From: Bolinopsis microptera | Lineage: Eukaryota; Ctenophora; Tentaculata; Lobata; Bolinopsidae | Direction: 5' to 3' | Assembly: GCF_026151205.1 (NCBI RefSeq) | Contig: NC_087072.1 | Span: 20,922,103 to 20,986,102 of the forward strand | Length of the DNA stretch: 64,000 nt | In this document: positions 1 to 64,000 of the stretch, in pieces | How the letters are laid out: each line of letters starts with the position of its first letter | Position numbering within the stretch: the first letter of the stretch is position 1 | Translations under genes and position numbers: made by a program | The notes under the pieces: generated by a model | Told to the model about the DNA's origin: nothing | What the model saw: the letters and a program-made list of their open reading frames with translations, nothing else | Databases searched by the model: none

Positions 1-648
1 CCCGAGTTGCCGCATTGACTTTCGTCCGGATCCGTTTTTTACGAGGCGTAATCACCAGTTACTCAGCTTCATGTATATCTGATAATATTTTGTTTGATCT
101 CTACAACATTCTTGTAAGTTGGAGTGTCCGTAATTATTATAGAAACCAGCCACCTCCGCATTACATATCTTTTGTATGCCAGGTCTTTTATAAAATCTTA
201 ATCATATAATAAGAATAGAACCCAATAGTCTAAGATGAAACGGTATATCTTTTAGCTCATCGTTATTAAAATACTAATGTAATGAATTAATCAAGTAATG
301 TTCCCTTCCAACACAAATAAACAACAAACAAATGCTTTGCTCCACCGCAGTGGTGACGGCAATCGTAGGGCTATGCAGTTGGTTCAGATAACTCTCACCA
401 CGACGACAGCGTCGAGAAATTATCAAATGAGCATTGCGCATACTGACACATTTTATATTTTAAATATTTTACAAGCAACTGGTTCCCTTTTGCCAGCCGT
501 TTTTAGTCCATGTACGTCCGTTTCTGGTCTCATGCAGACCATGCGCAAACTAAAATTTTGTTTATATGCCAACATGATTATTTGAATCCGTCGTACACCC
601 CTATCATGTGCACGAATTGGGTTTTGTGCGAAAGTCACAAATAACGAA

Positions 649-668
649 GCCGCGCACTCGTGCGCGGC
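649..668. repeat. GC-rich palindrome (unit copy 1)
   Basis: A perfect inverted repeat with arms GCCGCGCA and TGCGCGGC around CTCG, in very AT-rich surroundings. It is present at the same unit position near 14,015, 27,214 and 40,408, with small differences compatible with read errors. It could form a hairpin. Its function is unknown. Confidence 0.7.
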
Positions 669-903
669 AGGGCTACAAAATGAAACAAAGATTTGGACTA
701 GTAGAAGATTAATGAAATATAAAAACCTCAGAATTCAATCCAGTTTAATAAATATTTTTAAAATAACTTCACATCTGCTAAGAAATTTTATTTTAATTTT
801 GAATAAGTTTAGGCTCGCGCTGACATTATAATAAGTGACAGAGCACGCCGCGCCAGATATGATAGAAATTATGATTGAGATCATATGTCGAGTAGTAAAT
901 GAG

Positions 904-979
904 TTTGTAGGTTTATAACCTGCCAAGATGCGGCGCGCCGAGTTGAAAAAAATATTTTATGAAGGTATCACCCGTTAAT
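904..979 (-). repeat. Diverged copy of the structured dispersed repeat
   Basis: Contains a GTAGGTT/AACCT hairpin, then a GCGCGCCGAGTTG block, then ATATTTTATG...TATCACCCGTTAA. These blocks occur in the same order in the better-preserved copies at 12,869-12,950 and, reversed, at 46,294-46,402 and 47,006-47,096. This version lacks the central GTCGACGAGTCC block. Equivalent positions in the other units are about 14,282, 27,466 and 40,662. Confidence 0.6.
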
Positions 980-1805
980 ATATAGTAAAAAAGTATTTTA
1001 CATAATATATCTAATTTTCATGAGTTTATTATCGGATGTTTAAGTTTGACTAGGTTTATATGATAGTTATTATATTTTGCAAAATTGCAATATATCTAAT
1101 TATTGTTTTACTTAAAAAGTTTTGGTATTTACTTACAATTTTGTTTTTATTTAAAATTTTTTCACTTATTTAATACTGAATTTATCGACGCACACACTTG
1201 AAAACTTTTCGTTCAATTGCATTGTCATGCAAATCGCAGGTGCCCCTAAGATTTCTCAGATGGTTTTTTTATCGAACCATATTTTCAAAAGGCTTGTAGG
1301 TCTGTTTGACATGTGAAGGTCCTCCCAGTCCCACACACGACCCAAGGTGGAATCTTTGTCAATCAACGACCTGAGCCTCGTCAATCCTATTTTCAATTTG
1401 CCAGGTGCACACCATTTTTTTTTCACTATAATGCTCATGCTTGCTCCCGACAGGCATAAAGATGGGGCACGTCTTGTTTTTGAGCGATATGATGTATTTA
1501 AATACATGCTTGTTAAATTGGAGAATACACTCTAATGTGTACATGACAATGTGAAGATCAGTTATTATTTCTTCAGCTCAATAGGAATAGTCCGAAGAAA
1601 GCGTTTTAAAACGACATTTCACAGTGAGACAATGGTGGTAAAATATCAAGAAACATTTAAAATCACACCTTGTTTCGTTAATTAATTATTGCGCTGAAAC
1701 TTTTCAGGTCTAAAATTTACCAGTTGTAAAACTAATAACAAACACAAGTCTAACTAGAACAACAGCTCACACTTCAAAACTTCCAAAACATCCCTAAAGA
1801 AAGTA

Positions 1806-2711
1806 ATGACTGAAGACTACTCCAAGTACCGTTGAGACGCTACCTTCTAGCAGTTTGGACCATCTCTACCACCACCATCGCTATTTTAGAAATCTTGTAG
1901 TTCTCAAATGCCATAAAGCAGAAATCAATAAAAGCTGGACAGAATATCACTTGGTAATCATAGGAAACCTAGCAGTGGCTGATAATTGGATGTGATTGTA
2001 CTAGCTTGACAAACTTTATCACATTATAGCGACGAAATGTCTTGGTGAGAGCAAAACTGTTTCCAAATCAGTTATTTTTTGTGTAACCATCTTCTTTTCG
2101 GTGAGTGTATTTTTTCCCTCTGTTCTCTAATGTTAGCAAAGCAACTAGCCTCGCATTTCCGTTTCCTAGCAAGAATCGAAGTAAATAGACAAGGCTACTT
2201 CATAGCAGGGTTTATTTGGCTATCAGCGCTGCCCATACTTGGATACGTTATCATGTATCAGGATTAATTTCTATTTCAGTCCCGAAATATTGCGATGCAC
2301 AAAAGTGTCAAGAAGAGTGGAGCATCTGATGCGTATTCGTACCTCTATATGTTTACAATGTCATCCCGGATTTAAATTCTGGTTTGTACGATTGGACTGC
2401 TTATCTATACATTTCGTAAAGCGAGAAAACTGAAACCTGGAACACTAGCGAACCAATCTTGGAGAAGTCATCGTGTTTTTTGATCCCTCTTCTTCGCCGG
2501 TTGGAATGATAGCATTCAGCGAGGACAAGGATTTCTAATGAACATTTCACAAGATTTCAAAGCTTATCTACAGTCCAAACCTTTGCTACAAATCTCAAAT
2601 ATTGTAACCTAAATCACAATAAGAAGTTTCGGCAATTTCGGTGAGGAAATCACTATCGTTACAATTTGTTCAGGGGATTTGAAATCAAGCTGCTACAGAA
2701 CCAACACTTAA
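1806..2711 (+). pseudogene. Class A GPCR-like gene, unit copy 1 (frame broken)
   Basis: Intronless gene of about 300 codons, read by comparing four copies because each is interrupted by indels. It starts at ATG (MTETTPRPFERYL). TM1 contains GNLVVLIAI with the conserved Asn, and TM2 contains NLAVADMG with the conserved Asp. A Cys precedes TM3 (YFCVT), followed by EYFFPLFSLMLAKQLA. TM4 reads IAGFIWLAALPILG, and an extracellular loop follows. TM5 contains IVIPGFIILVV and runs into the basic stretch TFRKARKLKPGT; TM6 is LGVSVVFLITLLP. The C-terminal tail reads NKKFRQFREEITIV, like helix 8. The product would be a plasma-membrane receptor; its ligand cannot be told. No clear DRY or CWxP motif is seen. 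The breaks are probably sequencing errors rather than true decay. Confidence 0.72.
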
Positions 2712-5698
2712 AGTTCACAAGCGCATCGAATAAATAAAATAGTATGATATTAGCGAACGTTCTTGTGAACGTAAACAATATTATATTTATAATCTGACAT
2801 TAATCAAGCTGAATACTTTTATTGAACTTCTGCGTTTTAGTTTCTTACCTAAATAACTATCAGTCCAGAATATCATGATAACTTTTCGCAAATGGAACCA
2901 TGGTCCGGACTCTTGTGTCTTCAGTGCGAGAAGAATCTGAAATTAATGACAATTGAAAATCAGAAAATTCTAATTTACCAGAACACATATTTCGTATAAT
3001 TATTAATTGTTGAACAGTCCCTATTATTAAACTTCGAGATCCGACCTTCAGAAAACGGCCTAACTAAAGACCCTAATCTTAACCCAAAAAGATAATAACT
3101 ACCATACCCACAAAAATCTAATAAATCATTAAAAAATTTCTTCGTGAGTTTACTGTAGATCTACACTGGATCATAAGAAACAACTCGAGAACACTGCGAC
3201 ATGTCCCACCATCTTAATCTGGTTATTAAGAAGCATTATAACGCTCCACAACCTCGTCAGCTCCTTCATCAAACCTTGTATCTTATATAAAATCACCTGG
3301 GCAGAAGGATTGTATGTACAGCTCGGTGATGCTGAGTCAAATAACTATTCATATGGTCCTTATGATCATAATAGAACAAAAGCTCTTGCCCAGAATAAAT
3401 TGAATATGTCATGATAATTCCTCAACTGTATGAGTGCGAAGGTTGTTCAATGCTGAAAAACCCCAAATAATGTTAAAAACGTGCCCGTTAACCAATTTGG
3501 CTAATTCTTTGTGTTTAAGAATGAGTTTTCTTCATATTCCAAATTGCAAGAATTGATTACACATAATTTATTTTACATCAACATTTTTACGGCCTATCTC
3601 CTTTTATTCTCTGATAAGAATTTAACTAATAAATTGTATATATACAACAACTAATTATGGTCAATCAGAGTTTATCCTCCATCAATCTGAGTATCTCGCA
3701 TGATGGTGTAGAAAGCTTGGGTGTTGACTCGCCACATAACACCTCCTGAAGAACGACTCTTTTTAGATGGGAGGTTCCCCGCTTCTGATGGCTCTTCATG
3801 TTTTCCTCAACATACCCTCTTATCTTAGTACCTGTTTATTATTTAAAAATTAATTATAAGAAGTAACTAAACAGTTCCAATCGAAGTAAACTAAGAAGCT
3901 AATTATTGAGAATGTCATGGAAGAGTCAGCCACATGAATAAAATCCATTCCAAATGGCTCATTAACAAAAGATAAGAATAAAAGTTGAACTCAAACAGAG
4001 GCATAGTAACTCGAATTATAAACTGAACAACACAAATGTCATGTACTGTACAAATTAAATACATCAAAAAATACCCAAAAATACTGTCCAAGAGGTTTCC
4101 ATATTACATAATTTTTATCTTTAACAGATGTTTGCAGCCTGATCAGACTAAATAACAAGGAGGAAGTCTTTAAAAGAAAACTTGGTGGTAATAGCTCCTC
4201 CCAGTACTCTTTCAGCCATGTTCACCGTGTTGTTGTTTTCACAATGTTACAAACATTGGGTAAAAATGTAGAACTAAGTTGACTGAAGTATGTCGACAGT
4301 GTAATCGTACAGCTCGTTTATTCTCTCCAATCTCGGTCAAACCTAGCACAGAAAAGATCTATTATGGTATTAATAACCTAAGCTCAAACAGATGTGTAAA
4401 AAAAACTTTAAAAAAATTGAAAATATTAAATATGAATGGCTTGGTTACTGCTCAAGAATCTAGATACAAAATACTTATACTACATACCTGACAATATCTG
4501 TGTTTTATTAAGACACAAAGACATTGGTAGCTGTTTTTTTTGGGGCGGGTTTATTTATATTTTTGTTCAAATCCAGTGCGTTCAATTGATTTCTTTCATA
4601 CCAATTTTGACTGTTATTAAGGATGGTTTATACTGTTTTGGCACATATTGGGCCAAAATAAATCAATCCACTAAAGATACTACCATTGATGAACTCCAGT
4701 TTTCATTGCTTCCTAAAAGTAAATAACTAAAATTTACCAAAATTGAATAATTATCATTCATAGTGAACTATCATCTTCTAGCATGGAATGAAATGGATAA
4801 TTCAGGTCTTCTTTTCACATCAGCTTCACCACGCTGACTACTCAGTCAACCTCCACTAATTTGTACCTTCACACCCTTCACAGTTTCATTTTTAAGCTAA
4901 TTCGCAGATTTTATAATTCGGACTGTATACTAAGTGATATAATGACCACAGCCGAAGGATGTGGATAAGAGGTCAAATAAGAGGTCAATATTTCCTGTTA
5001 CTATATACTAACCTCTCTGTCAATGACATACTCGACAACCGACACAACTCCACCATCGTCACTTTTGCAAAACCACACTAAATGGTTAATAGTGCCAGAG
5101 GAACTGGACCAGACTGGAGTAAACAAGCAACTACGTACACCTCTTAGTTCGCCTCTCTCTCCACACCCAGGTCCACCACTGAAGCGTTCATCAATGACAC
5201 ACCACACACTTAACCAATCATCAATGACAAAACCTTCTGATTCCAACCGCAACCTCCCATAAGAATGCCATACCCCAGAGTAGGCAAAGCATCCCCAGCT
5301 AACTCTACCCGTGGGCCAACCCGGCCCAGCCTATCTTTAAATTTTTTTTAAATCCGAAGGGTTGATGAACCTTGTGGGGGGGGAAAAAGTGAATTGAAGA
5401 CACCAATTCCATACTTAACCCGCTCCTATGAGACCCCCCCGAAAAACTATTATCAACAAGATATAGTCTGTCTAACATACTGTACAAAACAAACTTACAC
5501 CATATTAAGTATAATATTCTTTTGAACTGCAAACTAAATTTTTCTTCACCTCAAACTGTTTCTTCTGTGAAACGATTATTATTCATAACATCTTTACCAC
5601 TTGTCCTTAGGTGAACCACAGTGCCTCTAAATCTCTCAATTAGCCTATGGCACCAATCGAGGATGATTTAACACATGACTATTTCAGGAGTTGGAGCC
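2712..5698. other. Unit spacer after the receptor gene, copy 1
   Basis: About 3 kb without a gene I can name. Just after the receptor, around 2,890, lies a short frame beginning MEPWSDSCSSVREE, conserved in all copies, ending within about 30 codons. Antisense coding-like sequence lies at about 4,120-4,350 (clearest at 30,620-30,870). Another conserved, GC-richer block lies at 5,000-5,310; neither of its strands gives a protein that I recognise. The rest is AT-rich. Confidence 0.45.
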
Positions 5699-6121
5699 AT
5701 GGAAGAGTAAACAGTCCTCCAACTTAAATCTGAACGAGGACTGGAACACGGACAAGGAGCTGAGCTTGATTAGTGAAACCAGGGCAAACAAAAAGTTATC
5801 TGACTTTTAAAGAAATGTGAGTCAAAACCCCTCCGCTCAGAGCAAGTAATGAGATGGAGAATGTTCTGTCTATTTACGAGTGTTGACAATACACCGGCCA
5901 ATGGTAGTCTCCTTGTTTTTGCTGTATCTATGAATAAAAAATTAAAAAGGGCGTATACCGTATAAGTTGTCCGGCAAAAGCAACCTAAATTATTGATGGA
6001 TGACCTTAAAAGATTCGTAAATATGGTTATGAATACTTTAAGAAGAATTGAATGAAATAAAGGATATTGCTCCACTGTATACAATTTGGAGGAACCTTTT
6101 GTAGTTGTTTTGCACAGTTAA
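5699..6121 (+). pseudogene. Unrecognised short gene, unit copy 1
   Basis: Comparison of three copies gives coding-like stretches in order. The first reads DIPERGLDTDKDLSWISE. The second reads ENVRSYLRSVDNTPA and then FAVSMNEKLKGDA. The third reads LPYKLSRKSNLKLLMDDL and continues through a charged helix to IQFGGTFCSCLHS before a stop. Frame changes between stretches sit where copies differ in length. The helical LKGDA part is faintly like a retroelement Gag helix, but that is a guess. It ends about 200 bp from the 3' end of the antisense retroelement gene, so the two converge. Confidence 0.35.
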
Positions 6122-6339
6122 CGGTGTGAAGATGATTTTACCATGGTAAAAATTCCGTTTACATACTCAAGCTCTACACCTACTCCTTATTTCGACACGT
6201 ACTGTAATTCAACAAACCCCCTAAGGATTTTTTAAAAATAAAATATTCAAACACTATAACACATAATATAGCAAATGACCCATTATAAAAATCAACCCTT
6301 TAAGAATTCAAAAAATCCCTTAACAATCAAAAATTTTTT

Positions 6340-9300
6340 ACCCTTGGCCTTGTGGCTCAAGTTAAGATCTAGACTGTTTATATCTACCTACAATGTTTTT
6401 TTCTCGCACGCTCTGTCTCACACGGAGAGAAATCGAACTGTTGTTCTAGATTTCAAAGCGAAGGCCTTTCTATGTGTATCCTACAGCGTCTGAGTACCTC
6501 TGGCCATGTGGTACTCCAACTTACTGCCAGCTGTCTTGAACCAGACTCTCAGCTTCAACCACCCATTCCACCAGAATTCGAGATACACTAAAGGTTTGAA
6601 GCTTCCTTTCTCCACTTCAAGAAACCCTTGCATTTAACATCGCCTTTTCTCATTTCATGTAACAGGTAATTGCTGGTATCGGTTTTGCTTGCAATGGATG
6701 GGGGCTGGGCAAGAAAAAACCCTACATCAAAAGAAATGCCCGTCTCTGAAGCATTACCAAATCGATCTTGCAGAAATGTCCAGGCCTGGCTTGGTCTCCA
6801 AGGACTGTTTCCCTTTGGTAAACTGTAGACCATCAACCTGAAGAAGAACTGGCTCAGTCTGCACATCCTTGCATTTCACAGTTCTCATTAGTTGCTGCAA
6901 AGGTGTCTCTCAGCGAGTATGTGCCGCAGTGACCCCACCCCAAAAAAAACAAAAAATATCCCCAATTTATGCATATGAGCGCATGGTTTGCTGAGTTCTG
7001 GGCCACACGTACATGTTTTAGGGCAGTCCTTTAAAGTTCAGGTTGTATCTCTTGAGAGCTATTGCATCAGAGAACATGTTTTTATTATTCATCAGATATC
7101 CCTACTCTTTTAAAGGTAGTGCTTTAACCAAGCACTTGCCCCTTTCTCGGGATCCGCTAGTTGAACATCAACTTGGCCAGTGGTGTTGACTCGAGACCTG
7201 TCGTATTTCTGCTTGTTGTTGTCGATAAAAGAGATTTCGTTCTGTCGTTATCTCAGTTTTCACTCCTTTACAATGTCTCCAGTCCTCTTTGTATGTTGTC
7301 TATCTGCTTAGAATTGCTTCTTTAAGGGGTTTTGTGGCTCAACCTGAGAAATTGTACTCTCGGTCTGCCATTTCCATCATAACGTGGTATAACCCAATCC
7401 TCCATATCTTGGTGGTAGAGCCATTAATGTTCTTAGTTCATCAGTGCAGCTAAACAGCCTGTTAAATGATACTGGGATAAACTCCATCACGTGTTACTTG
7501 TTCTAGAGGAGTGAGCCTATCTGCAACCTCCTGGTTTAGTTTCTGCACACATAGTTCCATCTTTTTACTAAGCCCATACAAGTATGCACTGTATGCTATC
7601 TGAGTTCTCTTGATGCTATATCACTTACTGTTTAAGATCCCAAACACCATTCTTGAACTTTTTTCCTCAATGAAAGCCTCTTTCCTTGGTCTGTTCCGAT
7701 GAAGCAGCCAGATATCGTCGACCAATGCTTGTCCCACATTGACATCTTGGATAGGGTTCATGCTTCTCTCGTGCTCAGGCTGACTATCGACCCATGTTTT
7801 AGAAGATTAGGGTTGTATCCAAAAGTGGTCCTTTAATACAGAGGTTTATCCCACCACTTCCTTATTTCCACCATTTACCCCAGCAGCAGAGTCATCAGCA
7901 GTACCAGATCTGAGTCCACCTTCTCACATTTTCCTGCATCAATCATGGTATTGTACCAGATGCATAAAAATCCCATGGCAGGTGATCACCTTGTGTGGTC
8001 CCTTCTTCACTAAAAAGATGCTCATCTCCTCCTACAATGAACAGTCTAGCAGGCTTCTGTAGGTGTTCATAATGTAAGTAGCAACTTCTGGACAAACGAT
8101 GTTCATGTTGTTGAGAGCAGCACTCTCGGTTCAGCAAGTGAATGCATTCGCTTCATCCCCTAAGATGATAGCTTCCGTATTCAAGGGTCTTCAAGAGGGG
8201 GAGAGGAGACGATGGAAGTTTCAGTCAGGTCTTCAAAGCATCCCTTGCAGCATGGACTGCTGCTTCCAGCTCCTCCCTAAGACTCACAAACTTGAATATG
8301 AGCATGGCTCCAACCAGATCTTTCTGTAGGAGGGTCATTATGTTTCCTATATCTCTTCTTAAGACTTCACCTATGCCTACTGGCCGACACCAGGCTTTTT
8401 ATCCAGGGGGACAAGTCGACATCCCTGTCAATGAGTCAACAGCGTTGATCCAATACCGGAACACATAGTTTTTCCTTGCTATCCCTGCTATGGCATTACA
8501 TAATCCTCACACTTCTTACCAAACTGTTTAGAACACAGTAGAGTCCTTCCATGCATCCGCATCCTCCCTGAATGGCCCTGCAGCACCCTGTATCCTTTTG
8601 CTGCTTGTCTTATCGATTCCCGCGTCAATACTGGCGAATAATAACCGCCTACCCTCCACGACAGGTTCCACTCAGATAGATTCCCTTTGATGCAGGTGAT
8701 GCCTGGGGATGCTTCTCTTCAGCACTTATCAAATCTGAAGTAGGTTCAAGAATCCCGTGGCATTTTAACCAATCACCGCATTGCTTGCAACTGACTTTTC
8801 CGTTCATCATTAGTCGATTGAAACATCTCTCAACATTGCCATGTTTATTTTTCCCCTTTCCCATCTCCTCTGAATCTCCTGTCCTTCTCGCAGCAGCTCT
8901 TCTAGCTTACTGCCTTCCACAAAGCAAGTCTTCTCTTCAACACTTTTCAGTGTGTTTCTTTTGCTTTGGACCTCTTGAGGGTTTCTGCAACAGCAGTGAT
9001 GGCATTATCAATCAAAAGGGTGATGGTCACATGATTCCATAGCACGCGATGTGAAATTGTCGCCACTTTAGTCATTTCCTTCGATAAGAAGAAAAAAGAA
9101 AAAGAATGCTTATCCAGCGCCCCTGAGGGAAGCAAAATATGTTTCTTCCCCTCCATTTAAAACTTTAACACATATATTCCTCACATTATTGTCAGAACTG
9201 TCCCGAACTATTCCATGGTCCTAATATTAATCGAATGGATAACTACATTATCATGAATCTGGGAAACAGCACTCCTTGCCTCTTCTACCACAGAAACCAG

Positions 9301-9650
9301 CGTCCTTTGATGTTGTTTTTAGGCATCTTGTACATAGATAATCACATTGCTTTCACTCAGCTTACTTGTATTCTTTTTTTAATGATCTTCAGCAAGTCCT
9401 ATGATGCGATGAGTGACAACCTATCGCACAGCAAGCCATCGTCCATACTCAGTCACTTAAGATCGCATAATGGACAAGTCTCTGTAAGTGTCCCAAATCC
9501 TTGATTTCTTGAGAGACAGTTTATTTGTTTCTTCTGGGTCTTGTACATTGATCTAGATTAGCAACTTACTTAATGCGTTAATTTAGTTCTCAACTGATTT
9601 TAGATCTGTATCAACATTTCCAACCAAAAACGGGGACCACCACTGTTTTC
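6340..9650 (-). pseudogene. PHD finger - reverse transcriptase - restriction-like endonuclease retroelement gene, unit copy 1
   Basis: Large antisense gene, about 1,050-1,100 codons, broken by many indels. From the N-terminus: a PHD-type finger at about 9,325-9,485 (CPICD, CESCHSWHHRTC, YLCTRC) and the block PSGAAGKAFIEEMT near 9,100. Then come GPSGMDADAW-like and RLIPLDK...GVRPVGIGEVLRR fingers (8,352-8,425) and RT motif A VDAEDAFNLLN (8,113-8,172). Motif B EGTTQGD is at 7,977-8,011 and motif C WYADDSAAG at about 7,872-7,905. The C-terminal part has C-x-CG...HALICKLGG...RHNSLRDT, then RLDISARSIW and FFDV, the layout of the PD-(D/E)XK endonuclease of R2-type non-LTR elements. Residues are read from all three copies. 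A family name is not assigned. Ends are approximate. Confidence 0.78.
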
Positions 9651-9869
9651 CGGAGTCGATACCAAACAGGAGCTTACTTACCGCTGACAGTCCCTACTGG
9701 AACGGGTCTCCTAACGAGTAGTGATCCGAATTTGGGATCTGAAAGGAGTAATCTCGACACCAGAGGGTTTTACCAGATATTCGGTCGAACTCTATTGATT
9801 TATTACTAACATAATCACAGTTGAAATGTGCAATATAACAAAATTAACAATTTATTGTAAAAAGTTAAA

Positions 9870-10605
9870 TCAAATATTGATGATAAATTAAGTTGGAACC
9901 ACACATACAATCCTTAACATAAAACTAACGAGTGCTTGTTGGACGTATCTACCGTATAATAAATGCTTACCAGAATCACTAAATAGGAGTACCAAATTTA
10001 CCATTCACACAGTGATCTCATCTCGGTTTTGCTATATCTGTGTGGGAGGTATTCCTTAATAACCATTTAAAAAACCACTATTTATTACACTAGAAGAAAT
10101 GATAAGAATTCTATTCGGAGACCATAAAAGGTATGTAGATCAAATTCAAAACATGTCTAGAGTTAGACGGGTTCGGCTCCCAACGGTTGGGTTGCGATTT
10201 TTATGTTAAGGAGTCTACCAACCTCTATTTGAAAAAACATAAAATACTAGCCCCTTTTTTGTTTTTAAAAGAAGTGAAACCCCCCTACACAAATTTTTTA
10301 ATAGAAAAACCCCCTACGTTGCCTAATGGAATTTTTTAGATAATTAAGACAAGATACCAATTTCAATGTTCTCTTTGTTCACCATATCCTCATAGGAAAG
10401 ACAAAATGTTAATCACGATCACCTTTCACAACTAAACAATTCATCTATAAATCAGTGTGGCTGTGGAATGAGTTTTGTAAATTGGCTCATTTAATTTTAA
10501 ATTCCTCTTGTTCTTCTGTTCAGAATAAATTAACAAAATCCATTGATGAATTCCCAAAACAGGTATGGTGCTGACTGAATGACAAAAATATTCACTGAAT
10601 TCTAA
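9870..10605 (+). pseudogene. 3' end of a non-LTR retrotransposon RT ORF, unit copy 1
   Basis: Starts abruptly at DDKLSWKPHIQSL and runs through ESHLGFAISVWGG, FITQKKCIRILFGD, KPLFEKHKILAVENLYRL and a C-terminal LWNEFCKI-like stretch to TEF-stop. This is the part of a CR1/Jockey-like ORF2 after the polymerase domain; the LINE at 43,629 has the same blocks (IDEKLSWGPHI, LFITQKRCIRILFGD). No upstream RT domain precedes it, so it is a 5'-truncated insertion. Copy 1 carries a homopolymer-rich block near 10,250 that copies 2 and 3 do not have. Confidence 0.7.
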
Positions 10606-11706
10606 GTAAAACACAAATAGATCCAGGTATCGGCAGGCGCTGCCGCCAAACTACATTATCAATGCTATACTTCTTTTATTTACAGCAGCTAGAAGTATAG
10701 CGCGCATTAACAAGGCGCGCTAGCATTTTTTTTACGCCATTCTAGGTTTCGACTGATTTACACAATACACAATACACAATAATGTCCAATGTGATTCTAT
10801 TTGTTTGCCCCTAATCTGATAATTCTAATGAAGTGACTGCTCCTATTAACCAACCGACCAACATTTCGGTCGAACCCTAAATTACTAATACCAAATTTAA
10901 ACCCCACAATATGCGTGATAGTCCTCCAATTCTTCCTCCTTCTCTCGATCTTTGTTCTTTTGATAGAAATGAAACTGTTTGTATACTATAAACAAATAGT
11001 GATTTTTAACTTTGAGATAAACTAGTATATTATTATATTTTTGCACCAATGTTCACCTAACTTAACGTCTCACACTGAACACCGATCGCCGAAACCCAAT
11101 TTTAAAGTAAAATTTATACGATCTGACTACAGTGCAGACTGGCGCAACGTTCCCCGTATAGTACTCAATCGGAGGGTAATCAGGTCACGTGTTAATGAAA
11201 AATTACGTGGTCCTTCCACAATCCCTTCTGTTGGGTCACACGTTTATTGGAACAGAGATCGCTATCGTGTAACTAGATTCTAGAAGCATTATAAATGCAA
11301 AGTAACTTTGTGACAGGTGATAGGCAAATGAAATTACACATCTTGCTTTAACTTTATCCCGTCACCAATGACAAATTAATTAACGGCTGTGGAGTGTTTC
11401 ACGTTTGTCCGTACTCAAAACGTTTCGCGTATGCGATGCGGCCCATCGAGGAAAATCTTTTTACTTGTAATTTTAACCATATAAAGTATGATTAGTCGGA
11501 TATAGTACTGAGTCAAACAGTCCCGAAACGAAAAAGCAAACCATTTGAATTTTGTTCGGCGACTGAATTGTTGATGGGCCTGCAAATATTTGTGGTCGAG
11601 TAGTTTGAATACTCAATGATTAACATGATTATCGATTTAATTTAGGAATGTATATAACTATCATTGACCAAGTTTAATGTTATTGAGAATGCACCCCAGC
11701 ACTGGG

Positions 11707-11778
11707 GCGCGCGGCGGCTTTGATGTTAGCGGCTACAAGCTTGAAAAGCTAGGCAGCTGCAGAAAGGCGCCGCGCGCG
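11707..11778. repeat. Long GC hairpin, unit copy 1
   Basis: Arms GCGCGCGGCGGCTTT and AAAGGCGCCGCGCGCG enclose about 40 bases that themselves contain AAGCTT and CAGCTG palindromes. Present at 24,896-24,973 and 38,109-38,178; the right arm is degraded in copy 3. It is surrounded by DNA with very few G or C. Confidence 0.65.
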
Positions 11779-12248
11779 TTCACAAGTTCAGCGTACGGCT
11801 TTCGTTTTTGATTTTACAAATGACAAAGCAACTTTAAAGATTATTAATGAAATTATCGGATATTTATTTATTCATATGTATTGAATTCTTCTGTGGAAAA
11901 TAAAAATTGTACTTTTACTTAAATTAGTATTTTACTTAAATCCATTTGGCTAGTTTTTAGTATTTTAAGGTTCAACTCTGTCGAACTAAAGTGGCTCTTG
12001 ACTCAAGGTATGACACGTACCAAATTGACAAAAGAACTTCAACTGTCAAACTGGAGTTTTGAAATCTCCGGATCTAAAGCAGCGATCCCTAACATCTTAA
12101 ATCTATTCGTTTGTTTTGTTTTTCCGCTTGTCTCGTGTTGTTCAATGATGTGTGAATGTAATTGTGAAGAAGTAATAATAAAAATTTAAACTAGCATTTA
12201 CAATGTAAACATACACAGAACGGTCCAAAATCTAATTGGCCACCAGCA

Positions 12249-12309
12249 TTGTTGCGAGAAGCATTATTGCTGCGCGAAGCAGCCCAGTTAGTATTGCATC
12301 GCGCAACAA
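12249..12309. repeat. Nested hairpin with GGCTGC stem, unit copy 1
   Basis: Outer arms TTGTTGCG and CGCAACAA enclose a weaker middle stem (GCATTA with TAGTGC) and an inner stem GGCTGC-GCGAA-GCAGCC. The whole folds into one long imperfect hairpin about 61 bases long. Conserved at 25,439-25,502 and 38,650-38,715. No known RNA family is recognised. Confidence 0.6.
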
Positions 12310-12868
12310 CAAGTAAAAACATTTTTTGAAAGTAAAAGATTTTATAGCTTTTCTGCTGAGACGACACGTCATCGAGAAGAAAATATAAAACAGTCAAATA
12401 GTCTACAACACTTCTAATGTGACTACACACCCACGCGGTAACTATTACCTTAACTTTTTAACGTGTATTATATAAATAATCTTTTTGGACAGAAGGGAAT
12501 AACACATAACATAAGGCGCGTTAAATATTTATTATATATAGTGTTGAAAGAAAAAAAAAAATATTAAAATATATCAATGTCTTTTTCTAACATTATACAG
12601 GTAATTTCATGCAATTGTACTTGTCTATCTATTGTCTTATATAATAAAGATATACACATTCGAAAAATGAATAAACCAATTCAATAGATACAAAATTAAA
12701 ATCTACAAATTCACATCAACAACAAAAAAAGTATCACTTTGTGACCAAGCACCCACGGTCGTTTCACTGTAGTAGAGTTTCTACGATACAGTGGGAATCG
12801 CGCATAATCGTGTGGCGGGCGGGTCATACAACTATGACAAAAAAGTCTACAGCTTGTATATTGTAAAT

Positions 12869-12950
12869 TACAACCTACCAGGACGAGCGCCATTGGACTC
12901 GTCGACGGTCCCAATTATATGGAACAGATATTTTACGAGTAACACCCGTT
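12869..12950 (-). repeat. Structured dispersed repeat, unit copy 1
   Basis: Read on the minus strand: AACGGGTGTTACTCGTAAAA, then GTTCC...GGACC, then GTCGACGAGTCC, then GGCGCTCGTCCTGG and a GTAGGTTGTA end. GACGAG can pair with CTCGTC. Same element at 26,061-26,148 and 39,268-39,350, and in the clean region at 46,294 and 47,006 in the opposite orientation. Confidence 0.65.
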
Positions 12951-13357
12951 AAATTAGTAAACAAATTTTAGTAAAACAATTTAAATTTTAGGTATTATAA
13001 TAACAATCAAACATATCATATCATAAAAATAAAGCCCGCGCGTTGGTTGACTGCCTCATTAAGGTGAATAATTTAAGCTTGAAGTGCCCTGCGTAAATTA
13101 CATTTACAGAACATTATGCGGGCGATCAACTGATCAAGAGGACCGTGACGCCAAATTTAATTTTAAACTTTCTAAAATACGTACATCACTACGATTTACA
13201 CATGCTTTTTGAATTATAGGAGAGCGGATTGTCAGTTATTTCATTTCATTCCATACTTAAATAATCGTTTTAAAGCTGTATATTTAGATCTCACTATTGT
13301 TTGAACTATGAAATGCAGAACGAAATACTGGACAATTACCGACGACAAAACCAAGGA

Positions 13358-15166
13358 CCCGAGTGCACGCATTGAACTTTTCCGGAACCGTTTTTTACCG
13401 AAGGCTTATCCACCAGTTACTCATTCTGCATGTATAGTCTGATAATATATTGTTTTATCTCTAAGCAAGCATTCTGTAAGTTGAGTGTCGTATTATTATT
13501 ATAGAAGAGCCAGCAACTCCGCATTACATTCTTTTGTATGCCAGGTTCGTTTATAAAATCTACTCATATAATAAGATTGATCCAAACGCAATAGTCTAAA
13601 GATGAACGGTATATCTTAAGCTCATCGTTATTAAATCCTAATGGATTGAATTAATCAAGTAATTTTCCCTTCCAACACAACCTAAACAACAAACAAATGC
13701 TTGCCTCAGCAGAGTGACGCATCGTAGGGGCATGCAGTTTGGTTCAGATAACTCTCACCCCGACACAGTCGTCGAGAAATTATCAAATGATGCAATTCGC
13801 CATACTGGACACATTTTATATTTTATATTTTACAAGCAACTGTCTCCCTTTTGCCAGCCGTTTTTAGTCCAAGTACTGTCCCGTTTCTGGTCTCATGCAG
13901 AACATGCGCAACTAAAATTTTGGTTTATATTCCACATGGAATTATTGTGTATCACGTCGATAACCCACCTATCATTGCACAGAATTGGTTGTGGCGAAAG
14001 TCACAAATAACGAAGCCGCGCACGTCCGTGCGCGTCAGGGCTACAAAATGAAACAAAGATTATGGACTTATAGATTTTATGAAATTTAAAACCTTCAGAA
14101 TTCAATCCAGTATAATAGAATATTTTTTAAAATAACTTTCCACTTCTGCTTAAGAAATTTTTATTTATTTTGAATAAGTTATAGGCTTCCTTGGGGGCGC
14201 TGACATGTATATAAGTGACTAGCACGCCGCGCTGATATGATATAAATTTATGATTGAGATTAATGATCGAGTAGAATAGAGTTTGTAGGTTTAATAACCT
14301 GCCAAGATGCGCGCCGAGTTGAAACAAAGATTTATGAGTACACCCGTAATATATAGTAAAAAAGTATTTTACATAATATATCTAATTTCCCATGAGTTTA
14401 TTATCGATGTTTAAGTTTGACTAGGTTTATAATGATATTATTATTTTTTGGGGCAATAGGCAATAAATCTAAATTTTGTTTACTAAACGTGTGTTTCTTA
14501 CAATTTTGTTTTTATTTAAAAATGTTGTTTTACTTATTTAATACTGAATTTATCGGACGCACACACATGAATTCTTTTCGTTCAATTGCATTGCATGCAA
14601 ACCGCAGGTGGCACCTAAGATTTCTCAGAATGGTATTTTACGACCATATTTCAAAAGGCTTGTTGGTCTGTTTAAACAGGGTGAGTTCCTCCCAGTCCCC
14701 ACACACGTACCATGGTGGAATCTGCTGCAAGCATCGACCTGACTTGTCAATCCTTTCATTTGCATGGTGCACACCATTTTTTTTTCACTATTATTCTCAT
14801 GCTCGCGACAGGCAAACAGGATGGCACTCCTTTGTTTTGAGCGATATGATGTATTACTTACATGCTTGTTAATTGAAATACACTCTAATGGGTTACATGA
14901 CAATGTGACGATCAGTTATTATTTCTTCAGCTCAATTAGGAATAGTCCGCGAAAATCGTTTTAAAACGACATTTCAACGTGAACAAATGGGGTAAAATTA
15001 TCAAGAAACATTTAAATCACACCTTTTTTTCTTGGAATTAATTATTGCGCTGAAACTTTTCAGTTTCTTAAAAATTTAACCAGTTGTAATATTAATTATC
15101 AAACACAAGTCTAACTAGAACAACACTCACACGTTCAATAACTTCAAACATCCTAAAGAAAAGGTA
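13358..15166. other. Non-coding left part of unit, copy 2
   Basis: Counterpart of 1-1,805. Contains the GC palindrome near 14,015-14,034 and the diverged structured repeat near 14,282-14,348. A 151-codon open stretch around 14,417-14,872 is not kept in the other copies and is not believed. Confidence 0.45.
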
Positions 15167-16057
15167 ATGACGAAACTACTCCAAGACCGTTGAGCTCTAC
15201 CGTTCTAGCAGTTAGGACCATCTCTACACCACCTCGGCCTATTTTAAGAAATCTGGTAGTTCTCATAGCATATATAAGAATCAATAAAGCTGACAGAAAT
15301 CACTTGTAAATCATAGGAAACCTAGCAGTGGCTGATTGGATGTGGATTGTACGTGCTGAAACTTATTCAACATTATAGCGGGACGATATGGTCTTGGAGA
15401 GCAAAACTGTTTTCATATCAGTATTTTTTGTGAACATCTTCATTCGTTTAGTATTTTTTTCCTCTGTTTCCTTAATGTTATCAAAGCAACTTGCACTCGC
15501 TTTTTCCGTTCCTAGCAAGAATACGAATGACTAGACAAGGCTACTGTCATAGCAGGGTTTATTTGCAAGCAGCGCTGCCATACTTGAGATAACGTTTATC
15601 AGTATCAGGATTAATTCTATTTCATTCCCGAATATTGCGATGCACAATATTTCATAGAAAGTGGAGCATCTGATCGCGTAAATCGTACCCTATTTGTTTT
15701 ACATTGTCATCCCAGGATTTAGTAATTCTGGGTTGTACGAATGTACTTCTTATCTATACATTACGTAAAGCGAGAAAACTGAAACCTGGAACACTAGCGA
15801 CCAATCTTGGTGTATCAGTCGTGTTTTTGATCACTCTTCTGCCGGTTAATGAAATACATTCTGCTCGTAACAAAGGAATTTCTAATGAACATTTCACAAG
15901 ATTTTTCAAGCAATCTCAGTTCCTAAACCTTGCCAACAACTCCAATAGTGTACCTAATCACAATAAGAAGTTTCGGCAATTTCGTGAGGAAATCACTATC
16001 GTTTAACAAAGTTTGTCAGGGATTTGAATCAAGCTAGCTACTGAACCAACCACGTAA
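15167..16057 (+). pseudogene. Class A GPCR-like gene, unit copy 2 (frame broken)
   Basis: Same gene as at 1,806-2,711. This copy keeps the C-terminal third open. From 15,704 it reads the end of TM5, the loop FRKARKLKPGTLATN, TM6 GVSVVFLITLLP and the tail NKKFRQFREEITIV. The N-terminal half is broken by missing bases in the first 100 bp and around the TM2-TM3 region. Confidence 0.7.
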
Positions 16058-18993
16058 AGTTCACAAGCGCATCGAATAAAATAAAATTGAGATATTTTAG
16101 CGAACGATCTTGTGAACGTATACAATATTATATTATATCCTGACATTAATCAAGCTGAATACATTTATGAACATCTGCTTTTAGTTTCTTACCCTAAATA
16201 ACAATCAGTCAGAAATATCCAAGATAACATTTTCGCAAATGGAACCCATGGTCGGACTCTGTTCTTCAGTGCTTGAAGAATCTGAAATTATGACAATTTG
16301 ATAAAAATCAAAAATTCTAAATTAACCGAGATCACATATTCGTTATAATGTATTTTTGATGAACATTCCCTTTAATAAACTTCGAGCTCCGATCCCTTCT
16401 GAACGACCTAAACTAAGACCCTAATCTGAAACCCCAAAAAGATAATAACTACCTCCCCACAAAATCTATAAATCATAAAAAGAATGTCTTCGTTGAGTTA
16501 CTGTAGATCTACTGATCATAAGAATCACTCTATTAACACAGCTACACCCATGACACCATTCTATCAGGGTTAGTAAAAGCAGTATAACGCTCACAACCTC
16601 TCCTGCTCCTTTCACAAACCTGTTCTTTTATAAATACTACCTGGCGAAAGGAATTGTATGTACAGCTAGGTGTATGCGAGTCAAATAACTATCATAATGG
16701 TCCGTATGATCTAATAGAACAAGAAGCTCTTGCCCAGAATAAATTGATATTCATGATAATTCTTCAACTGTATGAGGGCGAAGTGGGTCAATGCTGAAAA
16801 CCCAAATTATGTGTAAACGTGTGGCCGTTTAACCAATTTGGCTAATTCTTTGGTGTTATGATTGTTTCTTCATATTCCAATTGCAAGAATTGATACACAA
16901 TTTTATGTTACATCAACATTTTTACGGCCTCTCCTTTATCCTCTGATAAGATTTTACTAATTAAAATTGTAATTTATACATCACACTAATATGTCAATCA
17001 GAGTTTTAACTCACAATCAGGAGTATCTCGCATGAAGTGTAGAAATCTGGGTGTTGACTCGCCACTTAAAACCTCCTGAAGAACGACTCTTTTTAGGTTG
17101 GAGGTTCCCGTCTTCTGATGGCTCTTCTGTTTTTCTCAACGATACCCACTGGATCTTAGTACCTGTTATTTTTTAAATAATTAATTAAAAGAAGTATCTT
17201 AAACAGTTCGCAATCGAAGTAATCAAGAAGCTACAATTTTTGAGAATGTCATGGAAGAGTCAGCCATCATGAAATAAAAATCAGTGTCCAAATGGCTCAT
17301 ATCAAAAGATAAGAAGTAAAAGTAGAACTCAAACAGTAGGCCATTGTAACCGAATTATAAACTGAAAGACACAAATTTGCAGGGGGGGGGGGGGGGGGGG
17401 GGGGTACCTACAAAATAATACTTTCAAAAATACCTCAAAAATACTGTCCAAAGTTTTCACATATTGACAGTATGTTTATCTTTATCAGATGTTTGCAGCC
17501 TGATCAGAACAAATATCAAGGATGGAGTCATTTAAAAGAATAACCTTGGTGTAATATGCTTCCTCCAGTACTAACTTCATCCATGTCACCGTGTTGTTGA
17601 TTCACAATGTTGACAAACAATGGGTAAAATGGTAGACTAAGTGACTGAAGTATGGTCGACAGAGTATCGAACAGCTCGTTTTTTCTCTTTCCAAACTCGC
17701 AAACCTAGCACAGAAATAGATCATTAATGGTATTAATATACATAAGCTCAAACAGGTGTGTAAAAAAAAATTAAAAATTGAAAATTTTAAATTATGAATG
17801 GCTTGGTTAACTGCTCAAATATAGATACAAATACTTAAACTACATACCTGACAAATCTGTGTTTTATAATGACACAAAACATTGGTTAGCTTTGCGTTTG
17901 TCAAATCCAGTGCGTTTCAATGATTTCTATCATACCAATTTGCTGCATTTTTAGGAGGTTGATACTGATTTGGCACATATTGGGCAAATTAAATCATTCA
18001 CTAATGATACTACCATTTGATGAACTCCATTTTCATGCTCCTAAAAGTAAATAAATTTAATTTAACCACAATTGAAAAATTTCATTCATAGTTGAACTAG
18101 CATTCTAGCATGGAATGAAATGGATAATTCAGGTCTTCTTTTTCACACAGCTCACACGCTAGATCACTCAGCACCTCACTATTTGTACTTCACACCCTTC
18201 ACAAGTACATTTTTAGCTAATTCGCAGATTTTATAATCGGTCTGTATACTAAGTGTTAATGACTCACAATCCGAAGGTAATGTGGATAAGAGGTCAAATA
18301 AGAGGTCAATATTTCCTTGACCTACTACTCTCTGTCAAGAACATACTCGTACAACCGACACATCTCCACCATCGCAACTATTGCAAAACCACACTAAATG
18401 GTTAATATGCCAAGGATCTGGCCCAGACGGTGTAACAAGCAACTACTTACACTTCGTCTTAGTACGCCTCTCTCTTCCACACCCAGCCACCACTGAAGTC
18501 GCTTCATCATGACACACCCAAACACTACCATCAACCATTGACTAAACATTCTGATCCACGCATCCTCCCATAAAGACTGCCAAACCCCAGAGGTAGGGGG
18601 CAAACATCCACATGCTAACCTCTCGTGGCCAACCATGCGCCAGCCTAACTTTAAATTGTTTTTTTAAATCGAGCGAAGGTTGATGATCCTTGGGAAGTGA
18701 TTAAGACGTCATTTCCATACTTTAACCCGCTCCTATACCCCGAAAAACTATTTCAAACAAATTTAGTCTGTCTAACATACCTGTACATAACAAACTTACA
18801 CAAATTAAGTATAATATTCTTTTGAACTGCAACTAAAGTTTTCTTCAACCTCAAACGTTTCTTCTGTGAAACGATTATTAAACTAACATCTTTATCCACT
18901 GTCCATTAGTGACCACAGTGCCTTAAATCTCCTTCATAGCCGATCACCAATCAGGATGATTTAACACATGAACTTATTTTCAGGAGTGGAGCC
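16058..18993. other. Unit spacer after the receptor gene, copy 2
   Basis: Counterpart of 2,712-5,698. It includes the 23-G run at 17,382-17,404. The antisense coding-like block is near 17,460-17,700 and the unidentified GC-richer block near 18,320-18,650. No gene is supported. Confidence 0.4.
17382..17404 (+). other. Homopolymer of 23 G, probable read error
   Basis: Copies 1 and 3 read straight through this point with a short 'gtcatgtac' sequence, whereas copy 2 has an uninterrupted G run. Long G runs of this kind are not found elsewhere in the array and are typical of low-quality long-read stretches. Confidence 0.75.
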
Positions 18994-19407
18994 ATGGAAG
19001 ATGAAACAGCCGCCTCTGATATTCCTGAACGAGGACTGACACGGACCAGGATCTGAGCTGATTATCTGAAACCAGGCAACAAAAAGTTTCTGGAGCTTTT
19101 TAAGAAAATTTTGAGTACAAAACCCCTCTCAGATCAAGTAGAAGAGATTAGAATGTTTCGGTCATTATTTAACGTAGTGTTGACTAATACACCGGCCAAT
19201 GTATCTCTGTATTTTGCTTATCTATGAATGAAAAAATTAAAAGGCCGAATGCCGTATTAAGTTGTCCCGCAAAAGCAACCTTAAATATTGAGGATGACCT
19301 TAAAGATCGTAATCTGGTTATGAATACTTTAGAAGAATTGATGAAATAAAGGATATTGCCCACTGAATACAATTTTGGAGAACTTTGTAGTTGTTTGCAC
19401 AGGTTAC
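18994..19407 (+). pseudogene. Unrecognised short gene, unit copy 2
   Basis: Counterpart of 5,699-6,121. It begins MEDETAA, shares the IPERGLTRTR region in a shifted frame and ends near the conserved CLH-stop. Frames are more broken than in copies 1 and 3. Confidence 0.3.
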
Positions 19408-19624
19408 GTGTGAAATGATTTTACCATGGTAAATTCGGTATACATACTCAAGGTTCGACCCCTACACTATTCGACACTTACTTATAACAACAAACCCTAA
19501 GGTTATTTTTTAAAAATAAAATATACAAACAATATACACATAATATAGCAATGACCCTATATAAAAATCAAACCCTTTAAGAATTCAACAAAAAAAAAAA
19601 TTCCCTAACAATCAAATTTTTTAC

Positions 19625-22600
19625 CCTTGGCCTTGTGGCTCCAATTAAGATCTAGACTGTTATATCACATGTGTTTTCTCGCACCCTGTCTCCACACGAG
19701 AGAGAATCCTGATGTTCCGAGGATTTCAAAGCGTAGGCGCTTTCTTATGTATCCTACAGCGTCCTGAGGTACCTCTGGCCAGTGTGGTCTCCATCTTACT
19801 GGCCAGCTTCTTGACAGTCTCTCATCTTCACCACCCCATTCCACCAGAAGTCGAGAACCTAAAGGTGTGAAGCTCCTTTCTCCACTTCAAGAACCCTTGC
19901 ATTGTAACATCGCTTTTTCTCATTTCATGGACAGGTACATTGCTGGTAAGTCGGTTTGCTTGCATTGGAGGGGGCTGGGGCATGAAAATACCCTTACATC
20001 AAAAAATGCCACTCTGTAGCTTCCCAAATCGGATCTTGCAGAAATGTCAGCCTGGCTGGTCTCCTAGGACATTTTTTTCCCTTTGGGTAACTGTAGACCA
20101 TCAACTGGAAGAAGAACTTGCTCAGTTCTGCACATCCTTGCATTTCACCAGTTCGTCATTAGTTCTGCAAAGGTGTCTCTCAGCGAGTTGTAGCCGCAGT
20201 GACACATATCCACTCAAGTTGCAGATGACGCATGGTTTGCTGAGTATTTCAGGGCCACACGTACATGGTTTTAGGGCAGTCCTTTAAGTTCAGGTTGTAT
20301 CTGAGAGCTATTGACTCTGGAGAACTGTTGTTTATTCATCAGATATCCATACTCTTATAAAGGTAGTGCTGTTAACCAATGCTCTTGCCCCTTTCTCAGC
20401 CGCTATGTTGGAACATCAACTTTTGCCATGTTGTGACTCGAGCTCCTGGCGTATTTCAGCTTGTTTTTGTCGAAAAAAGAGTAGATTCGTTCTGTCCGTT
20501 ACTCAGTTTTCACTCCTTTATTACTATGTCACCAGTCCTCTGTGTTAGTTGTCTATCTGCTTGAGAATAGCTTCTTAAGGGGTTTTGTGGCTCTACATGA
20601 GAAATGTGTACTCTGGTCTGCATTTCCCATCATAACTGTATATATCCCAATCCCCATATCTTGGTGTAGAGCCATTATGTTCCTTAGTTCATCAGAGCAG
20701 CTAAAAACAAGGCCCCTGTTAATGATAGCTTTGATAAACTCATCACGTGTTACCTTGTTCTAGAGGAGTGAGCCTATCTGCAACTCCTGGGTAGTTCTGC
20801 ACACATATCCATTCTTACTAAGCCCATACATGTATGCACTGTATGCTATTTGATGTTCTCTTGATGCTATAACACTTAAACTTGTTTAAGATCACAACAC
20901 CAATCTTGAACTTTTTCCTCAATTAAAGCCTCTTTTCCTTGTCTGTCCTATGAAGCTTAAGCTGCCCGATATATCTCGACCCAATGCTTGTCACATTGAA
21001 CATCTGGATAAGGGTTTCTTGCCATACTCTTCGTGCTGCAGGCTTGACTATCACCCATTTTTAGAAGATTTAGGGTTTGTTCCAAAGAGAGTTTCTTTAA
21101 TACAGAGGTTATCCCACCACTTCCTTATTTCCCTCCAGTTTTCCCCCAGCAGCCAGAGTCATCAGCATACCAGATCTTGAGTCACCTTTCTTCTCAATGT
21201 TTCCTGCATCAATCAATGGTATTGTACCAAGATGCATAAAAATCCATGGCAGGTGGATCACCTTGTGTGGTCCCTTCTTTCACAAAAAGATGCTCATCCT
21301 CCTCCTACAATGAACAGTCATCAGGCATTCTGTATGTGTTCAGAATGTAAGTAGCAACTTCTGGACAAACATGTTTTCATGTTGTTTAGAAGCGATCCTC
21401 TCGTTCAGCAAGTTGAATGCATCCTCTGCATCCACTAAGAGATGCTTCAGTTTCAGGGTCTTCAAAGCAGTCCCTTGCAGCATTGACTGGCTGCTTCCAC
21501 CACTCTCCCTGAATACCAAGCACAAACTTGAATAGGAGGCAGTGCCCAACCAATCTTACTGTAGGAGGTCTTACTGTTTACCGCTATTATCCTTCTTAGA
21601 CTCCACCTATCCTACTGCCTGACTCCAGCTTTTATCCAGGGGACAATTCGACAGCTGTCAATGAGGTCAACAGCGATGGATCCAAATCCGACACATGAAT
21701 TCTTGCTATCCCTTCTATGGCATTACATAGATCCTCACACTTCTTACCAAACTTTTAGAACACAGTAGTCTCCATCCATGTCCATGCATCCGCTATCCAT
21801 CCCTTGAGGCCCCTGCAGCAGCAGCTCCCTGTACTCTCTTTGCTGCTTGTCTTATCGATTCCCGTCAATACTGACGAATATAACCGCTCTACCCTCCTCA
21901 CTGGTCCACTCAACAGCTTCCCTTTGATGCAGGTGAAGCCTTGGGATGCTTCTCTTTCAGCACTTTAATTCACATCTGGAGTAGGTTCAAATCCGGTGCA
22001 TTTTCCACCAATCCACCGCATTGCTGCACTGACTTTTCCTTTCATTAACATGAGTCCGAGTGAAGACGTCTCTCACATGGCATGTTTATTGTTTCCCCTT
22101 TCCCATCTCCTCTGAATCTCTGTCCATCCTCGCAGCAGCTCTTCTAGCTACCTGCCTGCACAAAAGCAGTCTTCTCTTCACACTTCAGTGTGTTCCTTTG
22201 CTTGGACCTCTTTGAGGGTTTTCTGCAACAGCAGAGATTGGCAATTTATCATCAAAAGGTGATGGTCACTGATTCCATAGCACTGCCTGTATGTGAAATG
22301 TGTCGGCCACTTTAGTCATTTCTTCTTCGATGAATCTTTTCTCCTGCTGCCCTGAGGGAAGCAAAAATATGTTTCTTCTCCATTTAACAATAACACCATA
22401 TATTTTCCCACATTTTTGTCATAACTTCCCAACTATTCCCATTTTCCTAATTTATCGAGATGGATCACATACATTAGTCATGATGCTGGGAAACAGCACC
22501 CTTTGCCTCTTCTACAACATATCACGTCTTTGATGTTGTTTTTAGGCATCTATGTACATAGATATTGCATCATTGCTTTTCACTCCGTTCTTGTATTCTT

Positions 22601-22850
22601 TTTACTGATCATCAAGCAAGTCCTATGATGCCATGAGTGACACTTTCGCACAGCAAAGCCATCGTCGATGACTCAGTCACTTTAGATCGCATATTGGACA
22701 AGTCTCGAATTGACCTCAAATCCTTGATTGCTGAGAGACAGTTTTATTTGTTTCTTCTGGGTCTGTACATTGATCTAGATTAGCAACTTCCTAAATCGGT
22801 ATTTTTGTTCTCAAACGATTTAGATCTGGTTTACATCATTTCCAACCCAA
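19625..22850 (-). pseudogene. PHD - RT - restriction-like endonuclease retroelement gene, unit copy 2
   Basis: Same antisense gene as 6,340-9,650. Clearest pieces: LLVDAEDAFNLLNERIA (RT motif A, within 21,340-21,549), WYADDSAAG coded near 21,147-21,178, and RTEQVLLPVDGLQLPKG near 20,085-20,150 just before the endonuclease RLD motif. The N-terminal PHD finger lies around 22,545-22,700. Interrupted by many indels at different positions from copies 1 and 3. Confidence 0.75.
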
Positions 22851-23093
22851 AAATGGACCAACACACTGTTTCCGAAGTACGATTACCCACAGAGCGAGTA
22901 GCATTACCGCTGACAGTCCCTACTGATGCGGGTCTCCTTAACAGTAGTGATCCGATTTGGGATCTGATGGGAGTAATCTCGACACCGAGAGGGTTTTTAC
23001 AGAATATTTCGTCCTAACTCTATGATTTATTATATATCACAGTTGAAATGTGCGAAATAACAAATAACAAATTTTGTGTAAAAAGTAAAATCA

Positions 23094-23786
23094 AAATGGA
23101 TGATAAATTAAGTTGGAAACCACACATACAATCTCTTAACAAAAAACTAAGCAGTGCTTTTGGACGTATCTACCGTCTAAAAATGCTTACCAGAATCACT
23201 ATATAAACAAATTTACCATTCTCTCATTGAATCTCATCTCGGTTTTGCTATTTCTGTTGGGGAGGATTCCTAAAATCCAGTTAAAACAGCTATTTATTAC
23301 TCAGAAGAAATGTATAAATAATCAATTTCGGAGACCATAAAAGGTAGTGTAGACAATTACAAAACATGTGCCCAAGAGTTAGACGTTCGGCTCCCAACGT
23401 TTTGGGTTGCGATTTTTATGTTACAGGAGTCTAACCAAACTCTATTTGAAAACATAAATTACTAGCTGTAGAGAACCTATATAGACTACGTTGCCTCAAG
23501 GAATTTTTTAAGATAATTAATGAACAAGTGTACCAAATTTTCAAATTTCTCTTTGTTCACCCTATCCTCATAGAAGACAATATGTTAATCACACCTTTCA
23601 CCAACGAAACAATTCATCTATAAATCCAGTGTGCTGTGTGATGAGTTTGTAAAATTGGCTCATTTAATTTTAATGGCCTCTGTACTTCTAGTTAAGAATA
23701 AATTACAAAAGAGTCATTGATGAATGCCCAACACAGTATGGGTGCTGAAATGGATGACAAAAAGTCACAGGGAGGATGAATTCTAA
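23094..23786 (+). pseudogene. 3' end of a non-LTR retrotransposon RT ORF, unit copy 2
   Basis: Counterpart of 9,870-10,605: MDDKLSWKPHIQSL, then SAFGRIYRL, ESHLGFAIS, KLLAVENLYRLRCLKEFF and a terminal stop. Here the sequence reads smoothly from VENLYRL into the next block without the homopolymer insert seen in copy 1. Confidence 0.68.
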
Positions 23787-26549
23787 GTTAAACTCAATAT
23801 AATCCAGTATCCCAGCGCTCGCAAACGACATTATCATGCATAACTTCTTTATTTTCAGCAGCTAGTATGTTAAGCGCGCAAACAAGGCGCGCTAAGCATT
23901 TTTATACCAGCCATTTCTAGGTTTCACCTGATTTCACATACACAATATCACAATATGTCCAATTTGATTCTAATTGATTGCTCCTAATCTGATAATTCTA
24001 ATGACCAGTGACTGCTCCCTATTAACCAACCGACAACATATTCTGTCGAACCCTAAAATTACTATACCAAATTTAAACCCCACATATGCGGTATAGTCTC
24101 GCAAATCTTCTCTCTGCACTCGGACTTGTTCTTTTGAATATAACTGTAAAACTGTTTGTATACTTTAACAATAGTGATTTTAAACTTTGAGATAAACTAT
24201 ATATAATTACTTATATTTTTGCACCAATGTTCACCTAACTTAACGTCTCTCACTGACACCATCGCCGGCAACCAATTTTAAAGTAAAATTATAAACGATC
24301 TGACTACATTGCAGACTGGCGGTCAACGTTCCGCCGTATAGTAGCCTCACGGAGTGGGTAATCAGGGCACTTGTTAATGAAAATGTACGTGTCCTTCCAC
24401 AATCCCTTCCTGTTTGGTCACTACGTTATGGGAACAGAGATCGCTATCCGTGTAACTAGATTCTATAAGCAGTAATGCAAAAAAAAAAGGGGGTAAACTT
24501 GGTGACAGTGATACAATATAAATACACATCTGCCGGTTAACTTATCCCGTCACCAATGGACTTATTAATAACGCTGTGGTTGTGTCATCGTTTTTCGTAC
24601 TCAAAACGTTTCGCGGTGCGAATGCCGGCCCATCTAGGAAAATCTTACTTTGTATTTTTAACCAATATAAAGTATGATAAGTCGATATAGTACTGAGTTC
24701 AACAGTCCCCGAAACGAAAAGCAAACATTTGGATTTTTGTTTTTTCGGGCGACTGAAATTGTTTGAAGGGCCGTCAAAATATTTGTAGTCGAGATAGTGT
24801 AATACTCATATTAACATGATATTGATTTAATTTGAAATTGAATATAAGCTATATTTGACCAGGTTTAATGTTAATGAGAATGCACCCCAGCACTGGCGCG
24901 CGCGGCGGCTTTGATGTTAGCGGCTACAAGCTTGAAGCTAGTCGCTGCAGAAAAAGCGTCGCGCGCGGTTCACAGTTTCACCGTACGGCTTTTCGTTTTT
25001 GATTTTACTAATGAACAAAGCAACTTTTAATGATTTAATAATGGAATTATCGGATATTTATTATTTCAATATGTATTGATTCTTCTGTGGAAAATAAAAA
25101 TTGTAATTATCTTAAATTGTATTTTACTTAAATCCATTTGGCTAGTTAGTTTTTTAAGGTTCAACTCTGTCGAACTAAAGTGCTCTGACTCAAGTTGACA
25201 CGTACCAAAGTTTGACAAAGAACTTCAACTGTCAAACTGGAGTTTTGAAATCTCCGATCTCAAGCAGCGATCTTAACAACTTGAAATCTATTCGTTTGTT
25301 TGTTTTCCGCTTGTCTCGTGTTTGTTTCAATTATTTGGTAAGTGTAAATGTTGAAGATATGTAAAATAATAAAAAATTTAATAAATTAGCATTTACAAAT
25401 GTACACAGAACGGTCCAAAATCTAATTTGCCACCAGCATTTGTTGCGAGAAAGCATTATTTGGCTGCGCGAAGCAGCCCAGTTAGTAGTGCATCGCGCAA
25501 CAACAAGTAAAAACATTTTTGAAAGTAAAGATTTTATAGCTTTTTCTGCTGATGACGATCACGTCATCGAGGAATATTAATATAAAACAGTCCAAATAGT
25601 CTACAACCTTCTAAAATGTGACTTTAACCACCCTCGGCGTTAACTATTACCTTAACTTTTTAACCGTGTAAATATATTATATAATGCATTTGGACACGAA
25701 GGAAACACATACAAAGGCGCGTTAAATTATTTATTATAGATTATGTGTGAAAGTATTAAATATAGCAATGTCCATTTTTCTAACAGTATACAGTGCGCAT
25801 TCAGCAATTGTACTTGTCTAGGCTATTTCTTATATAATAAGATAGACCCGCATTCGAAAAATGAATAAACCAATCAATAGATACAAAATTAAAATCTACA
25901 AATTCACATCACAACAAAAATTGTATCACGTATGTGACACCCACGGTCTGTTTCACTGTATTAGAGTTTCTACGATACAGGTGAATCCGCTCATTTCGAT
26001 GTGGCGGCGGGTCATACAACCGTATGACAATAAAGCTCTTACAGGCTGTATAATTAAGTTTACAACCTACCAGGGACGAGCGCCGAGTTGACTCGTACGA
26101 CGGTCCAATATATGAGAACAGAATATTTTACGAGTCTCCCCCGTTAATCATTAAAAACAAAATTTTAGTAAAAACAAATTTAAATTTGGTATTTTATTAT
26201 AACATCAAAACATATCATATCCATAAAAATAAAGCCGCGCGTATTGGTTACTGCCTCAGTATGGTGAATAATTTTAAGGCTTGAAAGGTGCCCTGCGCCA
26301 TTTACAGAACATTATGCGGCGATCACATGTCACGAGGACCTGTTGAGCGCCAAATTTAATTTAAACTTTCTAGTATACGTACATCACTACGAGTTTACTC
26401 ATGCGTTTGGAATATAGAGTGCGGATTGCATGTAATTCATTCTTCATACTTAATCGGTTTTAAAGCTGTATATTTAGAGCTCTCACTATTGTTTGACTAT
26501 GAAAGCAGTACGTAATAATGGACAAAATACCGACGACAATACCAAGGAC
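23787..26549. other. Non-coding right part of unit, copy 2
   Basis: Counterpart of 10,606-13,357. Holds the GC hairpin at 24,896-24,973, the nested hairpin at 25,439-25,502, a GATGACG-ATCA-CGTCATC hairpin near 25,551, and the structured repeat at 26,061-26,148. Confidence 0.45.
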
Positions 26550-28348
26550 CCCGAGTGCCGCATTGATTTTCCGGATCCGTTTTACCGCAGGCTTATCCAC
26601 CATTTCCATGCCTGCATGTTAGTCCTGATAATATTTGTTTATCTCTAGCAAGCATTCTGTTAAGTTGGGAAGTGTCGTATTTATTATAGAAGAGCCAAGC
26701 CAAAACCTCCGCATTAACAATCTTTGTATCCATGGTTCGTTTATAAAACTAAATCATATAATAAGATTAGATCCCAATAGTCCCTAAGATGAACGGTATA
26801 ATCTTAGCTCATCGTTATTAAAATCCCCTAATGGATGAAATTAATCAAGTAATGATTCCCTTCAAACACAACTAAAACAACAAACAAATGCTGCTCCCAC
26901 CATTGGTGAGCAATCGTAGGGGGCATGCAGTTGGTTCAGATAACTCACACCACCGACGACATCGTCGAGAAATTATCAAATGATGATTGCGCCATACACT
27001 GGACAACATTTTATATTTTTTATTTTACAAGCAACTGGTGTCCCCTTTTGCCAGCCGTTTTTAGTCCAAGTACTGTCCCGTTTCTGGTCTCGATGCAAGA
27101 ACAACGGCAACTAAAAATTTTGTTTATATGCCAACATGGTAATTATTTTTATCACGTCGTAACTCCCCTATCATTGCACGAAATGGTTTTGTGGCGAAAG
27201 ACACAAATACGAAGCTCCGCACTCCCATGCGCGGCAGTGCTACAAAATGAAACAAATAATTATGACTATAGATTTATGAAATTTAAAACCTTTCAGAATT
27301 CTAACCAGTTAATGTAATATTTTTAAAATAACTTCACAATCGCTTTAGAAATTAGTATTATTTTAATAGTTAAGCTCGGCGCTGACATTATAATAAGTTG
27401 ACTATGCACGGCCGCGCTGATATTATAGAAATATATGATTGAGATCATGTTCGAGTAGTATAGAGTTTTGTAGTTTAATAACCTGCCAAGATGCGCCCGA
27501 GTTGAAACAAATATTTTATGAGTATCACCCGTTAATATATAGTAAAAAAGTATTTACATAATATATCTAATTTTTCAAGAGTTTATTATCGGATGTTTGA
27601 AGTTGACTAGTGTTTATATGATATTATTATTTTTTGCAATATGCAATATAAGCTACATTTTGTTTTTACTTAAAGTTGTTTTACTTACAATTTTTTTGTT
27701 TTATTAAAAATGTTGTTTACTTTATTTAATACGATTTTATCGACGCACACACTGAATTCTTTCGTTCAATTGCATTGCATGCAATCGCAGGTGCAACCTA
27801 AGATTTCTCAGATGGTTTTTTTATCGAACCATATTTCAAAAGCTTGTGGTCTGTTTGACATTTAAGGTCCTCCAGTCCCACACACGTACCAATGGTGGAA
27901 TCTTGCTCAAGCAACCGACCTTAGCTTGTCAAACCTTTTCAATTTGCAGGTGACACCATTTTTTTTTCACTATTATGCTCATGCTCCGACAGGCATAACA
28001 AGGGCTACTCCTTGGTTTTGAGCGCTATGATGTAGTTACTTACATGCTTTTAATTGGAGAATACACCTAATGGGTACATGACAATGTGACTATCATATAT
28101 TAATTCTTCAAGCTCAGATTAGGAATAGTCCGAAGAAGCGTTTTTAAACGACATTTCACAGTGAGACAATGGTGGTAAATTATCAGAGAAACCAGTTAAA
28201 AATCACACCTTTTTTCGTTAATTAATATTCGCTGAAACTTTTCAGGTTCTTAAAATTTACCAGTTGTAATATTAATTAGCAAAACACTAGTCTAACTATA
28301 CAACAGCTCACAAACTTCAATAACTTCAAACATCCCTAAAGAAAGGTA
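26550..28348. other. Non-coding left part of unit, copy 3
   Basis: Counterpart of 1-1,805, with a degraded GC palindrome near 27,214-27,235 and a diverged structured repeat near 27,466-27,534. No gene is supported. Confidence 0.45.
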
Positions 28349-29254
28349 ATGACTGAAACTACTTCCAAGACCGTTTGAGCGCTAACCTCTAGCAGTTTGG
28401 ACCATCTCTACCACCACCTCGGCTATTTTAGATTAGGAAATCTGGTAGTTCTCATAGCCATAAGAGAAATCAATAAAGCTGACAGAATATCACATGGTAA
28501 TCATATGAAACCAAGCAGTTTGATGATATGGGATGATGGATTGTACGTGCTGACAAACTTTAGCAACTTAACGGGACGATATGTCTTGGAGAGCAAAACT
28601 GTTTCATATCACGTAATTTGTGTAACATCTCTTTCGGTGAGTATTTTTTCCCTCTGTTCTCTTAATGTTAGCAAAGCAACTCGCTCTCGCTTTTCGTTCT
28701 TCCTAGTACAAGAAATACGAAGTACTAGACTAGGCTACTTCATAGCAGTGTTTATTGCTAGCATCGCTGCCCAACTTGGATAACGATATCATGTATCAGG
28801 ATTGAATTCTATTATCAGTCCCGAAATATTGCGATGCACAATAGTTTCAAAGAAAGTGGAGCATCTGATGCGTATTCGTACCTCTATTTGTTTACATGTC
28901 ATCCCAGGATTTTATAAATCTGGGTTGTACGATTGGACTGCTTATCTATACATTTCGTAAAGCGAGAAAACTGAAACTGGAAACACTAGCGACCAAACTT
29001 GGGTAACATCAGTCGTGTGTTTTGATCTCTCTTCTGCCGTTTGGAATGAAAGTACATTCTTGCGAGTCAAGGAATTTCTAATGAACATTTCACAAGATTT
29101 TCAAGCTATCTAACAGTCCTAAATCCTTGCAACAAATCCAATAGTTGTACCTAATCACAATAAGAATTTTTCGTGCAATTTCGTTAGAAATCACTAAATC
29201 GTTTACAAGTTGTTCAGGGGATTGAATCAAGCTGCTACTGAACCAACCACGTAA
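28349..29254 (+). pseudogene. Class A GPCR-like gene, unit copy 3 (best-preserved N-terminal half)
   Basis: Open from 28,397 to 28,783. It reads LGNLVVLIAIREINKADRIS (TM1 and first loop), a damaged TM2, LYVLTNFSNLTGRYVLESKT, the pre-TM3 Cys, and TM4 GYFIAVFIASIAA. Frame breaks then separate it from the C-terminal part (GLLIYTFRKARKL, then the FRQF-like tail near 29,170). Same role and assignment as in copy 1. Confidence 0.72.
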
Positions 29255-32188
29255 AGTTCACAAGCGCATCGAATAAAATAAAATTGTATGATATTTAGCG
29301 AACGAGCCTGTGAACGTATACAATATTAATTATATCTGACATTAAACAAGCCTGAATACTTTTATTGAACCTCTGCGTTTTAGTATCTACCTAAATAACT
29401 ATCAGACAGAATATCAAGATAACTTTTCGCAATGAACCATGGTCGGACTCTTTGTTCATCAGTGCGTGAAAATATGAAATTATGACAATTGTAATCAAAA
29501 ATTGCTAATACCAGATCACATATTATCGTTATAATGTATTATTGTGAATGCAGTTCCCCTTTTATAAACTTCGAGGCCGATCCTTCAGAACGACCTAAAC
29601 TAAGACCCTAATCTGAACCCCAAAAAGATAATAACTACCATAGACCCACAAAATCTATAAATCATTAAAAAAAATGTCTTCGAGAGTTTACTGTAGATCA
29701 ACCTATCATAAGTAAGCACTCGAGGAACACTGCGACATTTCAACATCTATCTGTTATTAAGAAGCAGTATAACGCTCACAACCTCCCTGCTCTTCATCAA
29801 ACCTGTTCTTTATAAATTCTAACCTGGCAGAAGATTGTATTACACTAGGTGTATGTCTGAGTCAAATAACTATTCATAAGGGTCAGTAGATTTCATAATA
29901 GAACAAAAGCTCTTGCCCAGAATGGAAAATTGAATATTCATGATAATTCCTTCACTTTATGAGGCGAAGGTGGTCACTGCTTACAACCCAAATATGTGTA
30001 CGTGCCGTTTAACCAATTTGCTAATTCTATGTGTTATGAATTGTTTCTTCATATTCCAAATATGCAGAATTGATTACACATAATTTATGTTACAAACAAC
30101 ATATTTTAACTGGCTCGTCCTTAATCCTTCTAAGTAAGATTACTAAATTGAATTTGTAAATTATACATCACACTAATTATGTCAATCATAGTTTACTCAC
30201 AATCTTAGTATCTCGCCATGAGGTGTAGAAAGCTTGGGTGTTGGACTCGCCACATAACACCTCCAGAAGAACGACTCTTTTTAGTTGGAGGTTCCCCGTC
30301 TTCGATGGCCTCTTCTGTTTTCCTCAACATACCCTCTTGATCTTAGTACCTGTTTTTAATTATTTAAATAATAATTAAGATAGTATCTTAAACATTTTCC
30401 AATCGAAGTTAATCTAAGAACTACAATTTGAGAATGTCCAGGAAGAGTCACCAACATGAAAATAAAATCAGTGTCCAAATGGCTCAATCAAAATGATAAG
30501 AAGTAAAAGTAGAACTCAAACAGAGCCATTGTAACTCGAATTATAACTGAACAAGACACAAATTGTCATGTACTACAAATTAAATACTTCAAAAATACCT
30601 CAAAAATACATGTCCAAAGTTCATATGACAGTATTTTATCTTAACAATGTTTGCAGCCTGAAACAGACAAATATCAAGGAGGGAGTCTTTAAAAGAAGAA
30701 CCTTGTGTAATAGCTTCCTCCAGTACAACTTCATCCATGTCACCGTTTTGTTGTTTCACATGTTGGACAAACATTGGGTAAAATTGGTAGACTAAGTGAC
30801 TGAAGTATGGTCGACCAGTGTTATCGAACGCTCGTTTTTTTTTCTCACCAATCTCGTCAAAACCTAGCACAGAAAGAATCTATTAAGGGATTAATATACA
30901 TAAGCTCAAACAGGAGTGTAAAAAAATTTAAAAAATTGAAAATAATAAATATGAATGGCTTGGTTTACTGCTCTAAATCTAGATACCAAAATACTTATAC
31001 TACATACCTGACAAATCTGTTTTTTATTAAGACACAAAGACATTGGTTATCTGTGGGCGTTTGTATATCCAGTGCGTTCAATGATTTCTTTCATACCAAT
31101 TTGAACTGTTTTTTTAAGGATGGTTTGATACTGTTTTTGGCTCATATTGGGCCAAATAAATCATCCACTAAAGAATACTAACTACCAGTATGATGAACTC
31201 CCAGTTGTCATTGCTTCTAAAAGTAAATAAATGTAATTTACCAAAAATGAATAATTTCATTCTAGTTGGAACTAGCATCTAGCATGGATGAAATGGATAA
31301 TTCAGGTCTTTCTTTTTCACAACAGCTTCACCACGCTGATCTAGCAACTCAGCAACCTCACTATTTTGTAACTTCCCACCCTTCACAAAGTTCATTTTTT
31401 ACTAATTCGCAGATTTATAATCGGTCTGTATACTAAGTGTTTTAATGACCACATCCGAAGTGATTTGGATAAGAGGTCAAATAAGAGGTCCACATAGTTC
31501 CTGGACTATACTACCTCTCTGTCAATTACATACTCGACAACCGACACATCCTCCACCAACGTCAACTTTGCAACCACACTAAATTGTTAATAGTGCCAGA
31601 GGATCTGGGCCCAGACTGGTGTAACATAGCAACTACTTACACGTCGTCTTAGTTCGCCTCTCTCTCCCACCCAGCCAACCACTGAACGTTCATCAATGAC
31701 ACACCCCACAACACTTACAATCATCATCGACTAAACATTCTGATTCACCGGCATCCTCCATAAAACTGCCATACCCCAGAGGTAGTCAAAGCATCCCACA
31801 TTCTAACCTCTCGTGGCCAACCAGCACACCTATCTTTTAAATTTTTTTAAATCCGAAGGTTGATGAACTTGTTGAAGTGAATTAAGACGTCATTTCCATA
31901 CTTTAACCCGCTCCTATGACCCGACAAACTATTTAAACAATGATTTAGTCTGTCTAACATACGTACAATAACAAACTTACACAATAATTTTTTTAAAGTA
32001 TAATATTCCTTTTTGTAACTGCCACTAAAAGTCTTTTCTTCAACTCAAACGATTCTTCTTTGAGACGATTATTATACTTAACATCTTTATCCACTGTCTT
32101 AGTGGACCACAGTGCCTTTAAATCTCTTCAAAGCCGATCACCATCGAGATGATTTAAAAATACACATGACTATTTCAGGAATGGAGCC
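29255..32188. other. Unit spacer after the receptor gene, copy 3
   Basis: Counterpart of 2,712-5,698. Apart from the antisense coding-like stretch at 30,620-30,870, annotated separately, I see only AT-rich DNA and the unidentified block near 31,510-31,830. Confidence 0.4.
30620..30870 (-). other. Antisense coding-like stretch of unknown function
   Basis: On the minus strand an open stretch reads GFDEIGEKKKRAFDNT, then HLVYQFYPMFVQHVKQQNGD, then MDEVVLEEAIT, then SFKDSLLDICL. It is followed by a possible GT donor (GTTAAAGATA). The same blocks occur at about 4,120-4,350 and 17,460-17,700, with frame breaks. It could be an exon of a host gene; I do not recognise the protein. Confidence 0.25.
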
Positions 32189-32610
32189 ATGGGAAGGAGG
32201 AAACCAGCCGCCATCTGGAAATTCCTTGAACGAGACTGGACAGGACATGATCTGAGCTGGATTAGTGAAACCAGGCAAACAAAAAGTTTCTGATCTTTTT
32301 AAGAAATGTGAGTCAAAAAACCCCTCACAAGAGCAAGTAGATGAGATGGGAGAATGTTCGGTCATATTTTACGTATTGTTGACAATACAACCGCCAATGT
32401 ATCACTTGTTTTTGCTGTATCTATGAATGAAAAATTAAAGGCGATGCCGTATAAGTTGTCCCGCAAAAGTCCACCTTAAATTAAATGATGGATGACCTTA
32501 AAGATCGTAATTTTGTTATGAATATACTTTTAGTAGAATTGAATGATATAAAGGATATTGCCCACTGTAACCATTTTGGAGGAACCTTTTGTAGTTGTTT
32601 GCACAGTTAA
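32189..32610 (+). pseudogene. Unrecognised short gene, unit copy 3
   Basis: Counterpart of 5,699-6,121, ending in the same CSCLHS-type stop at 32,608-32,610. Middle blocks (DQLFKKCES-like and MNEKLK) can be followed between copies. Function unknown. Confidence 0.3.
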
Positions 32611-32829
32611 CGGTGTGAAGAAGATGTATTTTATTACCATGGTAAATTCGTTATACATACTCAAGTTTCGACACCTACTCTAGTTCGACACGTACTGTAG
32701 ATCAACAAACCCTAAGGTTTTTTTTAAAAATAAAATATTCAATCAATATACACATAATAAAGCAATGACCCTATATAAAATCAAACCCTTTAAGAATTCA
32801 AAAAATTCCCTTAACAATCAAAAATTTTT

Positions 32830-35800
32830 GAACCCTGGAAGCCTTGTTGGCTCCAAGTTAAGAATCTAGACTGTTTATATCTACTAATGTTTATTACTCT
32901 CACCCACTGTCTCCCACGGAGAGAAATCACTGTTGTGGTTCTGAGGATATCAAAGCGAAGCGCTTTTCTATGTATCCTACAGCGTCTGAGTACCTCAGGC
33001 CAGTTGGTACTCCATCTACTGTCGCAGCCTTCTGTCCAGTCTTCTCAGCTCACCACCCATACCACCAGAAGTCGAGAACACTAAAGTGTGAATCTTCCTT
33101 TCTTTCTCCACTTCAAGATCCCTTGCACTTGTAAACATCGCTTTTTTCACATTTTCATGGGACAGTACATTGCGTATCGGTTTGCTTGCATTGGAGGGGC
33201 TGGGGCATGAAAATACCCCTACATCAGAAAAATGATGCCCATCATCTGAAGCATTTCCAAATCGATCTGCAGAAATGTCCAGCCGTGCTTGGTCTCCTAG
33301 ACTGTTCCCATTGTAACTGAGTAGACCTCAACTGGTAGAAGAACTGGCTCCTCCCTCACACCTTGCATTTCCAGTTTCTCATTTGTTTCTTGCAAAGTGT
33401 CTCTCTGCGAGTTGTGCCGCAGTGACAAATATCCACCAAGTTTGCAGATGAGCGCATGTTTGCTGAGTATTTCTGGCCACACGTACATGTTTTAGGCAGA
33501 CCCTTTTAAGTTCAGGTTGTATCTGAGAGCTATTGCATCTGAGGAACTTTGTTTATTCATCAGATTCCCAAACACTTTAAAGGTAGTGCTGTTAACCAAC
33601 ACTTGCCCCCTTTCTCAGCCGCAGTTGGAACATCAACTTTGCCAGTGGTTTTGACTCTCGAGCTCCTGGCGTATTCTCTTGTTTTTGTCGATAAAAGAGA
33701 TTTCGTTCTGTCGTTATCATCAGTTTTCCCATCCTTTACTTGTCTCCAGTCCTCTGTGTAGTGTCTATCTCTTGATAAAAGCTTCTTTAAAAGGGGTTTT
33801 GTGGCTCTACATGGAGAAATTGTAACTTCTCCCGGTCTGCCATTCCATCATAACTGGTATACCCAATCCTCCATATCTTGGTGAAGATCATTAATGTTCC
33901 TTAGTTCATCAGTGCAGCTAAACAGCCTGTTAATGATAGCTTGATAAACTCATCACGATGTATACTTGTTCTAGAGGAGTGAGCCTATCTGCAGCTCCTG
34001 GTTTAGTTCTGCAACACATAGTTCCATCTTTTACTAAATCCTACATGTATGTGCACTGTATGCTATTGAGTTCTCTTGATGCCTAATACTCACTTAACTG
34101 GTTTAAGATCCAACACCATTCTGACTTTTTCCTCATGATACCTCTTTTCCCTTGGTCTGTTCCGAGAAGGCTAGACCAGATATCGTCGACCATGCTTGTC
34201 CCACATTGACATCTGTAAATTGGTTCTCTTGCCTTCTCTTCGTGCTCAGGCTAACTATCACCCATTTTTTAAGAAGATTTAGGTTGATCCAAAGAGTGGT
34301 CCTTTATTACAGGAGGTTATCCCACCACTTCCTTATTGTCCCCCATTTTTCCCCAGCAGCAGAGTCATCATGCATACCAGATCTGAGTCACCTTTCTCTC
34401 ATGTTTCCAGCATCAATCAATGGTATTGTACCATAGGCATAAAATCCCATGGCAGTGGATCACCTTGTGTGGTCCCTTCTTCACTAAAAAGTGCTCATCT
34501 CCTCCTACAAAATGACAGTCTAGCAGGCATTCTGTAGGTGTTACATAATGTAAGTAGCAACTTCTGGACGAAACGATGTACATGTTTGTTGAGAGCAGCC
34601 GTCCTCTGTTTCAGCAAGTTTGACTGCATACTCTGCATCCACTAAGATGATAGCTTCAGTATCAGGGTCTTCAAAGCAGTCCTTGCATCATGGACTGCTG
34701 CTTCCACTCCTCCCTGAAGCCCAGGCACAAACTTGAATAGGAGCAGTGCTCCAACCAGATCTTACTGTAGGAGGTCATTACTGTTTTCCCTATTACCTTC
34801 TTAAAGACTTCACCTATTGCCTACTGGCCTGACTCCAGGCTTTTTATTCCAGGGGGCAAGTCGACAAGCTGTTCAAAGTGTCAACAGCGTTGGTAATCCA
34901 AATTCCGGACACATAGTTTCCTTGCTATCCCTGCTATGGCATAACAATAGTCCTCACACTTCTTACAAACTGTTTAGAACACAGTAGTCTCTTCCATGCA
35001 TCCGCATCCATCCCTGAAGTGCCCGCAAGCACCCTTTACTCTCTTTGCTGCTTGTCTTATCGATTCCCTCGTCAATACTGTCGATATAGACCGCTCATAC
35101 ACTCCTCACTGTGTCCCGCTCAGACAGCTTCCCTTTTATGCAGGTGATGCTTGGGAATGCTTCACTTTCAGCACTTTAAAATCATACATCTGGAGTAGGT
35201 TCAAGAATCCCGTGCATTTTCACCAATCCACCGCAATTGCAGCACTGACATTTCCTTTCAACATGAGACGAGTGAAGACTCTCTCAACATGGCCATGTTT
35301 TATTTTTCCCCTTCCCATCTCCTCTGATCTCCTGTCCTTCTCGCAGCAGCTTCCATCTAGCCTTACCTGCATCACAAAGCAAGTCTCTCTATCAACACTT
35401 CAGTGTGTTCCTTTGCTTTGACCTCTTTGAGGTTTCTTCTGCAACAGCATAGATGGCATTATCATCCAAAAGGGTGAGTCACTTATTCCCATAGCAACTG
35501 CCTGATGTGAAATTGTCGCCACTTTAGTCATTTCTTTCGATGAATGCTTTTCCTGCTGCCCCTGAGGGAAGCAAAAATATGTTTCTTCTCCATTTAACTA
35601 TAACACCATCTATTCCTCACATTTGTCAGAACCTTCCCAACTATTCCATGGCCTAATTTTAATCGAGATGGATCACTACATTATCATGATCTGGGAAACA
35701 GCACTCCTTGCCTCTTCTACCACCGTATACACGTCCATTGATGTTGTTTTTGTAAGGCATCTTTGTACATAGTTATTCATCCATGCTTTCACTCATATTG

Positions 35801-36060
35801 TCTTTGTATTCTGTTTTACGATCTATCAAGTCCAAGTCCTATGATGCCAGAGTGACAACTTTCGCACAGCAAAGCATCGTCATACTCTCACTTTAAGATC
35901 CGCAATTGGCAAGTCTCGGTAGTGTCCTCAAATCCTTGATTGCTTGAGAGACAGTTTTATTTGTTTCTTCTGGGTCTGTACATTGATCTAGATTAGCAAG
36001 CTTACTAGAATCGGTATTTTGTCTCAAACTGATTTAGATCTGTTTTCATCATTTCAACCC
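32830..36060 (-). pseudogene. PHD - RT - restriction-like endonuclease retroelement gene, unit copy 3
   Basis: Same antisense gene as in copies 1 and 2. The endonuclease zinc-binding and RHN block stays open here (33,297-33,488: CGPEILSKHALICKLGGYLS, then LRHNSQRDT and EPVLLPVEV, allowing for one shift). Motif C (WYADDSAAG) is coded near 34,345-34,385 and motif A near 34,600-34,660. An N-terminal stretch KTDLNQFETKYRF is at 36,005-36,045. Confidence 0.76.
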
Positions 36061-36299
36061 AAAAACGGGGACCACCACGTTTTCCGCGTCGATTACCAAC
36101 AGGAGCGTAGCTTATACCGCGTGACAGACCCACAGATGCGGGTCTCCTTAAACAAAGTGGATCCGAATTTGGGATCTGATGGAGTAATCTCGACACCGAG
36201 AGGGTTTTACTGAATATTTCCGTCTAACTCTATTGATTTAATATATATCACATTTAAATGTGCAATATAACAAAATTAACAAATTTTGTGTAAAAAGTT

Positions 36300-36989
36300 A
36301 AATCAAATATGATGATAAATTAAGATTGAAACCCACATACAATCACTTAACAAAAAACTAAGCATGCCTTGTGGACGGGTACTACCGTAATTAAAGAAAT
36401 GCTTACCAAATAACTATATAAACAAATTTACCTTGACTCTCTTTGAATCTCATCTCGGTTTGCTATTTCTGTGGGAGGTAGTTCCCTAATATCCAGTTAA
36501 AACAACTATTTATTACTCAGAAAGAAATTTATAGATAATTCAATTCGGAGACCATAAAGGAATAACCAAATTCAAAACATGTGCTATGAGTTATACCGTT
36601 CTGCTCCCAACGTTTTGGGTTGCGATTTTTATTTTAAGAGTCTACCAAACCTCTATTTGAAAAACATAAATTACTAGCAGTAGATAACCATATAGACTAC
36701 TTTGCCTAATGTAATCTTTTAAGATAAATTAAGACAAGATTACCAATTTCACAATGTTCTCTTGTTTCACCATATCCTCATAGAAAGACAATATGTTAAT
36801 CACACCTTCTCCAACTAAACAATCATCTTAATAAATCAGTGTGGCTGTGGAATGAGGATTTTGTAAAATTGGCTCATTTAATTTTAATTTCCTCTGTTCT
36901 TCAGTTAAAATAAAATACAAAAGTCATTGATGAATGCCCAAAACAGGTATGGTGCTGAATGGAATGACAAAAATTTCACTGAATTCTAA
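36300..36989 (+). pseudogene. 3' end of a non-LTR retrotransposon RT ORF, unit copy 3
   Basis: Counterpart of 9,870-10,605, from DDKLRLKPTYNH-like through KTTIYYSERNL, VENHIDYFA and the terminal NDKNFTEF-stop. The order of blocks matches the LINE at 43,629 and the one at 58.9-61.4 kb, but the element is a different, more diverged lineage. Confidence 0.66.
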
Positions 36990-39753
36990 GTTAAAACACA
37001 ATATAATCCAGTATCGCAGGCTCGTGCCGCCAAACGACATTATCCCATGCATATACTTCTTTATTTTCAGCAGCTATAATGTTTAGCGCGCAAAGCACAA
37101 GGCCGCTAGCATTTTTACCGCATTAGTTTCCACTGATTTCCACAAATACCACAATACACATATGTTCCATTTGATTCTAATTGTTGCTGCTCCTAAACTG
37201 ATAATCTATAGACAGTTGACCTGCTCCCTATTAACCAACCGAACCACATTTTCGTCGAACCCTAAAATTACTAATACCAAATTTAAAACCCCACATATGC
37301 GTGTATAAGTCTCCAAATCTTTCTCTCTGCTCTCGGACTTTTGTCTTTTGAATAGAATCTGTAAACTGTTTGTATAAATTAACAAATAGTGATTTAACTT
37401 TGAGATAAACTAAAATATTATTATATTTTTTGCACCAATGTTCACCTAACTTAACGTCTCTCACTTGGACAACATCGCCGGCAACCACATTTTAAAGTAA
37501 AATGTATAACGATCATACTACAGTGCAGACTGGCGGTCACTATCCCCGTATAGTACTCAACGGAGGGGTAATCAGGGCTCGTGTTAATGAAAATAAGTAC
37601 GTGTCCTTCCACAATCCGCTTCTGTGGTGTCACACGTTATTGGGAACTGAGATTCGCTACGGTAACATATCTAGGAAGCAGTATATGCAAAGTAACTTAT
37701 GGTGACGAGGTGATAGGCAATAAGAAATTAACACATCTTGCTTTAACTTTATCCCGTCACCAATGGACTTATTAATTAACGGCTGTGGTGGTGTCATCGT
37801 TTGACTACTCAAACGTTCGCGTTGCGAATGCCGGCCCAACGAGGAAAAATCTTTTTACTTTGTATTTTAACCATTATAAAGATGATTAGTCGGATATAGT
37901 ACCTGAGTTTCAAACAGTCCCCGAACATAAAAAGCAAACATTTGATTTTTGTTTCGGCGACTGAATTGTTGATGGGCCGGCAAATATTGTTGTCGAGTAG
38001 TGTTGAATATATCAATTATAACATGATTATTGATTTAATATAGGAATTGTATATAACTATCTTTGACCAAGTTTAATGTATAAATGATGAATGCACACCC
38101 AGCACTGGGCGCGCGCGGCGGCTTTGATGTTAGCGGCTACAAGCTTAAAGCTAGGCATCTCATAAAAGCCCGCTCGCGTTCACAGTTCAGCGTACGGCTT
38201 TTCGTTTTTGATTTTTACAAATGACAAAGCAACTTTAATGATTATAATGGGAAATTATCGGATATTTATTATTCAATATGTATTGATTCTTCTTGGAAAA
38301 TAAAAAATTGTATTTTACTCAAATTGTATTTTTACTTAAATTCCATTTGGCTAGTTTTAGTTATTTTAAGGTTCCAACTCTGTCGAACTAAAGTGCTCAT
38401 GACTCAATTATGACACTTACCAAAGTTGCAAAAGAACTTCAACTGTCAAACAGAGTTTGAAATACTCCGATCTCAAGCAGCGATCACTTTAACGAAGCTT
38501 GAAATCTATTCGTTTGTTTGTTTTCCGCTGTCTCGTGTTTTGTTCAATTTATGGTGTGAATGTAATTGTTAAGATAGGTAAAATAATAAAAATTTAAATT
38601 AGCATTTACAAATGTACACAGAACGGTCCAAATCTAATTGCCACCAGCATTGTTGCGAGAAGCATTATTGGCTGCGCCGAAGCAGCCCAGTTAGTAGTGG
38701 CATCGCGCAAAACAACAAGCAAAAACATTTTTTGAAAGTAAAGATTTTATAGCTTTTTTCTGCTGATGACGATCACGTCATCAGAGGAAAGATTAATAAA
38801 ACAGTCAATAGTCGACAACCTTCTAAATGGACTTTACCACCCTCGCGGTAACATTACCGTAACTTTTTAACGTGTATTATATTATATAATGCTTTGGACA
38901 CGAAGGGAAACACATAACCTAAGGCGCGTTAAATTATTTATTATATAGTAGTGTTGAAAGTATTAAAATATATCAATGTCATTTTTCTAACAGTATACAG
39001 GTAATTTCAGCAATTGTACATTGTCTAGCTATTGTCTATATTATAAGGAATAGACACATTCGAAAAATTAATAAAACCACTCAATAGATACAAAATTTAA
39101 AATCTACAAATTACACATCACAACAAAAATTGTAATCACGTTGTGACACCACGTCGTTTCACGTGTAGTAGAGTTTTCTACGATCCAGGGGGAAATCGCG
39201 CATGTCGTGTGCGGCCGGGTCCATACAACGTATGACAATAAATCTCTACAGCGTATATTGTAAGTTTTACAACCTACCAGGAACGACGCACGAGTTGGAC
39301 TCGTCGACGGTCCAATATATGGAACAGATATTTTACGAGTAACACCCGTTAATTAGTAAAACAAATTTTGTAAAACAAATTTAAATTTTGGTATTTTATT
39401 AATAACAATCAAAGACATATCATATCATAAAAAAATAAAAGCCGCGCGTTGGTTGACTGCCTCAGTATGGTGAATATTTAAGCTTGAAGGTGCCCTGCGC
39501 ATTTACAGAACATTATGCGGGCGATCACATGATCACGAGGACCTGTGAGCGCCAATTAATTTAAAACTTTCTAGAAAACGTACATCACTACGAGTTACTC
39601 ATGCTTTTGAATTATAGGAGTGCGGATTGTCAGTATTTCATTCATTCATACTTAAATCGGTTAAAGCTGTATATTTTAGAGCTCACTAATTGTTTTGAAA
39701 CTATGAAAGCAGAACGTAAATAATGTACAATATACCGACGACATTACCAAGGA
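36990..39753. other. Non-coding right part of unit, copy 3
   Basis: Counterpart of 10,606-13,357, with the GC hairpin at 38,109-38,178, the nested hairpin at 38,650-38,715 and the structured repeat at 39,268-39,350. No gene is supported. Confidence 0.45.
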
Positions 39754-41588
39754 CCCGAGTGCACGCATTACTTTTCGGATCCGTTTTTACCGAAGCTATC
39801 CACCATTACTCATGCTGGCAGGTATAGTCTGATAATATTTTGTTTTTATCTCTAGCAAGCATTCTGTAGTTGGAGTGTCGTATTTATTATAGAAGATCCA
39901 AGCAACTCCGCATTAACAATCTTTTTAGTATCGCCAGGATTCGTTATAAATATCCTGATCATGATAATAAATTTGGATCCAATAGTCTAAGATGAATCGG
40001 TATATATTAGCTCATCGTTATTAAAAAATCCTAATGGATGAATTAATCAAGTAATGTTCCCTTCCACACAACTAAACAACAAACAAATTGCTGCTCACCA
40101 GTGGTGACGCAATCGTAGGGCATGCAGTTGTCAGATAACTCTCACCCCGACGACAGCGGTCGAGAAATAACAACTGATTGCATTTTGCGCCATACTGACA
40201 CATTTATAAATTTTATATTATACAAGCAACTTGTTCCCTTTTGCCAGCCGTTTTTAGTCCAAGTACTGTCCCGTTCCTGGCCTCATGCAGAACATGCCGC
40301 AACTAAAATTTTGTTTATAGATGCCAACAAGGAATTATTTTTATCACGTCTTAACCCCCTAAATCATTTGCACGAATTGGTTTTGTGGCGAAAGTCACAA
40401 ATACGAAGCCCGCGCACTCGTGCGCGCAGTGCTACAAATGAAACAAAGATTATGGCCTATAGATTTTATTAAATTTAAACCTCAGAATTCAATCCAGTTA
40501 ATGAATTTATTTTTAAAATAACTTTCATCACTTCTGCCTTAAGAAATTTTATTTTATTTTGAATAAGTTTAGGCTCGGGGCTGACATTTAATAAGTGACT
40601 AGCACGGCCCGCGCTGATATGAAAGAAATTTATGATGAGATCAATGTCGAGTGAGTATAGAGTTTGTAGGTTATAACCGCCAAGATGCGCGCCGATTTGA
40701 AACAAAATTTTATGAGGTATCACCCGTTAATATAGTAGTAAAAAAAGTATTTTACATAATATATCTAATTTTCATGAGTTTATTATCGATGTTTAAAGTT
40801 TTTGACTAGGTTTTATTATGATATTATTAATTTTTTGCAATATGGCATATAGAGCTAATTTTGTTTTACTTAAAAGGGTTTGTTTTACTGTACAAATTTT
40901 TTTTTTTTTTGTTTATTTAAAATGTGTTTTTTACTTATTGAATACTGAATTTATCGACGCACCACACGTGAATTCTTTTCGTTCAATTGCATTGTATGCA
41001 AATTCCGCAGGTGCACCTAAGAATTTTCTCAGATGGTTTTTTTAATCGAACCATATTTCCAAAAGGCTTGTGGTCTGTTTGACATGTGAAGGGTTCCTCC
41101 AGTCCACACAACGACCATGGTGGAATCTTGCTCAAGCAAACGACCTGAGCTTGTCAATCTTATTCAATTTGCAGGTGCACACCATTTTTTTTCACTATAT
41201 GCTCCATGCTCCGACAGGCATAACAGATGGGACTCCTTGGTTTTGAGCTGGATTATTACTGTAAGTTTTACTTACAACAGTGCTTGTTAATTGGAGAATA
41301 CACTCTAATGGGTACATGACAATGTGACATCAGTTTATTATTTCATCATCTCATAGGAATAGTCCGAATAAGCGTTTTAAACGACTTTTCACAGTGAGAA
41401 CCATGGTGGGTAAAATTAACAAGAAAACATTTAAAAATCACCCATTTTTCGTAATTAAATATTGCGCTGAACTTTCAGGTTCATAAAAATTTTACGGGCG
41501 AGTATGGTAATATTAATTAGCAAACACAGAGTCTAACTAGAACAACAGCTCACACTTCAATAACTTCAAACATCCCTAAAGAAAGGTA
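39754..41588. other. Non-coding left part of unit, copy 4
   Basis: Counterpart of 1-1,805, with the GC palindrome near 40,408-40,428 and a diverged structured repeat near 40,662-40,732. The 116-codon open stretch at 40,122-40,472 is not conserved as a frame in the other copies. Confidence 0.45.
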
Positions 41589-42494
41589 ATGACTGAAACA
41601 ATCCAAGTACCGTTTGAGGCGCTACCTTTCTATCAGTTGGACCATCCTACCGACCACCTCGGCTAGTTTAGGAAATCTGGTATTCTCCATAGCCAAAAAG
41701 AATAAATCAAAAAAGCTGGACATAATATCCCTTTTAATCATAGGAAACCTACAGTGGCTGATATGGGAATTGGGATTTTACGTGCTGACAAACTTTATCA
41801 ACTTTATAGCGGGACGATATTCCTTGGATAGCAAAAACTGTTCATATCAGTATTTTTGTGTAACATTTCTTTTCGTGAGTATTTTTTTCCCTCGTTCTCT
41901 TAATGTTAGCAAAGCAACTTGCCTCCGCTTTTTCCGTTCCTAGCAAGAATACGAAGTACAAGACAAGTCGACGATCGATAGCATGGTTTATTTGGCTAGC
42001 AGCGCTGCCCATACTTGGATAACGTTTATCCATGTATCAGGATGAATTCTTTGTCAGTCCCGTAAATATTTGCGATGCACAATAGTTTTCAAAGAAGAGT
42101 GGAGCATCTGATGCGTATTCGTACCTCTATTTTGTTTACATTGTCATCCCAGGATTATAATTCTGGTTGTACGATTGGACCTGCTTATCTAAAGACATTT
42201 CGTAAAGCGAAAAACTGATACCTGGAACACTAGCGACCAATCTTGGTGTATCAGTCCGTGTTTTGATCCCTCTTCTGCCGTTGGAATGAAATACATTCTT
42301 GCGATCAGGAATTTCTAAATGAACATTCACAAGAATTTCAAGCTATCTTACAGTCCGAAACCTTGCAACAAATCCAATAGTGTACCTAATCACAATAAGA
42401 AGTTTCGGGCAATTTCGTGAGGAAATCACACTATCGATACAAAGTTTGTTCATGGGGATTTTAATCAAGCTGCCTACTGAACCAACCCGTTTAA
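41589..42494 (+). pseudogene. Class A GPCR-like gene, unit copy 4 (frame broken)
   Basis: Same gene as in copies 1-3. The open stretch 41,614-41,943 reads TSASLGNLVFSIA (TM1), LLIIGNL (TM2 start), FYVLTNFINFIAGRYSL, the Cys before TM3 (YFCVTFLF) and the start of TM3. The last recognisable part is the GPCR-like tail near 42,400. This is the last gene before the array ends. Confidence 0.7.
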
Positions 42495-43427
42495 AGTTCA
42501 CTAATCGCATCGAATTAAATGAAAAAATTGTAGATATTTAGCGAACGAGCTTGTGAACGAAGAACAATATTATAGTTATATTCTGAACAATAAATCAAGC
42601 TGAATACTTTTTATTGAACCAATCTGCGTTTATGATTCTTACCTAAATAAACGTATCGAGTCAGAATTCAAGATAACTTTTCGCAAATGGAACCATGGTC
42701 GGACTCTTGTTCTTCAGTGCGTTGAAGAATCTGAAATATGACAATTGATAATCAAAATGCCAAATTTACCGATATCACATATTTCGTTATAATGTATAAT
42801 TGTTGAACAGGTTCCCTTATAAACTTCGGAGCTCCGATCACTTCAGAACGACCTAAAACTAAGACCTAATCCCTGAAACACAAAAGATAATAACTACCGA
42901 TACCCCACAAAATCTATAAATCATAAAATGTCTTCGTGAGTTACTGTAGATCTACCTGATCATAAAAGCACTACTCGAGGAACACTGCGACATGTCACCA
43001 TCTTCTGGTTATTAGAAGCATATAACGCTCACAAACCTCTCCTGCTCCTTCACAAACCTTTTCTTTATAATTCTAACCTGGGCCGAAGGATTTGTATTTA
43101 CACTCGGTTATGCTGAGTCAAATTAACATTCATAAGGGTGCCGTATATTCATAATAGAACAAAGCTCTTGCCCAGAATAAAATAGAATATTCATGATAAT
43201 TCTATCAACAGTATGAGGGCCGAAGGTGGGTCAATGCTAAAACCCAAAATATGTGTAAACGTGCCGTTAACCAATTTGGCTAGATTCTTTGTGTTATAAT
43301 TTTTTTCATCATATTCCAAATTGCAAGGAATTGATACACAAAAATTATGTTACATCAACATTTTTTACGGCCTTCTCCTTTATCCCTCTGATAAGATAAA
43401 CTAAAAGTGCATACCCTTTACCTTGTA
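42495..43427. other. End of array and boundary to clean sequence
   Basis: Unit sequence continues to about 43,403 and then stops. From here on the sequence has long intact reading frames and intact target duplications, unlike the array. The short piece 43,404-43,427 is unique. Confidence 0.6.
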
Positions 43428-43516
43428 CCTTACTCGGGAATATTATTGCGGGTTAATTTATGACTGGGAAAATTAATGACCGGGAAAAATATGGCGGAAT
43501 TTTCCAAAACCCACCA
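43428..43516 (+). mobile_element. MITE copy, left part only
   Basis: Begins CCTTACTCGGGAATATTAT and runs to CCAAAACCCACCA. It matches 43,545-43,628 almost base for base over about 85 bp, including the run GACTGGGAAAATTAATGACC. The right inverted terminus is missing, so it is a truncated copy lying 117 bp upstream of the second one. Confidence 0.7.
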
Positions 43517-43628
43517 AGCATCAAAATGTATTACTATTAGTTTACCTTACTCAGGAATACTATAGCGGGTTAATTTATGACTGGGAAAATTAATGACCGG
43601 GAAAAATATGGCGGAATTTTCCAAAACC

Positions 43629-44519
43629 TGCGCCAGGGTTAGGCCGTATGCCAATGAACATGACAAATCACAAGGAATATTTATAAATGGACACAAAATT
43701 GTCAAGGTTAGCAACACCAAATTTCTTGGTGTAGTAATTGATGAAAAACTTAGCTGGGGCCCACATATAGAATATCTAAGAAAAAAAATTAGATCCACTA
43801 CAGGAGCACTTAACAGGATTAAACATTCAGTTCCAGGGGAACACTACCAAAAAATATACTCTGCATTATTGGAATCACATCTTGCTTACGGAATAAGTGT
43901 TTGGGGCTCAGCTCTCAAAGACCAACCAAACGATAAGCTGTTCATAACTCAGAAACGTTGTATAAGAATCCTTTTTGGAGACCTAAATGCATACCTCGAC
44001 AAACATGCCACTTGTGCACGAGCCAGACCTTATACAAAACAGAGGTTAGGAGCTGCTTTTTTCGAAAAAGAGCACACCAAGCCCATTTTTAATCGACTAA
44101 AATTGCTTACTGTTCAAAACTTGTACAAATACCACTGTATATCTGAGATATTTCGAATTATGAAATTTCGCACTCCATACTCGTTGTATTGTACTATAGA
44201 CTCATCAAAACGTGATACAAGCAATGTCATAATCCTCCCAAGAAAAACCAACACTTTTCTTTATATAGCCTCCAAATTGTGGAATAGCATACATAAACGG
44301 ATTCTAAATGAGAATGGGGAAATCCTCACTACTTCTGTATCTTTGGTTAAATTACGCTGTAAAAGTATCATCCTGGGATCTCAATCCATCAACAATAATA
44401 ACACCTGGACTTACCACAACTTTCACATCGCCCCTCACTCAATCACAGACCAAACCATCTCATCACTCACTCACCAAATTGCCGACCCAATATCTATTGA
44501 AATGGCGAAAATTTTCTAG
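43629..44519 (+). pseudogene. C-terminal part of LINE ORF2 (post-RT region)
   Basis: About 296 codons without interruption. Blocks in order: TCARVRPYANE, FLGVVIDEKLSW, YSALLESHLAYGISVWG, LFITQKRCIRILFGD, KPIFNRLKLLTVQNLYKYHC, then ASKLWNSIHKRIL and a natural stop. It aligns with residues from about 640 onward of the 828-codon frame at 58,908-61,394 and shows how that frame should end. The polymerase and endonuclease domains are absent, so it cannot act alone. An apparent start codon at 43,593 lies in the MITE and is not the real start. Confidence 0.85.
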
Positions 44520-45052
44520 ACAAATGATATTTCGATATTATTGCTGCAGCAGATACAAATACCAACATTATTATATTCCCAAACGTTTGAACCTTTAAAT
44601 TAACTAGGAAAGTCAATCCTCAACTTGACTTTTACTGTTTTAAACAGATATGATGTTATTAACTTAATTTATTATTATTATTTTTTTTTAACATACTCCT
44701 TCTTAGTGTGGTGACTTGGGGTCCATAAATATAGCGGTACAAGCTGATAGGCCGGGGGGAACAACTGGGGTAGGTAGGTAGCCCTGGTGGGTGCGTAAAC
44801 TTTACGGTCTGCTCTCTCCAAGATCAGCCTGCTTCTCCATTTTACCATGAAGCCTAATTTCTAGTTTTTATAAAATATACAATGCAAGTGCAGGTTTACT
44901 AATCTTAATCTACTTAACAACTCAATAGCCCAAGTCACCATACCCGTAGTATATTCCATGGTAATAGAAGAGCTTTAAAGTTTTTCAAATTGTTGCTATA
45001 ATTGATTTAAATAAAAATTTGTTGTTTTCTTGAAAAATTTGTTGTTTTCTTG
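43629..45052 (+). mobile_element. 5'-truncated LINE inserted in the MITE
   Basis: Starts inside the RT ORF and ends in two copies of a tail unit TTGTTGTTTTCTTGAA. Flanked by AAAACC on both sides (43,623-43,628 and 45,053-45,058), as expected for target-primed insertion. The 3' untranslated part contains GGGTGCGTAAACTTTACGGT, which also occurs reversed at 58,096-58,130 in the long LINE, so the two belong to related families with the same 3' end. Confidence 0.82.
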
Positions 45053-45101
45053 AAAACCCACCACTTTATCCCGGTTATAATATTCCGAGTAAGGTAGTTT
45101 A

Positions 45102-45284
45102 GTGTATCAAGTCTTTACAATTTTCTATGGCTTGGAACCTAAATGTGGATTGCTTTTCAGGTTTTCTTGTATCCTGACTTGTTTTTCGTGGCACACCTGT
45201 GCATTTTCGTGGCAAACCTGTGCATTTTCAGTTGTTGTGCCACTATGATCTATAAGTTTAAATTATTATTATTATTATTATTTT
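45102..45284. repeat. Short direct duplication and ATT microsatellite
   Basis: Two adjacent copies of TTTTCGTGGCAAACCTGTGCA at about 45,183-45,228 (the first with one change), followed by seven ATT units near 45,257-45,280. No gene. Confidence 0.6.
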
Positions 45285-46053
45285 ATGTCGTTAGGTAACA
45301 AGATATATAAAAAAGTTATGGTATCAAGCGATCTGAACTGGTCCAAACAGATCGGTAATATGGTCAAGAAAGCTAGGAGCACACTGGCATGGGTGTTTAG
45401 TGTCTTCAAAACTCGTGATAGGACCGTAATGACTACCCTATATAAGTGTTTGGTCAGAAGCCTACTAGAGTACTGTTGTCCGCTGTGGGACTCTGTTAAG
45501 GTGACTGAGATCCAGCTTTTTGAGGGGGTCCAGCGAACATTCACCGATCGTATATGCGGTCTGGAAAATATGAACTACTGGGAGAGGCTTTCATATCTAA
45601 AGCTGATGTCACTGCAGCGCAGAAGGGAACGGTACACTATTCTGATGATGTGGAAGATCGTTCACAATGTTGTCCCCAATTGCAGCAATATTAGGTTCAC
45701 AAAAACATCCAGACATGGCACCCGAGCAATCATCCCTTACCTGTCTAGGTTGAGTTCCTCGAGCAACCAGACACGCTATGACAGCTCATTTGCTGTAAGA
45801 GGACCAAAACTATGGAACAAAGTGCCTGATAGTATTATTAAAGCTGAAGCTACTTTCGAGTCGTTTAAAGTTAGTTTGTCCAAGTTTATTGCTTTGATAC
45901 CGGACACCGGACAACCCTCCGAATTCCGGTTATTATATATAGCTGCAGCTTGTCTAATTCCTTGGTAGACTACTCGCCATCGAGGTGGTCAGAAATCTGA
46001 TGACCCTTCCTGCTAGTAGGCTACGAGGATAAACACAACCAAAGTAACCAAAG
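45285..46053 (+). mobile_element. 3' remnant of a second LINE family
   Basis: One open frame to 45,968 reads SSDLNWSKQIGNMVKKAR, TTLYKCLVRSLLEYCCPLWD, EGVQRTFTDRICG, NYWERLSYLKLMSLQRRRER and ends after RGPKLWNKVPDSI...FKVSLSKFI. This is the post-RT region of a different non-LTR element from the one at 43,629. A short 3' tail with two AACCAAAGT units follows at about 46,038-46,053. The polymerase part is missing; fragment begins near 45,310. Confidence 0.78.
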
Positions 46054-46293
46054 TAAGTTAATAGGCTAACATCACACCCTTTCTTCAAAAGATAACTCGT
46101 CAAGCACAGGGGGAGCTGAAACCAGGTTTTCGATCAAACGCTGCCATTTGTAGTCAAACGTCGCCAACAGTTGATCCCGTCCAATGAAATCGCTGCATTA
46201 TGTAAGCCAGGCTTCGCATACGAATATACTATATGTAATTGTAATTCAATCATGCATAATGTCTTGCAAAATGAAGCGATTTTATTGGACTTG

Positions 46294-46402
46294 ACGGGTG
46301 ATACTCGTAAAATATTTATTCCAATTATTAGTTCCAATTATCAATGCCAGGACCGTCGACGAGTCCAACCCGGCGCGCGTCCTGGTAGGTTATAAACCTA
46401 CA
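46294..46402 (+). repeat. Structured dispersed repeat, copy in clean sequence
   Basis: ACGGGTGATACTCGTAAAAT at the left, then an insertion relative to the other copies. Next come GGACCGTCGACGAGTCC, CGGCGCGCGTCCTGG, and a GTAGGTT-ATA-AACCTAC hairpin at the right end. Same element as at 47,006-47,096 and, inverted, in the tandem unit. Confidence 0.7.
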
Positions 46403-47005
46403 AAAACGCGCCTACTTGCGCGTTTTAGAGGGTTCAATTACGCCAGGCTATGTTCATGAACATAATAGCCAGGGGTTCCCAGGTAAGCAATGATAAGCAA
46501 AATGCGCTACTGGGCCTTACCGAGCTGCGATAAATTGACATCGTCAATTAAAGCAAAAACCGAACCTTGAATTTATAAATTATTATGTTTCTATTGCTAG
46601 GTGTTTAATTGTTAATTAAATTGCGCGCACGTCATTCGTAACGCTCCTACGTACTAAATCGTTCGCCCAAATTTTAAGAACATTCTTGTGAAAAGGTCTT
46701 TTGGGTATGAAATTGATCTAAATCGGTGTATTTTTGGACGCTGATTCCTAATCACCCCCTATGACGTAAAGTCAACATGCTTCCCTAGAGTAGTTATAGG
46801 CGAACAACCGTTTTGGTCACGTGACAGGCTAGTAAAACATTACCGGGGACCTCAGGCTATCATGTTTATTAACATTAAGAGATTAGGCGGAATGACAGGC
46901 TGTACTGAGCGCGGCCCAGTAACTAGTAAGTAAAACATGAATTCGATTGTTTAGGGCTCATGTTAGGGTTAGGGTTGTGGTATTAGGGTTATGGATAGCT
47001 TCGTT

Positions 47006-47096
47006 AACGGGTGATACTCGTAAAATATCTGTTCCATATATTGGGACCGTCGACGAGTCCAACTCGGCGCGCGTCCTGGTAGGTTGTAAACCTACA
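47006..47096 (+). repeat. Structured dispersed repeat, second copy in clean sequence
   Basis: AACGGGTGATACTCGTAAAA, GTTCCATATATTGGGACC, GTCGACGAGTCC, CGGCGCGCGTCCTGG, GTAGGTTGTAAACCTAC. It is complete and close to the consensus of the tandem-unit copies. ACTCGT near the left can pair with ACGAGT in the middle. Confidence 0.72.
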
Positions 47097-47963
47097 AATA
47101 GCTTCGGGGTTATGGTTCACCTAACCATGTGCTTTCGCGCCACTGCGGTCGCGCTACTACAAGCGCAAGGGCTCTGGATAGAGCAAAGGTTATGGTTAGG
47201 GTTAGGGTTGAAAACCATAAAAACCAAAGTCACGTGAAATATTTGGGCGAGCGAATTAGTAAAAGACCATTTGCACAGTTCTTCATTGATGTGACAGATT
47301 TAAAAAAACATTATTCTGTCATGATCTCTGTTATTTTATTTAATCTTTGAAATAAAAGATTAATTGAGAAAATTTACTTTAAAAAGCACATCATAATTTT
47401 CCTTTAAAAAAACGGAAAGTTTTGAAATTAAATACTTTTATTGAATTTATAAAGGACAATAAGTCAGTTTGCAAACGGGAAGAGAAGCAAATACGTTCTT
47501 CAAAAAGTTAGCTGATAGAATGTCTAGAAAATGTCAGGCCAAAGATACATTGAAGCGATGTAGTGACTATTATCAGGAAAAGAATAAGATTTGACTTATT
47601 AAAACCGACAATTATTGCTCTTAGAGGAGAAAGAGGGGTAAAAAGTGGTAGTATAGTTAAAATGTCAGATTTAGATTTTAATTTAGAGCCAACAAATTGA
47701 ATTGGCTACTTTTACTACTACTACAAAGGGTTTTTATGAAATTTTCTAAGATTTTTTATTGAATTTTTATATTGAATTTTTATATAGGGTTATTGTTATA
47801 TTATGTGTATATTGTTTGAATAATTTCTTTATTGTTTGCAAACGTTTTTGCTTACAAAATAGTCATAGTTATATTTTAAAATTTCAACTTTCTATTGGGC
47901 ACTTAGCGACTAAATAATAATCCCACATTTATGCTCCCTCAAGCTCCCCACTGTACTTCAAAT

Positions 47964-48180
47964 AAATTTCCTGCACTAACAAATCTATATGATCTTAGGA
48001 TGTAAAATACGCTGAAATAACACTAGTATAGTAGATATAGTAGTATTACGTTTACAATAGTAAAACAAAGTAAATTTCCTGCACTAACAAATCTATATGA
48101 TCTTAGGATGAAAAATACGCTGAAATAACACTAGTATAGTAGATATAGTAGTATTACGTTTACAATAATAGTAACAAGTA
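47964..48180 (+). repeat. 108-bp tandem duplication
   Basis: Two copies starting AAATTTCCTGCACTAAC (47,964 and 48,072) and running through TATGATCTTAGGATG to GTAGTATTACGTTTACAATA. The mirrored arm has the same duplication at about 57,241-57,460, so it predates the inversion-duplication. Confidence 0.85.
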
Positions 48181-48499
48181 CATTTTATAATAATAACATA
48201 GCAAGTACATTTCAGTGGATTTAAAAAAAATTAGATGTGCTGACTTCTGAAGGCCAAAGGGTATCATGAGACGACTCTTTATCTTTTTGCAGGGCCCCTT
48301 CTCATTTAACTCTCAAGTCTCAACCATGTCTCCTATGATTCAGCTGAATGAACCGAGGAGATATTACACAGATATGTAATTTCGCTTGGATCCAATGGAT
48401 AACTATCTACTTCCTAGATTAATGTTGGTGGGGAGATATTTATTATATATTTTTTCACATATTGCGATGATATTTTGTAGACATGTGTGATGATGTGGT

Positions 48500-48790
48500 C
48501 AGTGGTGTAACGTTGCCTGTTGGCGCCCCTCCGCCGAAAATGCGCCCCCCTGTTGGCCCCCCTCCCCTTTTGGCGCCCCTCCCTAAAATTGAACAAATTA
48601 GGTGATTTTAGAGGATATGCTGGTAAAATCTCTAAAAAAGTGTGCTTCTAGAGCAAAACGCGCAGTTTTGCTAGTACCTAAGTTAAGTTTTTCAAAATTG
48701 TCTCACATTCAAACAACGATTTGGCGCCCCCCTCTAAGATGGCGCCCCCCCCCCCCCGCACAGCGGGGTCAGCGGGGCCCTTCGTTACTG
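48500..48790 (+). mobile_element. hAT-type MITE, copy A (left arm)
   Basis: Left terminus CAGTGGTGTAACG; right terminus CGTTACTG, slightly shortened. Flanked by an 8-bp direct duplication GATGTGGT (48,492-48,499 and 48,791-48,798), the size typical of hAT transposons. No coding capacity. Contains C-rich runs. Copy B is the mirror image in the right arm. Confidence 0.85.
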
Positions 48791-48933
48791 GATGTGGTGT
48801 CATAAATTTTACTTTACTTTACTTTACTTTACAGTAAGCCTAAGTATGCTCGTTAGAAAAACTATGAACATGCTAGCTGTCTTTATTTTTGTTAGTCGGC
48901 TGACATCTTGGGTTGTACTGGATGTAACAAGTT

Positions 48934-50035
48934 ATCACATAAAAACTTTCAATACTTGGGGGCAAAATGTTGGAATAATGTTCCAACAGATCTACGAAAT
49001 CTGCCCGATGTTAAAAGCTTTAGTGATTCGTATAAGAAACAGCTACTCTCATCTATAACAACAGACCCTAATTATACCGTCGACAATTCATATGACAAAT
49101 TTTACACTGCAATCATAGTCGACGATAACTAAGTATCTTCTAATTCTTTTAAATCTGAGGCATATATAATTGATGTATCGAAAGGATTTTCCCTTTTTAT
49201 ACCACCTTACCATTTTGATTGATTTTGCACATGACTGACATGTTTTAACTGGAGAAAGGGTTCGCACAGTGGTAGTTTTATAAACCACTTTTAATTTATT
49301 GACCTATTATACCTAGTGGTAGTTTTATAGACCACATTTAATTTATTTACTTATTATACTTAGTATTTATTTTTGGTGACTGTATCACCCAGTTTTAACA
49401 TTTGATAATTGTACAGTTTATTGACGACACATTGACTGAATGTTATTTTATATTCTAATTTATATTCTAGATATTTTATTTATTTTTCAACAGACGGCAA
49501 CTTCCTGTTTTTTCTTCTATATTAGTTACTCATATCTCTCTTTTACAGACTTTTTTACAAGGACATTGACAGATGATACTCACATTAGGCATTCATTATT
49601 GCATCTAAATTATTTCACTTGCATTAGGTTTAGAAATTTATTCTCTGGTTAACAGATTTCAAATGTTTAATTAATTTGTAGTATGACAGTAAGGTATATA
49701 AGAAGTTATTTAATTTTGCTTGGGCTATTATATTGACTATTGAGGTTTAATGATGATATGGAATTTGAATTCTATATAAATTTACACTATGTGGTTGGGG
49801 CATTTTGCATAGTAAATATGGTTACTACTCCTATATATCATATTATTTGATTGGTATTCGATTTCTGATTATTTCCCTAGGAATATGATTATTATATCTC
49901 AATTTGGCTTTAGGTAGCCCCGCTAAAAGAACTGGATTCTTCCAGGAAGCATCCCGTGCACAGACCTTGGTCTACATATATATTAAATTATTAACCATTC
50001 ATTCTGTATGTGCACGAAAATTTATTTCAATCAAA
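48934..50035 (+). mobile_element. 5'-truncated LINE fragment inserted in left arm
   Basis: Flanked by AACAAGTT (48,926-48,933 and 50,036-50,043). The right arm at about 56,490 shows the empty site, so this came in after the arms formed or was lost from the other. The first 200 bp code for YLGAKCWNNVPTDLRNL and SFSDSYKKQLLSS, the typical end of a non-LTR RT ORF, with a stop at about 49,132. The rest is AT-rich 3' untranslated sequence, with a repeated GGTAGTTTTATA phrase at 49,270 and 49,319. Confidence 0.78.
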
Positions 50036-50876
50036 AACAAGTTTATTATCAGATGTCTACTTATATTTATTATGATATCATTATTCATTGTAATGGCAAT
50101 AAAATTTAAATTTTGTTTTACTTAAATTTTGTTTTACTTTACTAGGTGACACTGGCATTACTGGGAACATACACCAATGTATGTTTGTAGAACTTCTTCC
50201 CCTAGGTTAGCTACAGATAGATATTTATATCTGTAGCTGAATAGTACTACCAGGGTGTGGCCAAATATATCAAAACCATACTATACCCCCGAAATGTAAT
50301 TCTTCTTATAAACGTGATGCCGAAGATGAATCTTCTACTGCCTAACAGAAGATCACTTTACAGTATCTTATGAATAGTTTTAAAGCTATGATCATAACAC
50401 CTCTTCATTCACTCAAAATTGTTAAACCTTAGAATCTTTACAGCAAATTACACAATGATAACATGACCTGACGTGTTCATGAGACTCACACTCAGGCAAC
50501 TGGGTCCTTTCACCAGCCACAATAAAATTGTTCATGCCAGTACTGTCATAAACTGTAACCAACTGTTTAAAAATTAGATAGCTTTTGCTAAAATTTTAAA
50601 TTTTAAGTCATAGAGCAATCTTCTCAATTTTATAATTTAAGAATAATATTTTACCCTAACTATGATGTGGTGGCATTTCATACTTAACTAAAATTTAAAT
50701 TTGAAAGTCAATAGATTATTAGTGACAACAAAATTATAGTTTAAGACATCCATTCTGTGCAGTGTTTCCAATATTAGAATTTATGATATGTGTTGATTGA
50801 ATAATTGGTTTAACTAACTTTAATAAATTTAACTTTTGTTTTATTAACTTTTGTTTTATTATTAAATTTATTTTAG

Positions 50877-50973
50877 ATCGTAGTGATGACTTCTGTCTGT
50901 GGTATGAAAAGATGCACCGGAGAACTGTCCCCTTCTATTGGCAAAAGACACTGTGATTATCAGCCATGTCCAG
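50877..50973 (+). CDS. Putative exon, Cys-rich, possibly the end of a thrombospondin type 1 repeat
   Basis: Bounded by TTTTAG and GTTTGT, 97 nt, with one frame open throughout. The peptide has VCGMKRCTG, then GKRHCDYQPCP, with spacing C-x4-C-x12-C-x4-C. The C-D-x-x-P-C-P end is like the last part of a TSP1 domain, but only half a domain would be present, so the match is tentative. It splices in phase 1 to the next exon. The mirrored arm has an identical-looking exon at 55,400-55,496. The parent gene is not in the window. Confidence 0.42.
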
Positions 50974-51175
50974 GTTTGTCCCCTCTTAACTTTTACAGCT
51001 TGCTGAATTTTTCAGAAAGTTCTCGATAAGGAAGATCTTGTTCCATGATATTTTTTCTCGCATTACATTTTCTTATTAAATTAACAATTACCAGTGACTA
51101 AACATCATGAATCACGAGAGGAGGTAGTATTGGTTGGCTTTCCTGCATTGTCATAAAGTTTTTCTTTTTTTACAG

Positions 51176-51244
51176 AATATACCAAAGCTCATCAGATGGA
51201 GCCTCAGCCAGATAAAACCAATGGCACTAAACTATGCACTCAAG
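51176..51244 (+). CDS. Putative second exon, 69 nt, phase 1 at both ends
   Basis: Pyrimidine-rich acceptor TTTTTTTACAG and donor GTAAGT, both strong. The peptide EYTKAHQMEPQPDKTNGTK then LCTQ continues the frame of the previous exon. Symmetric phase-1 exons are common in shuffled extracellular proteins. Mirrored at 55,129-55,197. No further exon is seen downstream because the low-complexity block starts about 95 bp later. Confidence 0.42.
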
Positions 51245-51337
51245 GTAAGTATTTATTAATAAAATATCAGATTCAATTTCAATCTTTAAAAATTTAGAGG
51301 TCAGGCTAGATGGTCAGATCATTAGTTTTCAAAAGTC

Positions 51338-51660
51338 TCAGGAGAAGACTGATAAGGAGGAGGACCTGAGGAAACTGAGGAGGAGGAAGGAGGAGGACTG
51401 AATATAGGAGGGTGACTGGGGAGGACTGAGGAGGAGGGGACTTGGGAGACTGAGATGAGGAGAGGGCCTGACGATAAGATGAGAGAGACTGAGGAGGAGA
51501 CTGAAAATGAGGATGAAGAGTATGAGTAATGAAGAGGATGAGGAGGACCCAGGAGGAGAGGACCAGAGGAGGACCCAGATGAGACTCAGGACGAGGAGAG
51601 AACGACTGAGAGTACTGAGGTGTAGGAAGAGGAGGACGAGGATCCAAAAGCTGGTGTCTC
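51338..51660 (+). repeat. Purine-rich GAGGA/GGAGGAC low-complexity block
   Basis: Long G/A-rich stretch with irregular GAGGAGGA and GGACTGAGG units, starting exactly where the left arm of the inverted repeat ends. Apparent open frames on both strands come from the biased composition and are not taken as genes. Confidence 0.75.
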
Positions 51661-51950
51661 AATTCTCCAATGCCCCTAATATCCATTATTATGTCCCTAA
51701 TGTCCCCAATGTCTCCCAAAGACTCCAATGTCCCCAAGATGTCCCCAAATGTCTCCCAATGTCTCCAAAGCTGTTTCCTCAATGTCCCCAATGTCCTCCA
51801 ATGTCCTCCAATGTCTCCAAAAGCTTCCCCTCCAATGTTCTCCAATGTCTCCAATGTCTCCAATGTCTCCAATGTCTTCGTCTTTTTTCGAAAAGATAAG
51901 GTGCGGGAGACATTGGAGACATGTCACCCCCCCCCCCCCCCCCCCTTATA
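51661..51950 (+). repeat. CCAATGTC-type minisatellite and C run
   Basis: Degenerate repeats of about 9 and 12 bases built on TCCAATGTC / CCCCAATGTC, the most regular at 51,838-51,880. A run of about 20 C at 51,927-51,945 ends the block. Frames on either strand give repeated MSP or GDI peptides, which are composition artefacts. Confidence 0.8.
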
Positions 51951-54771
51951 AAAAGCTTGTAAGAAGAACGAGACTAAAACGAACTACAAGCCCTGACATT
52001 TTCATAGTATTAGGAACAATAATATAGCACTTGTAGAGGTGTATTCTAGAGGCGAGACTGGCTAAATTTATTATTCCAACTATCTAAATTAAACAATATT
52101 GTTGATTTGATCTTGAAGGACCATAATTGTGAGGCCATACTTGCCGAATGATGCAATGTTTATTTCAGTATAACCACTTATGTGACTCAATAAATGTATC
52201 CTTGTAGCCTTGTATCCTTGTGATCCTAGTATCCATGTATCCTATCAGTCCCAGTTTCTACCTAATGCCGTACCAAGCTGTTGATGGCAATATAAACATT
52301 ACCAACTTGAGGATGAACTGATCATCTTGTACTGGTTGGATAATGGATATAGAGAAGAGGATTGAATTCAAAATCTTACATAGAGACACAATTAAAAATG
52401 TAAGGCCACTAACTAAATCGAGATTTTTAAATCAGTAAATTCTTCGCCAGCTGAATAATGTATGTCGTTTGGTCATATTAATAGTAGTAACTGGGATTTT
52501 AATGACAAGCTCAATGCAAACCATTTCATTTATAGTTTACAGGGTTTCCTATTCGTTGTATAACCATATGTTCATTTTCCAAAATTTGATGACACCTTTA
52601 GCTGTTTGGCTCTCGGGTATGATGTATTTTATAATAATATTACAGCAGAGGGTCTCAAAATACGAAAGTTAAATATTTTTGCATATTAAGTCAAAGGTCA
52701 AAAGTCAAAAGTTGAATTCCGAACTTGATAACAAATGTATTTTGAGACACCCTTACCCACAAACTAAACCATATTTTAAAAGTACTTAATTTTATATTCT
52801 AGGAGCATTGTAAAGTACTTCACGAGCAATTGACCAGAAATATCACATCGTTAAAAGAGAGTCGAAAAATATTTTTATCATAATGATATGGGCTTCAATA
52901 TTGAGCCCCCTTTAAGACTGCGATTATCTGACAAAAGTGCATATGTGCATTGCGTTTGATTATCAATTCCATTGATCAACGGTCCATATAATGAAGAACT
53001 GAGACAGCACCTAAAGGTAAGAAAATTTCTACTTTGAAATTTCACAGACACTTTAAAAGTTCCTTAAACGATACTAAATTTGTGTGAAATTTCGAATTGT
53101 ACTAATTTCGAATTTTGTATCATGAAAGTAAATAGAACAATCATCATTGCACTTTCAAATCGACAGAACTCTGGTCAAGTACTCGGAGATACCTGAAACA
53201 ATTAACCAACACAAAATCTAAATATCTATATATAATTACTAAGGTCTAAAATTAAAGATACAATAATACAGTCCACTAAATCAGATGATCTAGGGGTAGG
53301 TTCCCGTATCTCTACCACATACTTGTGCTCTACTGAAACTCAGTCAATATCTCAACTTCGAGCCCTCAGTTTTTTTCCTGGAGCCACAGCTTTTCACTCC
53401 CCGCATATATAGTTCAAGTTGACTAGGGAGGTTTTAGTTTTCACAACGTTAGTATCAGGTAAACTCGAATGGGGTTAACAAAAGTGAAATCCCGTTATAT
53501 AAAGCAATAAGAGTGAGCAAGTCTTTATTTGCTGCTTCGTCACACATATCTTATATTATATTGACTTTAGCAGTCTCATTTTTCTATTGTATTAATATCA
53601 TGTTTACATTATTCAGGAACAGGGACAATTCAGAAAGAAGCAGGATCTTGTCAAGTGAACACCTTTAGTCTCGAAAACTAGTTATTGGTGTTTGGCCTTA
53701 CACCACATTAATTATCGGCTTCAGTGTTATAATCAATGCTCAGGATAGTGATTGAAAGTTGTACAGATACTAACATCTGACAGTTTTTTGCCACCCAACT
53801 GCCATACATGCAGTACAATGTCTATAATTGTCTAAATGTTAAATCCTTACCCCTCCATTTTTGAGTCGACAATTGCGCCAATTTTCGCAATATTCGTTCA
53901 TTTCCTTTATGACAAATTGTAACCCTTCAACTAACACCTTCCATAAGTTATGTCAAAGTATGCATACTGCTTAGCAATATTGCCCTCCCAAAAAGTCCAT
54001 TAATTGTTCAATATAAAATTATAGTAAAGCTTGGTTTTGAGATTGCAGCTGACTGGCAAACTTCGGCCTGTTTCTTCTGACTGGATTTTCAAAAGGTTCT
54101 CGGCTTAAATGCCTATTTTTGGCCTGATACCAATTAACATTTACATTACCAAATTATGCCAGCATTATATTTTCGTTGTTTTAAATTTGTTGATTCTGTA
54201 AAATTTGCTAAAATTAAATTTCTTGTTTCATTGAAGCTCTTGTTTCATTGAAGTTCTTGTTTCATAATTGACTTTGCGCATGGAAATTACTTTACTCTAC
54301 AAAATTTCAACTCCATAAAATTTCAACTCCATAAAATTTCAGTTCAGTTTGGGTGCACAATTTAAATCATCGAATAATCGGACATTGCATATCAGGTTAC
54401 ATGTCCACAATTCCCAATTCTAGTGAAATACCTTATAGACCACATACTGTTGGTTGAAACTTAGTTAGTTTATTCAAGTAGTAAAACTGATGTCCCAAAT
54501 AAGCACCAATGAACTTACCCCAGTGCACATCTTACACCTAACCTTGCAACCTTAACACAACCCTTTAAGACCCGAACTCTGCCCCTAGTATCGAAAGTGC
54601 TGCCATGCATGTTTCATTGACTTTGTGATATATGCAGCACCAAGTCCCTAACTTCCCACAATATTTTACAAGATAGGCTACAGTTAGAGGTGCATATTTG
54701 TGAAATTGGTTTTCTATCCTAAAACCCCTATTCATTAGGGTTAACATGATTGATCTTACATTTATCAAGTA
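51951..54771. other. Spacer of the inverted repeat
   Basis: AT-rich DNA with no gene that I can support. Small repeats: TGTATCCTTG units near 52,195-52,245, CTTGTTTCATTGAAG units near 54,220-54,262, and AAAATTTCAACTCCAT units near 54,300-54,340. Confidence 0.5.
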
Positions 54772-54779
54772 TGTGGAAT

Positions 54780-55016
54780 CAGTGGCGTAACGTTGCCTGT
54801 TGGTGCCCCTCCCTAAAATTGAACAAATTAGGTGATTTAAGAGGTTATGCCGGTAAAATCTCTAAAAAAGTGTGTTTCTAGAGCAAAACGTGCAGTTTTG
54901 CTAGTACCTCAGTTAAGTTTTTCAAAATTGTCCCACATTCAAACGACGATTTGGCGCCCCGCTAAGATAGCACCCCCTGCACAACGGGGTCAGCAGAGCC
55001 CTTCGTTACGCCACTG
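54780..55016 (+). mobile_element. hAT-type MITE, copy C (spacer)
   Basis: Perfect-looking termini CAGTGGCGTAACG and CGTTACGCCACTG, flanked by TGTGGAAT on both sides (54,772-54,779 and 55,017-55,024). It is the same family as copies A and B but lacks the GCGCCCC-rich piece near the left end. The intact termini make it the best reference copy. Confidence 0.92.
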
Positions 55017-55128
55017 TGTGGAATTCTAGTAAGTATAGGACTTTTGAAAACTAATGATCTGACCATCTAGCCTGACCTCTAAATTTTTAAAGATTGAAAT
55101 TGAATCTGATATTATATTAAATACTTAC

Positions 55129-55197
55129 CTTGAGTGCATAGTTTAGTGCCATTGGTTTTATCTGGCTGAGGCTCCATCTGATGAGCTTTGGTATATT
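55129..55197 (-). CDS. Putative second exon, mirrored copy
   Basis: Same 69-nt exon-like segment as 51,176-51,244, on the opposite strand, with GTAAGT donor (55,123-55,128) and TTTTTACAG acceptor. The open frame is preserved. Confidence 0.4.
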
Positions 55198-55399
55198 CTG
55201 TAAAAAAAGAAAAACTTTATGACAATGCAGGAAAGCCAACCAATACTACCTCCTCTCGTGATTCATGATGTTTAGTCACTGGTAATTGTTAATTTAATAA
55301 GAAAATGTAATGCGAGAAAAAATATCATGGAACAAGATCTTCCTTATCGAGAACTTTCTGAACAATTCAGCAAGCTGTAAAAGTTAAGAGGGGACAAAC

Positions 55400-55496
55400 C
55401 TGGACATGGCTGATAATCACAGTGTCTTTTGCCAATAGAAGGGGACAGTTCTCCGGTGCATCTTTTCATACCACAGACAGAAGTCATCACTACGAT
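55400..55496 (-). CDS. Putative Cys-rich exon, mirrored copy
   Basis: Same 97-nt exon-like segment as 50,877-50,973, with the GTTTGTCC donor at 55,392-55,399 and TTTTAG acceptor. The frame and all Cys codons are kept. Both arms thus hold an apparently intact copy of the same two exons, facing each other. Confidence 0.4.
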
Positions 55497-55759
55497 CTAA
55501 AATAAATTTAATAATAAAACAAAAGTTAATAAAACAAAAGTTAAATTTATTACCAATTATTCAATCAACACACATCATAAATTCTAATATTGGAAACACT
55601 GCACAGAATGGATGTCTTAAACTATAATTTTGTTGTAAAAACATACATTGGTGTATGTTCCCAGTAATGCCAGTGTCACCTAGTAAAGTAAAACAAAATT
55701 TAAGTAAAACAAAATTTAAATTTTATTGCCATTACAATGAATAATGATATCATAATAAA

Positions 55760-56460
55760 CAGGGTTGCCGGCATTTTTGAGAGACATTTTTAAGGTTTTT
55801 TCACGTCTTTTAAGGCCCCTTTTGACCCATTTTTAAGGTCCAAAACAGTTAAATTTAAGGTTTTTTAAGGTTTTCCGCTACAGAAATTGCAATTATATGA
55901 CATATCTAAAGGGGGAAGGTATAATTTCAGAAAACCCCAATTAGATCTACAACAAGCTAGGTATAATTTCAGAAAAACCCAATTAGATCTACAACAAGCT
56001 AGGTATAATTTCAGAAAAACCCAATTAGATCTACAACAAGCTAGGTATAATTTCAGAAAAACCCAATTAGATCTACAACAAGCTAGGTATAATTTCAGAA
56101 AAACCCAATTAGATCTACAACAAGCTAGGTATAATTTCAGAAAAACCCAATTAGATCTACACCGAGCTAATTATAATTTCAGAAAACCCCAATTAGATCT
56201 ACACCGAGCTAGGTATAATTTCAGAAAATCTTATCAGGTCTACACCGAGCTAGGTATAATTTCAGAAAATTTCACTAATCCGGAAAATCCATTTAGATCT
56301 ACATCAAGCTAGGTATAATTTAGGTATGGAACCTTAAAAAACCTTAAAAACCCGAAAATTTGCCCGTTTTTCACGTCTTTTTTAAGGTTTTTTGCCCAAA
56401 ATTGCCGTTTTTAAGGTTTTTAAGGTTTTTTAAGGTTTTTAAGGTCCCCCGGCAACCCTG
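55760..56460. mobile_element. hAT-type non-autonomous element carrying a minisatellite
   Basis: Termini CAGGGTTGCCGG and CCGGCAACCCTG, flanked by ATAATAAA (55,752-55,759 and 56,461-56,468), an 8-bp duplication as in hAT elements. The left arm of the inverted repeat shows the empty site at about 50,070. Subterminal parts contain many TTTTTAAGG motifs on both sides. The middle is a 42-bp tandem repeat. No transposase. Confidence 0.9.
55918..56318 (+). repeat. 42-bp minisatellite, about 9.5 units
   Basis: Units of the form GGTATAATTTCAGAAA...CAATTAGATCTACAACAAGCTA begin at 55,918, 55,960, 56,002, 56,044 and so on. The central units are nearly identical; the last three diverge (CACCGAGCT, CATCAAGCT). 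Because 42 is divisible by 3, one frame stays open for 141 codons with a YNFRKTQLDLQQAR repeat. This is most likely by chance of the repeat length. Confidence 0.92.
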
Positions 56461-56633
56461 ATAATAAATATAAGTAGACATCCGATAATAAACTTGTTAC
56501 ATCCAGTACAACCCAAGATGTCAGCCGACTAACAAAAATAAAGACAGCTAGCATGTTCATAGTTTTTCTAACGAGCATACTTAGGCTTACTGTAAAGTAA
56601 AGTAAAGTAAAGTAAAATTTATGACACCACATC

Positions 56634-56920
56634 CAGTAACGAAGGGCCCCGCTGACCCCGCTGTGCAGGGGGGGGGGCGCCATCTTAGAGGGGGGCGCCA
56701 AATCGTTGTTTGAATGTGGGACAATTTTGAAAAACTTAACTTAGGTACTAGCAAAACTGCGCGTTTTGCTCTAGAAGCACACTTTTTTAGAGATTTTACC
56801 AGCATATCCTCTAAAATCACCTAATTTGTTCAATTTTAGGGAGGGGCGCCAAAAGGGGAGGGGCCAACAGGGGGGCGCATTTTCGGCGGAGGGGCGCCAA
56901 CAGGCAACGTTACACCACTG
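56634..56920 (-). mobile_element. hAT-type MITE, copy B (right arm)
   Basis: Mirror image of copy A, with ACCACATC duplications at 56,626-56,633 and 56,921-56,928. It shares copy A's shortened terminus, which shows that A and B are one insertion duplicated with the arm rather than two insertions. Confidence 0.88.
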
Positions 56921-57589
56921 ACCACATCATCACACATGTCTACAAAATATCATCGCAATATGTGAAAAAATATATAATAAATATTTCCCCACCAACATTA
57001 ATCTAGGAAGTAGATAGTTATCCATTGGATCCAAGCGAAATTACATATCTGTGTAATATCTCCTCAGTTCATTCAGCTGAATCATAGGAGACATGGTTGA
57101 GACTTGAGAGTTAAATGAGAAGGGGCCCTGCAAAAAGATAAAGAGTCGTCTCAGGATACCCTTTGGCCTTCAGAAGTCAGCACATCTAATTTTTTTTTAA
57201 ATCCACTGAAATGTACTTGCTATGTTATTATTATAAAATGTACTTGTTACTATTATTGTAAACGTAATACTACTATATCTACTATATACTAGTGTTATTT
57301 CAGCGTATTTTTCATCCTAAGATCATATAGATTTGTTAGTGCAGGAAATTTACTTTGTTTTACTATTGTAAACGTAATACTACTATATCTACTATACTAG
57401 TGTTATTTCAGCGTATTTTTCATCCTAAGATCATATAGATTTGTTAGTGCAGGAAATTTATTTGAAGTACAGTGGGGAGCTGGAGGGAGCATAAATGTGG
57501 GATTATTATTTAGTCGCTAAGTGCCCAATAGAAAGTTGAAATTTTAAAATATAACTATGACTATTTTGTAAGCAAAAACGTTTGCAAAC

Positions 57590-57902
57590 CAGAGGCGGCT
57601 TGTGGGAGCTGGCTGGCAGTTTTGTTGGGGGTCCAATCGATGGACTGGGGGAGGGGGGCTTGGGAGCCGGCTCAAGCTGATCCCTCCAAACTACCGATTA
57701 CATTACACACAGGGCCTTGTAAATGTAATGTGTAACACTTTACAGGCGACAGCAAACAAAAACAAAAACTTATAACATGGGCGAAACAGGACACCACACG
57801 TGTACGATCTCAGCCGCGCAGTATCATATAGCAGTCAAATTGCAAAGGGTCCTGGACCCCCAAATCGAGGCAAATCATAATAGATTACCTGTAGTGGGAT
57901 GC
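57590..57902. other. Short gap between inverted repeat and LINE
   Basis: About 310 bp, G-rich at the left (GGGGGAGGGGGGCTTGGGAG near 57,645). A partial palindrome TTACATTACACA...TGTAATGTGTAA lies near 57,699-57,736. No gene. Confidence 0.5.
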
Positions 57903-57936
57903 GCAAGAAAACAACAATTCAAGAAAACAACAATTT

Positions 57937-58585
57937 TATTTAGTATCAATTAAAGCAAACATAAATATATTTTATATATAACTAGCAGGACCTTTTTACC
58001 AGATATCTTAGGGGACTTGGAGTAGCAAGAGAATGGATAAAGGTATATACCTATTACAAAAATACGTCAAAAAGAATCCAGGGTGATACAGGATCGGAGA
58101 GTGCAGACCGTAAAGTTTACGCACCCAGCCTTGCCTCCTAAATTCTTGGTTGGGTAGGCATTTATGCGAACTTGGTCGTTTATACTCCAAGTCCCTTTGT
58201 TAAAAATTAATAAAATTTATCTCAGGAGTTAACTTCACTCAACAATAATAATATCAATATCAATTTATCGCATAAATTTAACTATCGAATATAGGTTCGA
58301 TTATCAAATATAGGTTCGATCTGATATAAATTTGTAAAATAAAATATTTAATTATTAAAAAAATGACATCAAGTGGTTAAAAATGGATCTGAAAGCTTAA
58401 CAGCTTATAGTTCAATCATGATAGTAATATTAGGTGTGTGCCGCTGCATGTGCAATTTAATTACTGCAATTTAAAATTGGTTGGAGTCCAGGTATCTTTT
58501 AAGTCGGCTGCCTGTGATTGTACTAATAGTGCTTTGGTTCTCAATTTTATCAAGTTAATGGAAGTTTCTAGGCAATTGCTTGAAG
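57937..58585 (-). other. 3' untranslated region of the LINE
   Basis: No open frame of note. Contains TTAAAAATTAATAAAATTTAT and a duplicated ATATAGGTTCGAT phrase at about 58,290-58,325. The segment 58,096-58,130 (reversed GGGTGCGTAAACTTTACGG) matches 44,782-44,822. Confidence 0.6.
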
Positions 58586-58735
58586 TTAGAATTTTTTTTT
58601 ATGAACTGTGTTCCAAAGCTTGGCTGCATTAAACAAAAAGGTATTTGATTTATTTAGAAGAATAACATTTAGACTTGTTGCACGGTTTGAAATGTTGATG
58701 GCCTCATAAAGGGAGTAGGGGCAGTGGTACTTGAA
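58586..58735 (-). pseudogene. LINE ORF2, detached C-terminal end
   Basis: Reads KYHCPYSLYEAINISNRATS then SNTFLFNAAKLWNTVHKKKF, matching the end of the frame at 43,629-44,519 (TPYSLYCTIDSS, NTFLYIASKLWNSIHKRI). It is separated from the main ORF2 frame by about 170 bp of unrelated sequence, so the present reading frame stops too early. Confidence 0.8.
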
Positions 58736-58907
58736 TACAAGGAATACAAGGAATACAAAGGAATACAATACAAGGAATACAAATTTAAAATCTTAAGCTA
58801 CAATAGTAACTGTTAAGATAATAACAATATCATAAGATTTGAATTTATTATATTAATATAACTTAAACTAAAGTGAAACATAAATATTTTGACAAAAAAT
58901 ATTTTGT
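58736..58907. repeat. Insertion in ORF2 with GAATACAAG microsatellite
   Basis: Five imperfect units of GAATACAAG at 58,735-58,785, then AT-rich sequence. It interrupts the ORF2 C-terminal region between the IIKSI and KYHCPYSLY parts. The main frame ends here after a short foreign peptide ALPRRL. Confidence 0.7.
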
Positions 58908-61490
58908 TTACAATCGCCTTGGTAATGCTCTAATGCTCTTGATAATCTTAGAGAATTCTAAAATGCAGTGATATTTGTACAAGTTTTGAGCCGTTAGAAT
59001 TTTTAGTCTATTAAAAATGGGTTTTGTATGCTCCTTTTCAAAGTGTTTATGGTCTAATTTTTGCATACCATACGGTCTAGTACGTGCACATGTTGATTGT
59101 TTATCTAAATATGAGTCGAGATCACCAAAAAGGATCCTTACACAGTGCTTCTGTGTGATAAAAATACTGTCATTTGATCGTTCTTTAAGGACAACGCCCC
59201 AAACACTTATACCATAACTGAGATGTGATTCAAAGAGAGCATTATATATTTTCAAATATAGTTCACCAGGTATCGAGTGTCGAATTCTACAGATTGCACC
59301 AGTCATGGACCGAAGTTTTTTACGAATGTAGTGCATATGGGCAGCCCAGTTTAACTTACTATCTATAACAATACCTAGGAATTTGGTATCCTTGACTTTA
59401 GTAATAACCTTACCATCGATGAATATTGACCTAGACTCATCTAGCAGGTTAGCAAATGGTCTGGTCCTTGCACAGGTCTCATCATATTCAGAGGCAGGTT
59501 TAAAATGGATGTAGCAACATTTAGACATATTGATATGGAGTAGATTACATTTCATGTAAATCGACACATGTTTAAGAACTAAGTTTGCTTTTTTGTATGT
59601 TGCTTCTCTAGATGGTCCTGATATAAAGATATTAGTGTCATCAGCATAAAGTACAAATTTCACCTCACTGTCTGAAAAACAGTTCACTATATCGTTCATA
59701 TACAGTAGAAAGAGTAATGGCCCTAGAATTGACCCCTGTGGTACCCCAAATTTCACATCCATTGTTTCTGATGGTACATCGTTATACATAACATACTGCT
59801 TTCTGTTAGTCAAATAGCTTTTAAGTAGGGTAAGTGCTGTGCCCCTAATACCATAGGAGTTTAACTTGCTTAGAAGAATGTTGTGGTCAAGGGTGTCGAA
59901 GGCTTTGCTTAAGTCAATGAATATTCCTAAGACATGTTTATTGCCAGCTAGAGTCTTTGTAACGGAGTCTATAGATTTGTGTAGAGCATGAGTGGTGGAA
60001 TGACCTTTTCTAAATCCAAACTGTGAGTCTGTCAATACACCTTTAGATGTGAAGAAATTATAGAGCCGTTTGTAAATGATCTTTTCGAAAATTTTTCCAA
60101 ATAAAGGTAATATTGATACAGGCCGATAGTTTTCAATACATTCCTTACTGTCTTTCTTGTAAATAGGAATAACTTTACCAGTTTTAAAAATACTCGGGAA
60201 TGTACCACTGTGTATACATTTGTTGTAAAGCCTGGCCAAGGTACCAGATATGAGCTTTGATGATTTCTTTACAACAATTATTGGTATGTCACTCGCCTTG
60301 CCATTTTGAAAATCTTTGATGACCTCGATTATCTCGTCTTCATTAGTCTCTTCCAGATAAATGGAGTCAGATACTGAGTTTGACATGAACTGAGCAAATG
60401 ATTCTATTGGTTCCAGAGAAATACTATTGTTCGTCAGTGCATTTTTATTGAGATTACTTGCAAGAGATGTAAAATATTCACAAAATTTGTTAGCAATTAT
60501 TCGTCTGCAGGTAACTCTCTGACCGTTTATGACAAAATCGTCCTTACATCGAGACATAGTTTTACCACGGAGTTCATTAATAACTTCCCATGTCTTTTTC
60601 GAGTTCATGCTGTACTTTTCGAATTTTCTAGTGTAGCACATAGCCTTTGCCATATTTATTGAGCTTTTGAGAAACTTGTCGAATTCCTTGTAGCAAATGT
60701 GCTTATTCGGATCCCCGTCAGGTAATTTTAATGTACAAGTCTTTTTCCATTCGAAATACAATCTAGCTTTCTTCTCGATGGAATTGATTAGGCCCTGGGT
60801 AATCCAAGGGTTGGTTATGCTATTACGTTTAGTAGTTCTTGGAGTTAGAAGTTTGCAAGACAAGTCTATTTTTTCTTGAAATAGCTGCATAAAAGAGTCA
60901 AATGTGTCACAACTGTAGTGGAACCTATCTAAATCGTTTTCTATTTCAAGACATAGCTTCTCTAGGTTAGCATTACTATAGTCGTACTGTATAGTAATTT
61001 TGTCTGGTGAATCAGATAGTGACACAGAGTCGGGGGAAAGCTTAACAAAGGTGAATATAGGGTGGTGATGGGAGATCTTGTCAGATATGACACCAGAGAT
61101 AAGGGATTGGTCTAATACATTGGTGTGGATATTGTCAATACAAGTCCTGGAACAACCAGGCATATGGTGAGTTGGCACTGATATAGTTGGTATAAAACCA
61201 TTGTTAAATATTATTTCTTGGAATTTGTCCTCTGATGAAGATGGGTGGTTTAAAATGTTAACATTGAAATCCCCAAGGATATATACCTTCTTGCCATTCA
61301 GTTTAGAGAGAATACGTTCATATGCTTCGTTAAACAGTTCAAGTGATGCGTTTGGGGGACGGTAGATAACCCCTACAACGGTTGGGTCTTTCATACTGGT
61401 GATAGATACAAACAGTGATTCTATGTGCTCATTACAGAGAGATAACCCAGTAATCTTATTAAAGTTTAGAGAGTTGTTCAGGTAAAGACA
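58908..61490 (-). pseudogene. LINE ORF2 main part: endonuclease and reverse transcriptase
   Basis: 828 codons open from the Met at 61,394, and the same frame extends up to the frameshift near 61,490 (GVCLYLNNSL). Endonuclease (APE type): VGVIYRPPN, GDFNVNIL (residues 41-48), CIDNIHTN, and SHHHPIF at 108-114 where related enzymes usually have S-D-H. RT: ENYRPVSILP (421-430), QFGFRKGHST, motif A IFIDLSKAFD (491-500), motif B GVPQGSILGPLLF (550-562), motif C YADD (583-586). Post-RT: FLGIVIDSKLNW, SHLSYGISVWG, HCVRILFGD, KPIFNRLKILTAQNLYKYHC. The polymerase motifs are all intact. It would copy LINE RNA into DNA at a nicked target. Confidence 0.9.
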
Positions 61491-62074
61491 AACTCCTGAT
61501 CCTTAGCCTTGAACTGGTTTTTGTCTTGACAGAAATAACGGGATTGGTAACACGAGGAGTATCCACTAAGCTGACATAGTGTTCCATTGTCAGCATCAGT
61601 GTTTGTTTCTGCAAGACCAATAACAGAAAACTTGTGGTTTATACTAGACTGCTCAACTGCAAAGTTGTCAAAGTTTGTTGCATTCCCATCAATGTTGAAG
61701 AATAAGGTGGACATATATTCGACTGAATTTCCAGGCAGGGTGGTGGCATTCAACTCTGTTATGGAGAATGTTTTGCAGTTTTCAAGAATTTTTGAGCTGT
61801 TGTAGATAGATTCAATATAATTAACTGGCTCATCATCAATAAGGCCGTTGTTAGCAAAGTGGGGAGCTTGGTAGAAAGGGTTGTATCGAATAATATCGTT
61901 GGCTTCAATACAGACTTTGCAGTATATTTCATCTCGAAATTTGACTATGTTGTCATTAGTTTTGCATTTTTTGTGCATTATTTTGTCACACATCTGACAA
62001 ATTATGAAAGGGTGTCCAGCTCGTACAGGTTTATTGCAGCAGCAGCAAATTTCGCATATCAATTTAACTATCAT
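61478..62074 (-). pseudogene. LINE ORF2 N-terminal part: PHD finger and start of endonuclease
   Basis: Starts at ATG 62,074, overlapping the ORF1 stop in ATGA. PHD-type finger at residues 7-55: C7-x2-C10, C26-x2-C29, H34-x2-C37, C52-x2-C55. Then the start of the APE fold: STLFFNIDGNATNF, HKFSVIGLAETN with the catalytic Glu, and QLSGYSSCYQSR. The frame ends at 61,478, one base out of phase with GVCLYLNNSL of the main part. A single lost base in a G run near 61,497 would explain it. PHD fingers in such elements may bind chromatin; that is inference. Confidence 0.85.
62071..62074 (-). promoter_or_regulatory. ORF1 stop / ORF2 start overlap (ATGA)
   Basis: The ORF2 ATG (62,074-62,072) and ORF1 TGA (62,073-62,071) share bases. 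Such overlaps in other LINEs support termination-reinitiation of translation. The context is TTTCAGTCATGATAG. Confidence 0.8.
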
Positions 62075-63999
62075 GACTGAAATATAGATCTACGTGGTCG
62101 TGGGGAAAATCTGCCTTTAGCTTTGGCATTAACAACATCAATGAATGATCTCCCGTCAACAGGGCTACCAAATATCTTATGAGCAATAGCCCGGGAGAGT
62201 TTGAATATACCGTTTGATCCAAGGTGAATTGGGTCATCCGGCTTCTTATATCTACAAAACTGCTGATTCAGCAGACCATCTTCGTCAACAAAGCTATTAA
62301 AATCTAATGTACCTATTCTAGGATTGGTATCACAGTATCCAAATAAAAACCTGTTAAACTCCATAGCCCTTTCGTTCAGCAAGGAGGACCTAGTTGGCAG
62401 TATAGGTGAAACAATTATTTTAGCGTAAGGGCACAATTCACTTATAGTCTTGAGCTTTTTGTTCAGCTCATTTGCCCAATATTTAACATTCCCCCCATCA
62501 TTCTTGATGTTGTTTACTCCACAATGAACTATAATGTTTTTATAACCTACACAAAGGGTAGGATCTAGCTTATCTATGGTGAAGCATTCTATTCTTCTTC
62601 CAGGCAAGCGGTGTCCAAATGTTCCTTTTCCAGACCCAAATCTGAGGTACCGGGTATTGGAATCACCAATTATCAGTGTCGCATTGGTGCTACTGCTTAT
62701 ATATCGGAAGGTGATACTATATCGTAGGTGTCTCTTTTCCGTGCTTTTATCAATTCTGTGGTCCCAGTGAAACTGAGACTGTTTGCTCATAACATAGAGA
62801 CTGCATCCCTCTACTGTCTCTACAATCTCCCCTTCAAGATCACTTTTTTTTGTGAACTTGACAGAGCATTCTCCTCCTAAGGATACTGTAAAGATGGAAC
62901 TATCATGGACCAGTGACTGTTCGTTATCAGAATGCTTAGGAAGGAAGCTGTTCTCGTCGGTGTATCTGTTTATAAGGCACTGGTTAGTCACTGATCCTGG
63001 ATGCTGATCTTTTATTTTAGAGGCTAGCTCAGCAAGAACCTCAGGGAGTTCTGTTGATTTGGGCTTTGCAGCTTTAGCCCCAGGGTAATCGTACGGTTCG
63101 CCAAAGCTCAGAACGTCATGACCATTCTCTGAGTTGCCATCAAAGGCTTCCTTCTGTTGATTAAGGAAAACCAGCAGCTTAGTGTTTAAGTCTGTGTCTA
63201 TGAAGTCCGGGACATACGACACAATGTGCTTGGACTTGGAGTCCTCTGCACTTGCATGCTTCTGCGCATCCAGAAGGAGCTGTTCATTGACTGTCTCAGA
63301 TGCTGCTGGTGACCCTATGTTAAAAGGTGGCATGGGAAGGTCAGGAGTGGACACATTTGATGATCTACTGTTTTTAAAACAGTTGATGTCTAGTTTTAGT
63401 TCAGCGAGCTTTGTGTTGATTGAGTCAAGAGTCCTAAGATGGCTATCGTTGTCTTTCAAGTTTTTAATGGACGTCTGGATGGCTTCTAAGGACTTGTGAA
63501 TGGAGCTTTCGTCTGAAGTAGTATGACCCATTATAATGCTGGAGGGAGCTGACAAGTAGGAAGGGGACTTAGCATCGTCACATTTCTTGCCACTCACTAC
63601 AGCACAAACATTTTCAGCAAGCCCAAGCAAGGATAGGAGACCCTCTGCTAGAGTAATTTTTTTAAGAGAAGAACAACCCTTAACCATGGATGGTGTAATG
63701 ATTGCAAATTTGTTGATATCAATTTTGAGAATACTACAAATGTTTAGCTTGATTATGTCTATCTCTGAGCGTAGGCTCTGCGAATGGGTCAACAGAAAGT
63801 TGTCGAGGGGGGCAGACCCATTTGAGAAGAAACTCAGAAGGCTACTACAATTTTTATGTTCTTCTGATTCATGGTATTCTGAAAGAATTATTTTTTCAAC
63901 GTCCTTCAGTACTTCGTCAATATCCCCAATGACGGTAGGAGTGTTGGATGTAGTCTGGTCCGGAACCGTGGTAGAAGAAGTCTGGTCCGGAACAGGTTG
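62071..63999 (-). CDS. LINE ORF1: AlkB-like dioxygenase fused to SGNH esterase (5' partial)
   Basis: At least 642 codons, still open at the window edge; the real start is not visible. Residue numbers count from the TTG codon at 63,792, 69 codons in. N-terminal part: VPDQT repeats near 63,940-63,998 and a helical, coiled-coil-like stretch at 97-140. AlkB-like domain at about 190-366: NRYTDENSFLPKHSD gives the H-x-D iron ligands (H287, D289), FHWDHRI the distal His (H345), and RYSITFR the R-x5-R pair (R357, R363) that binds 2-oxoglutarate in AlkB and ALKBH2. SGNH domain at 372-545: IGDSN (S378), CGVNN (N427), DPIHLGSNG (D520, H523). SGNH esterase in ORF1 is known from CR1/L2 elements; the AlkB fusion is the unusual part. 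All catalytic residues are present, so both could be active. Confidence 0.9.
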   Translation of the reverse strand, partial: QPVPDQTSSTTVPDQTTSNTPTVIGDIDEVLKDVEKIILSEYHESEEHKNCSSLLSFFSNGSAPLDNFLLTHSQSLRSEIDIIKLNICSILKIDINKFAIITPSMVKGCSSLKKITLAEGLLSLLGLAENVCAVVSGKKCDDAKSPSYLSAPSSIIMGHTTSDESSIHKSLEAIQTSIKNLKDNDSHLRTLDSINTKLAELKLDINCFKNSRSSNVSTPDLPMPPFNIGSPAASETVNEQLLLDAQKHASAEDSKSKHIVSYVPDFIDTDLNTKLLVFLNQQKEAFDGNSENGHDVLSFGEPYDYPGAKAAKPKSTELPEVLAELASKIKDQHPGSVTNQCLINRYTDENSFLPKHSDNEQSLVHDSSIFTVSLGGECSVKFTKKSDLEGEIVETVEGCSLYVMSKQSQFHWDHRIDKSTEKRHLRYSITFRYISSSTNATLIIGDSNTRYLRFGSGKGTFGHRLPGRRIECFTIDKLDPTLCVGYKNIIVHCGVNNIKNDGGNVKYWANELNKKLKTISELCPYAKIIVSPILPTRSSLLNERAMEFNRFLFGYCDTNPRIGTLDFNSFVDEDGLLNQQFCRYKKPDDPIHLGSNGIFKLSRAIAHKIFGSPVDGRSFIDVVNAKAKGRFSPRPRRSIFQS

Positions 64000-64000
64000 A

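Follow-up and report, generated by a model that had tools for sequence, protein, structure and literature searches.

An AlkB-like dioxygenase domain fused to an SGNH esterase in ORF1 of a CR1/L2-like LINE of Bolinopsis microptera, and domains of the same kind in other LINEs and in Helitrons

The stretch of the Bolinopsis microptera genome that we analysed (64,000 nucleotides of NC_087072.1, positions 20,922,103 to 20,986,102; the window) ends within a LINE that its sequence identifies as a non-LTR retrotransposon of CR1/L2-like make-up. LINEs of the CR1/L2 lineage carry short tandem repeats at their 3' terminus, not poly(A), and this element ends in such a repeat, (AATTGTTGTTTTCTTG)n, at 57904. 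The PHD finger and the esterase, two domains described for CR1/L2 elements, are both present. The limits of the element are those at which blastn similarity to one other copy (L036/L037) stops, 57904 and ~64207, so that if either copy is 5'-truncated the real 5' end lies further out. The features, in window coordinates, are:

57904..64000, continuing past the window end to ~64207, minus strand: LINE of ~6.3 kb, delimited by blastn against one other copy
57904..57935, minus strand: 3'-terminal tandem repeat (AATTGTTGTTTTCTTG)n
~58735..58937, minus strand: nested insert of 203 bp with (TTGTATTCC)n at its end, interrupting ORF2 and missing in copy L037
58908..61502, minus strand: ORF2 3' frame, with the rest of the endonuclease and the reverse transcriptase (RT; RVT_1 2.6e-36)
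61478..62089, minus strand: ORF2 5' frame, with the PHD finger and the start of the endonuclease
61910..62047, minus strand: PHD-type C4HC3 zinc finger at the ORF2 N-terminus (alignment A3 of seven relatives)
62071..62074, minus strand: ATGA, where the ORF2 start overlaps the ORF1 stop
62071..63999, minus strand: ORF1, 642 aa, still open at the end of the window; from N to C a region in which no Pfam family exceeds its cut-off, then AlkB, SGNH and an Arg-rich tail
62173..62688, minus strand: SGNH esterase (PDB 4c1b by profile)
62659-62661, minus strand: SGNH Ser (GDSN)
Residues 496, 589 and 592 of the ORF1 product (P0001), minus strand: SGNH Asn (GVNN), then Asp and His (DPIHLG)
62686..63252, minus strand: AlkB (2OG-Fe(II) dioxygenase) domain, placed by PF13532, invariant columns and a fold match to ALKBH3
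62932-62934, 62926-62928 and 62758-62760, minus strand: AlkB iron ligands H, D and distal H
62920-62922, minus strand: AlkB Glu of H-x-D-x-E
62722-62724 and 62704-62706, minus strand: AlkB 2OG-site Arg residues of R-x5-R

The genome context (L009) places the ORF1 start codon at ~64047, 48 nt outside the window, and gives a full length of 658 aa. An initial annotation had proposed that ORF1 fuses an AlkB-like domain to an SGNH esterase in one intact frame, directly upstream of an ORF2 encoding a PHD finger, an endonuclease and an RT. Both points hold: PF13532 (AlkB) matches residues 301-432 of P0001 at 4.5e-17 within the 642-aa frame and the esterase follows, and the two reading frames overlap at 62071-62074, which suggests translational coupling. 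No RRM or CCHC domain exceeds the Pfam cut-off in the four ORF1s of clan A that were scanned (the window family, L019, L040 and L023), and the match of P0001 to an RRM family is at chance level (0.28).

In the window ORF2 is broken, its two frames overlapping at 61478-61502 (a frameshift) and the 3' frame stopping early within the nested insert; another copy has an unbroken frame of 1139 aa. The flanks of the insert overlap by 5 bases when compared with copy L037, and it looks like the 5'-truncated tail of another LINE. RVT_1 is over its cut-off in the window ORF2 and Exo_endo_phos_2 is under it (0.00069), while in the ORF2 of L019 both RVT_1 and Exo_endo_phos are over theirs. The PHD finger is not detected by Pfam on the window ORF2 5' frame alone; its profile matches PHD fingers in the PDB at 5e-6 and weaker. 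The PHD-APE-RT order read at first sight is confirmed. A PHD finger has been described at the same place, the start of ORF2, in L2 subgroup 5 (PMC4120745, in the text available).

The affinity of the AlkB domain to the ALKBH2/3 type, likewise part of the first reading, was found both by sequence profile and by fold. A phmmer search of the PDB with the window ORF1 matched ALKBH3 (1.7e-6) and also ALKBH2, and the profile of the transposable element (TE) AlkBs ranked ALKBH3 (1.4e-30) before ALKBH2 (2.5e-27), ALKBH8 (2.3e-18) and E. coli AlkB (3.7e-10), with weaker matches to S. pombe Ofd2, a rice 2OG-Fe protein, C. elegans NMAD-1 and ALKBH6; ALKBH5 and FTO are absent from the 40 sequences matched by this profile at E<=0.001. 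The expected AlkB fold was obtained as a prediction, not a solved structure: the ORF1 model has a mean pLDDT of 82.1 and a pTM of only 0.60, so that the relative placement of the AlkB and SGNH domains is not fixed by it. Foldseek (pdb and viral libraries; ranking of the best 50 among 395 matches with E<=0.001) placed ALKBH3 with ssDNA first in pdb (8.0e-14, target-normalised TM 0.71) and ALKBH2 second (4.4e-13), and the N6-mA demethylase NMAD-1 was again among the weaker matches. The motifs KHSD, the distal His of FHWDHRI, RYSITFR, GDSN, GVNN and DPIHLG lie where they had been noted, with the correction that 'HWxH' does not keep its first His throughout (FLWDHRI in L031-L033); W-x-H is kept in some TE families, and across all of them only its His.

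For the catalytic residues we compiled a census of 41 frames, 35 from TEs and 6 from the host, in which two host places (L001/L026, L002/L027) and two TE places (L005/L017, L007/L011) appear twice, leaving 33 distinct TE places. The initial annotation had made its reading depend on H, D, H and both Arg recurring in other copies, and the iron and 2OG ligands (H-x-D...H...R-x5-R), together with the Glu of H-x-D-x-E, are intact in 35/35 TE-borne frames, some only ~20% identical to that of the window, in a sample that favours intact domains since loci were chosen mainly among high-scoring matches. The N-x-Y before the first His, present in the window copy, keeps its Tyr in all 35 frames and its Asn in 30, with Ser or Thr in L019, L022, L024, L028 and L041. 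Among the 19 of these frames aligned (A2, with near-duplicates and some others omitted; 19-81% identity to the first row) there are 15 invariant columns, which include the five metal and 2OG ligands, the Tyr of N-x-Y and the Glu of H-x-D-x-E. This Glu is the substrate-side acid, and host ALKBH8 has H-x-D-x-H instead.

Evidence of purifying selection was found in 12 of 16 codon comparisons (pN/pS 0.027-0.28, each p <=6.6e-6 against neutrality, in pairs that share rows and with uncorrected distances). In the other four, each with too few changes, neutrality was not rejected (L029-L030, pN/pS 0.54; L016-L015, 0.87; L034-L035 and L042-L043, without synonymous change). Values of dN/dS were 0.48 and 0.98 for the C-terminal tail in the two closest pairs and 0.60 for the N-terminal region of L019; this comparison gave no computable dS for L034 and L035, which are far pairs, or for most of L019.

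The Pfam GDSL family matches the esterase weakly (0.0024, under its cut-off). Phmmer matches it to 4c1b, the esterase of the ZfL2-1 LINE ORF1 (0.0012), which is also the best match of a profile built from ten relatives (5.1e-8). Its Ser, Asn, Asp and His are invariant in 10/10 aligned clan-A rows, with the Gly/Asn oxyanion positions and the Asp-x-x-His spacing in place. The census finds these residues in 22 of 25 SGNH-bearing frames, the Ser position being gapped or occupied by a different residue in L020, L022 and L041, an unsure assignment given that alignment A1, unlike the census, has Ser in all 16 rows.

The AlkB domain extends well beyond this one element: it occurs in Helitrons and in groups of LINEs whose RTs differ deeply. 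One iGluR of this genome, L039, has as its best PDB match ML032222a of the ctenophore Mnemiopsis leidyi, and L038 is closest to vertebrate receptors, a weak indication of a ctenophore host. Matches to the window ORF1 are dispersed over the genome (n=69; 8 at 98-100%, the others at 78-81% and 50-53%), and 151 AlkB matches were scored genome-wide, host genes included. Further carriers are a second AlkB-SGNH LINE clan, an AlkB-only LINE clan with a deeply different RT, and Helitrons, the domain lying in ORF1 of the LINEs or in the Helitron frame. For at least 44 of the best 150 RT matches, an AlkB or window-ORF1 match lies on the same strand no more than 7 kb upstream, and for at least 3 one lies in another arrangement; 106 have none upstream among the matches listed, so the domain may be absent from many LINEs here. 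Exact peptide patterns of the window module found nothing in viral contigs.

A tree of this genome's own RTs separates clans A and B from clan C. A neighbouring RT, L014x, falls on the A/B side, where the branches have no settled order, so the AlkB-bearing LINEs are not established as one RT clade; no AlkB frame was found on its strand within L014. In a 20-row AlkB tree clan C joins host ALKBH2/3 (96/94, starred), and A, B, L041 and the Helitrons group together (78/79, not starred). The starred branches favour two origins, but a monophyletic group of all 16 TE AlkBs survives the AU test (p 0.167), as does one restricted to LINEs (p 0.077). A 24-row tree gives 81/66 for A, B and Helitrons and 83/75 for A and B.

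The architecture, the predicted fold, the full catalytic set, the purifying selection and the spread over element groups are established at the level of sequence; beyond them we infer an enzymatic activity, its substrate, binding to the ribonucleoprotein and a benefit to the element. A demethylase of the element's own, guarding its RNA template or cDNA, would fit this evidence, as the initial annotation had suggested. On balance we favour a reading in which the AlkB domain of ORF1p clears RT-blocking groups of the m1A/m3C type, keeping the template readable, and the esterase aids membrane contact. ORF1p would sit on the element RNA, perhaps also on nascent cDNA, within the ribonucleoprotein, and its AlkB domain would strip N1-methyladenine- or N3-methylcytosine-type groups off single-stranded nucleic acid; since such groups occupy the pairing face of the base and halt reverse transcriptase, their removal would keep the template readable for target-primed reverse transcription. 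AlkB is described as taking m1A and m3C off RNA and DNA (PMC7968990) and reverse transcription as hindered by methylated nucleosides (PMC8053708), both in the available text, and the profile ranking led by ALKBH3 and ALKBH2, together with H-x-D-x-E, points to m1A/m3C-type repair over m6A erasure. The SGNH esterase may provide contact with lipids or membranes, a role proposed for that of ZfL2-1. Helitrons have no RNA-template step yet carry AlkB, so reverse transcription is not the whole explanation unless protection of ssDNA is included.

The domain might instead be an epitranscriptomic eraser, which strips host m6A or m1A marks from element RNA to evade surveillance or tune translation and does not repair damage. 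The AlkB of an orchid Ty3/Gypsy element demethylates m6A in vitro (PMC9289625), and L1 retrotransposition is helped by METTL3 and suppressed by ALKBH5 (PMC7873242), as far as the accessible text of these papers goes. The orchid domain, however, is ALKBH5-like, whereas the TE domains studied here resemble ALKBH3/ALKBH2; the failure of the profile to match ALKBH5 or FTO lowers the eraser reading, the Helitron-borne domain of the same kind argues for a DNA-compatible substrate, and we regard erasure as unlikely. We are more doubtful still that the substrate is DNA, the domain freeing the target site, nascent cDNA or intermediates of ssDNA from alkyl lesions or N6-methyladenine. The fold search is headed by ALKBH3 bound to ssDNA and ALKBH2 bound to dsDNA, with NMAD-1 among its weaker matches, and AlkB is also carried by Helitrons, which move through ssDNA; ALKBH3 acts on RNA and DNA alike, however, and the present evidence does not separate the two. 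It seems improbable that ORF1p retains the AlkB fold for structure or nucleic-acid binding, with catalysis incidental: the fold could supply binding in the four scanned ORF1s without a Pfam RRM or CCHC over cut-off, but the invariant columns hold all metal and 2OG ligands, which binding alone does not need and which are intact throughout the TE frames. Although the genome does contain host ALKBH2, ALKBH3 and ALKBH8 genes, we reject the explanation that a host ALKBH gene was caught by chance or lies beside a LINE, since it is refuted by the copy structure (same-frame SGNH fusion, dispersed ORF1 matches, AlkB-then-RT order) and the identity to host ALKBH3 is only 32% over 106 residues.

If the favoured clearing of RT-blocking m1A/m3C holds, template methylation would limit retrotransposition, and the domain would do in nature what AlkB does in the laboratory when it is used to unblock reverse transcription. 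LINE ORF1 proteins are known to be RNA-binding scaffolds, sometimes with an esterase, to which a complete demethylase domain would add a directly testable catalytic step in the LINE life cycle. That one genome has this kind of domain both in Helitrons and in LINEs whose RTs differ deeply suggests that mobile DNA and RNA in single-stranded form face a common pressure. We tentatively hypothesise that, within a single animal lineage, ALKBH2/3-type demethylases were acquired separately by, or exchanged between, mobile elements whose genomes are exposed as single strands: Helitrons, as ssDNA, and two or more deeply separate groups of LINEs, as RNA template and nascent cDNA. Were this so, transposition there would be strongly held back by methylated or alkylated bases in single-stranded nucleic acid, perhaps through a host defence that methylates foreign or single-stranded nucleic acid, with the element AlkB as a counter-measure.

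Compared with known systems, the TE domain shares with human ALKBH3 and ALKBH2 its predicted fold, H-x-D...H, R-x5-R and H-x-D-x-E, and differs in its ~20-25% identity in fold alignments and its place in a transposon ORF1, fused to SGNH. CR1/L2 elements with ORF1 type IV, such as ZfL2-1, likewise are LINEs with endonuclease and RT and an SGNH esterase in ORF1, whereas the window ORF1 adds AlkB immediately before the esterase. The available text of PMC4120745 reports the esterase ORF1 type only from vertebrate groups and contains no word starting with AlkB or oxygenase (a word-initial match, which passes over 'dioxygenase'); that of PMC3905857 reports esterase ORF1s in chordates, cnidarians and sponges, and esterases also in RTEX and Penelope-like elements, so the domain is not exclusive to CR1/L2. 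Rotifer LTR retrotransposons with GDSL/DEDDy ORF3s resemble the present case in that an accessory enzyme module (GDSL) is common to unrelated element classes in one host (PMC5408684, whose available text has no word starting with AlkB or oxygenase). An AlkB in a retrotransposon is already known from the orchid Ty3/Gypsy element Gypsy_Pa_2799, whose ALKBH5-like ORF2 has its cofactor residues intact (PMC9289625, in part); that is a plant LTR element with an ALKBH5-type domain in a separate ORF, and the carriers here are animal LINEs and Helitrons with domains of the ALKBH2/3 type, ALKBH5 being absent at E<=0.001. For LINEs or Helitrons we found no precedent among the open-licence titles and abstracts listed, so one may still exist elsewhere in print, for instance in subscription papers, preprints or Repbase. 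Plant RNA virus replicases (Alpha-/Betaflexiviridae, Closteroviridae) also hold AlkB in a single-stranded RNA replicon, in a viral replicase context without reverse transcription; predicted structures of these replicases in the viral fold library match the ORF1 model, and a role in RNA repair has been postulated for their AlkB (as cited in the accessible part of PMC9289625).

The initial annotation had read the minus-strand frame at 62071-63999 as a LINE ORF1 fusing an AlkB-like dioxygenase to an SGNH esterase, and the same frame was recovered in the genome context, where it encodes 658 residues from an ATG 48 nt past the window edge. The element carrying it was delimited by comparison with a second copy, similarity to which breaks off at 57904 and ~64207; the terminus at 57904 is a tandem repeat, (AATTGTTGTTTTCTTG)n.

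57904-64000, on to ~64207, minus strand: LINE (one element), ends from comparison with a second copy
~58735-58937: insert of 203 bp interrupting ORF2, ending in (TTGTATTCC)n

ORF2 opens within an overlapping ATGA and, as had been proposed, encodes a PHD-type finger, an endonuclease (a weak Pfam match, 0.00069, in the window frame) and a reverse transcriptase (RT; RVT_1 2.6e-36). In the window copy a frameshift around 61478-61502 disrupts it, as does the insert, which is probably the 5'-truncated tail of a LINE that jumped into this one. In a copy on contig C2 the ORF2 frame runs unbroken for 1139 aa, so the family has intact members and the window copy is a damaged one. Elsewhere in the window, 43581-45056 holds a related-LINE fragment with an RT C-terminal frame (72% DNA identity to the window family over 289 bp), whose 3' terminal repeat at 45013-45056 resembles that of the window family. 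A large inverted-repeat (foldback) element with tips GTTTGCAAACGTTTTTGC occupies 47834-57589; its outer arms of ~1.1 kb are 98-99% identical, it has further inner arms, and its sole inner frame of at least 150 aa is of low complexity (51306-51923).

The fusion itself is well supported: the ORF1 frame matches the AlkB family PF13532 at 4.5e-17, SGNH follows directly, and the best PDB match of the SGNH profile is the ORF1 esterase of the LINE ZfL2-1 (4c1b, 5.1e-8). Searched against the PDB as a single sequence, ORF1 matched ALKBH3 at 1.7e-6. A profile built from 19 transposon AlkB domains matched ALKBH3 (1.4e-30) and ALKBH2 (2.5e-27) best, then ALKBH8 (2.3e-18) and E. coli AlkB (3.7e-10), with weaker matches to S. 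pombe Ofd2 (8.8e-7), a rice 2OG-Fe protein (1.3e-6), C. elegans NMAD-1 (1.2e-4) and ALKBH6 (6.2e-4); ALKBH5 and FTO were absent from the 40 sequences at E<=0.001. An AlphaFold2 model of the 373-residue AlkB-SGNH module, computed from a 16-row alignment, predicts an AlkB fold (mean pLDDT 82.1, pTM 0.60), and among the best 50 of 395 Foldseek matches at E<=0.001 ALKBH3-ssDNA complexes rank first (8.0e-14) and ALKBH2 next (4.4e-13). Profile and model agree in this way with the ALKBH2/3-type layout suggested at the outset.

The AlkB alignment of 19 rows, 19-81% identical to the first, has 15 invariant columns, which include the iron/2OG ligands H111, D113, H169, R181 and R187 as well as Y101 and E115. 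All 35 transposon-borne AlkB frames (33 distinct places) retain the five ligands and the glutamate, so that the H, D, H and both Arg of the window copy recur in every other copy compared; the Asn of N-x-Y is replaced by Ser or Thr in five. In codon comparisons, whose pairs share rows and whose distances are uncorrected, AlkB pN/pS was 0.03 when the window copy was paired with either of two copies close to it; ten pairs at greater divergence gave 0.075-0.28 and came from three groups of AlkB-bearing LINEs (clans A, B and C; the window element belongs to A) and from Helitrons. Among the diverged pairs the lowest values, 0.075-0.097, came from the AlkB-only LINEs of clan C (L013, L014, L045). Neutrality was rejected for all 12 of these pairs (p 6.6e-6 to 2.7e-29); the other four of the 16 compared had too few changes. 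Where dS was computable (five pairs), dN/dS was 0.03-0.13 for AlkB and 0.05-0.11 for SGNH, and the short C-terminal tail of ORF1 was at roughly 0.5-1.0 for the two most similar pairs. These comparisons show that LINE ORF1 holds a complete predicted AlkB catalytic site under purifying selection. All 10 aligned clan A rows have the esterase Ser, Asn, Asp and His, and the set is present in 22 of 25 SGNH-bearing frames; it is missing in that alignment from L020, L022 and L041, for which a separate alignment does put Ser at the esterase site. Judged by these alignments, the AlkB site is kept at least as strictly as the esterase site.

The genome (264.65 Mb, about 258 Mb of it in 13 large contigs) is probably that of a ctenophore, the best PDB match of its iGluR L039 being ML032222a of Mnemiopsis, though L038 matched vertebrate receptors. 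It holds at least 151 PF13532 matches, host genes included, scored from 587 candidates. Matches to the window ORF1 number 69 at E<=1e-20; inner stops are absent from 57, and many cover just part of the frame. Eight copies, window included, are 98-100% identical (five full-length), a larger group lies at 78-81% and another at 50-53%. From 150 listed PF13532 places we classified 29, as 21 LINE-type, four Helitron-type and four host-type genes, the last being ALKBH2, ALKBH3, ALKBH8 and an ALKBH3-like frame (L003:1063-1950) that may represent a second such host gene, no SGNH or RT having been detected in the 3.4 kb examined. An RT lies downstream in 20 of the 21 LINE-type places, in the flanking stretch examined or the RT match list; for L018 none was found in either. 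Independently, of the best 150 RT matches scored from 6502 candidates, 44 are preceded on their own strand, at a distance of up to 7 kb, by a listed AlkB or window-ORF1 match; for three such a match lies in some other arrangement.

Clan A combines an AlkB-SGNH ORF1, in some cases with a weak PHD match below the Pfam cut-off (L019, L040), with a PHD-APE-RT ORF2. In clan B (L011, L020, L022) a linker separates AlkB from SGNH and no PHD was found; in clan C (L013, L045) AlkB lies near the N-terminus, with weak coiled-coil family matches and no SGNH found. L041 is intermediate. The clan C RT is deeply different from those of A and B, and the RT tree supports A (100/99), B (100/100) and the separation of C (98/96); a neighbouring RT in L014 with no AlkB seen falls on the A/B side. 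The AlkB-bearing Helitron frames (2459-3388 aa) run from a weak N-terminal GDSL through AlkB and DUF6570 to a Rep domain, which Pfam shows in two of the four (L016, L025), L015 and L017 being classed Helitron-type from near-identical AlkB and long frames; a PIF1 helicase lies in L046, which goes with L016 (contig C3). A 20-row AlkB tree places clan C with host ALKBH2/3 and the remaining transposon domains together, which favours two or more acquisitions of AlkB, although the AU test does not reject a single one (p 0.167). In nine clan A loci (L009, the window element, with L019, L023, L024, L028, L029, L040, L042 and L043) the distance from the ORF1 stop to the start codon of ORF2 is -1 to +16 nt, which suggests stop-start translational coupling. 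Start and stop overlap as ATGA in four (L009, L029, L024, L028); L040 has the ATGA too, yet its ORF2 frame begins at +7.

Enzymes of the ALKBH3 type work on single-stranded nucleic acid. AlkB removes m1A and m3C (PMC7968990), and methylated nucleosides hinder reverse transcription (PMC8053708). ORF1p would carry the domain in the element's RNP, and the simplest benefit, given these properties, would be a readable template together with protected cDNA or ssDNA. Helitrons could be accommodated if the substrate includes ssDNA. The ZfL2-1 esterase binds acidic phospholipids (PMC3905857), and that of the window's clan is best read, by analogy, in the same way.

Among the matches listed from the open-licence literature, none described AlkB as part of a LINE or Helitron. 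A 2014 survey of CR1/L2/Jockey ORF1s distinguishes RRM/CCHC, coiled-coil, PHD and esterase types, and its text contains no word that starts with AlkB or oxygenase (PMC4120745). Against viral models, Foldseek ranked giant-virus AlkB proteins highest and plant RNA virus replicases lower down. Related systems already described include an orchid Ty3/Gypsy lineage, whose ALKBH5-like ORF has m6A demethylase activity in vitro, and the AlkB domains of flexiviruses and closteroviruses cited in the same paper (PMC9289625).
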